In this document: positions 1 through 47,022 of the stretch, one piece after another
Numbering within the stretch: position 1 is the first letter of the stretch
How the letters are laid out: every line of letters starts with the position of its first letter
Source: a virus
Direction: 5' to 3' (one strand)
DNA length: 47,022 bases
IMG/VR virus record: IMGVR_UViG_3300031576_000084
Span: 1-47,022 of that record
Position numbers and translations under genes: made by a program
Notes under the pieces: model-generated
Told to the model about the DNA's origin: nothing
Databases searched by the model: none
What the model saw: only the letters and a program-made list of their open reading frames with translations

Positions 1-171
1 CCGCTAACCACACTTTCGTACTCGACTGTGGCCTCGGTCCTCCTATTTCACGGCTGGCTTGAGCAGCTTCACACTCTTCGTACTGTAGCTGTGCATTATA
101 GAATAGCACAAAAAGCGAAAAAAAAAACGTGGCAACTTACAAGAACGGCGTGGGTTACGGCAAGTGGCTGG
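1..171. repeat. Terminal direct repeat, left copy
   Basis: The first 171 bases recur at the right end (46853-47022). The copies are identical except for an A-run of 10 here and 9 at the right end. This is what the overlap of a circular or circularly permuted phage assembly looks like, so the two window ends are the same locus. A true packaged terminal repeat cannot be told from an assembly overlap by sequence alone. Confidence 0.95.
8..93. repeat. Two imperfect hairpin repeats in the junction leader
   Basis: Bases 8-31 and 70-93 are related: both open with CACACT, carry TTCGTACT in the middle and close with CTGTG. Each can fold back through CACA/TGTG ends. They lie in the non-coding stretch between the HAD gene with its tRNA-Leu fragment and the first small ORF. 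They may be RNA stem-loops or protein-binding repeats; no function is recognised. Confidence 0.5.
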
Positions 172-257
172 CAATTGATGGTTGGAGCGAGGCAGTCTTG
201 GACTTCATTCGAGATCATGAGCAGACGGCTGGATGGGCGGCTGCTGGACTGCGATAA
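129..257 (+). CDS. Possible 42-aa protein
   Basis: A GTG-started frame of 42 codons begins just after the A-run and ends at TAA 255-257. The product is rich in Gly, Trp and Ala with no recognised domain. There is no clear Shine-Dalgarno site, only an A-rich leader, and an in-frame stop lies shortly upstream. It is the only plausible reading frame before the terminator at 304-335, so it could be the last cistron of the rightward transcript, but non-coding sequence is almost as likely. Confidence 0.35.
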   Translation: MATYKNGVGYGKWLAIDGWSEAVLDFIRDHEQTAGWAAAGLR

Positions 258-303
258 AGGCTAAGGCAATTGGTAAGAAAGCGATCTGGCATATTTTGTA
301 GGA

Positions 304-335
304 GGGGTGGGGAAAGCTCTCCCCACCCCCTTTTT
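304..335 (+). terminator. Strong intrinsic terminator
   Basis: A perfect 10-bp stem, GGGGTGGGGA (304-313) with TCCCCACCCC (320-329), has a six-base loop and is followed by a five-T run (331-335). It should end transcripts arriving from the SPFH/HAD genes across the circle junction. It also rules out the GTG at 307 as a start, because that codon sits inside the stem. Confidence 0.9.
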
Positions 336-357
336 GACCACCAAGCAGGCACCTGAG

Positions 358-528
358 ATGGTAGCTCTTAGTAGGCATAAAAACGGCAAACATGATGACT
401 ACTTGACACCGGCACATTTTTATGATAAAAGGAAGCGTAAGTGGCGGGATGGCTGGAGATGCATGAAGTGTGGAGCAGTCGTCATCCATCCGAAGTGGAC
501 AGATTGGGAGGATCTGATATGCCAGTAG
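358..528 (+). CDS. Small basic protein with one CxxC (56 aa)
   Basis: The product is Lys/Arg/His-rich and has one CMKC motif and a further Cys near the C-terminus, so a small zinc-binding knuckle is possible. ATG 358 was chosen because the earlier GTG at 307 lies in the terminator stem. The last codons overlap the start of the Sak4-like gene (ATG 519) by ten bases, which suggests translational coupling. No family is recognised. It is the first gene after the terminator and so probably has its own promoter, but none is convincing. Confidence 0.6.
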   Translation: MVALSRHKNGKHDDYLTPAHFYDKRKRKWRDGWRCMKCGAVVIHPKWTDWEDLICQ

Positions 529-1472
529 CTACAGCTGGGCAGTTGTTCAACATGGTGGACGGTAAGATGTCGGTTGAATCACGAGTTAACGCAGTAATCT
601 ACGGAAACAGCGGAGTGGGTAAAACAGCACTAGTTACAGCCCTGCCGTGGGGCACAGAGCGCTGGGGAGACCGGGCAGTTTATGTGGCCTGGGACGCAGG
701 CTCAGAGACCATGTTAAGCATACGGCCGGAAGACCGCAAACATCTAACAGTCATCACTCCAAAGCTGCAATATACTACGGGTGATAAGTTGGTGTTGAAT
801 CCCTACAAGACTGCTATGGACATTGCAACAGCAGACTGGGCAACGCTGGTGCCAGGAGCCAAGACGATCATCTGGGACGGTGCGACTCGGCTGGCGGAGC
901 AGATCCTGCGAGCTGTTGCCAACACCGGAGCAACTGTCAGCCCAGTTAAGAAGGAGAAAGGCGAGGAAAACAGGCTGGTTATTGGTGAACGCGGCACAGC
1001 AAGCTTCATGGCCCAGCCGATTATCGCAGACTACGGGATGGCCCAGAACATCATTCTACAATGGTCCGAGTTCCTGCGCCAGCAGCCTTTGAACGTGCTG
1101 GTGGTGTGTGTCACCGACTATTACAAACCTGAGGGCGGCAGCTACGATGGAGATACCATTGGAGGCCCTGCTACAGTCGGCGTAAAGATCATCCCGAAGT
1201 TTCTCAAGGACTGGGACAACTGCCTCAGAATCTCTATTGAGCCCGAGACGGTAGCAGTCAGCAGGGCTGGGGGTGATGGCAAGCCAATGCCTCCTACATT
1301 CGAGCGCATCAACAAGCGAGTTGTTTGGACCGAGCAGCAAGGCATCTGGAGTGCTAAGGTCCGCAGACCCGCCAGCTCAACCAACCCGATTGCTAAGGTG
1401 GAGTTGACACCGGACGGCAGAGATTTCTGGAATCTATTTGATGCCAGCGGCATCGGAACAAAGGTGGACTAG
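519..1472 (+). CDS. Sak4-like RecA-family ATPase (single-strand annealing/recombination)
   Basis: The 317-aa protein has a Walker A motif (GNSGVGKT, residues 29-36) early in the chain and a Walker B-like strand ending in Asp (TIIWD, 116-120), the layout of phage Sak4/RecA-like recombinases. These load on ssDNA and promote recombination-dependent replication, usually with a phage SSB; a probable SSB lies 0.75 kb downstream. ATG 519 has GGGAGG seven bases upstream and is preferred to an in-frame ATG at 441, which would add 26 residues overlapping the previous gene. The next gene follows directly at 1473. Sure of the P-loop ATPase; fairly sure of the Sak4 assignment. Confidence 0.8.
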   Translation: MPVATAGQLFNMVDGKMSVESRVNAVIYGNSGVGKTALVTALPWGTERWGDRAVYVAWDAGSETMLSIRPEDRKHLTVITPKLQYTTGDKLVLNPYKTAMDIATADWATLVPGAKTIIWDGATRLAEQILRAVANTGATVSPVKKEKGEENRLVIGERGTASFMAQPIIADYGMAQNIILQWSEFLRQQPLNVLVVCVTDYYKPEGGSYDGDTIGGPATVGVKIIPKFLKDWDNCLRISIEPETVAVSRAGGDGKPMPPTFERINKRVVWTEQQGIWSAKVRRPASSTNPIAKVELTPDGRDFWNLFDASGIGTKVD

Positions 1473-1682
1473 ATGACTGGTGGTGATAAGTGCGGGCTAG
1501 GAATCTTCTTGATAATTGCAGTGTTGTGTGGTACTGGAATAGTATGCAACCACTTGGACAAGCGTGTGGCTATGGAAAGGGGGTACAGCCAAATTCTGCA
1601 GATCGCGCCTGGGGGCAGCCCAAGAGTTTTATGGGTTAAGCTTCCTCAGCAAAACACTTCATCCCTTGATTTACTGCGGTAG
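1473..1682 (+). CDS. Small single-pass membrane protein (69 aa)
   Basis: Residues ~8-25 form a hydrophobic helix containing Gly and Cys, followed by a soluble tail with a GYSQ motif and a late LWVK. This is a common layout of small phage inner-membrane proteins, often left as hypothetical. ATG directly follows the TAG stop of the Sak4-like gene. It could be a holin-like or host-envelope protein, but it is far from the endolysin gene and nothing proves such a role. Confidence 0.65.
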   Translation: MTGGDKCGLGIFLIIAVLCGTGIVCNHLDKRVAMERGYSQILQIAPGGSPRVLWVKLPQQNTSSLDLLR

Positions 1683-1694
1683 AAAGGAGAACAG

Positions 1695-1868
1695 ATGAGA
1701 AACCTATGGTGGGCCTGGATGCTTGGAGCAGTACTACTGGTAGGTTGCAGCAATGACTGCCCCACTCGGCCGAATCCTGCACCTAATCCTACTCCATGCG
1801 ATAGCACTGAGCATGATGACGATGATGATGATAAGGAGCACGAAAGATCGCCTAAAGGAGGTAAGTAA
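1695..1868 (+). CDS. Small phage lipoprotein with acidic tail (57 aa)
   Basis: A short N-terminus with Trp-Trp and a hydrophobic segment ends in the lipobox LVGC (residues 15-18), so Cys18 should be lipidated after signal peptidase II cleavage. The mature part is Pro-rich, then has a run of six acidic residues (Asp) and a basic end. AAAGGAG lies a few bases before ATG 1695. The TAA stop overlaps the next ATG (TAATG). Short phage lipoproteins can act in superinfection exclusion or as outer-membrane spanin subunits. Here no paired spanin gene is adjacent, so the role is open; the Asp run could bind cations. Confidence 0.7.
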   Translation: MRNLWWAWMLGAVLLVGCSNDCPTRPNPAPNPTPCDSTEHDDDDDDKEHERSPKGGK

Positions 1869-2080
1869 TGGCGCTGTACGAAGTAGCGATTATCGATACA
1901 ATTGAGCGGGTAATATCGACTGCTAAAGGCGCAACAACTGAGAAGGAAGAGCGCCTGGTGTTCGGCCCTAAAGCGGTCTGTGCGACTGACGAGAAAGGTG
2001 CAGTGGCATCTGCAACAATTGGCGAAGCCATCGTAGGTGAGAAGTCCAAGTTTACTGTGCTGGTTCGCCCTTTCAAGTAG
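1868..2080 (+). CDS. Hypothetical soluble protein (70 aa)
   Basis: The start ATG overlaps the lipoprotein stop and has a strong AAAGGAGG site. The product is Ala/Val/Lys-rich with alternating hydrophobic residues, probably a small alpha/beta or all-beta protein, without cysteine motifs or membrane segments. No family is recognised. It sits between a lipoprotein and the probable SSB, and the GC hairpin at 2081 directly follows its stop. Confidence 0.7.
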   Translation: MALYEVAIIDTIERVISTAKGATTEKEERLVFGPKAVCATDEKGAVASATIGEAIVGEKSKFTVLVRPFK

Positions 2081-2101
2081 CCCCGGAAAAGTCCACCGGG
2101 G
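2081..2101 (+). other. GC hairpin after the 70-aa gene
   Basis: CCCCGG (2081-2086) pairs with CCGGGG (2096-2101) across a nine-base loop immediately after a TAG stop. There is no T-run, so it may be a weak terminator, a processing site or a stabiliser of the upstream mRNA end. Confidence 0.5.
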
Positions 2102-2103
2102 AG

Positions 2104-2112
2104 TGGTATGAT
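2104..2112 (+). promoter_or_regulatory. Candidate extended -10 promoter (TGGTATGAT)
   Basis: TGG-TATGAT matches the extended -10 form, with TATGAT one base off TATAAT. It lies between the hairpin 2081-2101 and the genes starting at 2125/2223. It resembles the minus-strand promoters of this genome (TGGTATAAT). No -35 is evident. Confidence 0.45.
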
Positions 2113-2124
2113 GGATGGATAAGA

Positions 2125-2226
2125 ATGCAGCAGCAGATGTATAGTTCACAGACAAGTGGGGTTGGAATAGGAGCCTTGAGCAGCATAATACCAGGAAGCT
2201 TCTACACTACAGGAGGTAACATTTGA
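2125..2226 (+). CDS. Possible 33-aa leader/microprotein
   Basis: An ATG-started frame of 33 codons begins with three Gln codons and is Gly/Ser-rich. Its stop TGA (2224-2226) overlaps the TTG start of the SSB-like gene (2223-2225). A weak GGATGGATA lies upstream. The exact stop/start overlap suggests coupling, possibly to help a TTG start. There is no known family and chance remains possible. Confidence 0.4.
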   Translation: MQQQMYSSQTSGVGIGALSSIIPGSFYTTGGNI

Positions 2227-2810
2227 GCAATCGTGTGGATCTATGGCTCGATGATGAGGATGTAGCATCAGCAAATACGTCTGGTAGCTTTCACTTCACC
2301 ATCCCAGACGACGCAGTTCGCAAGGGCAACCTCGATGACCCGAACGACGACAAGGCTAAGGCCAGTTGGTCCCAGCGCCTGTATATCATCGAATCGAAGT
2401 TCTATGAGGACGACGCCAAGGGATCAAAAGGAACAGAAAGCTACCCATGTATTACTGGGGAGGTCACCTTCCAGGTCCCGCCGGACGCCCTTCGAGGAAG
2501 TGCCACTGACCCCAATGCGGGTAAACAGCACCGGGTCTGGTATCGGGTGGTGCCCGCATCCATGAAGAACAAGACTCACCCCAAGTTCAAGGCCAGCAAC
2601 TATGCCCTTGGAAAGCTGAACGCGATCTGCCGAGCGATTTGGGGTAGCAAGGTATTCCCGAGTGGCGAGCGCATCAACCTAGGCGAGTACTTTGGCGGGG
2701 ACAGTCCGCCAGTAGTCGGCAATTACGTACTCTCCAACATGCGTGCATCCAAGTGGGATGGCGAGCGCCGAGATGAGATCACAGATTTTGTTCCGCTAGA
2801 AATGGTGTAA
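2223..2810 (+). CDS. Probable single-stranded DNA-binding protein (195 aa)
   Basis: The protein is rich in beta-prone segments, aromatic residues and acidic clusters. Its N-terminal half reads like the OB-fold or DUF2815/DUF669-type phage proteins that accompany Sak/Sak4 recombinases. The TTG start is set by a near-perfect AGGAGGT six bases upstream; an in-frame GTG follows four codons later. It is separated from the Sak4-like gene by three small genes and the candidate promoter at 2104. Assigned by gene order and general composition rather than a diagnostic motif; a different nucleoid or recombination accessory protein is possible. Confidence 0.55.
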   Translation: MSNRVDLWLDDEDVASANTSGSFHFTIPDDAVRKGNLDDPNDDKAKASWSQRLYIIESKFYEDDAKGSKGTESYPCITGEVTFQVPPDALRGSATDPNAGKQHRVWYRVVPASMKNKTHPKFKASNYALGKLNAICRAIWGSKVFPSGERINLGEYFGGDSPPVVGNYVLSNMRASKWDGERRDEITDFVPLEMV

Positions 2811-2813
2811 GTT

Positions 2814-3038
2814 ATGGACTGGATAATCCGAATAACTGGCTACACAGTATTAAGTGGGCTTATCCTACTCATGCTGGGTCTTGGTCCAGCTATCTGGTGG
2901 GCAGGGTTTTGGGAGGGCGGTTCGTATGGAGAAAGAGCGCCTTGGTATATTCTAATTCCAGCGGCCATTTTCATGTTCGCAATATCGTTGCTTGGAGTGG
3001 CAGCAGCCATTCAAATGATGATGCATAACCCGATTTAA
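2814..3038 (+). CDS. Two-helix membrane protein (74 aa)
   Basis: Two hydrophobic helices (about residues 9-30 and 44-66) flank a short Gly/Glu-rich loop, so the product is a small inner-membrane hairpin. This is the size and topology of class II holins, but the endolysin is on the other arm; it could also be a membrane anchor for replication. The start lies four bases after the previous stop with a poor ribosome site. Confidence 0.65.
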   Translation: MDWIIRITGYTVLSGLILLMLGLGPAIWWAGFWEGGSYGERAPWYILIPAAIFMFAISLLGVAAAIQMMMHNPI

Positions 3039-3056
3039 GAAGAGGCTGAGCCTAGA

Positions 3057-3245
3057 ATGATAACAGTCACTATCATAGGTCACGGAAATCCTCCATCTTA
3101 CAAGTGTAAGGAGATTCTTAGGGCGGAGGTTGAGCTAGTTAGCTTCAGAACTCTGGATGGGTTCATTTACGATTACTTCGGACTGCCGTATGTCATTACC
3201 CATTATCCAGATAACCAGATCAAACTGTTCCAAGGGGAGCGTTAA
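3057..3245 (+). CDS. Hypothetical protein (62 aa)
   Basis: A short soluble protein with alternating hydrophobic residues, an early IIGHGNPP segment and a single Cys. ATG 3057 follows the previous stop by 18 bases; GAGG at about -15 is a weak ribosome site. The stop TAA is immediately followed by the next ATG (3246). No family is recognised. Confidence 0.55.
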   Translation: MITVTIIGHGNPPSYKCKEILRAEVELVSFRTLDGFIYDYFGLPYVITHYPDNQIKLFQGER

Positions 3246-3878
3246 ATGCCAGAGCGAAAACTTACGTTGGAAAGGGGGGATCAGGCAGAGATCTGGGCGG
3301 GCGGTCGAGGCTATCAGCCGCCTGCCCCCTCCGGCGGGCCAGTGCACGAGCTGCCGCCAGGCTGGAATACCGCACCACATGAGGAGCAGATCGTTATCCA
3401 TGAAGCAGCCGAACTACAGGAGGTTAGAAATCCAGGATCAAACGACACTCATATCCAGCCAGTGCCTAAACGGACAGACGACGAGTTGATCATCAGTGCT
3501 GTCCAGACTGAGATCGCTCGGCTGGAGATTCCAGAGGAGCTAGTTAACATCGACAAAGGCACCGCTCGATTCAGGGGCCATACCCTCCGTCTCGCCCCCA
3601 AGACCCAGGTGGCTATCCGCAAGCTGCTAGCTTGCGAGGTCGTTCTAAAGCTCAAGGAGGAGCAAAAACGTGTCATTGAATCAGTGCACAACAAAACACT
3701 GCAAGCACCCTCCGGTAGAGCCCGGCAGAACGTGCCAGCGGTGCCGAAACCGAAGAAGCCGGTGGGCAAGAACGCACAGAAGCGATCCCAGAAAGTGCGG
3801 AGAGTGCGGTTCAAAGTCGCCCCTATTGAACTTGAGACTGTGCAAAGACTGTCGAGCATTGAAGGTGGCAAAGCATGA
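3246..3878 (+). CDS. Hypothetical protein with basic C-terminus, overprinted by the HNH gene (210 aa)
   Basis: The N-terminal ~55 residues are Pro/Gly/Glu-rich and look disordered. The middle (about 75-140) is helical with Glu/Leu/Lys. The last ~65 residues are Lys/Arg/Val-rich and share 209 bases with the +1-shifted HNH gene at 3670. Because the zinc-finger reading of that DNA is clearly selected, the basic tail here may be an overprinted extension or a frame left open by chance. Start ATG directly follows the previous stop. The middle segment may be a nucleic-acid or HNH-associated protein; this is inference. Confidence 0.6.
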   Translation: MPERKLTLERGDQAEIWAGGRGYQPPAPSGGPVHELPPGWNTAPHEEQIVIHEAAELQEVRNPGSNDTHIQPVPKRTDDELIISAVQTEIARLEIPEELVNIDKGTARFRGHTLRLAPKTQVAIRKLLACEVVLKLKEEQKRVIESVHNKTLQAPSGRARQNVPAVPKPKKPVGKNAQKRSQKVRRVRFKVAPIELETVQRLSSIEGGKA

Positions 3879-4194
3879 ACCAAGCCATCAGCACGATATT
3901 GAGTTCCTGGCTAAGATGCTGGCTGCTTGCCATGATCCTGCTAGCTGCTGTTCTGCAACTGGAAGATCCTTACACGCGCTTTGGAAGATTGGAGACCAAC
4001 TCTCGGTCGATCGAATCAACCCGAGACGAGGATATGTTCCAGGTAATGTCCAACTGCTTTCACTTTACATCAACACTAAGAAGCAGACACTCAGACGGCC
4101 GCCAGCAGCTGCGGTCAATGCAGTGTTAAGGCGGCTTCAACATGCCACTGATGACAGACTCTCTAGCTCGAATGGAGCTGCTATCGCTGATTGA
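3670..4194 (+). CDS. Zinc-finger HNH-type homing endonuclease (174 aa)
   Basis: The N-terminal half carries CxxC pairs at residues 22/25, 43/46 and 58/61 plus C6/C11, forming zinc ribbons. The C-terminal half has a VDRINPRRGYVPGNVQ segment (113-128) followed by N and KK, typical of phage HNH/endonuclease VII-like proteins with a late Asp-Arg-Ile and Asn-Val. Such enzymes nick or cut DNA and are often mobile. The GTG start at 3670 has AAGGAGG nine bases upstream and lies inside the preceding ORF. Its end overlaps the next gene by 53 bases. The position just before the DNA polymerase gene is a common homing-endonuclease site. Confidence 0.75.
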   Translation: MSLNQCTTKHCKHPPVEPGRTCQRCRNRRSRWARTHRSDPRKCGECGSKSPLLNLRLCKDCRALKVAKHEPSHQHDIEFLAKMLAACHDPASCCSATGRSLHALWKIGDQLSVDRINPRRGYVPGNVQLLSLYINTKKQTLRRPPAAAVNAVLRRLQHATDDRLSSSNGAAIAD

Positions 4195-4447
4195 ACACAA
4201 AGCTCCATTTACCCCAGAACAGCTGGAGCGCTTACAAGAACTGCTGCCTCAGAGCCTGCATACATCACTAGACAAGCTGAAGTTCATTGAAATGACTCTG
4301 CCGCTGAGGAATCGTAAGTTCTTCAACGGACTTCAAGGCGACTATATCATCATTGATGAGCATGGCAGAGAGGTCTGGGCCAGTGCCTGGTGCCACAGCG
4401 CATATATCCAGACATGTCCCAGAATGCTGAAACGGAGGAGATCATAA
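4142..4447 (+). CDS. Hypothetical helical protein (101 aa)
   Basis: The N-terminal half is Leu/Glu-rich and helical; the C-terminal half has an IIIDEHGREVW strand segment and a basic end. It overlaps the HNH gene by 53 bases and the next gene by about 34. The start may be ATG 4142 or ATG 4151. No family is recognised. Confidence 0.6.
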   Translation: MPLMTDSLARMELLSLIEHKAPFTPEQLERLQELLPQSLHTSLDKLKFIEMTLPLRNRKFFNGLQGDYIIIDEHGREVWASAWCHSAYIQTCPRMLKRRRS

Positions 4448-4662
4448 ACGGACCTGCTACTAACGACTACTTCTATCCAACCATCTGCTCTCTTGTAGAT
4501 AGAGAAGCAGCCGCAGCTATCCACACACTAGCTCATTATGTAAGACCTACTGGTGACTGGGTGCTGGTTAGATCAGACCTGAACCATATCGACAGGGCTC
4601 TTGGGGAGATAGAAGCAATACTAAATCATAAATGGAATGGCCAGCTCTGGAGCAAGCGATGA
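4414..4662 (+). CDS. Hypothetical protein upstream of the polymerase (82 aa)
   Basis: A soluble helical protein with an RxDLNHIDRALGEIE segment. ATG 4414 is preferred over an upstream GTG (4390). Its TGA overlaps the polymerase ATG (ATGA, 4659-4662), so the two are translationally coupled. No recognised domain; a small polymerase accessory role is possible only by position. Confidence 0.6.
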   Translation: MSQNAETEEIINGPATNDYFYPTICSLVDREAAAAIHTLAHYVRPTGDWVLVRSDLNHIDRALGEIEAILNHKWNGQLWSKR

Positions 4663-6995
4663 GCACTCCAGGCTGTATGGTCGATGGCGACCCAGCTGCC
4701 CCAGTCCTGATTGTCGCTATGGCTCCGGGACGTGAGGAGCTACAGGCTGATAGCCCCCTAGTCGGGGGCTCGGGCAAGCTGCTGTGGAAGCAGCTACTCA
4801 AGAAAGCGGGAATCAATCGAGCGGACTGCTACATCATCAACACTATTGGCGAATGGCCTGAGGGCATTGATGGCAATCCAACTAAAGCGCAACTTCATAA
4901 GTGGTGGGATGCTTTTGACGAAGCCATGGCTCGTTCGACGGCAAAGGTGGCGCTACTTCTTGGCGGCGCTGCAATGTGGCGCTTTACCGGCATCGGCAAC
5001 TACCCCTCACCCATCGAGGACTGGCGAGGATACCTCGTCGCCCGAGACGAGTGCGGCCTGCTCACCAGAGTTCGAGAGGTTCAGGGAGTCTATAAGACCA
5101 GCAACTCCAAGCGCGGAATCAGAAAGGGAGACCACAAGCTAGAGAAGCACAAGGAAGCGGCGGCTGCACCCTGGCCGCATAGCGTGCTGTGGGCTATCCC
5201 GACCCTGCATCCAGCCGCAGTGTTGAGAACTGGGTACACCACCCTTCCCGTGCTTGCGGCCGATTGTGCACGTCTCGGGCGGGCGCTCAGGGGTGAGCTA
5301 GACATTAAGGAAGAGCCGTGGGCAACTAGCCCAGAAGTACATTATGCTTACACTCCTGACTACGGCCCAGCCGTGTTCGATATTGAGACGGGAGGCATCA
5401 ACAATGAGATCATCACTAGAATTGGTGCCACCTTTGAGGGCAGAGCATGGACCTCGCCCTGGGGAGATAGAGCCCGAGATGGGATCAAGCAGGCGCTGGG
5501 TAACGGGGACAGCGTAGCCTTCAACATTGCGTTCGATGCCCCCAGACTAGAGCTGAATGGTGTCAAGGTGCCAGAGCCCTGGTGGGATGTGATGCTGGCT
5601 GCAGCAGTGCTTAAGCCGGACCTTAAGAAATCCCTCAACTATGTGGCATCATTGTATCTAGATACCCAGCGCTGGAAGCATAAGTCAGAGGAGGACCCAG
5701 AGCAATATAACGCTAAGGATGTCATCAAAACCAAGCATCTATACCCAGTTCTTAAGGAGGAGCTTAAGCGAACTGGACAGCTGGACTTATTCGAGCGGCG
5801 GATGATGCCGACAGTGCCTACACTGGTGCGAATGACCCAGCGCGGCATTCCAGTGGACCGAGCAGTTAAGCAGCGGTGGGTCGAGCACCTAACGGTTGAG
5901 CAGTATCAGGCGCTGGATCAGTGGGAGCAGCTTGCGCCCGGCATCAAAACTGCTGGAAAGAACCTGTTGAGATTCCTTTACAGTGATCTTGGGCTGCCGA
6001 TTCAGTACAACAAGTACGGAGGAGAGACTAGCGAGCTGGCAGGGCTGAGAAAGCTGCTGATGTCCGAGCAACTAAGCGATCGGCAGCATAATACAATCGA
6101 GGCGCTGTTGAAGCTACGGACCATCCAAAAGGATCTCAGAACCTATGCGGAAATCGACATCGCCGGAGACGGATGCGTGCATCCAGGCTATCTGCCTGCT
6201 GGAAAAGACACTGACAGCTTCGGCAAAGGAATTGCTGGTACCGGCCGGATTACTGCCAGCAATCTCAATATTCAGAACCAGCCTCAAACCGCAAGGCTTA
6301 TGTATATCTCTCGCCGGAGAGATATGGTTCTACTGGAAGCCGACTTCAGCCAAATCGAAGCTCGGATCATAGCCCATCTGTCGGGCGATGATGTGCTCAA
6401 GACTGCCATTGAGGAAGGACTACATGAATCGAACCAGAGGGCGTTGGGGGTTGATAAGACACGCGCTAAGAATGGCTTCTATGGCTGGGCGTATGGGGCA
6501 GGCAAGCGAACTCTCAGCAAGACCTTCATCTCCAAAGGATATAACATCTCTGAGAAAGAGTGCGGAGCCCTGCTCGCAGGATTTGACAGCCGATTCGCCC
6601 GAGTCGCAGCCTGGCGGAGACGAGTCGCTGCAGAGGTCTCCAACTGCTACTATCTTACGAACGCATTTGGGCGGAGGCGGTATTTCATGGGAGGTGGTCG
6701 AGATGTCCCCAAGGGACTCGACTTTCACCCGCAGAGTTGTGCTGCTGACATTATGTGGTCAGTACTCCGACCACTTGAAGATGCCCTGCGAGGATTTGAT
6801 GCGGCTATTCTTGCGACAATACACGACAGCATCCTTGCCGAAGTCCGGCGAGATCTAGTGCCTGAGGTTGCCGAAGTTATGAATCACATCATGGAGCAGC
6901 CCTGGAACGAGCTAGATGGGCTGGTGATTCCGATCGAACTGAAGCAAGGAGAGAACTGGGGCAGCATGGAGATGCTCAGTGCCGTTAGAGCCTAA
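4659..6995 (+). CDS. Uracil-DNA glycosylase-like / family A DNA polymerase fusion (778 aa)
   Basis: Residues ~10-205 are a family 4/5 uracil-DNA glycosylase-like domain (AMAPGREE near 25, SGKLL, HPAAVLR at ~184). The four Fe-S cysteines of family 4 enzymes are not evident. Residues ~235-390 form a DEDD 3'-5' exonuclease (DIET at 241, then NIAFD). The rest is a PolA polymerase: motif A DFSQIEAR (562), motif B R...K....YG and motif C HDS (722-724). Most PolA enzymes read HDE, so the second acidic residue is Ser here. The same order of domains is known from the SPO1 polymerase family. ATG 4659 overlaps the previous stop and has GGAG upstream. It is the replicative polymerase of the phage. Confidence 0.92.
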   Translation: MSTPGCMVDGDPAAPVLIVAMAPGREELQADSPLVGGSGKLLWKQLLKKAGINRADCYIINTIGEWPEGIDGNPTKAQLHKWWDAFDEAMARSTAKVALLLGGAAMWRFTGIGNYPSPIEDWRGYLVARDECGLLTRVREVQGVYKTSNSKRGIRKGDHKLEKHKEAAAAPWPHSVLWAIPTLHPAAVLRTGYTTLPVLAADCARLGRALRGELDIKEEPWATSPEVHYAYTPDYGPAVFDIETGGINNEIITRIGATFEGRAWTSPWGDRARDGIKQALGNGDSVAFNIAFDAPRLELNGVKVPEPWWDVMLAAAVLKPDLKKSLNYVASLYLDTQRWKHKSEEDPEQYNAKDVIKTKHLYPVLKEELKRTGQLDLFERRMMPTVPTLVRMTQRGIPVDRAVKQRWVEHLTVEQYQALDQWEQLAPGIKTAGKNLLRFLYSDLGLPIQYNKYGGETSELAGLRKLLMSEQLSDRQHNTIEALLKLRTIQKDLRTYAEIDIAGDGCVHPGYLPAGKDTDSFGKGIAGTGRITASNLNIQNQPQTARLMYISRRRDMVLLEADFSQIEARIIAHLSGDDVLKTAIEEGLHESNQRALGVDKTRAKNGFYGWAYGAGKRTLSKTFISKGYNISEKECGALLAGFDSRFARVAAWRRRVAAEVSNCYYLTNAFGRRRYFMGGGRDVPKGLDFHPQSCAADIMWSVLRPLEDALRGFDAAILATIHDSILAEVRRDLVPEVAEVMNHIMEQPWNELDGLVIPIELKQGENWGSMEMLSAVRA

Positions 6996-7554
6996 GTCGC
7001 TGGATGATCTGGCCGAGCTATATGCTACGGACAAAGGCCCGACAACCCATCATTACACCAGGGTGTACGAGCAACTGCTTCAGCAGTATCGAGGGGACAG
7101 TGTTAGACTGCTGGAAATCGGTGTGCTGATGGGGGCATCATTGAGAATGTGGAGGGACTACTTTCCCAATGGGTACATCGTTGGGATGGACAACGACCTC
7201 AAGATTCCAGAGGAGCGGAGGATAAATCTGTTCTACGGGGATCAAGGCCGGGCCGTAGAACTGATAGATCTGGGCAAGAAACATGGCCCTTTCGACATCA
7301 TCATTGATGACGGGAGTCATCAGCACGCCCACCAGATGATCAGCTTTTACACCTTGTTCCCTGAGTACTTGAATCCCGGTGGGCTGTACTTCATCGAAGA
7401 TGTCCACGAAGATCATCTCACCAAGCGGTACTTCCGGCGCTGCTTCGACTGCATTCCCTACGGCGACTCGGGGGGTATCATCATGGCGGATTCTGTTGAG
7501 TTTCTTCATGGTGACAACCTGATAATGGTTAAGAAGTGGGCTAAAACGGAATAG
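6979..7554 (+). CDS. CmcI-like class I SAM-dependent methyltransferase (191 aa)
   Basis: The SAM-binding glycine loop LLEIGVLMGASL (44-55) is followed by a D-x-D segment and by DIIIDDGSH (106-114), the signature of CmcI/TylF-type or rhamnosyl O-methyltransferases that methylate sugars or small molecules. The GTG start overlaps the polymerase end by 17 bases, so it is probably coupled to it. The gene ends tail-to-tail with the endolysin (14-base overlap). With two glycosyltransferases in the genome a glycan O-methylation role is attractive, but the substrate is not known. Confidence 0.8.
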   Translation: MPLEPKSLDDLAELYATDKGPTTHHYTRVYEQLLQQYRGDSVRLLEIGVLMGASLRMWRDYFPNGYIVGMDNDLKIPEERRINLFYGDQGRAVELIDLGKKHGPFDIIIDDGSHQHAHQMISFYTLFPEYLNPGGLYFIEDVHEDHLTKRYFRRCFDCIPYGDSGGIIMADSVEFLHGDNLIMVKKWAKTE

Positions 7555-8014
7555 CCTTCTCAAAGTGCATGGGATCTGGGGTAGAGAACCACCCGCCCCA
7601 CAGCCATCCAACATCGTAGAACGCCTGGATAGCCAGCGGATGCGTCTCGCGCCCCGAGACGGCATCCTTGACATCCAGGTCGATTGCAATGGCCCAGCTG
7701 TGCCTTGACAGCTGGGCTTTATTGCTGCTGTTACGTCGAAAGCTATAGCACCCGCCATAGTCATTGATGGTCTCCCAGACCACAGGTATGGCGGATAGCT
7801 TCTTGAATACGGACTCTAATTCCGACTTCACGAGCTTGTGACAGCTGATCCGAGTTGCCCTTCCGCCCCACGCTAATGGGAGCGGCTTGGGCAATAGGAA
7901 ACTATCCAGAATCGACAGCTCCCAGCCAGCCGCAATGTGCCCGTCATCGCAGATGAACGGCTTTGGATCACCGTATCGTGCGATGACCTCAGCACTGGTC
8001 ATGACCTTCAGCAT
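7541..8014 (-). CDS. Endolysin, M15 (VanY/L-alanyl-D-glutamate) peptidase (157 aa)
   Basis: The zinc ligands of the M15 family are visible: SRHSWAIAIDLD gives His105 and Asp112, and DPMHFE gives His150; Gly-Trp residues precede the last His as in phage T5/A500-type enzymes. It cleaves peptidoglycan cross-bridge or stem peptides at the end of infection. There is no signal peptide, so a holin is needed. Its ATG overlaps the stop of the upstream membrane-coil gene (TAATG). It is the last gene of the virion arm and shares its tail with the methyltransferase gene; no intrinsic terminator is seen. Confidence 0.88.
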   Translation of the reverse strand: MLKVMTSAEVIARYGDPKPFICDDGHIAAGWELSILDSFLLPKPLPLAWGGRATRISCHKLVKSELESVFKKLSAIPVVWETINDYGGCYSFRRNSSNKAQLSRHSWAIAIDLDVKDAVSGRETHPLAIQAFYDVGWLWGGWFSTPDPMHFEKAIPF

Positions 8015-8271
8015 TAGTTGGTCTTTTCCAGCGCATCTAGGCGCTTTCTGATTTCAGCGTGCTCATTATCGGCCGCCGCCTTCATTAGTACAATTTCTGA
8101 GCGTGTATAGTACTGCTCCTTTAGCAGGCTCTTAATTTCTACGACATCTTTGCCGAGGAGTGTAACTGCATTTAGTAGCGTCCCATATGCAATTCCAGCT
8201 GCAACTAGCGCTACTGCGATTGTCCAGGCTAGGCCAGGTGATAGCTTAAGCCGCCCGTTAGGTTCTGGCAT
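8014..8271 (-). CDS. Membrane-anchored coiled-coil protein, holin or spanin candidate (85 aa)
   Basis: One hydrophobic helix (about residues 13-36) is followed by a charged heptad-like coil to the C-terminus. This is the layout of i-spanins and of XhlA/pinholin-type proteins, and the gene lies immediately upstream of the endolysin with a one-base overlap. A lysis role is therefore likely. No overlapping o-spanin lipoprotein is seen here; the only lipoprotein is at 1695. Confidence 0.7.
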   Translation of the reverse strand: MPEPNGRLKLSPGLAWTIAVALVAAGIAYGTLLNAVTLLGKDVVEIKSLLKEQYYTRSEIVLMKAAADNEHAEIRKRLDALEKTN

Positions 8272-9572
8272 TATTGGTCGATTGCGTCTACAGCAGCAGC
8301 CGTAGCACGCGGTCCCTGCCTGCCAAGTGTATTTGCCAACAGCCGGAGAATATCAGGGTTAGATATGACTCCTCCCATAGTTAGCCCGGCCAGAATGTTT
8401 CTGGTACGCTCGATGCGATTTTCTGCCGGGACGAGCCCGCCAATAGCTCCACCAACACTCCCAGTTACAGCATGACCGACGATTGTTCGGGCAGGTCTGG
8501 CAATATGACCGCTGATATGACCACTGAGATTCAGCAGGTTAGACTCACGTTCTAGCAGTGGCACCAGCTCAGGATGTGCTTGATGTAGTATCGCTCTGGC
8601 GCGGTTGGAGATTGCTTCATCAACAATCTTCTTCCAGTAAGCGTGCTCACCTAGCTCGGGCGGGCGGCCAAGCGTTCTGCCTTTGTAGACCTTGCCGACA
8701 CCTGGGCCAGCTAGAGACAACTCATGAAGGCGTGCGGCACTTAGTGGGCCTTGGTTTGATGGATGTCCCATCTTTTTATGGAATAGCTGCCGAACCCAAA
8801 CCTCAGCCTGAGTGTCTTTACTTCTGGCTACAAGCTCATCGACATGAGCCATCGCCTCAGGAAAGATGTCCTGCTGCATCCATACGCCTTGATTGTAACC
8901 TTGAAACTTCCCAGTCATCGGGCTATTAGTTAGACCCTGCTCAACCTGTGGTGCTACCTGAGACAAGATATGCCGGATCTTCTGCAGGCCTCTGCGAGAA
9001 AATGCAATGCCCTCACTAATTGCTGTTTTAGCCGGGTCATACCGCAGATTTGCAAACCCGGTGATCAGTTCCGCTGCTTTTTTACCGCCGTACTTTAAAG
9101 CACCACCAATACCTCTGCCTGTAAGCTCCTGAGCCATCTGTGATGTACCTTCTTTAAGTTCAAAAGGCAGCCCGGCAAATCCTGGAATATGCTCCTCTCC
9201 CAGTCGGGCAACCATTCCAGATTCAGGCTCTCCAGGCCCGCCAGCTGCATAAAGCCCTCTCTGAATCCCCGCCCCAACAGCTCCACCGCCCGCAGCTCCA
9301 AGCAACCCTCCAGGAACTCCGCCCAATGCCCCGCCACCAATACCACCAGCCATTGCAGCCAATGATGGGATAAGATTAGCTATACCTTTGCCCTGACTAA
9401 ATACTGGATGGAAGCCTTTAGGGGCAGCAGGCTGATGAGCTGTCATTGCTTTAGGTAGAGGCTCAATTTTATGACCTCTGGCAATCAGCTTAGCCTCAAC
9501 CTCAGCAAACTTATATTTTCCACCGCTTTCTATAACAATATCTGCAACGTCTTTCTTAGTCAGATGTAGCAT
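8271..9572 (-). CDS. Internal virion / ejection protein with glycine-rich hydrophobic stretch (433 aa)
   Basis: A short helical N-terminus is followed by a Gly/Ala-rich hydrophobic region (about 65-110) like glycine-zipper segments of podovirus ejection proteins, then a helical, basic body with a second Gly-rich hydrophobic stretch near the C-terminus. Such proteins are packed in the head and form the channel through the cell envelope. It stands with two similar genes between the tail and lysis genes, as in T7-like genomes. One-base overlaps on both sides show a tight operon. Confidence 0.6.
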   Translation of the reverse strand: MLHLTKKDVADIVIESGGKYKFAEVEAKLIARGHKIEPLPKAMTAHQPAAPKGFHPVFSQGKGIANLIPSLAAMAGGIGGGALGGVPGGLLGAAGGGAVGAGIQRGLYAAGGPGEPESGMVARLGEEHIPGFAGLPFELKEGTSQMAQELTGRGIGGALKYGGKKAAELITGFANLRYDPAKTAISEGIAFSRRGLQKIRHILSQVAPQVEQGLTNSPMTGKFQGYNQGVWMQQDIFPEAMAHVDELVARSKDTQAEVWVRQLFHKKMGHPSNQGPLSAARLHELSLAGPGVGKVYKGRTLGRPPELGEHAYWKKIVDEAISNRARAILHQAHPELVPLLERESNLLNLSGHISGHIARPARTIVGHAVTGSVGGAIGGLVPAENRIERTRNILAGLTMGGVISNPDILRLLANTLGRQGPRATAAAVDAIDQ

Positions 9573-10693
9573 TAGAGCCCCTTTCTATCAAGTATCGCAT
9601 CAAGACTGTTATCGGACTTACTACCTCTAATCTGCTGTGGCAGTTTATAAGCATAGGTTTCAATTGTGCGCTGCTCCAGATCATCAATGAATTCTACCAG
9701 CTGCACCAGCTTTTGGGCAGCCACTGCATCACTATCACGCAGCGTTGGAGTCAGCCTGCGAGCGCGGTTGATATCACCTTCATTAAGGGTTCCGACATCG
9801 CCTACAGCTCTAGAGAACACCGCCAGCACACCTTCCTTGAAGTCTCTGTAGATTGTAGCCTTATCTCCTCTACCCTTACTTTGGAGTATGGCAGCAGCCT
9901 CATTGATAATGCCTTCCCGTATTCTTCCAACAGACCCTTTACCACGAACGATAGTCTCGTTCAGCTCCTCGAGCTGACGCATCACCTGCCTAGCGCCATT
10001 CATAGACGCAATAGTCTGTCGAGCTTTACGCGGTAGTATGATCTCTCCAGCGTCTGCTGCCAGCTTTAGAACCTTACCTTTAAACTTTGATGGAATGGTT
10101 GGAAACTCGATTTGGCCGGAGACAGCAGCATCCTTTAGAGACTGTACATCATCCTCTGTAGCACTCATCTCTGCACTGATCTTAAGTCTAGCAGTTTCCT
10201 TATCTGTCTGGGCAGTCTCAAGCTTAACCTGGGCATCTAAAATGTCGTTGGCTAGCTTTCGATCTTCTGTGATCTTAGTCCGCTTTTCAGCGTACTTCAG
10301 CTGATCTTCCAGTATTCCCAGCTTAGTTGCTCTATCATACGCCTTGTCATAAGCATCACTTAGCTGGGCTAGATCTTGAGTATGCTTTAGCAGCAGCTTC
10401 TTCTGCTCAGCCTCAATCAAATCTCTGGCATTCTTTTGTGGCTGATCTGACCCAGTAAAGGTTCCAGCAACCGATCCGATAGCCCTGGTCAGTAGGTCAG
10501 CTGTAGGATTGGTTGTTGGAGTCGGAGCTGCTTGTGCAGTCTGCAGCTGCTGCTTAGTACTAGCTTCAGCCTGGGAGGCCGCGTCTCGGCGGGCGGCCAA
10601 AGCGCCAAATACCTCGTCAATCTCAGGATGCTCGGAGCCGAGCTGACTCATTAGTCTGGAGATCATCTCCTGGGCCGAGACGGGCGGCGGCAT
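9572..10693 (-). CDS. Coiled-coil internal virion protein (373 aa)
   Basis: An Ala/Gln/Thr-rich N-terminus leads to a long Lys/Glu/Ala coil (about 80-180) and a helical C-terminal domain. There is no enzyme motif. It is part of the three-gene internal virion set (8271-11242). The ATG lies three bases downstream of the previous stop. Assignment as an ejection or core protein rests on composition and position. Confidence 0.55.
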   Translation of the reverse strand: MPPPVSAQEMISRLMSQLGSEHPEIDEVFGALAARRDAASQAEASTKQQLQTAQAAPTPTTNPTADLLTRAIGSVAGTFTGSDQPQKNARDLIEAEQKKLLLKHTQDLAQLSDAYDKAYDRATKLGILEDQLKYAEKRTKITEDRKLANDILDAQVKLETAQTDKETARLKISAEMSATEDDVQSLKDAAVSGQIEFPTIPSKFKGKVLKLAADAGEIILPRKARQTIASMNGARQVMRQLEELNETIVRGKGSVGRIREGIINEAAAILQSKGRGDKATIYRDFKEGVLAVFSRAVGDVGTLNEGDINRARRLTPTLRDSDAVAAQKLVQLVEFIDDLEQRTIETYAYKLPQQIRGSKSDNSLDAILDRKGL

Positions 10694-10696
10694 TTG

Positions 10697-11242
10697 TTAA
10701 ATCTCCCAAACCTTAGGGTTATAAATACCTGATTTCCTATTATCGCCCTCCATCATGCTGAGGAAGTAGGGCATGAGGACCTCTAGGGTCTTGCCGAATG
10801 CCTGACCGCCGGGGCTGAAGCTCTTGAAGCCGGATAGAGCACCGGCCTGGGCCGATCTGCCTTGCATGATGGCAGATAGGGCTTTGGACCAGAGATCTGC
10901 GTCGATCTCCTGGAAGCCTTGCTGGAAGGACGACCGAGCAATCGGGATGGCCGCGCCAGCAATTCCGGAGCTGCTGAGTCCGCGCCGGGCGAAACTGGTC
11001 TGTAGCTGGTTGCCCAGACTGGATGCTCCCACCATCGCTCGATTCCGAAGCCCGGAGTACATTGGGCTAGACCGGAAGGCATCAAACAGTTGATTAGTGT
11101 CCCCACTGATGGCCCCGGGTTGGAAGAGGGCTAGCAGGCGCTGTAGGTCGCGCTCCTGCATGCCCTGCTGCTGGCGGCCCCCCAGCAGATTGCCTAAAAA
11201 TGATCCTGCGCCTATTGCTGCGGGCACTACCCAAGGTGGCAT
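10697..11242 (-). CDS. Internal virion protein, first of the ejection set (181 aa)
   Basis: The N-terminus has a hydrophobic Gly-rich segment (GAGSFLGNLLGG, 11-22) and the body is rich in Ser, Ala, Gln and Gly with a FARRGLSSSG segment common in podovirus internal proteins. AAGGAG stands at the right distance from the ATG. A TGGTATAAT promoter lies just upstream (11261-11269), so it probably heads its own transcript. Confidence 0.6.
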   Translation of the reverse strand: MPPWVVPAAIGAGSFLGNLLGGRQQQGMQERDLQRLLALFQPGAISGDTNQLFDAFRSSPMYSGLRNRAMVGASSLGNQLQTSFARRGLSSSGIAGAAIPIARSSFQQGFQEIDADLWSKALSAIMQGRSAQAGALSGFKSFSPGGQAFGKTLEVLMPYFLSMMEGDNRKSGIYNPKVWEI

Positions 11243-11260
11243 GGTGATCTCCTTGCCCTA

Positions 11261-11269
11261 ATTATACCA
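11261..11269 (-). promoter_or_regulatory. Extended -10 promoter TGGTATAAT (minus strand)
   Basis: Read on the minus strand the sequence is TGG-TATAAT followed by TAGGGCAAGGAG, placing the transcription start about 12 bases before the ribosome site of the 10697-11242 gene. It lies in one of the few real gaps of the virion arm. A good -35 box is absent, as at the related sites 21981 and 28134. Confidence 0.75.
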
Positions 11270-11276
11270 CAGGCCA

Positions 11277-11816
11277 TTAACCTACACCCAACAGCATAAG
11301 TTTGCTGGAGCTGGCTGGTGTGTAATGGACGGTAAGCCGAATATGGTCAATCTGACCAATCCATGGCAGCGCTATAAAGTCCCCGGCACTGATGGAAAGT
11401 CCAAAGTTTGATGCGTTGATGTCGGTGCTGGTCCAGGTAAGGCCCCATTTGTCGGAGGCGGTGCCATAGGTCTGGTAGGTGTCTGAAGCTGGCCAGATGG
11501 TACCACTAGCTTTCTCATCTCCACTAGCGGTTCCGCCCTTTATGATCTTTACGCTTAAGTCTCTAATGTCTGCGGCCACATTAGTAGATTTGCGCTCTAC
11601 TTCAGCAATGATACCGTCTATAGTTGACCCAGCCGGAACTAAAAATCCAAAGTTGGTGGCATGAAGATTCTCACTACTCTGATCCAGTACTGCAGTAAAT
11701 ATAGCCTGTGCATAAGCATTATCAGAGGTCTGAGCATTTGTTGGGGTGTCCCATACAATATCGCCTGGGGCCACACTCGCGAAGGTTGCCCCGCTGTTAG
11801 GTCCCTGGGAAGCCAT
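11277..11816 (-). CDS. Beta-rich virion appendage protein (179 aa)
   Basis: The pattern GPNSG..FASV, NFGF.VPAGSTIDGI, a Lys-Ile-Ile-Lys-Gly-Gly strand and WGLTW..TDINASNFG belongs to a jelly-roll-like domain often found in phage tail or head appendages. It has no enzyme motif and no signal peptide. It is the last of three adjacent beta-rich genes (11277-13236). Probable role: decoration or fibre component on the virion surface. Confidence 0.65.
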   Translation of the reverse strand: MASQGPNSGATFASVAPGDIVWDTPTNAQTSDNAYAQAIFTAVLDQSSENLHATNFGFLVPAGSTIDGIIAEVERKSTNVAADIRDLSVKIIKGGTASGDEKASGTIWPASDTYQTYGTASDKWGLTWTSTDINASNFGLSISAGDFIALPWIGQIDHIRLTVHYTPASSSKLMLLGVG

Positions 11817-12571
11817 TAGCTATAGAACAGGTTGATGATAAGATCGTTGGCAGCGACAGCTGTTGCATCGCTATCCGCGAGTCCAGTCACTGTGGTGATG
11901 CCAATTCCAGACGAGAATGCAATGCCTATGTCGCCGAACACATTGGCACCAGATGTTGCCGGAATGACAAGCGAGAAGAACACACTGGAGCCTGCTGTGG
12001 GAGTTCCGCTAGTATTATGGAACGCAACCTTCCGGGCTGCAGCATTTGAGTTATAGATGAACCACCCATACAACTGCCCCGCAGATGCCTTCACGTTAGT
12101 AGCATTTGTGGTGGCTGCTGATACTAGATGGAAGGTCGTCAGCCCACCTGAGGTGAGTGGCACGATCCCGGCAAAAATAGAGCCATCGACTGAGATTGTC
12201 CCACCAAGATCAGCGATTCCGACTCGGCCTGCGGAATCTACTGCAATCCAAGAGTAGTCGCCGTCTGCGCTAGTGCGAGCAGCTGCCGCGTCGTTACGTA
12301 CAGCTAGCGCAGGTAGTCCGGCATCCCCAGATAGCGACCCAGCATCTTCGTTCTTTCCTGCAGTTAGCCCGACACTACCACTGACTGCTAGAGTAGAGCC
12401 AAGTGTGCTGACCCCCAGCCTGCCCGCCGAGTCGGTAGCAAGGAAGGTAAAGTCACCTTCAGCATCCGTCTTTGCTGCTGCTGCACTATTGCGGACAGCT
12501 AGAATAGGTACACCTTTTTCGCCTCCTACAGAGGCGGCGTCCTCATCCTGTTGTGGTACATATGTTGCCAT
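11816..12571 (-). CDS. Repeat-containing structural protein (251 aa)
   Basis: The N-terminal half consists of two related ~57-residue repeats, each with an EDA.S..G..G.P.LAVRN core, an Ala-rich turn, a DSAGR.G strand and a V-SGS end. The C-terminal half is a beta domain with aromatic and Asn residues. This kind of tandem domain is typical of phage surface or tail proteins. The ATG overlaps the preceding stop by one base. Confidence 0.6.
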   Translation of the reverse strand: MATYVPQQDEDAASVGGEKGVPILAVRNSAAAAKTDAEGDFTFLATDSAGRLGVSTLGSTLAVSGSVGLTAGKNEDAGSLSGDAGLPALAVRNDAAAARTSADGDYSWIAVDSAGRVGIADLGGTISVDGSIFAGIVPLTSGGLTTFHLVSAATTNATNVKASAGQLYGWFIYNSNAAARKVAFHNTSGTPTAGSSVFFSLVIPATSGANVFGDIGIAFSSGIGITTVTGLADSDATAVAANDLIINLFYS

Positions 12572-13236
12572 TAGACTCCCTTTACCACTAGGACTAGATT
12601 GCCGGGCGATCCAGCCTCAACAGTGTCAATGTCGATAGATAGTATGTCACCAGCAGCAACTGCAGTAACATCAGGCAGAGCTGCCTGAATTTTGCTGTCA
12701 GCATCATTGAATGCGATGGTTGGCCGATTCGCCTGAGTGGTGTACATTGTGGTGCCATTCTTATTCAGATCAATTACTGTAGACCCGGACGTTCCTGCTA
12801 TGAGTCGGTATAGCCAGACCGCAGAAACTGTCATGTCTGTAGGTGCTATTGCACCCCCATCCACAACTGTGTCCACAAGATATAGCCCGTTGGCTCGCCA
12901 TTCTATCGAGTAGCCCAGCTGATTCGCGGTTCCCAGCCATGCAGGAGTTACCCCAGATACAATAAGAACAGCATCTTCCGCTCCGATTGCCAGTTTTGCC
13001 CAGCTGCCGCTTGCAAGTCCATAAAGTAGATCACCTTGAGTAGGTGTTGGAGTTGCTTGACCCGGAGGCGGCGGACTACCCGATGGAATGGGGTTTGCTG
13101 CAGGCGTTTGCCCAGGAAACACTGATCGAGATAGAGCACCACTAGTCTGCCGCATATGATCCGCGAGCTTCTTGATCTCCTCGCGTTGCTCAGAGTCTTT
13201 AAAGGCTCCTGGGCGTATGTTCGGCAGAGTTCTCAT
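12571..13236 (-). CDS. Tail fibre-like protein (221 aa)
   Basis: The N-terminus is helical (about 1-40), then Pro-rich. After it comes TQGDLLYG, followed by WAKLAIG and a VLIVSG strand, a motif seen in many phage fibre shafts, then a globular beta domain. It may form a short fibre attached to the nozzle protein, whose gene precedes it by three bases. Confidence 0.65.
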   Translation of the reverse strand: MRTLPNIRPGAFKDSEQREEIKKLADHMRQTSGALSRSVFPGQTPAANPIPSGSPPPPGQATPTPTQGDLLYGLASGSWAKLAIGAEDAVLIVSGVTPAWLGTANQLGYSIEWRANGLYLVDTVVDGGAIAPTDMTVSAVWLYRLIAGTSGSTVIDLNKNGTTMYTTQANRPTIAFNDADSKIQAALPDVTAVAAGDILSIDIDTVEAGSPGNLVLVVKGV

Positions 13237-13238
13237 AG

Positions 13239-15653
13239 CTATCGCTTGAGTGGAGACGACTCATTAAGGTCAGACGGATATAGCACCAGGTAATCTAGCT
13301 CCATAGGTAATCCATCATCTGTTCCAGTGATATTGATAGTAATGCCGTCACCTGCGGCAGCATTATCTATGATTGAGGTTGTCCGGGTGTCTAGCGAATG
13401 TTGCTGGTCTGAAGTAGTTTCAACAGGATAGTTTGCAAGAGATGAAGTTGTGGATGTCTTGATAATGCCACCCTGCTGATGATGGATACCAAAACGCTGC
13501 AGCTCCCAGCTGTTACCGATCCCATTTTGGTGCATCTCGCGGGTAGAGATCTTAGGCAGAATAGAGCCGCCAGAAGCATCGGATAGCCCCCGGTTCTCCA
13601 CGTAAACTGTACCTCCAACAGTAGTGAATATCAGCCGCTCCGAAAGTGGAGTTCCTGAGGTGGCTGCATCTGCAGCATAATTGGTTATCCCAACAACCTT
13701 TAGCTTACCATCTTTTAAATGAGTGCTATCGTAGCTCAGCCGAAGAATCTTGTTTACAGCTGTTGAGCCAGCTGCAGGATAATAGACTAGAATCTCGTGG
13801 TTTCTGGAGTTGTTCTCTACAAAGCATTTTGTGATGGCAGATAGATTAACTAGATTCGTCCAAATAATGTCGTCGGTAGCGGTCTGAGTACTGAATGCAT
13901 TAGTCATCTTAAGTGAGGTCTGGCCGACATAGAAGAGCATAAGATAACTGCCTAGCACAAACCTCACCGCACCTTTACCACTAACGATTCCATCGTCTGA
14001 GTCAAATACATCAATTGCTCGGCCAGTATTAAATTCTGGATCTTCTGCAACAGGTAGGTAGTTCATACGAGTGCAGCTATCTCGGCCACCAATAACCGCA
14101 GAAGATCCAAGAGATCGAATGCAGTTCACCTTATCATCCATTGCCATCCGATAGAGTATTGGAGAAGAGTCCAATGTTCCTGGAATAGTCCAGGCAATAT
14201 TAGTAGGATTTTCAATGTCATTCATTAGGATAGAGCCTTGAAACAAATCAGCAGTTGTTGCTCTAGGTGGCAGGCCATTAGCACTGATGGAGATAAGCCT
14301 TCCCCCGACAGTAAGCTGTAAGCTTGGGAACGGAGTAGTTTGTGATGCAGTGGTACCACTATGAGTGATGGCGATCTTCACAAAGTCTATGCTAGCGGTT
14401 GCTGCAGCTCCTGGCGCGCCTGAAGCAAAGAATAGCACTCTGAAGTTGATATTGGTGAAGTCTTCTCCACTCCATACTCTACCAATTACCGAGCCAAAGG
14501 GCGGCCAGAGACTATCTATAACAACTGTTGAGTTACTAGTTGTGAATGGAATGGTGATGAATTGAGTAAAGGTGACTCCAGCATCCCATGACAAGCCAGC
14601 CATAAGATAACAGTCTGATGTTTTGCTGCCTTCAACCTGAAGCTGGATATTAGTGATTGGGCTGCCCACAACAGGGAAGTTGAAAGTTCTAAGTAGCAGC
14701 CAAGAAATATCAACAGTTTGGGGATTACTTCCACTCCTTGCTAGAACAGGAGTGGTGGCGAGAGCGGCATCATCCAAAAGCGCGTTGTTTGGAGTGAGCC
14801 ACGCCTTGACCTTATTAACATACGAGCTAGGAAATTGGCTAGGAATTATATCAATAGTTGGGCTCTCTGCAACTGTGGGAAGTGTTAGCGCGACAGTCTG
14901 TACTATACCATCTTCAAATGATCTGGTCCCTATCGGCACATCTGCAATCAAGAACCCCAAAGGAAATGCTACATCTGTAGAGTTAGATTTTCCATTTGAC
15001 CTGTAAATACGCCAATGAGTTGCAGATGGATTGGTAGTATTTGGAGCAATAAGAGAGACGTGGCTTGCAGTAGTGGTTACATTAACAGTGATTGGTGTCC
15101 CTTCAAAGCTGCTCTCTACTTCATCCAACAGCGTTTTTACCACCTCGGTAGTCCAGTACTCATAATACTTGGGAACTGATGTTGCTCCAAGCGGCCAAGT
15201 GCCGCCTGTAGATAAGTGCTGCGCGCCCACAGACGCAGTTACTGGATTAAGTCCTTGCCGACGCTGAGTGCCATCATTCAAGAGCACGATGTTATGCACC
15301 CCGCCAGAGAACAGCACAGTTTTATCCATCAAACTTACTGAATCTAGTGACGCGCCTGCATTACCAGTTAGAAGTGTAAATACCCCCGCCTCAGCTGCTG
15401 GAGCAGTATAATAACTACCATTTGCTACAGCAACCACTTTATCTAAAGCAGTATCAAAATCGGCATATGCAAGTCCGTCTATATTTGCTAGAGCTGTAGA
15501 GTTGAATCTGGATCGCCCGAAAGCTTTATGCAGAGTTGGAGATGCTGGAAGTAGCATGACATCTTCTGCAACCGCCAGCTCGCCGGGCTGCAGCAAGCTC
15601 GCGTCTCGGGCGGTGACCAGGCCGCCATTCAGTGGCTCAACAATAGGTGGCAT
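13239..15653 (-). CDS. Nozzle / tail tubular protein B-like (804 aa)
   Basis: The N-terminal GGLVTARDASLLQPGELA segment and the beta-propeller-like body match the gp12-type nozzle or stabilisation proteins of podoviruses, which close the tail tip and hold DNA. Its size, close to the ~790 aa of T7 gp12, and its position beside the tailspike and adaptor genes agree. There is no lysozyme or protease motif. Its ATG overlaps the previous stop by one base. Confidence 0.75.
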   Translation of the reverse strand: MPPIVEPLNGGLVTARDASLLQPGELAVAEDVMLLPASPTLHKAFGRSRFNSTALANIDGLAYADFDTALDKVVAVANGSYYTAPAAEAGVFTLLTGNAGASLDSVSLMDKTVLFSGGVHNIVLLNDGTQRRQGLNPVTASVGAQHLSTGGTWPLGATSVPKYYEYWTTEVVKTLLDEVESSFEGTPITVNVTTTASHVSLIAPNTTNPSATHWRIYRSNGKSNSTDVAFPLGFLIADVPIGTRSFEDGIVQTVALTLPTVAESPTIDIIPSQFPSSYVNKVKAWLTPNNALLDDAALATTPVLARSGSNPQTVDISWLLLRTFNFPVVGSPITNIQLQVEGSKTSDCYLMAGLSWDAGVTFTQFITIPFTTSNSTVVIDSLWPPFGSVIGRVWSGEDFTNINFRVLFFASGAPGAAATASIDFVKIAITHSGTTASQTTPFPSLQLTVGGRLISISANGLPPRATTADLFQGSILMNDIENPTNIAWTIPGTLDSSPILYRMAMDDKVNCIRSLGSSAVIGGRDSCTRMNYLPVAEDPEFNTGRAIDVFDSDDGIVSGKGAVRFVLGSYLMLFYVGQTSLKMTNAFSTQTATDDIIWTNLVNLSAITKCFVENNSRNHEILVYYPAAGSTAVNKILRLSYDSTHLKDGKLKVVGITNYAADAATSGTPLSERLIFTTVGGTVYVENRGLSDASGGSILPKISTREMHQNGIGNSWELQRFGIHHQQGGIIKTSTTSSLANYPVETTSDQQHSLDTRTTSIIDNAAAGDGITINITGTDDGLPMELDYLVLYPSDLNESSPLKR

Positions 15654-17356
15654 TAGGTTGTGGTGACAATACGCCAGCCGCCGTCATACACCTTTAGCTT
15701 CTGCCCAACTGCGGCGGATGAGTCCCAAATGATGCTGCCTGAGACAGGGCGGGTGACAACAGAAGTAGCAGTGGTGGAGGGAATCTTGAGCTGCCATGCA
15801 GGAAACCCACTATTCAAAAAGCCTACTCCGGCTCGATCTGTGATTGCAAGCTCAACCTGTGTTAGGGCTGGGGCTGCAGACACTATATTTGTAGAAGCGA
15901 TAAAGGTGTCGGATGCATTCGATAGTACAACATCATCAGTATTTCTAGATGACTCGCTGCTAGAAACAGAGCACCCGATCATCAGTGTGGTGATAGACGA
16001 TAAAGTATCACTCTTGAACACTCTGGGACCAACAGTCGTGCTGGTTCTCAAGAAGTGACAGCCGTTTAGCACTAGCGGGCCGCTGCTAAAACCAGTTGCA
16101 GTGATGAAGAAACCACCAGGATTAGGTGCGTTGGTATTAGACTCGAAGTAACAGTTGTTCAGCGCAATGTCTCTAGGAGCAGTTTGTAAAGAGAATGCTG
16201 TAGAACCATCAGGAACATGAAAGCTGCACTGATTGAAAGATATAGAGCTTCCAGTGATAATATGGACTGCTCCTCGATCAACCGGCGCGTTTCCGTAAGT
16301 AGTGAACCCTGGGCCGTTGAAGATGCTCTTAGAACACCATAGTGTAGTGTTAGGAACACCTGCCTGGCCCACCAGCAGGCTGCCTCCACTAATAGCTTGA
16401 TACACAGTAGTATTCACAATCCTATTGGTAAATAGAGAACTTGCGCTCGTCAGGCTAATACCCCAAGATGGAGTATTGAATATCACGCAGTCATAAATAT
16501 TGATATTCGTTGAAGCAATAGCAGACTTAATACCAATACCTGTCCCAGCAATACCTCGCCCCTGAATAACAATATTCTTAATGGTGCATCCGCCTGCTGA
16601 TAGTATGATCGCGTCAACATTTTCACTACCTGCTGCGTTCAATACAAACTTGGTTGCTTCTCGGCCCTCTCCAATCAGCTCTGTATTAGCAGCAAGGGTA
16701 ATTCCATTGAATATAGGTACGCTAGTAGGCGTATATGTTCCTGCAGGCACAAAAGTAACGCCGCCAGTAGACGGCAGCGCATCCACTGCAGCCTGAATGG
16801 TAGCATAGTTCTTCGCGTTAATCCATGCTACTCCATCCTTCACCCATCCGCTCTCATTATCAATGAACAACTGAGTAGTAATGCCAGCACCAGAAGCCAG
16901 TACATCAAAGCGAGCCTCAGGCGTATAAAACTCGACGTATCCGGCTGTACTGGTTGTTGCTGGATTGGACATAGTTGATACGCCTGTAGACTCATTATAA
17001 AGTGCCGGAACCGTGGAATAGATAACCAGCCGATCTCCGGCAGCCAGCACAATATTAGCACCGATGGTGGATCTTAGCTTGATAGATATACTGCTGGTGA
17101 CTTCCTCCACCATCATCTGCTTTGTTGCATCCGTGCCTAGCTGCACAGTATCGTTTAGTACGATATGGCCAACACTACGAACACTGACTGCAACACCACC
17201 AACAGCAGTTGTCACTGTAACACCGCTAGCCACAGTCGCGCCCTGCTTGTACACATTGATAGAGATGCTACTAGCTGGGATCTGGGCTAGATCGCTACCA
17301 CTCTTATCCTTATAGAATGTCTGACTGTACTTCTTAAGATGTGCAGTTCCAGCCAT
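15653..17356 (-). CDS. Tailspike with right-handed beta-helix (567 aa)
   Basis: After an N-terminal adaptor of ~180 residues, the segment ATIQAAVDALPSTGG followed by V.VPAGTYT marks a pectate-lyase-like beta-helix. Ser/Asn/Thr-rich coils with NI.I repeats follow. Such spikes bind and often depolymerise host polysaccharide. The C-terminal ~60 residues form a small head domain. Catalytic residues cannot be named by eye. Confidence 0.8.
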   Translation of the reverse strand: MAGTAHLKKYSQTFYKDKSGSDLAQIPASSISINVYKQGATVASGVTVTTAVGGVAVSVRSVGHIVLNDTVQLGTDATKQMMVEEVTSSISIKLRSTIGANIVLAAGDRLVIYSTVPALYNESTGVSTMSNPATTSTAGYVEFYTPEARFDVLASGAGITTQLFIDNESGWVKDGVAWINAKNYATIQAAVDALPSTGGVTFVPAGTYTPTSVPIFNGITLAANTELIGEGREATKFVLNAAGSENVDAIILSAGGCTIKNIVIQGRGIAGTGIGIKSAIASTNINIYDCVIFNTPSWGISLTSASSLFTNRIVNTTVYQAISGGSLLVGQAGVPNTTLWCSKSIFNGPGFTTYGNAPVDRGAVHIITGSSISFNQCSFHVPDGSTAFSLQTAPRDIALNNCYFESNTNAPNPGGFFITATGFSSGPLVLNGCHFLRTSTTVGPRVFKSDTLSSITTLMIGCSVSSSESSRNTDDVVLSNASDTFIASTNIVSAAPALTQVELAITDRAGVGFLNSGFPAWQLKIPSTTATSVVTRPVSGSIIWDSSAAVGQKLKVYDGGWRIVTTT

Positions 17357-18084
17357 TAGTTACCCACCACGCTTTCCCAGGTAGAATTTAGATTTAGCCA
17401 GTACGGCTGAGACATCTGACTAGGTGGCTGGAATGCCAGGAACTGATCTGGTAGCCGCCGATCGTCCTCTTTAGCCCGCTTGATTCCAGCTTCATACAAC
17501 TGCATGTACCGATCGGACTTATTGCCTGCTACCTTACCAAGCGTCAGCAGCGCCTTTGATCCGTGCAAAATATAGCCTTCCCATCGCTGCGGAATATCCA
17601 AAAGCGCCTCATCGCTATTACTGTAAGCCATCGCCCGATAGTACAAAATCTTTAGTGTGTCTGCAATTCCGCTCAGTGGGAACAGCTCACCTTGACCAGT
17701 CACATCATTGTTATACAGTGTGTAAAATCTGGGGGTCTGGCGGCTGGTATCTCCTGGGAATGCCCGGTGCCAGTTACCGCGCTCTACAAACCACAGCGGA
17801 ACCTTGCTGGTCACTAGATATGCAACATAAGGCTTCTTGTAGTTGGTCGGCAGATTAAAGCTATCTGTGGCACTAGTGATTGCAATGTCTGGAGCCACGA
17901 CTTGCTCAAACCGCCAGTCATGTCGAGCATCCCAGTCCTGCAGCGTCTCGTTAAGTGCGTCTCGGGCGGCGGCTAGAGAATCCGGCTGTCGTGCCCCCGA
18001 AACGGAACCAGCAATTCTTGAGATTGCTGTGCCCCACTTAAGGGTGCTCATGGGGCCAATATCGGCTAGGCTTAGAGTCGGCAT
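17356..18084 (-). CDS. Head-tail adaptor, gp11/tail tubular protein A-like (242 aa)
   Basis: The helical N-terminus with ALNETLQDWDARHDWRF and the following hydrophobic and aromatic pattern are characteristic of podovirus adaptor proteins that form the ring below the portal. It stands next to the tailspike and nozzle genes, in T7 order. It has no other domain. Start and stop overlap its neighbours by one base. Confidence 0.8.
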   Translation of the reverse strand: MPTLSLADIGPMSTLKWGTAISRIAGSVSGARQPDSLAAARDALNETLQDWDARHDWRFEQVVAPDIAITSATDSFNLPTNYKKPYVAYLVTSKVPLWFVERGNWHRAFPGDTSRQTPRFYTLYNNDVTGQGELFPLSGIADTLKILYYRAMAYSNSDEALLDIPQRWEGYILHGSKALLTLGKVAGNKSDRYMQLYEAGIKRAKEDDRRLPDQFLAFQPPSQMSQPYWLNLNSTWESVVGN

Positions 18085-19481
18085 TATTTAACCTCTACTA
18101 GCTCGAGATCATCGACCGGCATCTGGATCTTATGCCCCTCTCGTACCTCCACGTACTTTTGGAATAGCTTAGTTACAACCTGCTTGACCTCTCGATTAGT
18201 CCGAATCCAGTCCTTCGCATTACTAGCCAGCTCAGCCCGCAAGCTGGCATTCTCAATCAGCACACCCATCTTGGTTTCTAGCTCGGTGGAATCATTGAAC
18301 AGCATCCCAGTTACACCATCCTCCATCTCATCAGCATAAGCGGCTGTGTTTTGGGCGATGGTTGCTGCGGGACGCCAGATTGCGCTGGACTCATACCAGC
18401 GAATGGCCGAGCGACTCTGATTGAATATATGTGGAGCTAGCGGTGAGAAGCATATATCGTGGCCGAGGGTAGATAATCGGAGCTTATAAGACTCATAAGG
18501 CACCCAATCAATGAACTTCACCCGATCAGCCGGAAGATGCTTGGCGGCCCAAGTGTACTTAGCCCCAAAGAAGTGCCAGGTGGTTTGCGGGTACTTATCA
18601 GCAATCCTACCGATCGCCTCGGTCACTGGCCAGAGCCCCTCATGGTGGGTGGCGCTGCCCTCCCAGAGAATACGGATCTCGCCTGGATGCTCACGCAGCT
18701 CAATCGTAGGGTAGGCGGAAAAGTCGATGGCATTAGGAGTGACAAAGGTATTAGCCTCGGGCACCTCGCGCTTAACATAGGCTTCGGATCGTGGTGTGGA
18801 GCAAGTGACTAGGTTTGCCTGCTTAAGGGTCTGTCGCCAGTTCTCGATCCACTCATTATTGCTCTTGATGTCGAAGTTCTTGTTATGCCCTCCATCCCGC
18901 CAGAGCGAGATGTACTCATGCCAGCGGCCATCCTCATCGAAGATATACCGCCCAATTGCCTTGCCGCTCAGATCAGTGATGTCGCCCCGAGTCCCAGGCA
19001 GTGGATAGGGATACCTGCCAGTAAGTGAGGCTTCCGTCTCGGGGCTGGCCAAGTCGAATGGGTGGGCAATGCCTACCTCATCGCCATCCTTGAGGGGTAG
19101 CCCATCAGGGCGCTTGATGCCGAGCCGTCCATAGGTGATATTGAGGGGCTGGACATTGAACATATCATCATCTGTGTCGCAGATGAATGTCGGGGGCCAG
19201 CGGACTTCGGAGGACTCTGTGGACTTGAGGGGCTTGAAGGCTTTGGCGGCCTCCATCATCTTAACGGTCATGGGGTTGACATTTTGATAGATCAGGGTGA
19301 TGTCGGATTCCATGAACATGGAGGCGCGAGTGTGCTGGGTGATGGTGGCTCGGCCATCGTCTAAGATGCACTCGACGGGGAAGCCCAGTTGCTCCATTGT
19401 GTTGAGCGGCAGGATGATTCGATAGTAGGCACAGGCGCTAGAGCCCAGCCCATTCAAACTGTAGATGCGGTAGCCCGCCAC
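18084..19481 (-). CDS. GT-B fold (family 4-like) glycosyltransferase (465 aa)
   Basis: The N-terminal half has a Gly-Leu-Gly loop (about 10-15) and the C-terminal half has an ILWEGSATHHEG acceptor/donor region, then RWYESSAIWRPA and a GVTGMLF segment, as in nucleotide-sugar GT4 enzymes. It transfers an activated sugar, either to a virion protein or to a host or phage glycan. Its location inside the virion operon, between the adaptor and a small gene upstream of the capsid, argues for virion glycosylation, but the substrate is not shown. Confidence 0.78.
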   Translation of the reverse strand: MAGYRIYSLNGLGSSACAYYRIILPLNTMEQLGFPVECILDDGRATITQHTRASMFMESDITLIYQNVNPMTVKMMEAAKAFKPLKSTESSEVRWPPTFICDTDDDMFNVQPLNITYGRLGIKRPDGLPLKDGDEVGIAHPFDLASPETEASLTGRYPYPLPGTRGDITDLSGKAIGRYIFDEDGRWHEYISLWRDGGHNKNFDIKSNNEWIENWRQTLKQANLVTCSTPRSEAYVKREVPEANTFVTPNAIDFSAYPTIELREHPGEIRILWEGSATHHEGLWPVTEAIGRIADKYPQTTWHFFGAKYTWAAKHLPADRVKFIDWVPYESYKLRLSTLGHDICFSPLAPHIFNQSRSAIRWYESSAIWRPAATIAQNTAAYADEMEDGVTGMLFNDSTELETKMGVLIENASLRAELASNAKDWIRTNREVKQVVTKLFQKYVEVREGHKIQMPVDDLELVEVK

Positions 19482-19490
19482 TTAGCCTCC

Positions 19491-19802
19491 TTAGCCGTTG
19501 AACCAGTCGTAGTTGGGATGCCGTGCCATATAGCTCTGGAATTTGGCATCGTCCTTGAACCAGTCCTCATCGCCTCCGAATTCCAGCGGTGCCAGAAAGA
19601 ACGCTGCCGCAGGCATAGCCCCCTCGATTACAACATCCCTACCGTAGTAATGCCCTGCCCTCCCCGAGTCGCGCTCAGCCAGGTACTTTCGATAGACCTG
19701 GTTGTGCCGGACGATTGGATCTAGGTCATCAATGAAGCCCCGGAGGTTTTGGACCTCAGACCATTCAGCGATTTTGGAGTTATGGTTGGTGACTAAGTAC
19801 AT
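19491..19802 (-). CDS. Hypothetical protein (103 aa)
   Basis: A soluble protein with many aromatic and acidic residues (DDLDPIVR, YYGRD, EDWFKDD). No recognised domain and no membrane segment. Its start overlaps the end of the 44-aa gene (19793-19927); it lies between the capsid and the GT4 gene. Confidence 0.65.
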   Translation of the reverse strand: MYLVTNHNSKIAEWSEVQNLRGFIDDLDPIVRHNQVYRKYLAERDSGRAGHYYGRDVVIEGAMPAAAFFLAPLEFGGDEDWFKDDAKFQSYMARHPNYDWFNG

Positions 19803-19927
19803 AGTAAAGCTCTCTTAATTTGATCTTGCCGCTTGGGGCTCATGAGAATATAAAGCGTCATCATAATTCCGCGTGCTCTAGAGCCGTGCGCCGTCCATAT
19901 CCATGTGTCGCTGCGATAATAGGCCAT
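19793..19927 (-). CDS. Small basic protein downstream of the capsid (44 aa)
   Basis: An ATG with GGAGG five bases upstream starts a 44-codon frame ending inside the next gene's start region (overlap of 10 bases). The product has Trp/Tyr near the N-terminus and a hydrophobic Met-rich middle (IMMTLYILM) with basic flanks, so it may be a short membrane or virion protein. The strong ribosome site and coupling make it more than chance. Confidence 0.65.
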   Translation of the reverse strand: MAYYRSDTWIWTAHGSRARGIMMTLYILMSPKRQDQIKRALLCT

Positions 19928-19949
19928 ATTACCTCCAGTTATACTGAGT

Positions 19950-19971
19950 GGGCGGGGAGTAACCCCCGCCC
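19950..19971 (-). other. GC hairpin in the capsid 3' region
   Basis: GGGCGGGG (19950-19957) and CCCCGCCC (19964-19971) form a perfect eight-bp stem with a six-base loop. On the minus strand it is not followed by T-rich sequence but by the ribosome site of the 44-aa gene. It may partly terminate or stabilise the capsid transcript. Confidence 0.6.
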
Positions 19972-19997
19972 TCTCTTGCTGCCTCAGCGTATCATGC

Positions 19998-20022
19998 TAA
20001 CTTGTTGGTACTAAACAAGTTA
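19998..20022 (-). other. AT hairpin directly after the capsid stop
   Basis: TAACTTGTT and AACAAGTTA (19998-20006 and 20014-20022) form a nine-bp stem with a seven-base loop immediately beyond the capsid TGA. There is no T-run. Together with the GC hairpin it probably marks the 3' end or protects the abundant capsid mRNA. Confidence 0.55.
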
Positions 20023-21105
20023 TCAGGTAGTCACGTTGTATCCAACGCCGAGGGTATTGGGATGGAGCAGCTCGAACACTACTCCGGCATGGACGTATCC
20101 CTTCATCGCGTCACCGGACGGAGGAATAGAGTAATGTCGAAGCGGACGCCAGAACGCGCAGCGCGCCTTGGAACGGTCGTACAGGAAGTACGCTCCGCCA
20201 ATTCGCGCATTGGTGCTGGTTGCAGCAGTAGGAATAAACCGATCCACTAGGACTGCAATGCGGCCGAAGTCCGTCCGCATGAACTGAATATCAGCGGTGT
20301 ACTCCGTCGCACTAGCATCAGAGTGAACCTGCCGGATGACCGCAGGAACCGCAGCCATAGCAGAGGTGTTCGCAGGCTGGAATGTCGCCTGAGCAGCTTC
20401 GCCCAGAACATCGTTGGTAATGTCAGCCTTGACACCAGGGTCTACAGCCAGGGTATTCGGCTTGGCCCCTAGCTTGAACATTGCTTCGTGGAGTGTCAAG
20501 AACCGGCTACGGCTCCATGCGCCCGAGATGTTCATCGAGATCGCGTTAGTCGCAGCACCAGTACCCTGGGCTCCAGCAGTTGGGTCCGCAGTCGCAGACA
20601 GCTGCCAGTTACGGAACGACCCAGTACGGGCCGTGTCAGTAGCCGCAGTTGCTGACGCAGACACCACAGCAGTGCCAAGCGCAACAGCACGAGCATCAAT
20701 AGACTGCTCGGTCGCTAGAAGGAAGTTTTCCACCTGATGCTCATACTCATTCGAGACACCAGGGGCTCGCCCCTTCAACGAGTATTCAACGGCGTCCAGC
20801 GAGATTGCAAAGTCACGCCGGAACGTCTGAACTGCATTGTTGATGCGGGTTCTAGCAGTAAGAGCGCCAGACGCCCAATCATCACCTTCAACAGCACCAG
20901 CGGTGCTGGTGACGGGTAGAGCGTCGATCAGCCACTCGTGGACAAGTCCGTTGGAAGTGGTCTTGGGCATAGCCAAGAACACAGCAGCTTCCTTTTCCTT
21001 ATCCAGGCTGATTACTGCATCGAGTAGGTCTTCCCTATAGATTATACCAGCGCCTTCAGGAGCAGGGTATCTAGCACCAGTATCAAACCCACCAGGAAAT
21101 GCCAT
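20023..21105 (-). CDS. Major capsid protein, SU10/HK97-fold (360 aa)
   Basis: Segments such as HEWLIDALPVT, EGDDWASG, an RTRINNAVQ loop, then helical EHQVENFLLATE and a C-terminal beta region match the SU10 major head protein family of the HK97 fold. It directly follows the scaffold gene. It is the main shell protein. An internal TGGTATAAT (minus strand, 21041-21049) lies near its 5' end and is probably chance. Confidence 0.85.
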   Translation of the reverse strand: MAFPGGFDTGARYPAPEGAGIIYREDLLDAVISLDKEKEAAVFLAMPKTTSNGLVHEWLIDALPVTSTAGAVEGDDWASGALTARTRINNAVQTFRRDFAISLDAVEYSLKGRAPGVSNEYEHQVENFLLATEQSIDARAVALGTAVVSASATAATDTARTGSFRNWQLSATADPTAGAQGTGAATNAISMNISGAWSRSRFLTLHEAMFKLGAKPNTLAVDPGVKADITNDVLGEAAQATFQPANTSAMAAVPAVIRQVHSDASATEYTADIQFMRTDFGRIAVLVDRFIPTAATSTNARIGGAYFLYDRSKARCAFWRPLRHYSIPPSGDAMKGYVHAGVVFELLHPNTLGVGYNVTT

Positions 21106-21121
21106 TTAGTATTTCACCACC

Positions 21122-21928
21122 TTATTGGTTGTCAGGATCATACCCGATCTGCCTCATGGCATTCTGCACCGCACGCTCCACAGAAGTACCCTTGAAGCGC
21201 TCATTCAGGTAGGGGCCTGAATCTCCGAACTTCTGGAGATAAGTCGCGGCTTCAGCTTCCCGCTGCTGGTGGTCGGCACTCAGCACGGTTTCTGGGGCTC
21301 CGCGCCCCGCAGGAGTCCGTCCGCTAGGCAGTCCGGCAGGTAGACTTCTAGTTACCTTTGCCTGTTTGTCGATGAGCGTTTCTCTGATTGCGTACTTCCA
21401 TGCAGCCACAGGATTGGTCTGCACAAGGGCTTTGAACACTTCTCCGACCTCTTTGCTGTGCTCGTCGTCCTTCTTCATGAATTTACGAGCTTCAGACTTA
21501 TGCTGGTCGAAGTTTTCGATCTCGCTGGCAAGCTTTTCTTCGGCCTCGATTTGGGCCACAATCGGATTGAACAGCGTCCCAATTTTGCTGTCAACGATTG
21601 CGTTAGCTTTGGCCTCAAGTGCCTGCTCGATTGCTTCTGAGGAGATACCGAGGGACTCCAGCTCAGCAAACGGACTTGCCTGGTTGCCAGGCGCCTTTCC
21701 ACCGGCTGCAGCCATAACCATCGCTTCGAGCTGAGCCTTGGCTGTTCTTTCAGCATTCAAGGTCTCATGAACCTTTCCAAGCTCTGTTACAGCGTTGAAG
21801 TAGCTTTCGCTAGCCTTATTCCAGTCACCGCCAGCCTTCTTGTGCAGCGCATTGTTGCTGTAATCTGGCTGATCGGCTGGCTTCGGTCCAGCGGCTGCTT
21901 CTGATCCAGGATTCGGGTTGTCCGACAT
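21122..21928 (-). CDS. Capsid scaffolding protein (268 aa)
   Basis: The protein is Ala/Glu/Lys-rich: a disordered, Pro/Asn-rich N-terminus, then long amphipathic helices (about 40-170) and a basic C-terminus, as in scaffolds that co-assemble with HK97-fold capsids. AAGGAG precedes the ATG. The candidate promoter at 21981 should start the scaffold-capsid mRNA just upstream. Confidence 0.8.
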   Translation of the reverse strand: MSDNPNPGSEAAAGPKPADQPDYSNNALHKKAGGDWNKASESYFNAVTELGKVHETLNAERTAKAQLEAMVMAAAGGKAPGNQASPFAELESLGISSEAIEQALEAKANAIVDSKIGTLFNPIVAQIEAEEKLASEIENFDQHKSEARKFMKKDDEHSKEVGEVFKALVQTNPVAAWKYAIRETLIDKQAKVTRSLPAGLPSGRTPAGRGAPETVLSADHQQREAEAATYLQKFGDSGPYLNERFKGTSVERAVQNAMRQIGYDPDNQ

Positions 21929-21980
21929 CGTGGCTTACTCCTTGGCAGGTTGGCTGCCTTTAGGGTTGATTTACGACCTT

Positions 21981-21989
21981 ATTATAACA
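21981..21989 (-). promoter_or_regulatory. Extended -10 promoter TGTTATAAT (minus strand)
   Basis: TGT-TATAAT on the minus strand, followed by AAGGTCGT, sits in a 67-base gap before the scaffold gene. The following bases resemble those after the promoter at 28134 (GAGGTCGT). It has no clear -35 and would give a separate, strong scaffold-capsid transcript. Confidence 0.75.
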
Positions 21990-21995
21990 CATTAC

Positions 21996-22295
21996 TCAAT
22001 ACGGTCCTCCACCTTCTCCCATATCCTCAGACTTTGACGCCATATCAGCCTCAGCCTCTACTTGCTCGACAAGCAGATCCAGCCGCTTTCCCCATCCCTG
22101 CATCCACACAAACGACCAGATTCGGCCCTTTAGCGCCTCATCTGTAAGACGCTCCTCACCTTTAGGTCTGGTGCCATTTAACCAGTGGCCCTCAAGATTG
22201 CTAATCGCCATCCGAAGGGCTGGCTTAACAATCTCCCTCCAGCCATCTCCAGTCATCATGACCTTCATGGCCTGGATTCGTTCCTCTCTAGTCAT
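21996..22295 (-). CDS. Small head protein between portal and scaffold (99 aa)
   Basis: A helical protein rich in Glu, Met and Trp, with an acidic Gly-rich C-terminus. No domain is recognised. Small proteins at this position often connect portal and scaffold or complete the head. It starts ten bases after the portal gene. Confidence 0.65.
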   Translation of the reverse strand: MTREERIQAMKVMMTGDGWREIVKPALRMAISNLEGHWLNGTRPKGEERLTDEALKGRIWSFVWMQGWGKRLDLLVEQVEAEADMASKSEDMGEGGGPY

Positions 22296-22304
22296 ACTGC
22301 CTCC

Positions 22305-24206
22305 TTATTGCCCCATGTTAATCTGCAGTCCTGCTCCCAGCCCAGGCATCCCAGGCACCTCAGCACCGCTCTGCTGCCCTAGAATCCCCGGGGCTAGCTG
22401 CTCTAACATGTCGCCTTGGGGACCTATCTGCTGCTGTTCATTCATTAAGCCCCAGGCTGCCTGAGTGCTGGGCATGGTTACATTCATCATCTCCCGAGGG
22501 TTGAAGTCGAATGCCCGCCAGAACTTGTTGAAGAATGCTAGCCAGTTGGTGGTCTGGATAGCCATAGGATTTTGGCTCATTGCCTGCATTGCAGTAATCA
22601 GATCCTGGCGCTGCATCGTTTTTGACAGCATGTTGCTGGCCCCCACCGCACGAATCTTGTGGTCCATATTCAGGTCTGATAGATCGACCTGTTCCGTCTC
22701 GGGGGGCAGGGGTTGGCCAGTGTCAGGGTCCCAAATTGCAGCAGAGCCGATCAGGTTGACCATCTTAGGAACCGGCAAATATTGCCGGTTGAGAATCCTG
22801 AAGTCTTCGGCCAGCTTTTCGATCACCTGGCGCTCGAACAGTTTGGCCTCCAGGCCGAGTCGGGTTCGGGCCTGCTCCATGCGGCCCAGGAACTCTCTGG
22901 CAGTCTGGCGGTCGCCCGAGAGCATCCCTTGGATGGTGTCGCGCTGGACACCAGTACCCATGTCGATGTACCGGCTGATCGCCTCAACCTCATTAGCAAC
23001 AAGAGGATAAGCCTGCAGGTCCCACTGCATGGGCCGAATCATAGTATCGCCAGTATCGCCATGAACCTTAATGATGCGGCCCGGCCATAGAACCAGGTTC
23101 TGGGTGTCTAGCTCGGTCTGATCAGAGGCAAAGATGGCGGGCTGGAGGACTAGATCAAGCACATCCAGTCGGTTGGAGACCAGCTTGTTGGCGGAGGCCG
23201 CCATAGTTGCACCGATCTCAACCTTTCCCGGGCCGTGAAAGTGATGCATGTCCGGCATGGGGCAGTAGGTGCGGAAATGCTTGCGGAGCTGGCCGTAAGG
23301 GCATGGAATGTTGGAGATGGCAACTCGGCGGTTGGCAACAGTCATCTTGCGGAATCGGACACCATCTGGAGCCAGTTCAGCAGGGACCAGGCCGATTCGG
23401 GTGATCAGTTCAACAGGCTTGGAGTACTTGGTGGACTTCTCAGCCTTGTACTGGGTCCAGGACCGCCAGACGTGCTGGCGCTCGTACATATCAGTCATGG
23501 TTTGAGTGGAGGGGGGCTGGTTCTTTAGTTGGGCCAGGGCTTCCTCATCGTACTCTGGCTCCTCACCGCGCTGTTTTGAGTAGTAGTTCTGCTCCTCCAT
23601 ATCGTCTAGGTCTTTGTAGCATTTGCTGTGGACATAAAGCATCTTGTCGATGCTCTTTTTACCAGCCTGTGGAATAAAGTCTAGGATGTCCTTGTTTTCG
23701 ATGTCGGGGCCATCAAAGGTGGTTACGTCTACTTTGATGGGGTATTCGATACCCAGGGTCTTCTGCCGGTAGATTGTTGGCATGACGGTATGCCGCCAGC
23801 TGTACTCTAGGATTCCGGTGCCGTACACATCTGCGGACATCAGGAAGTCCAGCATCTTCTCAAATAGCTCGGCATCAAGGAACTGCTGGTTGATGAGGGA
23901 TTCGGTACGCTTGGCGGATGGCCCGGCGTCCGGGTCGATGGGGTCCATCTCGATGACCTGGGGGCCAGATAGTGCGATTGCGGCCTTGTTGGCTACATCA
24001 GACCAGCAGGCTGAGAACAGCAGCGGCAGCATGACCACATTCTTGAATGGCGGCTTGTTGCCAGTATAGACACACCGATAAAGGTTGTACCATTCCCGGA
24101 CCTTACGGAAGAACCGCTCATGGTACTGATAGCTTTCGATGTAGCTACCAATGACGGCATTGACAACCGTTTCGTTAGAGAGGCCTGCTGTCGCTAGAAA
24201 GCCCAT
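22305..24206 (-). CDS. Portal protein (633 aa)
   Basis: The N-terminal region (RFFRKVREWYNLYRCVYTGNKPP) and the wing/stem pattern with QFLDAELFEKMLDFLMSADVYGTGI, plus Gly-Gln-rich C-terminus, match podovirus portals that form the dodecamer at the DNA entry vertex. Its place between the terminase/exonuclease and scaffold genes is standard. The final ~50 residues are Gln/Pro/Met-rich and probably line the barrel. Confidence 0.8.
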   Translation of the reverse strand: MGFLATAGLSNETVVNAVIGSYIESYQYHERFFRKVREWYNLYRCVYTGNKPPFKNVVMLPLLFSACWSDVANKAAIALSGPQVIEMDPIDPDAGPSAKRTESLINQQFLDAELFEKMLDFLMSADVYGTGILEYSWRHTVMPTIYRQKTLGIEYPIKVDVTTFDGPDIENKDILDFIPQAGKKSIDKMLYVHSKCYKDLDDMEEQNYYSKQRGEEPEYDEEALAQLKNQPPSTQTMTDMYERQHVWRSWTQYKAEKSTKYSKPVELITRIGLVPAELAPDGVRFRKMTVANRRVAISNIPCPYGQLRKHFRTYCPMPDMHHFHGPGKVEIGATMAASANKLVSNRLDVLDLVLQPAIFASDQTELDTQNLVLWPGRIIKVHGDTGDTMIRPMQWDLQAYPLVANEVEAISRYIDMGTGVQRDTIQGMLSGDRQTAREFLGRMEQARTRLGLEAKLFERQVIEKLAEDFRILNRQYLPVPKMVNLIGSAAIWDPDTGQPLPPETEQVDLSDLNMDHKIRAVGASNMLSKTMQRQDLITAMQAMSQNPMAIQTTNWLAFFNKFWRAFDFNPREMMNVTMPSTQAAWGLMNEQQQIGPQGDMLEQLAPGILGQQSGAEVPGMPGLGAGLQINMGQ

Positions 24207-24754
24207 TAGACCTCGACCTCAATTCTAGATACTTCGAGAGGCTCGTACTCAGGTGTCATGATATAGCCGTTGGTATTGATCCAGTTGGCTAGTTTTCTGG
24301 TTAGATGCACATCCTGGATACAGTAGTCGATGAGCTTGCCCATCCGGCCGCTGCGATACAGGTTGGGGGCGCTCTCTCCAGTTTGCACCTTGGTGCCGAG
24401 CGCGAGCCGATCGCAGATTTCCGCGAGTCTATAGCCCTTTTGCCGGGAGGGAAGCGCCCGCCAGACTTCAGCTAAAATGTCGTACTGAATAGGATTGACG
24501 GTGTAGCCAGTGATAGACTCCATGATGGGGGTATCAAAGCTGATACTGTTAAAGCCCACTAGCAAATCTGCTTCATTCAGATGGGCCATTCCTTCCTCAA
24601 GGTCGTGCTCGTCGTATACATGGTACCGGCTGCTGGAGGTGTCGTACAAGCATAAACAGCTGACTCCAGCATCACCGCGCCTGACGGCTTCCCAGCCGCC
24701 GGAGACCTCCTCTACCGGCACAGCAATTTCCAGGTCGAACGTGATTACAGACAT
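24206..24754 (-). CDS. DEDD/DnaQ-like 3'-5' exonuclease (182 aa)
   Basis: FDLEI gives Asp7 and Glu9, GFNSISFDTP gives Asp74, and a Y-C-I-Q-D segment (144-148) supplies the last Asp, so the four metal ligands of a DEDD exonuclease are present. It may trim packaged or replicating DNA or RNA. ATG 24754 is chosen because the domain begins right there; a GTG at 24811 would add 19 residues overlapping the folded leader. Neither start has a normal ribosome site. It lies between terminase and portal, an unusual place for a replication nuclease. Confidence 0.75.
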   Translation of the reverse strand: MSVITFDLEIAVPVEEVSGGWEAVRRGDAGVSCLCLYDTSSSRYHVYDEHDLEEGMAHLNEADLLVGFNSISFDTPIMESITGYTVNPIQYDILAEVWRALPSRQKGYRLAEICDRLALGTKVQTGESAPNLYRSGRMGKLIDYCIQDVHLTRKLANWINTNGYIMTPEYEPLEVSRIEVEV

Positions 24755-24759
24755 AGATC

Positions 24760-24827
24760 GAGGGGGCAGCGACAACGAGGCGCAAGCGCTCGTCTGAGGT
24801 GGGAGGCACACCGCAGCGCGCCCCCTC
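24760..24827 (-). ncRNA. Folded 5' leader RNA with closing stem and inner hairpins (putative)
   Basis: On the minus strand GAGGGGGC (24827-24820) pairs perfectly with GCCCCCTC (24767-24760). Inside are an ACGAG/CTCGT hairpin with a CG extension and a GGTG/CACC hairpin, giving a three-way-junction-like fold of 68 nt. The -10 element TACAAT at 24839-24834 puts the start at about 24827, so the RNA would begin exactly with this stem and the exonuclease ATG follows five bases after it. A regulatory leader or free structured RNA is possible. No known RNA family is recognised. Confidence 0.55.
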
Positions 24828-24833
24828 TAAGGT

Positions 24834-24842
24834 ATTGTATCA
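24834..24842 (-). promoter_or_regulatory. Extended -10 promoter TGATACAAT (minus strand)
   Basis: TGA-TACAAT on the minus strand lies in the gap after the terminase gene. The same nine bases occur before the first virion-arm gene (29807-29815). No -35 is seen. The expected start is the first base of the folded leader. Confidence 0.7.
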
Positions 24843-24844
24843 TA

Positions 24845-26566
24845 TTAAGGCTGGACAGTATCCCAGCTTTCCGCCCAGAACTTCTCTACTTCATCCTGTT
24901 TTTTGGCAATTTCCTCAGCCGCTATATCGCCCAACCCGCCCGGCTTGAGCACCTCATCGAACGGATTTTGCTCCTGTTTGATGATTGCATCGGTGGTTAG
25001 ATAGACCGAGCGGTAAACATCCTTGTGGTAGCAGTCCGCCATAGCATCTGCAAAGTCGTTATGCTCCGTCAGGCCGATCTTGCTCATTTGGTCGATCAGC
25101 TCATCCAGGCCTTTCGAGTTCTCCAGTAGGATCATTCGACCGTCCAGCCACATTGCAGCCGCTTCGCGCAGGCGTTCGTCCTTTTCCTTGCGACCTCGGT
25201 TCAAGATATGGACTGTGGGCATTTGGACCTTGGCGGTCTGAAACAGGTTGCTGAGCCAAGCTTCCCAGATTCCAGGATGGCCACCGATCTCCTCCTCGTC
25301 AGTGATGCACATAACTCTAGCACACTTAGCTCTAGCGTTCTTTACAGACTCAATCAGCGCTCGGCCCATCTCATTAGTGTCCCAATCTTGGCTGGAATCT
25401 GCCCCCAGGAACACGCATTTGCCCTTCCCATCCATCATATGGCCGACCTGAGCGATGACGGTTAGATCTCCACGGGTTTTGCGGTCCAGTTTTTTGAAGG
25501 CCGTGTCTATATGGATGCTGACCCGGAGCTTCTTCATGCTGATTTCTGCGGCAGGCTTGATGAATGATCTGCACTTCTCCTCGGTCAGGATGTTATGAGG
25601 CGACCGAGTAGGGTTGTTGCGGACCTGGGCAAAGTATCGGACGGGATTACGCTGCTTGAATGATCGGATACGGGTAGGGCTCCAGATTCGGGGCATAACA
25701 TAGTGCCGCTGATCAGATTCCTTGTATGCATCGTCCTCTGCGTCCATGAAGAACACATGCCAGCCGCCATCCGGCTTGGGCTTAATTCCGGGCATGGCCA
25801 TGCCCGAGACGGTTTGTGCGCCCTCAACACGAATGCTTTTGCCAATATGATCTCCGTCGCCGTAGCGAGTGCCAGTAAGGACCCAGATAGCATCGGACTG
25901 GAATACTGGAATTAGCGAGTCTAGATGGTTATTGACTGTGATGAGCCAGTCGCTTTTTCGGCGCATCTGCTCGTAGGTGTTTGGGTCATCGAAGAAGCAG
26001 CCGTCTGGGTGGAGGCCCACCATGCCGGATTCTACTGCCCAGGTGCCAAAGCTTGCGTCTCGCCGGGTGAGGTTAGTTCGGGAGGCGGTGACGATGAAGT
26101 CCTTCTTCCAGGTACGGCCGGAGTGGCGCTGGACACCGTAGAGCCAGCTGAAGCGGCTGTAACGATCGTCGCCGGACAGGACTGCTTTGATGCCGTCTAG
26201 GACTTCACGTGCGCGGGTAGTCGTTTCGCAGCCTGCGTAGGTCGCCAGTTCGGGGTCGTGGAGATGAAGCCAGGCTTGTCCCGCCTGTGTGAACAGTGTT
26301 GTCTTGCCCCAGTCACGGGGAACCACGATTATCAGCTTGAGCTGATTGCCTTCGCCCTTGCGCCGCTGAGCCAGCCAGTTGAGCACGTGGTTTTGGTACC
26401 AGTCGCAAGCCGGTTTGTGGGTGGCTTCGTCTAGCCAGGGCCGTGGGCCAGCAGCGCCTTTAGGGTTGAAATCGTAGCCCCAGGCGAACCGAAAGAACCA
26501 CCAGAAGCTGTTCAGGCATTTATGCCGCCAGAATTCGCGCTCGGAGTTTCGGTCCCACTTCATCAT
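24845..26566 (-). CDS. Large terminase subunit, TerL (573 aa)
   Basis: A Walker A variant VVPRDWGKTT (81-90), Walker B FFDDP (191-195) and a C-terminal RNase H-like nuclease with DTAFKK, DEEE and DFADAMADCYH acidic positions show a full ATPase-nuclease packaging motor. Its length fits podovirus terminases. The ATG overlaps the previous stop by four bases. The protein cuts the concatemer and pumps DNA through the portal. Confidence 0.9.
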   Translation of the reverse strand: MMKWDRNSEREFWRHKCLNSFWWFFRFAWGYDFNPKGAAGPRPWLDEATHKPACDWYQNHVLNWLAQRRKGEGNQLKLIIVVPRDWGKTTLFTQAGQAWLHLHDPELATYAGCETTTRAREVLDGIKAVLSGDDRYSRFSWLYGVQRHSGRTWKKDFIVTASRTNLTRRDASFGTWAVESGMVGLHPDGCFFDDPNTYEQMRRKSDWLITVNNHLDSLIPVFQSDAIWVLTGTRYGDGDHIGKSIRVEGAQTVSGMAMPGIKPKPDGGWHVFFMDAEDDAYKESDQRHYVMPRIWSPTRIRSFKQRNPVRYFAQVRNNPTRSPHNILTEEKCRSFIKPAAEISMKKLRVSIHIDTAFKKLDRKTRGDLTVIAQVGHMMDGKGKCVFLGADSSQDWDTNEMGRALIESVKNARAKCARVMCITDEEEIGGHPGIWEAWLSNLFQTAKVQMPTVHILNRGRKEKDERLREAAAMWLDGRMILLENSKGLDELIDQMSKIGLTEHNDFADAMADCYHKDVYRSVYLTTDAIIKQEQNPFDEVLKPGGLGDIAAEEIAKKQDEVEKFWAESWDTVQP

Positions 26567-27537
26567 TCTAGATACGTCCAGCCCTTGGTGAGCTTGATGA
26601 ACTTGCCGATCTTAGTACCTACAGGATCATTAGGACGATTGGTGTTCAGGAAGTTCGCTACATTTTGTCGAGCATGCTGTTGAGTAGTCGGTGGTGTAAA
26701 ATCAACATTTCTAAGCATCTTGCCACCACGCTCCTCCCGAGTCCAAATATTTAGAGGTGGAGTAATCCCACCATCATTCACCGGAGGTTTTCCTTCATGC
26801 AAGATATGAAGTTCGTCAGAGATGTCTAGTTTGATGCCTCGGCGGCTCATCTCTCGAAGCATTGCACGTTGATAGTCGTTAGGCAGATCGCCAGCAGCTT
26901 TCCAGCCGAGCATTGCAGACTTGTAAGATTGCAGGAGGGTTTCATTAGGCAGGCCCCGCAGTCGTATGATCTCATCACCGAAGGACTCAATTAGGCGAAG
27001 GTCACCACCACCGAAATCTACCAAATGCTCTCGGCCTGCCATAGTCTCATGAATGGAGCCCTCTACCATTGGACTGCCGCCTGCAAGCTTTCGGGCTTCC
27101 TGGGTTGCGCGGGTGCGTTCAGCAGCGACTCGAGCGTCCATCCGGCGCTCAGCACGATGCATGATGTACTGGCCGTAGCGCATAGCCTTAGGGTCTCTGG
27201 CGGCTTTGGAGAGCTTCTCGATAGCGGGGTACTTACCGAATGGGGCCATTATCCCAGCCAGAAAGCCTCCCGTCTCGGGGGGGGGAGTGGACTGGAGATT
27301 ACTCAGCAGGGCTGTGCCGGTTTGTAAGGGGTGGGTGGCCATAGTGCCGAGGCCCTGGGCGGTTTGCTTGGCCATTTGGCTCATAGCATGTCGTGCCCCA
27401 GGGTCGCCGGTGAGGGCGAGGCCGAATAGCTGGGCACCCGTGGCGGCTTCTTGGGGTGAGGGGATGCCTGCGCCGAGGCGGAAGCCCTCAGCAGACTTCT
27501 TAAGTTGGTTTAGGTACCAGTTGTGGAGGGCGGACAT
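26563..27537 (-). CDS. Hypothetical virion-arm protein (324 aa)
   Basis: The N-terminal ~110 residues are Ala/Gly/Gln/Pro-rich, the centre is a charged helical region with many Arg, and the C-terminal ~80 residues hold a Gly-rich loop, a proline segment and an Asn-rich helix. No enzyme motif or membrane span. It is encoded just before TerL and may be an internal virion protein. Its ATG directly follows the stop of the preceding gene. Confidence 0.55.
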   Translation of the reverse strand: MSALHNWYLNQLKKSAEGFRLGAGIPSPQEAATGAQLFGLALTGDPGARHAMSQMAKQTAQGLGTMATHPLQTGTALLSNLQSTPPPETGGFLAGIMAPFGKYPAIEKLSKAARDPKAMRYGQYIMHRAERRMDARVAAERTRATQEARKLAGGSPMVEGSIHETMAGREHLVDFGGGDLRLIESFGDEIIRLRGLPNETLLQSYKSAMLGWKAAGDLPNDYQRAMLREMSRRGIKLDISDELHILHEGKPPVNDGGITPPLNIWTREERGGKMLRNVDFTPPTTQQHARQNVANFLNTNRPNDPVGTKIGKFIKLTKGWTYLE

Positions 27538-27684
27538 TTAGCCCTTCTTCTGGGGTCTGCGGCGGGCTTTTCCGGCTTTGCGATAGGCAATCGCGGCAGC
27601 CTGATCGACGGGACGGCCGGAGCGCCGAAGTTCGGATATATTCTTGGAGATGGTCTGCTGGGAGCTGCCGCGCTTCAGAGGCAT
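27538..27684 (-). CDS. DUF6496-like small basic phage protein (48 aa)
   Basis: The sequence [20 protein letters not shown] and the following [15 protein letters not shown] block match a very common small phage protein (MPLKKGxSQKTISKNI... QAVAIALxKAGK). It is highly basic and probably binds DNA or a virion component. The ATG overlaps the preceding stop (TAATG) and the stop abuts the next ATG. Confidence 0.85.
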
Positions 27685-28076
27685 TAGCGTCTCCGGTAGG
27701 AAGGGTTCTCGTAATGGTAAGTGACAACAACGACTGCCGCAGAGGTAGAGCCTGCAACGGTGACAGTCGGGGCAGTAGCATCGACAGTTGTGTCGTTGTT
27801 CTCCAGGTCCCAGCAGGGGAAGCCGCCGGAGAAGTCAATGTTAAAGCTGAAGGAACCGGCCGCTGCAATGGTCTGCTCCTGGACAATGCCGCCGACTGTG
27901 CCCATGGTTAGGGTGCCGGTGCCAGCAGCATTGATGACGCCTTTGGCCATGATGTGGTCAATGACGACTAGAGTCTCTGGGTCAGCACCAAGAGGCAAGG
28001 TTGCAACAGCGGAGGTTGCGCCGGAGCCCAGCTCCCAGAGCTGGGCAGGAGGTGTATGAGATCTGGGGGCAGCCAT
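27684..28076 (-). CDS. Beta-rich structural protein (130 aa)
   Basis: The protein is Ala/Thr/Gly/Val-rich with alternating beta strands and few charges, ending in a Tyr/Arg tail; it has no motif of an enzyme. It looks like a decoration or fibre-type head protein. It follows the promoter at 28134. Confidence 0.6.
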
Positions 28077-28366
28077 TATTTAGTCTCCGTGGGGAAAGGT
28101 CCGAGATCAACAGTCTGGATAACGCACGACCTCATTATACCATGAATAGAGTGGGTGTAAGTGCCGGGGCCAGAGGTCAGCTGGTTGGAGTACTCCAGGT
28201 TGTACTGCAGGGGTGTGATTGCGATGAGGCGGCCCATTGAGCGAATGACGACAGGTTGGAGCATGGAGGCGTCCTCAGAGTTTACACGAGCGGCCTCAAA
28301 GTGGTCGTTGTAATCGATTACGTACAGATTGCCCAGCTTCAGCTCGGTTTTTCGCTGCTTGGTCAT
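28076..28366 (-). CDS. Hypothetical beta protein (96 aa)
   Basis: A short soluble protein (NLYVIDYNDHFEAARVN, then ITPLQYNLEYSN) with beta character and no recognised domain. Its start is inside the tail of the glycosyltransferase gene by 71 bases. A promoter-like TGGTATAAT lies near its 3' end. Confidence 0.6.
   Translation of the reverse strand: MTKQRKTELKLGNLYVIDYNDHFEAARVNSEDASMLQPVVIRSMGRLIAITPLQYNLEYSNQLTSGPGTYTHSIHGIMRSCVIQTVDLGPFPTETK
28134..28142 (-). promoter_or_regulatory. Extended -10 promoter TGGTATAAT (minus strand)
   Basis: TGG-TATAAT followed by GAGGTCGT on the minus strand, located near the 3' end of the 96-aa gene and about 60 bases before the 130-aa gene. The bases after it resemble those after the scaffold promoter at 21981. 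Lies in coding sequence, so it is less certain. Confidence 0.55.
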
Positions 28367-29162
28367 CTGATACCTCCTGGTGAAATTGGTCGAGTAGCGC
28401 GTTCATTCTATCATAGCGGCCAGCCAGCTCTAGGCTGGCGAAACCATTGATGTTGGAGTAGCCGAGGCCATGGAACTCGGCTAGTTGGAGGGAGAGCCAG
28501 GGTGTGCCGGGCCGGACGAGGTAGATGCAGCGATGGATCAGAACTGCGCCTTCGGGGTAGTGCTGTAGAGTCTCTTTGATGAAGTGCCAGTCACAGAAAT
28601 TGCCTCGTACAGGGTCCAGTTCGCGGCGGTCCCACTTGCCGAGCTTGGAGGGGTTATTAGGAGGAACAAACATTGCTCCGCCGATGGTGTCACTAGTCGG
28701 CGGATTGGTGGCTCGAACTCCAGGGATACGAAAAATGTGGGGTCTGTGGAGGTTTTTAGTTAGGGCAGGTCGGACGATTGCCTCGATGGCTCCGGAGATG
28801 TAGTCATCATCGTCGTCTGCAAACATTAAGAAGTCGCCAGTAGCGGTTTTAATGGCTGCGTCTCGCTGGGGGCAGCCACAAAAGCCGCCAGAGACCTCGA
28901 AATAGCGGATTCTGGGGTCAGGATCGTCGGCCAGGCCTCGAGCGAGCATCTGGCGGCCGTCTCCAACAACGATAATCTCGTCGGAAGGGCCGGAATCACG
29001 TTTGAGGGTAGAGATCAGGCGTCCCAGGGTCGGGCGACTGATCGTTGGGACAATGAAGCTGATCCGGGGGCCGGGACAGGACGATGATTTCTTTGATCCA
29101 GCCTCGGGGAATCGTGTTCGAGTGCCGGTAAGTGCCGTCTTCCGGGAAGATACTAACTGCAA
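28296..29162 (-). CDS. GT-A (family 2) glycosyltransferase (288 aa)
   Basis: ISFIVPT (34-40) opens a Rossmann-like nucleotide-sugar site and the acidic DDDDDY run (116-121) supplies the metal-binding DxD of GT2 enzymes; Gly-Gly-Phe and Cys-Gly-Cys lie between. The only start near the domain is TTG 29162, with GGAGGT five bases upstream; no ATG, GTG or CTG lies between it and the domain. The gene overlaps the tail of the 122-aa gene by 167 bases. It and the GT4 enzyme may add different sugars to the virion. Confidence 0.75.
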   Translation of the reverse strand: MQLVSSRKTALTGTRTRFPEAGSKKSSSCPGPRISFIVPTISRPTLGRLISTLKRDSGPSDEIIVVGDGRQMLARGLADDPDPRIRYFEVSGGFCGCPQRDAAIKTATGDFLMFADDDDDYISGAIEAIVRPALTKNLHRPHIFRIPGVRATNPPTSDTIGGAMFVPPNNPSKLGKWDRRELDPVRGNFCDWHFIKETLQHYPEGAVLIHRCIYLVRPGTPWLSLQLAEFHGLGYSNINGFASLELAGRYDRMNALLDQFHQEVSDDQAAKNRAEAGQSVRNRLQRPL

Positions 29163-29364
29163 GTTTGACCTCCGTGCGGTTTTTGGAGATGAGATAGCCG
29201 ACATCACGAGATTCTACCAGACCGCCAAATTTTTGGGCGGTGGCGGGGTCTGAAAGGTTCCCTTCATCGCCGGAATTGGTAGCAGCATCAGTCCAGACGA
29301 TCTCCACCAGGGGTAGATTCTGCCAGGTCGGGCGGGGCTTCTTGGGCTTCTGGGGGCCATGCAA
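28996..29364 (-). CDS. Conserved small phage protein of the LVEIVW..IPRGWIKEI type (122 aa)
   Basis: The core LPLVEIVWTDA, then GYLISKN, ..SIF..DG and IPRGWIKEIIVL, belongs to a short phage family of unknown function, found in many tailed phages. The likely start is TTG 29364, with GAGGAGG nine bases before it. The family normally ends near IPRGxIKEI; here a 26-residue extension runs on into the glycosyltransferase gene and may be overprinting. The start overlaps the HTH gene end by 77 bases. Confidence 0.65.
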   Translation of the reverse strand: MHGPQKPKKPRPTWQNLPLVEIVWTDAATNSGDEGNLSDPATAQKFGGLVESRDVGYLISKNRTEVKLAVSIFPEDGTYRHSNTIPRGWIKEIIVLSRPPDQLHCPNDQSPDPGTPDLYPQT

Positions 29365-29800
29365 GGGCTGTTGCCTCCTCAAGCGCGTCTCGGCCTGCGG
29401 CCCGCAGGATCTGGGACAGGGCGGAGAGCATGGATTTAGTGTCGTTGGGTTGCGGAGGCCCCGAGAGGGCATCGCCCATCGTGCGGAGTTCGCGGAGTTC
29501 GCGGATGGCGGATACCCGGTCGGAGCCGTTCTGCTTGATGATGAATTCGAGTTCGGATTCGAGGTCAGCGAGGGGGCCGCCCCGGATGCGGGGCTTGAGA
29601 ACGGTGTGGTAGGTGCCGGGGCGCTCGATCAGGCGCCAGGGGATCTGCTCGGGGAGTAGGCGGCCGGAGTTGAGCAGGACGGTGACGCGGTTGTTGGTGT
29701 AGGCCCGGGTGGAGCCGCAGAGGCCGGTGAGTGCAGCAATGGATTTGGGCGGGTTAGAGGAAGCCATGACCTCTAGGATTCGCATGTCCATGGTGTTCAT
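29288..29800 (-). CDS. HTH DNA-binding protein, possible small terminase (170 aa)
   Basis: The N-terminal ~60 residues (DMRILEVMASSN, then SIAALTGLCG and a VTVLLNSGRL helix) have a winged-helix or HTH pattern, followed by helical, Glu-rich and Pro-rich C-terminal parts. It is the first gene of the virion arm, where TerS often lies; a transcription factor is an alternative. No ribosome site precedes the ATG, but a TACAAT -10 ends six bases upstream, so the mRNA should be leaderless. Confidence 0.55.
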   Translation of the reverse strand: MNTMDMRILEVMASSNPPKSIAALTGLCGSTRAYTNNRVTVLLNSGRLLPEQIPWRLIERPGTYHTVLKPRIRGGPLADLESELEFIIKQNGSDRVSAIRELRELRTMGDALSGPPQPNDTKSMLSALSQILRAAGRDALEEATALAWPPEAQEAPPDLAESTPGGDRLD

Positions 29801-29806
29801 AGAAGG

Positions 29807-29815
29807 ATTGTATCA
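29807..29815 (-). promoter_or_regulatory. Extended -10 promoter TGATACAAT, leaderless start
   Basis: TGA-TACAAT on the minus strand is followed by six bases and then the ATG of the HTH gene, so transcription would begin at or within the start codon. The same nonamer precedes the folded leader at 24827. A weak -35 (TTCAGG) lies 17 bases upstream. Confidence 0.65.
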
Positions 29816-29932
29816 GAGCGGGGGAAATACCTGAAATTTTTGGGGAATTTGGGGGACACAACAGGAGAGAGAAAGAGAGCAAGAAGGGGGAGCCCCGCCC
29901 CCTTCACGCCCTCAATCCCTGCATGAGCACCG

Positions 29933-29948
29933 TGGCACGATTCTTGCA
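29933..29948 (+). promoter_or_regulatory. Sigma54-type promoter 1 (TGGCACG-N4-TTGCA)
   Basis: TGGCACGATTCTTGCA is an exact match to the -24/-12 consensus, with GG and GC ten bases apart. It faces the rightward arm. The start would be about 12 bases after the GC. Confidence 0.75.
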
Positions 29949-29960
29949 TGGCCGCTCTAG

Positions 29961-29992
29961 TGCACAGACGTGCAGTGTACCTGCAGGTACAC
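29961..29992. promoter_or_regulatory. Two adjacent palindromes, candidate operators
   Basis: TGCAC-AGAC-GTGCA (29961-29974) is followed without gap by the perfect 18-bp palindrome GTGTACCTGCAGGTACAC (29975-29992). They lie between the two sigma54-like sites, so they could bind an activator or a repressor. No known regulator consensus is matched. Confidence 0.6.
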
Positions 29993-30008
29993 CTTGACGT
30001 TACGGGTA

Positions 30009-30030
30009 CCAGCGGAAAAATCCCCGCTGG
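30009..30030. promoter_or_regulatory. Inverted repeat overlapping sigma54 site 2
   Basis: CCAGCGG and CCGCTGG (30009-30015 and 30024-30030) flank an A-rich eight-base loop. The right arm covers the -24 GG of the second sigma54-like site, so a bound protein would hide it. Confidence 0.5.
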
Positions 30031-30043
30031 CATGGTTCTTGCA
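30028..30043 (+). promoter_or_regulatory. Sigma54-type promoter 2 (TGGCATG-N4-TTGCA)
   Basis: TGGCATGGTTCTTGCA differs from the consensus by one base and keeps GG-N10-GC. It is 95 bases downstream of site 1 and about 150 bases upstream of the first rightward gene. Confidence 0.7.
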
Positions 30044-30194
30044 TCCGCACCCCACCTGCCATCCTGTCATGTCCCCACCGATGCGCGATTGACAAAACCT
30101 TGACGAGTCCCCATGAATCCCGGCCGCATCCAATGGATTGCGCGACCGGCGACCGCCGGACCCGCGCGACCACCAGCACCGGAGGGTTTCCACA

Positions 30195-30476
30195 ATGCCA
30201 CGGCTGATTGACGATGCAGTCCCCATGCCGGGGACCGTGCGCCAGTCCACGGGCGCCACCGCCGACCTTCGCAACCTCAAGGTCGGGCAGTCATTCCACA
30301 TCCCTGCAGCCGATCTCGCCCGGTTCAAGGACACCGGACACGCGGCCAAGGCAATGCAGTCAACTCTGTTCTATCCGGCCAAGGGCCTCCACATTCGGGT
30401 CCGGGTCCGCCCCGTGGACGAGTCCGATGCCCGCGGTTCCGGCATCCGGGTCTGGCGCATCGAAGACGCCGAGTAA
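30195..30476 (+). CDS. Small conserved phage protein, first gene of the rightward arm (93 aa)
   Basis: The middle has VGQSFHIP and the C-terminal part has a RVRVRPV strand and GIRVWRIE end, a pattern shared by many small phage proteins of unknown role (often annotated DUF7303). It is soluble and beta-rich. ATG 30195 has GGAGG nine bases upstream; an ORF extension further upstream has no ribosome site. It is directly followed by a strong terminator, so it is expressed as a short early mRNA. Confidence 0.75.
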   Translation: MPRLIDDAVPMPGTVRQSTGATADLRNLKVGQSFHIPAADLARFKDTGHAAKAMQSTLFYPAKGLHIRVRVRPVDESDARGSGIRVWRIEDAE

Positions 30477-30493
30477 CGGAAGGGTAGCACCAG

Positions 30494-30524
30494 ACGGGGG
30501 AGGGGAAACCCTCCCCCGTTTGCT
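30494..30524 (+). terminator. Strong intrinsic terminator after the first rightward gene
   Basis: ACGGGGGAGGG (30494-30504), GAAA loop, CCCTCCCCCGT (30509-30519), then TT. An 11-bp perfect stem with a GNRA-type tetraloop; the T-run is short. Reading through or antitermination would be needed for the next genes if no other promoter exists. Confidence 0.75.
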
Positions 30525-30840
30525 ATCCCCCAAGCCCCCGCCCGCCACCCAAGCCCCCTGCCAGAACCCTCAATCACCTTCACGTCAGCATTTCCCCCGA
30601 CTTGCACAGATGTTCACCACCCACAGGCCACAAACCCATCCGCCCGGCAGGGGCCAGAATCCATATGAACCCAGATCAAAATCAGGACATCTAAATGGAT
30701 GTCGCCCAGAAGCACGGCAGTCCGAACCCACCGACAGGTCCGGGAGTCCGAATCATGCGCCACCAGGTTGAGCTAGCCCCTGTGTCAAGATCGTATGACA
30801 CTGTGCTCCCTGGTGGCGCTCTAGCACACGGAGGTGCCTG
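30525..30840 (+). other. Structured gap with hairpins before the zinc-protein block
   Basis: About 315 bases hold no normal gene. A hairpin GACATC/GATGTC lies at 30686-30703. A large inverted repeat (30757-30819) follows: GCGCCACCAGG and CCTGGTGGCGC enclose a second stem GTGTCA/TGACAC. C-rich, unstructured sequence fills the first half. No promoter is convincing. Confidence 0.6.
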
Positions 30841-30841
30841 A
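30755..30841 (+). CDS. Possible 28-aa leader peptide inside the inverted repeat
   Basis: ATG 30755 with GGGAG about eight bases upstream opens a 28-codon frame that covers the whole nested inverted repeat. Its TGA overlaps the ATG of the next gene (TGATG, 30839-30843), and the next gene's GGAGG lies inside the frame. The arrangement fits a leader peptide whose translation would open or close the stem, but chance is possible. Confidence 0.35.
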   Translation: MRHQVELAPVSRSYDTVLPGGALAHGGA

Positions 30842-31167
30842 TGTCTCGCCCCATCGACTCTAACATACCTCCACCCGCCTCCCCGGCAAAGCGGCCTGTC
30901 ATTGGCTACAGACGCCTGCCCCCCGGCCGTGGACACTCCTCCGACTTCGACAATCCCAACGTCCGACTCTACGTACCCTGCGGCTACTGCCACCGCCCGG
31001 TCAAACACACCAGCTACCACCCTGCCTGCTCCACCGGCCTGGTCTGCGCCTGGTGTGCCTCTTATCTATCCTCTCCCGCTTACTACACACCCTCACGCCT
31101 ATCCGCACCCAGTCGTCACCTCGGCCGCATCATCGACTCTGATGTCCCCATCCCGCCTGAGGACTAA
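30841..31167 (+). CDS. Small protein with two CxxC motifs (108 aa)
   Basis: The centre has CGYC (residues 47-50), C63 and CAWC (69-72), a zinc ribbon layout, with Pro/Arg-rich, probably disordered flanks. ACGGAGG precedes the ATG. No family is recognised. It could be a nucleic-acid-binding or host-takeover protein. Confidence 0.65.
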   Translation: MSRPIDSNIPPPASPAKRPVIGYRRLPPGRGHSSDFDNPNVRLYVPCGYCHRPVKHTSYHPACSTGLVCAWCASYLSSPAYYTPSRLSAPSRHLGRIIDSDVPIPPED

Positions 31168-31169
31168 TC

Positions 31170-31895
31170 ATGAATCGAACCATCGACCTCACCACGCTCC
31201 GCCTCAAGAGCGGCGGGCACACTGCCGAATCCGGCGACTTATGCATCATGGAAGCCACCGCCCGCCACCTCGGCCTACCTCATGCCGACCGAAAGGTAGA
31301 TGACGTTTGCCCACGCATCGAAGCGTACTGCCGGGGACTCAATGACTGGCTACTCGGCGGTGTCTTCACTGAGGCGCAAGAGGACGAGTTCTCTCGCCGA
31401 CTAGTCACCTTCATCCCTCGCCTGCCCTATACCAAGGGCACGCCTAAGCAGGACACGCAACGCCGATGGATGATTCAGGAAACGGCTACCGCTAACTTTG
31501 CCGCCTCGGCGATGCGAGCGGTTGGCCTCATCGAGCGCGCCGACCGCCTCTCGGCTTGCAGAATCACCGATGTGGCTGATCACGTTCATTGGGCTGCAGA
31601 GGCTGCAGAGGCTGTAGAGGCTGCGGAGGCTGCGTGGGCTGCGGGGGCTGCGTGGGCTGCGGAGGCTGCGTGGGCTGCGCGGGCTGCGCGGGCTGCGCGG
31701 GCTGCGGGGGCTGCGGGGGCTGCGTGGGCTGCGGGGGCTGCGTGGGCTGCGCGGGCTGCAGAGGCTGCGCAGGCTGCGCGGGCTGCGGAGGCTGCGCGGG
31801 CTGCGTGGGCTGCGGGGGCTAAAAAAACCCACCTCGCCAACGCTGCGCTGGACCTGCTGGACCGGCTCATCCACATAACAGAAAAGGAGGGCTAA
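31170..31895 (+). CDS. Ala/Trp-repeat protein with conserved N-terminal domain (241 aa)
   Basis: The N-terminal ~90 residues ([21 protein letters not shown], then HAD and a [13 protein letters not shown] segment) match a phage family with a Gly-His and Cys-(I/L)-Met-Glu-Ala core. After residue ~140 come about 75 residues of Ala-Ala-X repeats, where X is Trp, Glu, Gly, Arg or Gln, encoded by degenerate nonamers, then a short Leu-rich helix. The repeats should form a long Ala-rich helix with Trp on regular faces. The role is unknown. Confidence 0.7.
31591..31820 (+). repeat. Nonamer tandem repeat (GCTGCGNGG-type)
   Basis: About 25 nine-base units built on GGCTGCGNG with variable base 8 and some A changes. 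Being a multiple of three, copy-number changes keep the frame. All frames on both strands stay open here, which creates spurious ORFs. Confidence 0.9.
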
Positions 31896-31896
31896 G

Positions 31897-32079
31897 ATGC
31901 ATTCGCCTCGATGGACCTTCGACCGCTGGAAGGCCGAAGTTGATGCCCAGTTGTTCCTGCTGTCCGGCGAGACCTCCAACGGCCTGCCCGACATGCCCTG
32001 GCACGACTGGTACACTGCCCGGGTCGGCCCCAAGCGCGCAGCGCTTCGTGCCCTGAAACTCACGCCGTCCTACCTCTAA
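31897..32079 (+). CDS. Small conserved phage protein (60 aa)
   Basis: The pattern [13 protein letters not shown]....[11 protein letters not shown] followed by a basic Ala-Arg end is shared by short phage proteins that read ..VDALV..  DLPD..F.DWY. AAAAGGAGGG precedes the ATG by six bases. Function unknown. Confidence 0.75.
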
Positions 32080-32093
32080 CCCAAGGCCCGCCC

Positions 32094-32213
32094 ATGACCC
32101 CCTGGCTGCAGCTCATGCGCCACATCTGGCCCCAGCTCCGGCTAGAGACCCGCTCTCAGGTTGCCCGTGCCGCTCTGCTTCGCACCCTCATCGACTTCCA
32201 GCCGGAGCATTAA
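32094..32213 (+). CDS. Microprotein (39 aa)
   Basis: Helical with Trp, Leu and Arg; the TAA overlaps the next ATG (TAATG). The ribosome site is only AAGG. Tight coupling with its neighbour favours a real gene. Confidence 0.5.
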   Translation: MTPWLQLMRHIWPQLRLETRSQVARAALLRTLIDFQPEH

Positions 32214-32332
32214 TGCACAAACTCTACCAGCTCCTCTACAAGGCTGACTGGATTCAAGTCTCCCACAGCATCCATCTGGACAACAACCCCCATTATTATC
32301 TGATACGCCCGGTCGAGAAGCACACTGACTAA
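32213..32332 (+). CDS. Microprotein (39 aa)
   Basis: Short Tyr/His-rich protein starting in the stop of the previous microgene. No domain. Expression would depend on translational coupling, since its own ribosome site (CCGGAGC) is moderate. Confidence 0.5.
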   Translation: MHKLYQLLYKADWIQVSHSIHLDNNPHYYLIRPVEKHTD

Positions 32333-32464
32333 CTCGTAACTCACGAAAGGTCCGAGCTAGATCTGTGCCCTTGCCCCAGTCGATTGCGTGATTGGTTAAG
32401 GAGTCGGCTCGGCCGGGTTTCTCCCCCACAGCCCACTGAAGCGCAAAGCGCGGAGGGACTGTCT

Positions 32465-32665
32465 ATGCTGGTGAAACGTCGTGGAGTCCCGGCCAACTGG
32501 CTGTTCCTCTACGTCTGTGCTCGAGAGTTCCGCCTGGCTCGAAGCAAAGCCTATAACAACGGCGGATATTTCTCTGTTCGACGCGAGTGTGACACGGCCG
32601 AACTCAAACTCATGGAAGCCCTTCGCCATATCGAAGAAGATGCCATCCAATGGAGGCTTGAGTAA
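32465..32665 (+). CDS. Hypothetical basic protein (66 aa)
   Basis: A helix-rich protein with a NWLFLYVCAREFRLARSKAY segment and a Glu-rich end. GGAGG lies eight bases before ATG 32465, so the longer frame from 32384 is not needed. No domain known. Confidence 0.65.
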   Translation: MLVKRRGVPANWLFLYVCAREFRLARSKAYNNGGYFSVRRECDTAELKLMEALRHIEEDAIQWRLE

Positions 32666-32962
32666 TACCCGGCCAGGTGGGTGAGAAGGCGACTCCCCTT
32701 TACCGTTCGATGCCGGACTGGCTGGGCAAACTGCAGCACATAGGGCACGCAAAGGCCCAGCCATAACACTGGGCGCTCTATGACTGTAGAAGGGATGCAG
32801 GTTAGCTAGACTGGCTGGAGGTAGGGCCTCACTAGATCATCTGCATAGCAAGCGCAGCCGGGACGCACCCTTTCATATCCCGGCTTTCGTTCCATCCCGT
32901 CTCGCGGGGGGGCTGGGCCACCCACGAGGCGCAACTGACACGGCCCTCGGAGGATTTGTCCC
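32666..32962 (+). other. Non-coding gap with two hairpins
   Basis: About 300 bases without a supported gene. GCCCAG/CTGGGC forms a small stem near 32754-32773, and AGCCGGGA/TCCCGGCT (32856-32863 with 32878-32885) forms a second with a 14-base loop and TTCGTT after it, a weak terminator candidate. Nothing else is recognised. Confidence 0.5.
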
Positions 32963-33193
32963 ATGATGAGAACCGTAGCGTCCACCCCTGCCCGGATTCT
33001 GGACATCATCGGGGAGTACGATGAGTCGGACCCTGACACCACCCGGGTGGTGCAGGTGGAGCAGACCGGCCGCAACAAGGGGCCGTTCAAGCTGGACCTG
33101 AACTCCCGGCAGGTCCAGGAGCTGGTCAAGGGTGGCGAGGCCATCTTCCTGATCCAGCAGAAGGTCCAGGACGGGCAGCACGCCCGGACCTAG
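32963..33193 (+). CDS. Hypothetical protein (76 aa)
   Basis: Two adjacent Met codons start the frame; GGAGG lies about 11 bases upstream. The product has acidic and basic stretches, a GEYDESDPDTTRVVQVE strand segment and a Gln/Lys-rich helix. It has no cysteine motif. No family is recognised. Confidence 0.65.
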   Translation: MMRTVASTPARILDIIGEYDESDPDTTRVVQVEQTGRNKGPFKLDLNSRQVQELVKGGEAIFLIQQKVQDGQHART

Positions 33194-33340
33194 CACTGTG
33201 AAGCGGTAGCAGTGGCTGGAGCCCGATAAAACGCTCGCTCGGACGCGGGCTGGCTTAGACTGGAATCAGTGGACGAGATCCCTCCAGTGACAATAATCGC
33301 CAGCTTCGGGCATCCAGCAACCTTTCATCGGAGGCACACC

Positions 33341-33661
33341 ATGTTTCGCAATCAGTATCGGCAGGGTGACATTCTCATCTCACAGGCCCTCAATTGGGGC
33401 CAGCACGTTGCGCTCAAGCGCAAGGACTCCAGAGTCCTGGCGGAAGGTGAGGCTACTGGGCACCTGCATGAGGTCGAGGCTGGCACAGACATCGAGCTGT
33501 ACGAAGACTACCGCGGCACCCTCTGGCTGAAGGTCAACAGCCCGGAGGCTCGAATCACCCACCCGGAGCACGCTCCCATCATCGTGCCGGGCGGCCAGTA
33601 CGAAGTCATCCGGCAGCACGAGTTCGATCCGCTCGAAGGCCGCCGGCAGGTCACAGACTGA
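33341..33661 (+). CDS. Conserved phage protein of the VLAEGE.TGH.H family (106 aa)
   Basis: RQGDILIS followed by RVLAEGEATGHLHEV, LYED, ARITHPEHAPIIVPGGQYEV and a C-terminal EFDPLEGRR is a well-spread phage family of unknown function. The small protein is beta-rich and His-rich, perhaps metal-binding. ATG 33341 has GGAGG seven bases upstream. Confidence 0.8.
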   Translation: MFRNQYRQGDILISQALNWGQHVALKRKDSRVLAEGEATGHLHEVEAGTDIELYEDYRGTLWLKVNSPEARITHPEHAPIIVPGGQYEVIRQHEFDPLEGRRQVTD

Positions 33662-33664
33662 ACC

Positions 33665-34024
33665 ATGAACGACCCCACAGCGAGTGCAGCGCCGGATGAC
33701 GTTGCACTCGCTTGGTCGTTCATCCAACGGGACTCCACCGCCCGGTCCAAAGCCATCGCAGAGATGGGCGAAGTTCGCTGGATTAATCTTGTCCAAGCTT
33801 TCAATATATCTAAACGCTCTTGTACCACAGCATCCATCTGGCGTATTCATAGAGTGCTGGAGAACATCTGCTTTGTTCGAGTGCTCAATAGTACGCCTGA
33901 GCCTGATGGCACTCGCAAGGCGTACTGGCTACGTATACCATACTACTACAGCCATCCAATAGATGCTGTTGCGTACACCTTCGGCTTTGCACCACATGCT
34001 TACATGCCCTCGCAGGAGACCTGA
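33665..34024 (+). CDS. Hypothetical protein (119 aa)
   Basis: Helical N-terminal half with an ISKRSCTTASIWRIHRVLE segment that could be an HTH, then a Tyr/Pro-rich C-terminal part. The stop TGA overlaps the next ATG. No family is recognised; DNA binding is only a guess. Confidence 0.6.
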   Translation: MNDPTASAAPDDVALAWSFIQRDSTARSKAIAEMGEVRWINLVQAFNISKRSCTTASIWRIHRVLENICFVRVLNSTPEPDGTRKAYWLRIPYYYSHPIDAVAYTFGFAPHAYMPSQET

Positions 34025-34245
34025 TGATAACCCCTGAACAGATCCGAGCAGTCCAGTGGTTCGCAGCCACTATTGGCTCACGCCTGCAGTCCTACGAGGT
34101 CAAGACCTGGCTGCAGGTCATCTCTGACAATGCAGTTCAGCAGTACATCCAGCGGTGTGTGGAGCTTCACCAGATCGCCAGACAGGATGGCCCTATTGCC
34201 CAGAACACGACATCATCAGACTTGCTCGATTCCGGGGTGCGCTGA
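34024..34245 (+). CDS. Hypothetical helical protein (73 aa)
   Basis: A soluble helical protein (TPEQIRAVQWFAATIG, then WLQVISDNAVQQYIQRC). Its start overlaps the previous stop (ATGA). It overlaps the following zinc-type gene by 59 bases. Confidence 0.6.
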   Translation: MITPEQIRAVQWFAATIGSRLQSYEVKTWLQVISDNAVQQYIQRCVELHQIARQDGPIAQNTTSSDLLDSGVR

Positions 34246-34387
34246 GCAATGGACCAGTCGCTTACCCCAAACCCACTCCATCTTGTACTGCTACGTCCAC
34301 CAGCAGCTCTACGGAGTCCACAACCCAGTTCCACCTGATACTCACCGCCGTCTAACTGAGGTTCCGCATGATGATCCTGCAGCGTAA
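34187..34387 (+). CDS. Possible zinc-binding small protein (66 aa)
   Basis: From ATG 34187 the frame encodes C13-x4-C18 and later C33-x2-H36, then a Pro/His-rich tail. The ribosome site (AGACAGG) is weak and the gene overlaps both neighbours. The Cys/His spacing is the only support. Confidence 0.5.
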   Translation: MALLPRTRHHQTCSIPGCAEQWTSRLPQTHSILYCYVHQQLYGVHNPVPPDTHRRLTEVPHDDPAA

Positions 34388-34619
34388 CCTTCAAGCCATC
34401 AGTTCTAAGATTGCTGGCAGCTTCATCGTCCGCAACAGCCAGCTCGATCACAGGCGCATATGCCTGGCCTACAAGTACGGCCGAGCGAGCAAGCACTGCA
34501 AGCAGATGTTCACGCCTCACGGCGGCAGCCCGTACCACCAGCTGTGCTGCCGCAGCTGCTACCAGAAGCTCCATCGGCTGCCGGGCTTCATCCGCCAGGT
34601 CATCCGGCAGGAGGACTAG
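34368..34619 (+). CDS. Cys/His-rich small protein (83 aa)
   Basis: The C-terminal half holds C32, HCK (C44) and a CCRSCYQKLH cluster, with basic residues throughout, so zinc and RNA/DNA binding are plausible. Two Met codons start the frame. Its TAG directly precedes the ATG of the membrane gene. Confidence 0.6.
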   Translation: MMILQRNLQAISSKIAGSFIVRNSQLDHRRICLAYKYGRASKHCKQMFTPHGGSPYHQLCCRSCYQKLHRLPGFIRQVIRQED

Positions 34620-34778
34620 ATGAGGGGCATCTGGTTCGGCTTCGGGCTGGTCCTATTTATCGCCAACATCTGGTGCGGCTTTCTAGCAGCACTTGCTGGC
34701 AGCTTAATGGTTTTTGTTCATGCTCTGGCCCTACTGGGGCTGGGCTGGAGCCTGGACAGCCAGCTGGAGCGCAGATAA
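34620..34778 (+). CDS. Small hydrophobic two-helix membrane protein (52 aa)
   Basis: AGGAGG lies five bases upstream of ATG 34620. Two hydrophobic stretches (about 5-20 and 22-42) are joined by a short turn, and the C-terminus is charged. The size and topology are those of a holin or a host membrane modulator. It is followed by a zinc-type gene. Confidence 0.65.
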   Translation: MRGIWFGFGLVLFIANIWCGFLAALAGSLMVFVHALALLGLGWSLDSQLERR

Positions 34779-34796
34779 ATGCGCTAGGGGGCACTC

Positions 34797-34955
34797 ATGT
34801 TCGTCTGCAAGACCTGCTTAGCCAAGGCCAACCAGCGGCCGAAAGGGAAGAAGAACTGGCGTCGGCTTAGCCGCCGGGACTGGGTAGACTTTCTATCACA
34901 GTCTCTAGGGCCGTGCGAACTATGCCACAGAGTCAAGGTTTGTGTAGATGCTTAA
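34797..34955 (+). CDS. Zinc-ribbon phage protein (52 aa)
   Basis: CKTC (4-7) and CELC (40-43) with a last Cys (49) enclose a basic Trp-Arg-rich loop and GPCELC....VCVD. This spacing is known in short phage proteins of the FVC..C ... GPCE.C....C type. GGGGGC is a moderate ribosome site. It may bind nucleic acid or a host factor. Confidence 0.75.
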   Translation: MFVCKTCLAKANQRPKGKKNWRRLSRRDWVDFLSQSLGPCELCHRVKVCVDA

Positions 34956-34978
34956 CCTGATTGGAGGGCAGCTGCCCA

Positions 34979-35116
34979 ATGAAGATCATCGCAGTACTAG
35001 TTGTTACAGCATTCTTCACTGCCCATGAGCGCCACGACCCCCACCCGCCCTCGCTGGCTTGCCATGACTGCCAGCGAGAGCTGGTGGAGCGCATCAAACG
35101 CGGAGGCAGGCCATGA
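34979..35116 (+). CDS. Short protein with hydrophobic N-terminus (45 aa)
   Basis: A ~14-residue hydrophobic start (IIAVLVVTAFFTA) could be a signal anchor; the rest has several His and a CHDC pair. GGAGGG precedes the ATG. The TGA overlaps the next ATG (ATGA). Confidence 0.6.
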   Translation: MKIIAVLVVTAFFTAHERHDPHPPSLACHDCQRELVERIKRGGRP

Positions 35117-35379
35117 AGATCGGACAGAAGGACAAGCGTGGAGTCATCTGGACCCGGGCACGTCAGCAGGCCATTAATGCAGCACGCAAGGCTCACATCG
35201 CAGCAGGCAGATCCCGGCGTAATGGCAAGCGGCCGATGATCGCCAAGCGCACCAGCCAGCCGGATGTTCGGGCCGCCCATGCGGCCAGGCACGCCTTCAA
35301 GTTCAATGTCCACCTGGCCGAGCTAGTCCGGCTGATCGTCCGGGACGAGCTGGTCAGCGTCCTGCGGCGTATTCGCTAG
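35113..35379 (+). CDS. Very basic protein (88 aa)
   Basis: Arg/Lys/His/Ala-rich over most of its length with an amphipathic C-terminal helix. Probably binds nucleic acid. Starts in the stop of the previous gene. No known fold. Confidence 0.65.
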   Translation: MKIGQKDKRGVIWTRARQQAINAARKAHIAAGRSRRNGKRPMIAKRTSQPDVRAAHAARHAFKFNVHLAELVRLIVRDELVSVLRRIR

Positions 35380-35402
35380 GAAGGGTCCACCAAGGTGAAG
35401 CC

Positions 35403-35675
35403 ATGACGCTCGCTGATCTCAAGGCACTCGCGGAGAAGCCGGGCACCTACATCATCTTCTACGCCGACGATGGCGCACAGGCGGAGGTGTCCGCCGAAAT
35501 CACCGCCCTCATCGAGCGTTGCGAGAAGGCAGAAGCTACTCCCCCTTCCCTATTTTGGAGGTTTGGAGCTGTGATAATGAAATGGAGCAGCCTGGAGCCC
35601 TATATCCTGACTATACTCTGCCTGCTGTTGAGTTTAGCGATTGTCATATGGGCAGGGCACCCAGATCCTAAGTAG
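35403..35675 (+). CDS. Tail-anchored membrane protein (90 aa)
   Basis: A soluble N-terminal domain (LADLKALAEKPGTYIIFYADD, then a helix) is followed by one C-terminal hydrophobic helix (about 66-84) and a short tail, so the product should be tail-anchored in the inner membrane. The ribosome site GGTG is moderate. No known family. Confidence 0.65.
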   Translation: MTLADLKALAEKPGTYIIFYADDGAQAEVSAEITALIERCEKAEATPPSLFWRFGAVIMKWSSLEPYILTILCLLLSLAIVIWAGHPDPK

Positions 35676-35737
35676 ATGGAAGACTTGATGGAGTACGGTC
35701 TGTAGAAGGTGTCAGAGGGAACATCGTGACCAGTGCG

Positions 35738-35758
35738 GGTGGCGGCCTCACCGCCACC
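35738..35758 (+). other. GC hairpin in the spacer
   Basis: GGTGGCGG and CCGCCACC pair perfectly around CCTCA. No T-run follows. It lies in a 147-base spacer between the tail-anchored protein and the next gene. Confidence 0.6.
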
Positions 35759-35822
35759 ATGCACCCCCTCATCGTTGATCTGCTGCGGCTCCCAGCCGCC
35801 GGATCAGTCCCAAGGAGGGGTT

Positions 35823-36059
35823 ATGGGGGCAAAGTCATCCAAGAAGCACAGAAAGCACGGCCGCAATCGTCCCGGGCGGCAGGCAGGCAAAAGGGACGAA
35901 GCCCAGCTCAGGCGCAGCACCCGCAACAAAGCCAGGCGACTGCATCATGAGGAACTCAAGGCAGAACGAGAGCTGCCCTGGGCCAATATTGATGATGAGA
36001 CACTCGCAGCGCTGGTAGAGCTGCGGAGCAGGCACCGGAGGTTCGCATGGATGAGCTGA
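35823..36059 (+). CDS. Basic protein (78 aa)
   Basis: The N-terminal half is Lys/Arg/His-rich, the C-terminal half a Glu/Leu helix. AAGGAGGGG stands at the ATG 35823. The following gene overlaps by 13 bases. No recognised domain; nucleic-acid binding possible. Confidence 0.65.
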   Translation: MGAKSSKKHRKHGRNRPGRQAGKRDEAQLRRSTRNKARRLHHEELKAERELPWANIDDETLAALVELRSRHRRFAWMS

Positions 36060-36241
36060 CCGAGCTGGAGCATTTTATTCTGAAGCGCATTATTCCAATG
36101 TTGTATCGTCGTGCTGCGATCTGGCGGAAGCGGGGGATGGTTCAGGAGCAGCGCAGTTACCTTCGAGCGGCACAAGGAGTCAAGGATGAACTCAATCTAT
36201 GGAGACGAGCACAGGGTCGTGCTGCCCGAGGCAGCAAATGA
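36047..36241 (+). CDS. Small helical protein (64 aa)
   Basis: Charged, helical protein with many Arg; CGGAGG precedes the ATG. It overlaps genes on both sides. No family is recognised. Confidence 0.6.
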   Translation: MDELTELEHFILKRIIPMLYRRAAIWRKRGMVQEQRSYLRAAQGVKDELNLWRRAQGRAARGSK

Positions 36242-36431
36242 TAGCATCTGGCTAGATTGGGGGGATCTTGGAGGTCCCCCAGAGTACTGCTTGTTCTGCG
36301 GTTTCCCCTTCGGGACCGATCTTAGATTGGCTGACCCTCTTCGAGTCGTCATTCCCCGCGCTGCTGAGCGAATTGAATCGCTTGAGGGTCCCGTCCATCT
36401 CTATTGTATCTACAAGTTCACAAGGAGGTGA
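36186..36431 (+). CDS. Small protein with CxxC (81 aa)
   Basis: CLFC (residues 35-38) and a later Cys in HLYCIYKF may bind zinc; the rest is acidic and aromatic. GGAG precedes ATG 36186. It overlaps the previous gene by 56 bases and ends four bases before the amidoligase ATG. Confidence 0.6.
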   Translation: MNSIYGDEHRVVLPEAANDSIWLDWGDLGGPPEYCLFCGFPFGTDLRLADPLRVVIPRAAERIESLEGPVHLYCIYKFTRR

Positions 36432-36435
36432 ACAC

Positions 36436-37404
36436 ATGGAGCGCTGTGATTTCTGTGGAGAAGTGGCGGAGCTGCTAGAAATGGCAGATGGGTATGGATG
36501 TAGAAGATGCTTTGATGGAAGCAGCTCGACCTGCATTATCTGCAGCCTGCCACTGGGAGAAGAATCTGATACAGCAGATCCCGCTACGGATCAACCGCTA
36601 TGCCATCCATGCTGGAACAATGCAAAGCCGCGGCCACTGGTAGAGAATGCTGTAGGTCGGTCAGTAGGATATGAGTTTGAATTTCTATTCCGAAGATCTG
36701 AGCTGTCGCTGGACCTGATTCAGGAGCTGCGGAACTACGGTAGTATGCGTTATGATGGCAGTCTGCGCGGCAATAATCATCATCCGGTAGCCATTGAGCT
36801 GGCAACACATTACGGCAGCGCGGAGCCACTATGGGCGATGCTACACTCGCTGTGTGATATTTTTGCACAGCAGTGGTTTGCACACAATGATTCGTGTGGG
36901 CTGCATCTGCATCTGGGGATGAATGGCTCGACTGAACTGGAGCGTAAGCGATTGTACCGATGGTGGCGGCTGCTGGAGCCTGCCATTGTACTGCTGGTTG
37001 AGCCCGCCCGATTGACCAATGCGTACTGCCGATCTGCCAGGCGTGTAAACTATAATGAAGATCGTTACGCAGCGCTGAATACAAGCTGCTATCGAAGCTC
37101 ACATGCTGCAAGAACCTTTGAGGTCAGACTGCATCACATGACCTTTGATGAGCAGATCATTCGGGGATGGACCCAGTTCCTGCTGTCGTTCTTCGATACC
37201 TTCACTGTCGTGCGATTGACGATAGCCTTGCGCCAGAACATCGCCCAGATGACGGTTCGAGAGAAGTTGATCTTTATGATGCAGCAGACCAAAGCGCCAC
37301 TATCGCTGTGGAAGTATGCTGTTAAAACAATGCGAACTAACTATAGTCAACGGGATCTGGATCTAATGCTGAGAACACCGGACTATTACCAGGAGGCAGC
37401 CTAA
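36436..37404 (+). CDS. Zinc-ribbon amidoligase (COOH-NH2 ligase, Amidoligase_2-like) (322 aa)
   Basis: Two N-terminal zinc ribbons (Cys 4/7/22/25 and 33/36/56/59) are followed by a GS-like amidoligase domain: GYEFEF (78-83), DGSL (107-110), HLHLG (157-161), the RRVNYNEDRYAALN region (about 202-215) and TFEVR (227-231). Those Glu, His and Arg residues bind metal-ATP and the carboxylate. The enzyme should form an amide or isopeptide bond using ammonia or an amine. AGGAGGTG precedes ATG 36436. Its stop overlaps the amidotransferase start (TAATG), suggesting a complex. Target unknown. Confidence 0.82.
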   Translation: MERCDFCGEVAELLEMADGYGCRRCFDGSSSTCIICSLPLGEESDTADPATDQPLCHPCWNNAKPRPLVENAVGRSVGYEFEFLFRRSELSLDLIQELRNYGSMRYDGSLRGNNHHPVAIELATHYGSAEPLWAMLHSLCDIFAQQWFAHNDSCGLHLHLGMNGSTELERKRLYRWWRLLEPAIVLLVEPARLTNAYCRSARRVNYNEDRYAALNTSCYRSSHAARTFEVRLHHMTFDEQIIRGWTQFLLSFFDTFTVVRLTIALRQNIAQMTVREKLIFMMQQTKAPLSLWKYAVKTMRTNYSQRDLDLMLRTPDYYQEAA

Positions 37405-38174
37405 TGTGCTCGATCGGTGGATTTGTCTCAAGTGTACCGCTGGACCCGATTCTATCTCGGCGGCTATGCACCGCACTGCTATGGTATGGGTCCGATCGAG
37501 GTATCCAGAGTTCAGGATGCTATATCAACAGCAAGCTGGCGAAGGCCGCTGTTACTCCGTATGACTTCATTGATACAGACGAATTCATTGGTCTGTTCGC
37601 TCGGCCCGCATCTATGGCCCTCACTCATACACGGACCCCTACGTCCGGAGGTCTGGGGGATGAGCAAGCCCAGCCGTTTGTACAAGCGGGGACCGCGGCA
37701 GTGCATAATGGCTGGATTATGAATACCAAGGAGCTGAAACAGAAATGGGGGATTACCAAGCCGTCTGGGGTCGATTCCGAACTGATTGTTAGTTTTCTGG
37801 CACGCAAAGGCCCACATAAGCTGGCGGATTTTCTAGAGTCCGCAGACGGCATGTCTGCGGTGGCTGCGATTCATAATGACAAGATGTACTTGATCCGTTC
37901 GGGTAATCCAACGTACTACTGTAGACTGATCATCGGTGAAGGCGAGTGCGTGACGGTGTTCGGCTCCGAAGGAGAAGCAGTCAAGAGCGCGCTGGCACAT
38001 ACCTGGCTGCTGCCCCAGAGCTATACAATTCAAGGGACCCAGCAGAACATACTGTTAGAAGCCCAGGCCCATAAGCTGCAGCCGATCTCCAGAAAGATCC
38101 GATCGTTCAGCTACAACTGCTATGGTCTTGACGATGATTACGGCTACATCAAGCGACTGGTGGACCACAGATGA
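37404..38174 (+). CDS. Class II glutamine amidotransferase (glutaminase) (256 aa)
   Basis: MCSIGG places the nucleophile Cys2 at the start after Met removal. HTRTPTSG (75-82), HNGWIMN (101-107) and DSELIV (124-129) are the glutamine-site motifs of the Ntn fold found in GlmS and asparagine synthetase. There is no second catalytic domain, so it should deliver ammonia to a partner, most simply the amidoligase encoded just before it with a one-base overlap. The length equals a complete class II domain. Confidence 0.85.
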   Translation: MCSIGGFVSSVPLDPILSRRLCTALLWYGSDRGIQSSGCYINSKLAKAAVTPYDFIDTDEFIGLFARPASMALTHTRTPTSGGLGDEQAQPFVQAGTAAVHNGWIMNTKELKQKWGITKPSGVDSELIVSFLARKGPHKLADFLESADGMSAVAAIHNDKMYLIRSGNPTYYCRLIIGEGECVTVFGSEGEAVKSALAHTWLLPQSYTIQGTQQNILLEAQAHKLQPISRKIRSFSYNCYGLDDDYGYIKRLVDHR

Positions 38175-38398
38175 AGACTAACAAGTCCAAGCAGCTACTC
38201 GCCGAGATCAGGCACATCAATAAGGAGCTGAAGATCCTGCAGATCCATAAGCCGTCCAGGCATGAGATAACTCGACCAGAATGGGATAGCAGTAAGTCCA
38301 GGCTGCTCAATGCTAGAGCGCATCTGGTGGTCCAGTACATCAAGAGCCTGAGGATTAAAGCCATCAGTGTAGAGTTTCTGAAGTCCATTCTGCTCTAG
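38171..38398 (+). CDS. Helical protein after the amidotransferase (75 aa)
   Basis: A basic, coiled-coil-like protein (LLAEIRHINKELKILQ, then LNARAHLVVQYIK). ATGA overlap with the amidotransferase gene suggests it belongs to the same unit. It might be an acceptor of the amidoligase reaction or a complex subunit; this is position-based only. Confidence 0.65.
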   Translation: MKTNKSKQLLAEIRHINKELKILQIHKPSRHEITRPEWDSSKSRLLNARAHLVVQYIKSLRIKAISVEFLKSILL

Positions 38399-38408
38399 GA
38401 GACTTGAG

Positions 38409-38603
38409 ATGATGCCATCAGAAGCAGAAGATCTAAGGTATGAGGCAGCTAACACTGGAATATATGCTAGACCTTGGGCTGTGAGGGATTGTAAGGAGCG
38501 ATCTTACATAGCCTATTGTGATAATATAAAGTACTGCAGCAGAATCGTCCAGGCATTAAACTATTGGGAGATCAACACCCAGGGAGCAGTAGGAGGAGGC
38601 TAG
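38409..38603 (+). CDS. Hypothetical protein (64 aa)
   Basis: Two Met codons follow TAGGAG. The product has three Cys and several Tyr and Arg, and ends in Gly-Gly-Gly. A C-terminal Gly run next to an amidoligase cassette is noteworthy because such ends can be joined to amines, but no known modifier fold is seen. Confidence 0.55.
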   Translation: MMPSEAEDLRYEAANTGIYARPWAVRDCKERSYIAYCDNIKYCSRIVQALNYWEINTQGAVGGG

Positions 38604-38604
38604 G

Positions 38605-38907
38605 ATGCCGGCAGTACTTAGCAAACCACGACAGTTCCGAGTCAGATGCACCTTTCTACCCAGAAAAGACTACATCTGGGTCATGGTAGACCCTTCCGGG
38701 TCAATTCAACTTCGGGAGCCATCAGCTCGACGCTGGCTGAACTTTCCAATTGCCCGTATTTACACCCTAGCGTCCATTGCAGCGACCCCGCCCAGAATCG
38801 CTAGAAACCAGTCTGTAGCGGTCCTAGGACGACGATCTACCACTGAGACAGCCCAACCCCCCGCCCCCGCTACCCAAACAGATAATCGACCTCTAGAAGG
38901 TCATTAA
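38605..38907 (+). CDS. Hypothetical protein (100 aa)
   Basis: A beta-rich N-terminal half (QFRVRCTFLPRKDYIWVMVD) and a disordered Pro/Thr-rich C-terminus. GGAGGAGG precedes ATG. It ends just before the large hairpin at 38922. No known domain. Confidence 0.6.
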   Translation: MPAVLSKPRQFRVRCTFLPRKDYIWVMVDPSGSIQLREPSARRWLNFPIARIYTLASIAATPPRIARNQSVAVLGRRSTTETAQPPAPATQTDNRPLEGH

Positions 38908-38921
38908 CTCTTGGAACCATT

Positions 38922-39012
38922 AAAGGAGGCTCGTGGCTGCGTGGCGGGAAGGCCGGAGCCCCAGCGGTGCCCGGAGGGACCGGCCGTGAGCCCAGCGGCC
39001 ACGGCTCCTTTT
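38922..39012 (+). terminator. Large structured RNA / terminator (91 nt)
   Basis: AAAGGAG (38922-38928) pairs with CTCCTTT (39005-39011), then CGTGGCTGC (38932-38940) with GCGGCCACG (38995-39003), then GGG/CCC and GGCCGG/CCGGCC (38951-38956 with 38980-38985). The stacked, imperfect hairpin ends with four T. It should stop rightward transcription, and it hides a perfect AAAGGAGG ribosome-like site. The size and internal loops exceed a simple terminator, so an ncRNA role is open. Confidence 0.65.
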
Positions 39013-39015
39013 AGG

Positions 39016-39021
39016 TATAAT
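39016..39021 (+). promoter_or_regulatory. Candidate -10 box TATAAT after the structured RNA
   Basis: A consensus TATAAT follows the T-run of the structured element and is 82 bases before ATG 39103. There is no TG extension and no good -35, so support is moderate. It could start the transcript of the two following genes and the tRNA. Confidence 0.4.
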
Positions 39022-39102
39022 GAAAATAAAGTCCTAATCCCGTATTTATTGGGGTAACCACCAGCTAACCTGTTTGTTTTCAACAAGTAAGGACTATTCA
39101 GT

Positions 39103-39411
39103 ATGCCTAAGTCCAAATTAAGGCGCTACGAAAGATGGCGTAAGTGGGACCCCATAACAGCAGCAGATAGCCTTCAGGAGGACAGAAATCGGCACCAGAA
39201 AGCCTACAGAAAATGGAGGATCGAGGCTTACAGGATCAACCCCAACTATGTTACAGAAGACCTCCCAAAGGAGCCTCTATATGACAAGGCCAGGCGCCAG
39301 AAACGCTGGGGATGGCTCAAGTGTAAAAAGTACCTATTAAAGCGTTATCACAAGGGCACATTACCCTATAGAGTCCAGATCCCTTACTGGCTCCATAAGG
39401 AGCACGAATGA
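39103..39411 (+). CDS. Very basic protein (102 aa)
   Basis: Rich in Lys, Arg, Trp and Tyr with many helix-prone segments (RRYERWRKWD, then RHQKAYRKWRIEAYR). AAGGA is the ribosome site. RNA or DNA binding is probable. The stop overlaps the next ATG (ATGA). Confidence 0.65.
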   Translation: MPKSKLRRYERWRKWDPITAADSLQEDRNRHQKAYRKWRIEAYRINPNYVTEDLPKEPLYDKARRQKRWGWLKCKKYLLKRYHKGTLPYRVQIPYWLHKEHE

Positions 39412-39719
39412 GTAGAACCGACCAGTACATAGGGCTTACCCGGGCCGCAGAATCTTACGTCTCGGAGCGCGAACGACTAGCAACCACCCCACTGGAGGGT
39501 GCCTTCGGGAACAGCTTTGACCTTGGAACCTGGGCAGGAGATAACGGCTCCGTACTTAAGGAGGTCGTCCAAGCCGCTCCCTGGTCCTCTGGACCCATGT
39601 ACTTCACCTGCCTGAAGATGGACTGGGGTAACGGCTCATTTGCCAAGATCTTCTGCTGGGTCCTGGACCCCACCATAAAGTCGGAGTTCGACTACGAGCG
39701 AGGACATTACTGGGTATAA
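39408..39719 (+). CDS. Hypothetical protein (103 aa)
   Basis: A soluble, Gly/Ser/Trp-containing protein, beta-rich in the second half. Its stop TAA lies just one base before the tRNA-Leu gene. No family is recognised. Confidence 0.6.
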   Translation: MSRTDQYIGLTRAAESYVSERERLATTPLEGAFGNSFDLGTWAGDNGSVLKEVVQAAPWSSGPMYFTCLKMDWGNGSFAKIFCWVLDPTIKSEFDYERGHYWV

Positions 39720-39720
39720 T

Positions 39721-39820
39721 CCGGGTGTGGCGGAACTGGCATACGCGCGAGCTTTAAACCCTCGTAACGCACTGCTCTCAAACAGCAGCGATGTGGGTTC
39801 GATTCCCACCACCCGGACCA
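39721..39820 (+). tRNA. tRNA-Leu(TAA), with encoded CCA
   Basis: Acceptor CCGGGTG pairs with CACCCGG, followed by A and CCA (39818-39820). The D arm has GCG/CGC, the anticodon stem is CGAG/CTCG plus a C-C mismatch, and the loop TTTAAAC gives anticodon TAA (39755-39757), which reads the leucine codon TTA. A long variable arm (CTGCT/AGCAG) and a GTGGG/CCCAC T arm fit class II tRNA-Leu. At 100 nt it is longer than usual. It is not a stop-codon suppressor. Confidence 0.9.
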
Positions 39821-39834
39821 GCTTTGGAGGCGAA

Positions 39835-40131
39835 GTGAAAGAGATTAATTGGTCAAATATTAAGTACGCAGTTATTTGGATAGGAATAGGGATGTTGTTT
39901 TTTAAGGCGTTGCATATATGGGAAGCAGTGCTTGATGAACCACTGGTTAGTGTAAATATTCAATACCCACATGAGTGGGCAATTGCCGGACATAAGTGGC
40001 AAGCAGACCATATTACTACCACCCTTCCTAACTACATGGGTACGCGCGGATTTACAATTGAAGGTTGGGATGCAGGTAATCAAAAGCTCTGGCAGGTAGA
40101 GTCCCAAACCAGTTACAAACAAATTAGATAG
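39835..40131 (+). CDS. AT-rich membrane protein between tRNA elements (98 aa)
   Basis: GTG 39835 has TTTGGAGG seven bases upstream; the longer frame through the tRNA is spurious. One transmembrane helix (about residues 10-26) precedes a soluble beta-rich domain with His, Trp and Tyr. The gene is clearly richer in A and T than its neighbours, and it is flanked by an intact and a decayed tRNA, so it may be a recent insertion. Confidence 0.65.
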   Translation: MKEINWSNIKYAVIWIGIGMLFFKALHIWEAVLDEPLVSVNIQYPHEWAIAGHKWQADHITTTLPNYMGTRGFTIEGWDAGNQKLWQVESQTSYKQIR

Positions 40132-40200
40132 CACGCAAAGTGTTGAGCACTCTGACTTTCAACCATAACCTAGCAAGTTCGAGTCCTACAGGGCGCACCA
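40131..40200 (+). pseudogene. Decayed tRNA (Glu-TTC-like)
   Basis: The 3' end AGGGCGC-A-CCA and the T loop TTCGAGT are tRNA-like, and loop CTTTCAA gives anticodon TTC. The acceptor stem pairs only in part, the T stem has two mismatches, the anticodon stem two, and the D arm is shortened (GTG-TTGAG-CAC). It is 70 nt long. A remnant, not a working tRNA. Confidence 0.6.
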
Positions 40201-40203
40201 ATT

Positions 40204-40240
40204 CCGGGTGTGGCAGAACGCACCACCCGGATCATTTTGA
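40204..40240 (+). other. tRNA-Leu minihelix remnant with T-run
   Basis: CCGGGTG and CACCCGG, with only 13 bases between, are the two acceptor strands of the tRNA-Leu at 39721 with the body deleted; the first 11 bases are identical to it. ATCATTTT follows, so the element may work as a terminator for the tRNA transcript. Confidence 0.6.
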
Positions 40241-40249
40241 GGGGACTTT

Positions 40250-40915
40250 ATGCGAACCTTCGTAATCGGTGATGTCCACGGGCACTGGGACCGCCTGGAA
40301 GCCCTGCTAGACAAGGCTGGACCATCTGCTGATGACGAGATCATTCAGCTGGGCGACCTGGGGCACTTCAGTCAGGACACTCGGATAGACGATTACACCA
40401 CCTTAAAGTATGCTGCAGGTCTGCCTAACTTCACCATGCTGTGGGGCAACCATGACCGGGCTGTGGTTGATGAGGCCAGGCACAGGTTTGCAGGATTCCA
40501 CCCACCAATGGTTATGACCTATGAGCGGCTGATCTCCCTTAAGCCTAAACTATGCGCTGTTCGGCACGGCCACCTAATCACTCATGCCGGGCTGCACCCA
40601 GATTACTCCAACCCAACAGCTGCTATAGGCGACTATGAGCGGATTATCCAGACCCGAGGGTTAGGCCTCACAGTCAACGCAATATCCACCCGGCGAGGAG
40701 GACCTGATGCAGCCGGTGGTATACTCTGGCGGGACTGGGGCGAGCCGCTGGCTAATGTACCTCAGATCTTTGGGCACACCCGGAGCGAATCAGTCCGAAT
40801 ACACCATCAGCCAGATCAAGGCAGATCCTTCTGTATTGACATCGCATCAGCAACCAACAGCAGGCTCGCAGGCATCTGGCTGCCTAGCCTGCAGATCATA
40901 ACAGTAGGAGATTAA
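40250..40915 (+). CDS. Serine/threonine protein phosphatase-type metallophosphatase (221 aa)
   Basis: GDVHGH (7-12), GDLGH (35-39) and GNHD (65-68) with later His residues are the metal-binding motifs of the PPP/calcineurin-like superfamily; lambda-type phage phosphatases have the same layout. It may dephosphorylate host proteins or a nucleotide substrate. GGGG upstream of ATG 40250 is a moderate ribosome site. It stands alone before the replication block. Confidence 0.88.
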   Translation: MRTFVIGDVHGHWDRLEALLDKAGPSADDEIIQLGDLGHFSQDTRIDDYTTLKYAAGLPNFTMLWGNHDRAVVDEARHRFAGFHPPMVMTYERLISLKPKLCAVRHGHLITHAGLHPDYSNPTAAIGDYERIIQTRGLGLTVNAISTRRGGPDAAGGILWRDWGEPLANVPQIFGHTRSESVRIHHQPDQGRSFCIDIASATNSRLAGIWLPSLQIITVGD

Positions 40916-40940
40916 GGATGCCCGCACTGCAGGAGGCTAA

Positions 40941-41120
40941 ATGCCGGACACTGAGAACGTAACTCCCAGCCCCGAGACAGTCGGTGAAGCTTACACCCTG
41001 AACTATGTATGGAGCTGTGCACTCGCACGGCTGCGAATCCCCTACATCGTGAATAAGGCAATCGCTCAGGAGTTATTTGCGATCGTCCGAGCCTACCCCA
41101 AGGACTGGAGAGCTAAGTGA
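40941..41120 (+). CDS. Small helical protein coupled to the helicase (59 aa)
   Basis: AGGAGG lies five bases before ATG 40941. Residues 17-50 form an amphipathic helical region with Trp and Tyr. The stop overlaps the helicase start (GTGA). A small helicase partner or loader is possible by position only. Confidence 0.65.
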   Translation: MPDTENVTPSPETVGEAYTLNYVWSCALARLRIPYIVNKAIAQELFAIVRAYPKDWRAK

Positions 41121-41935
41121 ACCAGCATGAACTGCTGGACTCTATCGGCGGCAGGACACTTAATAGTGTCATGAAGGATGATGTACCTGGATTCCTGTTC
41201 GAGAACTGCTTCCGCGACCGCAGCATTACTGTGATTGTGGCTCCAGCTCACAGTGGAAAAACCCTGCTGATGCTGGACATGGCGATTTGCCTGGATATGG
41301 AGATTCCGCTATTCGGCCAGTTCAAGCCCATGCGGGGGCGGCAGGTGTTCTTCATTGGTGCCGATGCTCCATCCTGGGATTATGGACTGCAGTCCAGAAA
41401 GCTGTGCATTGGTCATGGAATTGATCTTGCCCATCGTGAACTACTAGACCTACCGGGTATCTGGCGATCTGGAGTTAAAATCACAGACCTGCAGTTCCTT
41501 AGATGGCTAGACCAGTGGAAGAATACAGCCCAGGCTGACGTACTATTCATCGACAGTCACCGAGCAACCCATACAGGTGACGAGAATCTCAGTAACGAGA
41601 TGTCGCAGGTATGGAACATCCTAAAGGGCATGAGGGACAATGGCTGGTGCATTATCATGAGTCATCATGCTGGGCACACCCGGCAGCTGCTGGGGCAGGA
41701 CATTCATGCAGGCCGGGGCAGCACAGTAATAGGCGACGCTGCTGACTTTGTGTATAATCTGTCCAAGCGGAACCGCCGCGACCCGCGAGTCAAGATCACC
41801 TGTGCCAAGGCCCGTGGCGGTGGGCCGGAGGTCGATCCTTTCGACTACTTTGACATCGTGCCAGTAGAATCCAAAGAAACAGTAAACGGCCAGCCCCTCA
41901 AGGGAATCAAGCTGATCAGTGGAGTTCTACCATGA
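41117..41935 (+). CDS. RepA/AAA_25-like hexameric helicase ATPase (272 aa)
   Basis: Walker A APAHSGKT (42-49), Walker B DVLFIDS (141-147) and a later SHHAG motif fit the RecA-fold RepA-type helicases of plasmids and phages. GDAADFVY near the C-terminus is also typical. It should unwind the replication fork with the AEP-type primase. The start GTG overlaps the previous stop; an internal ATG at residue 19 is an alternative. Confidence 0.82.
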   Translation: MNQHELLDSIGGRTLNSVMKDDVPGFLFENCFRDRSITVIVAPAHSGKTLLMLDMAICLDMEIPLFGQFKPMRGRQVFFIGADAPSWDYGLQSRKLCIGHGIDLAHRELLDLPGIWRSGVKITDLQFLRWLDQWKNTAQADVLFIDSHRATHTGDENLSNEMSQVWNILKGMRDNGWCIIMSHHAGHTRQLLGQDIHAGRGSTVIGDAADFVYNLSKRNRRDPRVKITCAKARGGGPEVDPFDYFDIVPVESKETVNGQPLKGIKLISGVLP

Positions 41936-42261
41936 CACTCAAGCAGACTGTTAATCAGCATCGACAGAACAAGCCGTCTCGGCTGGCGAGGGAGATGTCT
42001 AAGTACATGGACTATAACACCGCAATGGAGATGTTGCTGCGCCACGGCGTCTTCAAGTGGATGTCCGCCCGCCGAGACCTTATCAAGCTGAAGAACACCT
42101 GGGGCAGAAGGCTGCCAACCGCCCGAGGCAGGCGCTGCGCCCAGCTGGTCGAGTGCAGAGAAGCGGTACGAAAGATATGCCACTCTTCACGGCTGCGTGC
42201 GCCAGATCATGATTCTAAGGCAGAGCAATGGCTGCGGGGTCGATTGCAGGAGGACAGATGA
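41932..42261 (+). CDS. Basic protein between helicase and nuclease (109 aa)
   Basis: Arg/Lys/Leu-rich with predicted helices (SRLAREMSKYMDYN, then RHGVFKWM). ATGA overlaps on both sides. No known domain; nucleic-acid binding is likely. Confidence 0.65.
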   Translation: MTLKQTVNQHRQNKPSRLAREMSKYMDYNTAMEMLLRHGVFKWMSARRDLIKLKNTWGRRLPTARGRRCAQLVECREAVRKICHSSRLRAPDHDSKAEQWLRGRLQEDR

Positions 42262-43070
42262 TATTTACAGTAAGCCAGCTTAAGGATTATCTAAGATGCC
42301 CTCAGCTGTCATACTATGCCCATGAGCTGCGAAGAGTTCCTATTGTAGACTCCACGGCCCAAGGTGTGGGTAGCATCTTTCATGGACTCATGGCTCTACG
42401 TATGAAAGGAGAGCTTGGTAACAACTGGTCTAGTGGACCTATATGGAGTAGTACTAGCCAAGCATCCAGAGACGCTTTTTGTAAACATCGGCTGTGGATA
42501 CCAGCCAGTTTTTATAAAATAGAGCCACAGTGGGAGCTAATTCAAGTTGAGCAGGCACTTACTAGCTCGGTGATAAGTCTACAGGGGAGGCCGGACAGTA
42601 TCATCAAGTACAACGGGAAGTTCTGGAGCCTGCAGTGGAAAACCTATACCAACGATCTCCCCAGCCTGCTGGATAAAGTCAAGCTTAGCTTTCATGAGGT
42701 CGCCTATGAACATCTAGGCAGGCAGAATGGATTTGAGCCCTGGGGAGGAATCATATTAGGAGCTTGCCAGAAGCTGCCAGCCTATCGAATGTCATCAGAT
42801 CGCCGGACCAAGACACCAGTAACTGATCCAGATCGAGTCGCAGTGTTCACCACCCATTACCTCACCAGAAGCCTAGAGCTAACTGCTTATCTAACAGGCA
42901 ACTTAGAGCGACTGTTAGAACGTATGGAGCGGGATTGGGTGCACCAACTGCGTAATACCGACCAGTGTTTTGGGCCATTCGGAGGGAGCCGATGCCCTTA
43001 TTTCGAGGTATGTCACGGAGGACAGAGCATTGAAAGTGATACCTTTAAGACCGCTGAGCCAAGGTACTAG
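42258..43070 (+). CDS. PD-(D/E)XK nuclease of the Cas4/RecB type, with four Cys (270 aa)
   Basis: GRPDS (Asp113) and LQWKT (Gln126, Lys128) give the PD-(D/E)XK core with Gln in place of Glu. One Cys near the N-terminus (C14, RCP) and three at the C-terminus (C237, C246, C252) match the Fe-S cluster of Cas4/AddB nucleases. A 5'-3' or end-processing exonuclease that prepares ssDNA for the Sak4 recombinase is likely. Starts in the stop of the previous gene. Confidence 0.78.
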   Translation: MIFTVSQLKDYLRCPQLSYYAHELRRVPIVDSTAQGVGSIFHGLMALRMKGELGNNWSSGPIWSSTSQASRDAFCKHRLWIPASFYKIEPQWELIQVEQALTSSVISLQGRPDSIIKYNGKFWSLQWKTYTNDLPSLLDKVKLSFHEVAYEHLGRQNGFEPWGGIILGACQKLPAYRMSSDRRTKTPVTDPDRVAVFTTHYLTRSLELTAYLTGNLERLLERMERDWVHQLRNTDQCFGPFGGSRCPYFEVCHGGQSIESDTFKTAEPRY

Positions 43071-43083
43071 ATTTCGATCAGTG

Positions 43084-43794
43084 ATGTCGTATTACGGAGG
43101 AAAATCCAAGATTGCCCATCTCTATCCACCGCCTTGTCATGGTACAATAGTGGAACCATTTTGCGGTGCAGCAGCCTATTCTGCACTTTACTATGATAGA
43201 AAGGTTCTACTCTACGACGCAGATCCAATCACAGCAAGCATCTGGCATTTTCTGCTTAGTCCATCAGCTTTGGAGTGGTGCGAGCGAAGCATCCCCGCTT
43301 CCGTCTCGGCGGGCGAGCTGGTAACAGATATTTGTAAACGTGGTGCGGCAGTGCCTATAGGATTGAAGCGACTGATGCAGGCTGAGGCCAACGCAGGAAC
43401 TCAGGGTGCAAAGGGTGTGCATAACCAGATCACCAAGTTCGGTGCTAAGAGCTGGCCCAGAATACTGCCTAAGATGCGGCACTGGCTACCCAAGATATCC
43501 CACTGGCGATTCATGCAGCTTGATTACACTGTTATCCCCAACATGGAGGCAACTTGGTTTATTGATCCACCTTATAACAATATCGCAGGACAGCGTTACA
43601 GAACCCACGTCGCTAACTACCCGCAGCTAGGGGAATGGTGCAAGAACCGCTGGGGACAAGTGATTGTTTGTGAGAACTACGGGGCCGGATGGTTGCCCTT
43701 TGAGCCACTGACCCAGCGCCGTGGGGTAGTCAGCAGCTATCAAAAATCTAGAGCTATGGAGGCAGTCTATGTCCAAAATCAAGACAGCCTGTGA
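43084..43794 (+). CDS. D12-class DNA adenine-N6 methyltransferase (236 aa)
   Basis: SYYGGKSKIA (2-11) and IVEPFCGAAAYS (27-38) form the SAM site, DPPYNN the catalytic motif; this order is typical of Dam-like D12 enzymes. It would methylate adenine, perhaps to protect phage DNA from restriction. ATG 43084 starts the domain; GTG 43081 is possible, and the ribosome site is weak. The recognition sequence cannot be inferred by eye. Confidence 0.88.
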   Translation: MSYYGGKSKIAHLYPPPCHGTIVEPFCGAAAYSALYYDRKVLLYDADPITASIWHFLLSPSALEWCERSIPASVSAGELVTDICKRGAAVPIGLKRLMQAEANAGTQGAKGVHNQITKFGAKSWPRILPKMRHWLPKISHWRFMQLDYTVIPNMEATWFIDPPYNNIAGQRYRTHVANYPQLGEWCKNRWGQVIVCENYGAGWLPFEPLTQRRGVVSSYQKSRAMEAVYVQNQDSL

Positions 43795-44044
43795 TTTCTG
43801 CTCTAGAAAGTTCGAGCCGGATTATTGGCAGCAACGAACTTGTCCAAAGTGCAAGGAGGCAGGAGTGCCATCAGGTGAGATGATCAACTACGAAAAGGTT
43901 CTGGAAGCCTGGCTGAAAAAGAACCGGAGGTGCAAATGGCTAAATGGAAAGAAGATGCGGCCTGGGGCTGGTATCTGCTCAGCTGGCAGGAAGAAGTCCA
44001 GTGGTTCGCAACAAAGGAGAGCGGTGGCCAAAAGCGTACCTTAG
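43769..44044 (+). CDS. Zinc-ribbon protein (91 aa)
   Basis: CDFC (8-11) and CPKC (25-28) at the N-terminus make a zinc ribbon, then a Lys-rich helix. Its C-terminal ~35 residues overlap the primase start by 109 bases and are probably overprinted. GGAG precedes ATG 43769. It may be a primase partner. Confidence 0.65.
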   Translation: MSKIKTACDFCSRKFEPDYWQQRTCPKCKEAGVPSGEMINYEKVLEAWLKKNRRCKWLNGKKMRPGAGICSAGRKKSSGSQQRRAVAKSVP

Positions 44045-44853
44045 GCGGCCGACTAGACAGCATGGACAGACTGATCGCTACGATTCGGAACGCTTATGAG
44101 TTGGGCTGGAACTTGTACCTTCAGGCCAACCCATCTCGGCGGGCGGGCAAAGTCAAACTGTCGCAAGAAGACATCACTCACTGGCGCTACATCGTCCTGG
44201 ACCTGGACCCTAGTGAGGACACGCTGGCTCCACCGCTGTTTGACAAGGTGGCCCACAGGATCTTCAGCGGTCGAGGGTACCAATGCTGGGTCCCAGTCTG
44301 GAATGAGCCAAAAGTGGACAAGATATACCTGAAGACTGGAGACGATCCGGCCCGCTATGAGCGTATCATGGCAGGCTACATCAGATACCACTCCGGCAAG
44401 CCCTGGACTAACGGCTGGCAGATTGACACCAGCTGCTCAGACCTGGCTCGAGTAGTGAGATGCCCAGGCAGTATCAACCAGAAGACAGGTGCACAATCAG
44501 TAGTAGAGTACTGGCAGGGTGAAGGGAAGTCTATTGGTGAACTGTTCAACCTGGAGTGTGCGACTCCTGAACGAGCTCATCCGTTGCAAAATAGTACGAG
44601 CCTATCGGACGTGCTGCCGCATCTAACTGCTACGGCCCGGAAGTTCATTCTGGACGGTGTGGAATCTCCGGGGCGGCATTCAGCCTGCTTCCACACAGCC
44701 AAGCTGATGAAGGAGCTGGCAGTGCCTGAGTCCGCGGCGAGACGGTGGGTCATGTCAGGAGCAAATATCTGCAGGCCGCATGACAATAGCTTCGTCCATG
44801 ATGCTGCAGTTACACTGGAGAAAGTCTATGCGACAGATACTGTTCGCAGTTGA
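43936..44853 (+). CDS. Archaeo-eukaryotic-type (AEP) primase (305 aa)
   Basis: IVLDLDPS (86-93) gives the catalytic Asp89/Asp91 pair, a GYQCWVP strand follows, and DLARVVRCPGSINQKTG (169-185) is the characteristic late motif with Arg-Pro-Gly and Asn. No helicase domain is fused, so it works with the separate RepA-like helicase. GGAGGTG precedes ATG 43936. The C-terminal ~80 residues form a helical PriCT-like domain. Confidence 0.8.
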   Translation: MAKWKEDAAWGWYLLSWQEEVQWFATKESGGQKRTLGGRLDSMDRLIATIRNAYELGWNLYLQANPSRRAGKVKLSQEDITHWRYIVLDLDPSEDTLAPPLFDKVAHRIFSGRGYQCWVPVWNEPKVDKIYLKTGDDPARYERIMAGYIRYHSGKPWTNGWQIDTSCSDLARVVRCPGSINQKTGAQSVVEYWQGEGKSIGELFNLECATPERAHPLQNSTSLSDVLPHLTATARKFILDGVESPGRHSACFHTAKLMKELAVPESAARRWVMSGANICRPHDNSFVHDAAVTLEKVYATDTVRS

Positions 44854-45049
44854 GGCACTGCTGGTGCTGGCACTGATCGGATGGGGAGTATTGAGAATCT
44901 GGAATCTGTTGGTGGGTCGTAGGAGGGAGGCGATTGGCAAGCTAGAAGCATCGAAGGAGGATCTAGATATTGCACGGCTGAATAAACTGGCCCGGCAGCT
45001 CCGGGAGAAAGCCAAGAAGGAGGCGAAGAGTGGATCAGTTCAAAATTGA
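44828..45049 (+). CDS. Membrane protein with coiled tail (73 aa)
   Basis: One N-terminal helix (about 4-28) and a charged coil. Overlaps the primase end by 26 bases and the SPFH gene by 20. A partner of the SPFH protein is likely, as both are membrane-coil proteins. Confidence 0.65.
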   Translation: MRQILFAVEALLVLALIGWGVLRIWNLLVGRRREAIGKLEASKEDLDIARLNKLARQLREKAKKEAKSGSVQN

Positions 45050-46265
45050 CCCGAACAAGTTCAACCCGCGCAAGCTCATTGTTGTAGTTATAACTGCAGT
45101 TATGCTGGTGATTGTTGCAGCGTTCGGGTGTGGTAACATCTTAGAACCGCTCGATGCGGATGAGCAGATGGTGGTACAATCACCTGGCGGCAGGCTGATA
45201 ACATTCACCACCCCGGGCTGGAAGCCGCAGTGGTTCGGCCGGGTAACAAAGTACCGGAAGCGGGAGAACTTCGACTTTACATCCCCCATCAGAAATGGCG
45301 GTAAAGGGCTGGACAAGTCGATCGAGGTTCGATTCAACGATGCAGGACATGCGAAGATCTCTGGTACTATAGCTTACGAGATGCCATCCGACCATGCAAC
45401 CTTCATCAGGATGCACTCGCTGTATGGCAGCCAGGAGGCTGTCGAGCAAAAGCTAGTGGCACCGGCAGTCACCAAGGCTATCTATATGACGGGGCCGCTG
45501 ATGAGCAGTAAGGAGAGTTACGCAGACAGACGGAACGAGCTGCTTAGTCTGATTGACGATCAGATCAAGCATGGGGTGCTCCGAACCCGGTCATTCTCTA
45601 AGAAGGCTGCTGACGCGATCACTGGTCAGGAGAAGACGATTGCTGTGGTTGAGATTGTCCGAGGATCGGACGGCCGGGTCGAGCGAGAAGATGTGAGTCC
45701 TTTGTCGGAGTTCAACATCCGAACATTCAACCTTGCGATTGATGGCGTGCATTACAGCCCGGAGGTTGAAGCTCAAATCAAGGAACAGCAGCAGATGGTC
45801 ATGCAGGTCCAAACGTCTATGATGGAGGCGAAGCAGGCTGAGCAGCAGCGCATCACCACTGAGCAGAGCGGTATGGCAGCGGCTGCAAAGGCTAAGTGGG
45901 AGCAAGAGGTCATCAAAGCAACTGAGGTAACCTCAGCCGAAAAGGACAAAGCTGTTGCTGCGCTGGCTGTTCAGACGGCCGAGTTGAACAAGCGGAAGCT
46001 GATTCTGGATGGTGAAGGCGAGGCTGAAAAGAAGCGGCTGGCGATGGTGGCAAACGGAGCCCTAGAGCAGAAGATCGCAGCCTGGATAGAGGTCAACAAG
46101 GCATATGCTAAGGCCATTGCTGAGTATCAGGGCAACTGGGTGCCGACCACTGTGCTTGGTGGTGGAGCCAGCCAGAACAATGGAGCCCAGAATCTGGTGG
46201 ATATACTTACCGCTAAGACAGCCAAGGATCTGGCGCTAGACGTAAGCAACAAGAAGCAGCCGTAG
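45030..46265 (+). CDS. SPFH / band-7 (prohibitin-like) membrane protein (411 aa)
   Basis: A helix at about 16-34 anchors the protein; the following SPFH domain shows MVVQSPGGRLITFTTPGWKPQ and a long Ala/Glu/Gln coil (about 245-345) as in stomatin/HflK families. Such proteins form rings at the inner membrane. Phage members may protect phage proteins from FtsH-type proteolysis or shape the membrane. A lipobox-like AFGC follows the helix. The GTG start overlaps the previous gene. Confidence 0.8.
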   Translation: MDQFKIDPNKFNPRKLIVVVITAVMLVIVAAFGCGNILEPLDADEQMVVQSPGGRLITFTTPGWKPQWFGRVTKYRKRENFDFTSPIRNGGKGLDKSIEVRFNDAGHAKISGTIAYEMPSDHATFIRMHSLYGSQEAVEQKLVAPAVTKAIYMTGPLMSSKESYADRRNELLSLIDDQIKHGVLRTRSFSKKAADAITGQEKTIAVVEIVRGSDGRVEREDVSPLSEFNIRTFNLAIDGVHYSPEVEAQIKEQQQMVMQVQTSMMEAKQAEQQRITTEQSGMAAAAKAKWEQEVIKATEVTSAEKDKAVAALAVQTAELNKRKLILDGEGEAEKKRLAMVANGALEQKIAAWIEVNKAYAKAIAEYQGNWVPTTVLGGGASQNNGAQNLVDILTAKTAKDLALDVSNKKQP

Positions 46266-46299
46266 GTTGAATCCTTTTTAGATTCGTTGCATCCTGCAA

Positions 46300-46439
46300 T
46301 ATGCTGGTGGCGTAGTGGTCGGTTACTTTGGCTATCTACTGGAAAGAGGGAAAGACCCCTCTGGCCAACCAGGCTGACAACAGCCTGGTCCAGAACGCTG
46401 TCCGAAAGGGTAGAGGTTCAAGTCCTCTAGGGCATACCA
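46300..46439 (+). other. tRNA-like element with intact T arm and CCA
   Basis: AGAGG-TTCAAGT-CCTCT (46412-46428), then AGGGCAT-A-CCA (46429-46439), is a perfect tRNA T arm and 3' end. Upstream ATGC (46301-46304) pairs with GCAT. Between lie two stable hairpins, AGAGGG/CCCTCT (46345-46362) and ACCAGGCTG/CAGCCTGGT (46368-46389), and no normal D or anticodon arm. It looks like a decayed or rebuilt tRNA. The long reading frame across it is spurious. Confidence 0.55.
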
Positions 46440-46450
46440 TTTGGAGGCAT

Positions 46451-46798
46451 ATGAGCATTTACGCATTCGATCTAGATGGCACGCTTGATCGTCTTGAGCT
46501 AGCACAACTAGCCCGTGATCTTCATGCCGCTGGGCATGAGATACATATAGTGACAGGCGCACTGGCGGACATTGGTGAATGGACGCTCGCCGCCCGTGAA
46601 GCAAAGCTGGCACAATTGAATGTGCCATATACTACAATCCAACGATGCTTCGGCTCCACTTATGAAGAGATAGGAAGACGTAAAAAGGAAGTGTGTGATG
46701 CGCTTGCGGTAACTGTGGTGCTTGACGATGCAAATTCATACATACGACAGCTTCAGTATGGCAACGCCTGTGTTCTACAAGTCATGCCAAAACGATAA
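46451..46798 (+). CDS. HAD-superfamily phosphatase-like protein (115 aa)
   Basis: DLDGTL (7-12) is HAD motif I; a Thr-Gly (motif II-like) and VVLDDAN (about 93-99) follow. The small size without cap domain resembles phage HAD phosphatases acting on nucleotides or polynucleotide 3' ends. ATG 46451 has TTGGAGG six bases upstream; the longer frame crosses the tRNA-like element. The stop abuts the tRNA-Leu fragment. Confidence 0.78.
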   Translation: MSIYAFDLDGTLDRLELAQLARDLHAAGHEIHIVTGALADIGEWTLAAREAKLAQLNVPYTTIQRCFGSTYEEIGRRKKEVCDALAVTVVLDDANSYIRQLQYGNACVLQVMPKR

Positions 46799-46832
46799 CC
46801 GGGTGTGGCGGAACTGGCATACGCGCGAGCTT
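46799..46832 (+). pseudogene. Orphan 5' part of tRNA-Leu
   Basis: The first 34 bases (acceptor, D arm and start of the anticodon stem) are identical to the tRNA-Leu at 39721, then the sequence diverges. No matching 3' half is found downstream or across the circle junction. As at 39719, a TAA stop lies right before it. Probably a fragment left by duplication or recombination. Confidence 0.75.
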
Positions 46833-46852
46833 CACCACGTGTGATTTTGATG

Positions 46853-47022
46853 CCGCTAACCACACTTTCGTACTCGACTGTGGCCTCGGTCCTCCTATTT
46901 CACGGCTGGCTTGAGCAGCTTCACACTCTTCGTACTGTAGCTGTGCATTATAGAATAGCACAAAAAGCGAAAAAAAAACGTGGCAACTTACAAGAACGGC
47001 GTGGGTTACGGCAAGTGGCTGG
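46853..47022. repeat. Terminal direct repeat, right copy
   Basis: 170 bases equal to 1-171 except for one A fewer in the homopolymer. The two ends represent one locus in a circular or permuted genome. The junction lies in non-coding sequence after the tRNA-Leu fragment. Confidence 0.95.

Follow-up and report, generated by a model that had tools for sequence, protein, structure and literature searches.

The window, a 47,022-nucleotide stretch that makes up the whole 47-kb IMG/VR virus record IMGVR_UViG_3300031576_000084 (53.8% GC), carries two tandem sigma54-type sites, P1 and P2. We consider it very likely that these are real promoters for the host sigma54 RNA polymerase, which drive the arm of the genome not devoted to packaging and need a host activator.

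Two exact sigma54-type sites

P1 (TGGCACGATTCTTGCA, 29,933–29,948, + strand) reads TGGCACG-ATTC-TTGCA, the exact consensus, and P2 (TGGCATGGTTCTTGCA, 30,028–30,043, + strand) reads TGGCATG-GTTC-TTGCA, again an exact match to TGGCAYG-N4-TTGCW; each carries the -24 GG and the -12 GC within that pattern, with a spacer of N4. They have the 17-mer TGGCAYGRTTCTTGCAT in common, which is stricter than the consensus. The initial annotation had described tandem GG-N10-GC sites at 29,933 and 30,028, both aimed at the rightward arm, and their positions, strand and aim are all borne out: the first rightward gene begins at 30,195, 247 bp from P1 and 152 bp from P2 across non-coding DNA. Transcription is predicted to start 12 bases after the GC, at A29959 (P1) and A30054 (P2), both purines, which would give P2 a leader of 141 bases. 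Counted against the promoter reading is the base at -1 of P1, a G, whereas viral sites prefer T.

No other exact match to TGGCAYG-N4-TTGCW occurs on either strand of the contig, and a Markov model expects 0.03–0.05 in the whole window; under the same kind of model, the 394-bp intergenic region between the divergent genes would carry two or more on its + strand with a probability of 1.7e-8. A scan against background had been proposed in the initial annotation. The exact pair stands far above the Markov expectation, while a loose scan of the window allowing two mismatches found 10 sites against 8.3 expected, which is not significant. Because the loose scan is only at background, the case for sigma54 depends on the exactness of the pair and on where it lies.

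Control region and genome arms

P1 and P2 lie in the 394-bp divergent control region and point away from the terminase-portal-capsid arm. The first rightward gene (30,195–30,476, +) encodes a 93-aa protein matching DUF7303 (E 2e-6) and phrog_7597, and is preceded by a GGAGG ribosome-binding-like sequence. The first leftward gene (29,288–29,800, -) opens the packaging arm and encodes a possible winged-helix protein, the hint being a weak, below-cut-off HTH_24 match on the homologue in relative L123; from its position, the product is probably the small terminase subunit or a regulator. The same arm holds genes for the large terminase subunit (24,845–26,566, -; phrog_38, E 8e-29), a portal or head-tail adaptor protein (22,305–24,206, -; phrog_332 and phrog_1216) and the major head protein (20,023–21,105, -; phrog_1328). 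A Sak4-like gene and the DNA polymerase A gene (4,632–6,995, +; phrog_17, E 4e-86) occupy 441–6,995 on the strand of the putatively sigma54-driven arm, and would be its continuation if the genome is circularly permuted.

The window has some further features. The non-packaging arm encodes an amidoligase (PF12224) next to a glutamine amidotransferase (PF13522) at 36,268–38,174. A protein with a long Ala-rich repeat tail is encoded at 31,170–31,895, and a Band 7/SPFH-domain protein (PF01145) in this phage genome at 45,030–46,265. A tRNA gene of 97 bases (39,721–39,817; Rfam, 55 bits) was missed by ARAGORN and overlaps the start of an ORF.

On the leftward side of the control region, a -10-like TACAAT (29,807–29,812, -) lies 6 bases before the start codon of the first leftward gene, predicting a leaderless transcript. 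The only rightward sigma70-like match in the 394-bp gap scores 9/12. A 7-bp GC-rich hairpin (30,009–30,030, +), with a 3' arm that shares bases with the -24 element of P2, has no clear T run and would make a poor terminator.

Relatives of the window

About ten relatives came from alignment searches with the portal protein and TerL; among them, L132 and L133 alone cover the control region. A single-protein TerL search yielded no viral relative, and a portal search of bacterial genomes yielded no prophage, hence no host is assigned. In the closest relative, L123 (86% portal identity), 61 bases precede the copy of the leftward gene and fall just short of the region homologous to P1 and P2. The homologous region of L132 (61% portal identity) carries the exact sites TGGCACGCTCCTTGCT, facing right, and TGGCACGGCGCTTGCT, facing left, along with a third that has one mismatch; L133 (60% portal identity) spans the control region and has no sigma54 site there. 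Comparison with relatives, offered in the initial annotation as a check, thus showed sites in L132 and none in L133; judged from these two control regions, conservation appears real but incomplete. On the leftward side, a -10-like sequence lies exactly 6 bases before the start codon in the window, L123 and L132 (TACAAT) and in L133 (TATACT), a pattern that predicts a conserved leaderless transcript of the first leftward gene across the four phages.

P1 and P2 might instead be remnants or chance matches that the window phage does not use, as the lack of sites in L133 and the presence of only two in the window would allow. We find this quite improbable, given the P of about 2e-8 for position and strand, on which a chance origin of the pair was rejected, and the separate exact sites in L132. 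Two points count against the preferred reading, that they are working promoters: L133 has no site, and the best named matches of the window DNA polymerase are mycobacteriophages, at about 24% identity. The rpoN gene is missing from nearly all Actinomycetota (PMC12316311), and in a host without rpoN the sigma54-promoter reading fails.

Tandem sites in uncultured viruses

A pattern scan of IMG/VR found two exact sites 81–111 bp apart in at least 120 stretches of viral DNA; control scans with an N5 spacer and with the reversed pattern each returned 2 stretches (complete counts). Among the matches listed (120 loci), the N4 spacer accounts for 505 sites, against 0–1 for spacers of 2, 3, 5, 6 or 7. 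Positions that were not part of the search are also biased among the matches listed: T occupies -1 in 71% and G occupies -2 in 51%, A is favored at -5 to -3, the spacer tends to R-T-T-C, and W follows TTGCW. The extended sigma54 consensus, reportedly given by Barrios in 1999, is mrNrYTGGCACG-N4-TTGCWNNw. That the flanks outside the search pattern fit this extended consensus is the strongest argument for sigma54 itself as the reader of the sites.

Sorting the matches listed by shared proteins gives a marine podovirus-like group of 66 members, a second group of 10, several small ones and 30 singletons. The window has only weak protein hits to these 120, so the arrangement is not simply that of one lineage. 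This bears on whether the sites bind some other protein, such as a terminase subunit, a repressor or a replication protein, their likeness to sigma54 sites being fortuitous. The sites do adjoin a terS-like gene, near which pac or cos sites often lie, and some arrays hold both orientations. The motif, its sigma54-like flanks and its invariant N4 nevertheless recur in phage groups sharing few or no proteins, which argues against the site of a lineage-specific protein, and we regard such a reader as very unlikely. Recognition by sigma54 is the reading retained.

Triple arrays occur in 42 of the 120 viral loci among the matches listed, whereas bacterial genomes totalling 257 Gb yielded 5 stretches with one. 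Seventeen annotated phage genomes, distant relatives that include phages infecting Pelagibacter, roseobacters, Vibrio, rhizobia and Aeromonas, have 1 site in total. In the matches listed (L003–L122), the distance between same-strand neighbors peaks at 25–28, 43, 46–47 and 57 bp, and that between convergent sites at 36; this may reflect helical phasing, or the room that one polymerase takes up on each site. One record (G050, about 20,200–24,300; L116 and L146, 200–4,300) has a repeated block with sets of sigma54 sites at 46- and 92-bp spacing, which may represent repeated small RNAs or gene cassettes.

Direction of the sites

Among the matches listed, 76 arrays could be scored for their setting, and 51 of these occupy a gap between divergent genes. 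In 49 marine loci among these matches, 177 sites face away from TerS/TerL while 14 face it; the loci are kin to one another and the counts are not independent events. Sites point only away in 39 loci and only toward in none. The opposite side has its own signal: a sigma70-like promoter (at least 10/12), typically TTGACT-N17-TATAAT or TATACT, points toward TerS in 25 of 30 non-redundant marine loci, and away in 13 of 30. By sequence the window follows the logic of the marine group, with sigma54-type sites away from the packaging arm and a sigma70-like element toward it. In G015, five sigma54 sites lie 36–171 bp before start codons, one pair being before an SSB-like gene. In many marine loci, a run rich in G, such as GGGGGAGGGG, lies between the sigma54 sites and terS, and similar to these is a G-rich run at 29,880–29,905 of the window that flanks P1.

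Directional bias is something that promoters need and decoys do not, and it disfavors a symmetric decoy, in which the sites mainly trap host polymerase in closed complexes and so damp host stress, pilus or flagellar genes. Several observations would suit such a sponge. No activator is encoded (see below), and some viral arrays have 5–9 sites, many of them 25–28 bp apart (about one footprint), or are of mixed orientation. Four exact sites in a Methylococcaceae MAG, within what resembles a satellite, are likewise directed against the neighboring genes; these lie on one strand, 40–41 bp apart (L138, 5,281–5,403), at the edge of an apparent integrated P4-like satellite (integrase, primase) and beside an IHF-like gene. 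The 177:14 bias away from the terminase arm, the G015 sites placed 36–94 bp before start codons, and the poor sponge that the two-site element of the window would make all weigh the other way, and we hold the decoy explanation to be unlikely. Promoter function accounts for the direction of the sites, and is the reading followed here.

A probable host activator

The sigma54 polymerase cannot open DNA without an AAA+ enhancer-binding protein. The initial annotation had seen no such activator among the encoded proteins and had concluded that the host would have to provide one, and both points are upheld. No enhancer-binding protein in the window is above the Pfam cut-off (PF00158 scores 11.6 bits at best, the cut-off being 20.2), and none is above it in a further 45 records, which are mostly fragments. 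With the polymerase dependent on this protein and no phage gene for it found, the activator has to come from the host.

Two elements between P1 and P2 could each be a candidate for activator binding. One is the dyad TGCAC-N4-GTGCA (29,961–29,974), a possible regulator site; the other is the perfect 18-bp palindrome GTGTACCTGCAGGTACAC (29,975–29,992), one of two such palindromes in the window, with its center about -70 from the P2 start, which makes it a candidate activator (UAS) site. The palindrome is absent from the control regions of L132 and L133 as read. The dyad, found once in the window, occurs three times in the control region of L133 (3129, 3192 and 3253), itself without sigma54 sites, and is possibly an operator or packaging site. 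In the marine loci, the dyads and 8-mers that turned up between the array and terS were sigma70 elements and the G-rich run, and no clear activator site was among them.

We favor the following scheme. Host sigma54 RNA polymerase would bind P1 and P2, and the two would jointly drive the non-packaging arm on the right. The terminase-portal-capsid arm on the left would start from a sigma70-type leaderless promoter. The sigma54 holoenzyme would stay closed until a host AAA+ enhancer-binding protein opened the promoters, such that the rightward arm would depend on rpoN and would be expressed at times when that host regulator is active.

Comparison with known systems

The usual picture of phage transcription is one of sigma70 and phage polymerases, sigma appropriation and phage sigma factors, with sigma54 as a rare exception. 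In PMC5053324, phage use of sigma54 is described as rare but not unprecedented, the Pseudomonas aeruginosa phage YuA (NC_010116) being reported to have a strict need for host sigma54 (Ceyssens 2008, cited there). This precedent shows that phage use of sigma54 is possible; together with the tandem exact sites in at least 120 viral stretches, it also speaks against the wording of the initial annotation, which had called sigma54 promoters very rare in phages. The YuA record has three promoters on structural genes annotated '-24/-12 consensus sequence, high activity', of which the fragments match the consensus at 8/12 at best, and the 50 kb read contain no exact site. YuA resembles the case proposed for the window in that it uses host sigma54 and has sigma70 promoters in other parts of its genome. 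Its promoters are however single, poor matches to the consensus and directed to structural genes, whereas the sites of the window are exact, tandem and directed to the non-packaging arm, facing away from the terminase-portal-capsid genes.

Bacterial sigma54 promoters share with the window sites the TGGCAYG-N4-TTGCW pattern, the GG-N10-GC spacing and the purine at the predicted start; bacterial genomes differ in that tight arrays are rare, as the low count of triple arrays illustrates. The uncultured marine podovirus-like group (66 loci listed, e.g. L012 and L024) is like the window in having tandem sites in a divergent region, directed away from terS/terL, and a sigma70 promoter on the terminase side, and unlike it in protein content and in having mostly 2–7 sites rather than 2. 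A search of the open-licence literature, with little coverage of subscription journals, turned up no paper on phages with arrays of sigma54 sites. Sigma54 use by a phage is already known; provisionally, what is new here is the exactness of the sites, their tandem arrays and the arm that they target.

Implications

Sigma54 sites recur in viral genomes with clear statistical support, and their geometry is consistent across unrelated phages. On balance we favor the view that a large, unrecognized class of uncultured tailed phages, spanning several unrelated lineages, has its genome split by sigma factor: the packaging arm would use sigma70, and the opposite arm 2–9 consensus sigma54 promoters and a host enhancer-binding protein. 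Placing half of a phage genome under host transcription of the stress or nitrogen type looks like an overlooked but recurrent strategy.

The tandem-site signature predicts hosts that bear rpoN. Because a sigma54 promoter stays silent until it is activated, phages of this kind would sense the state of the host, be it nitrogen, envelope stress or another signal. If this is true, phage development would be tied to host physiology without a phage-encoded regulator, which bears on the timing of productive infection and perhaps on why such phages are uncultured.
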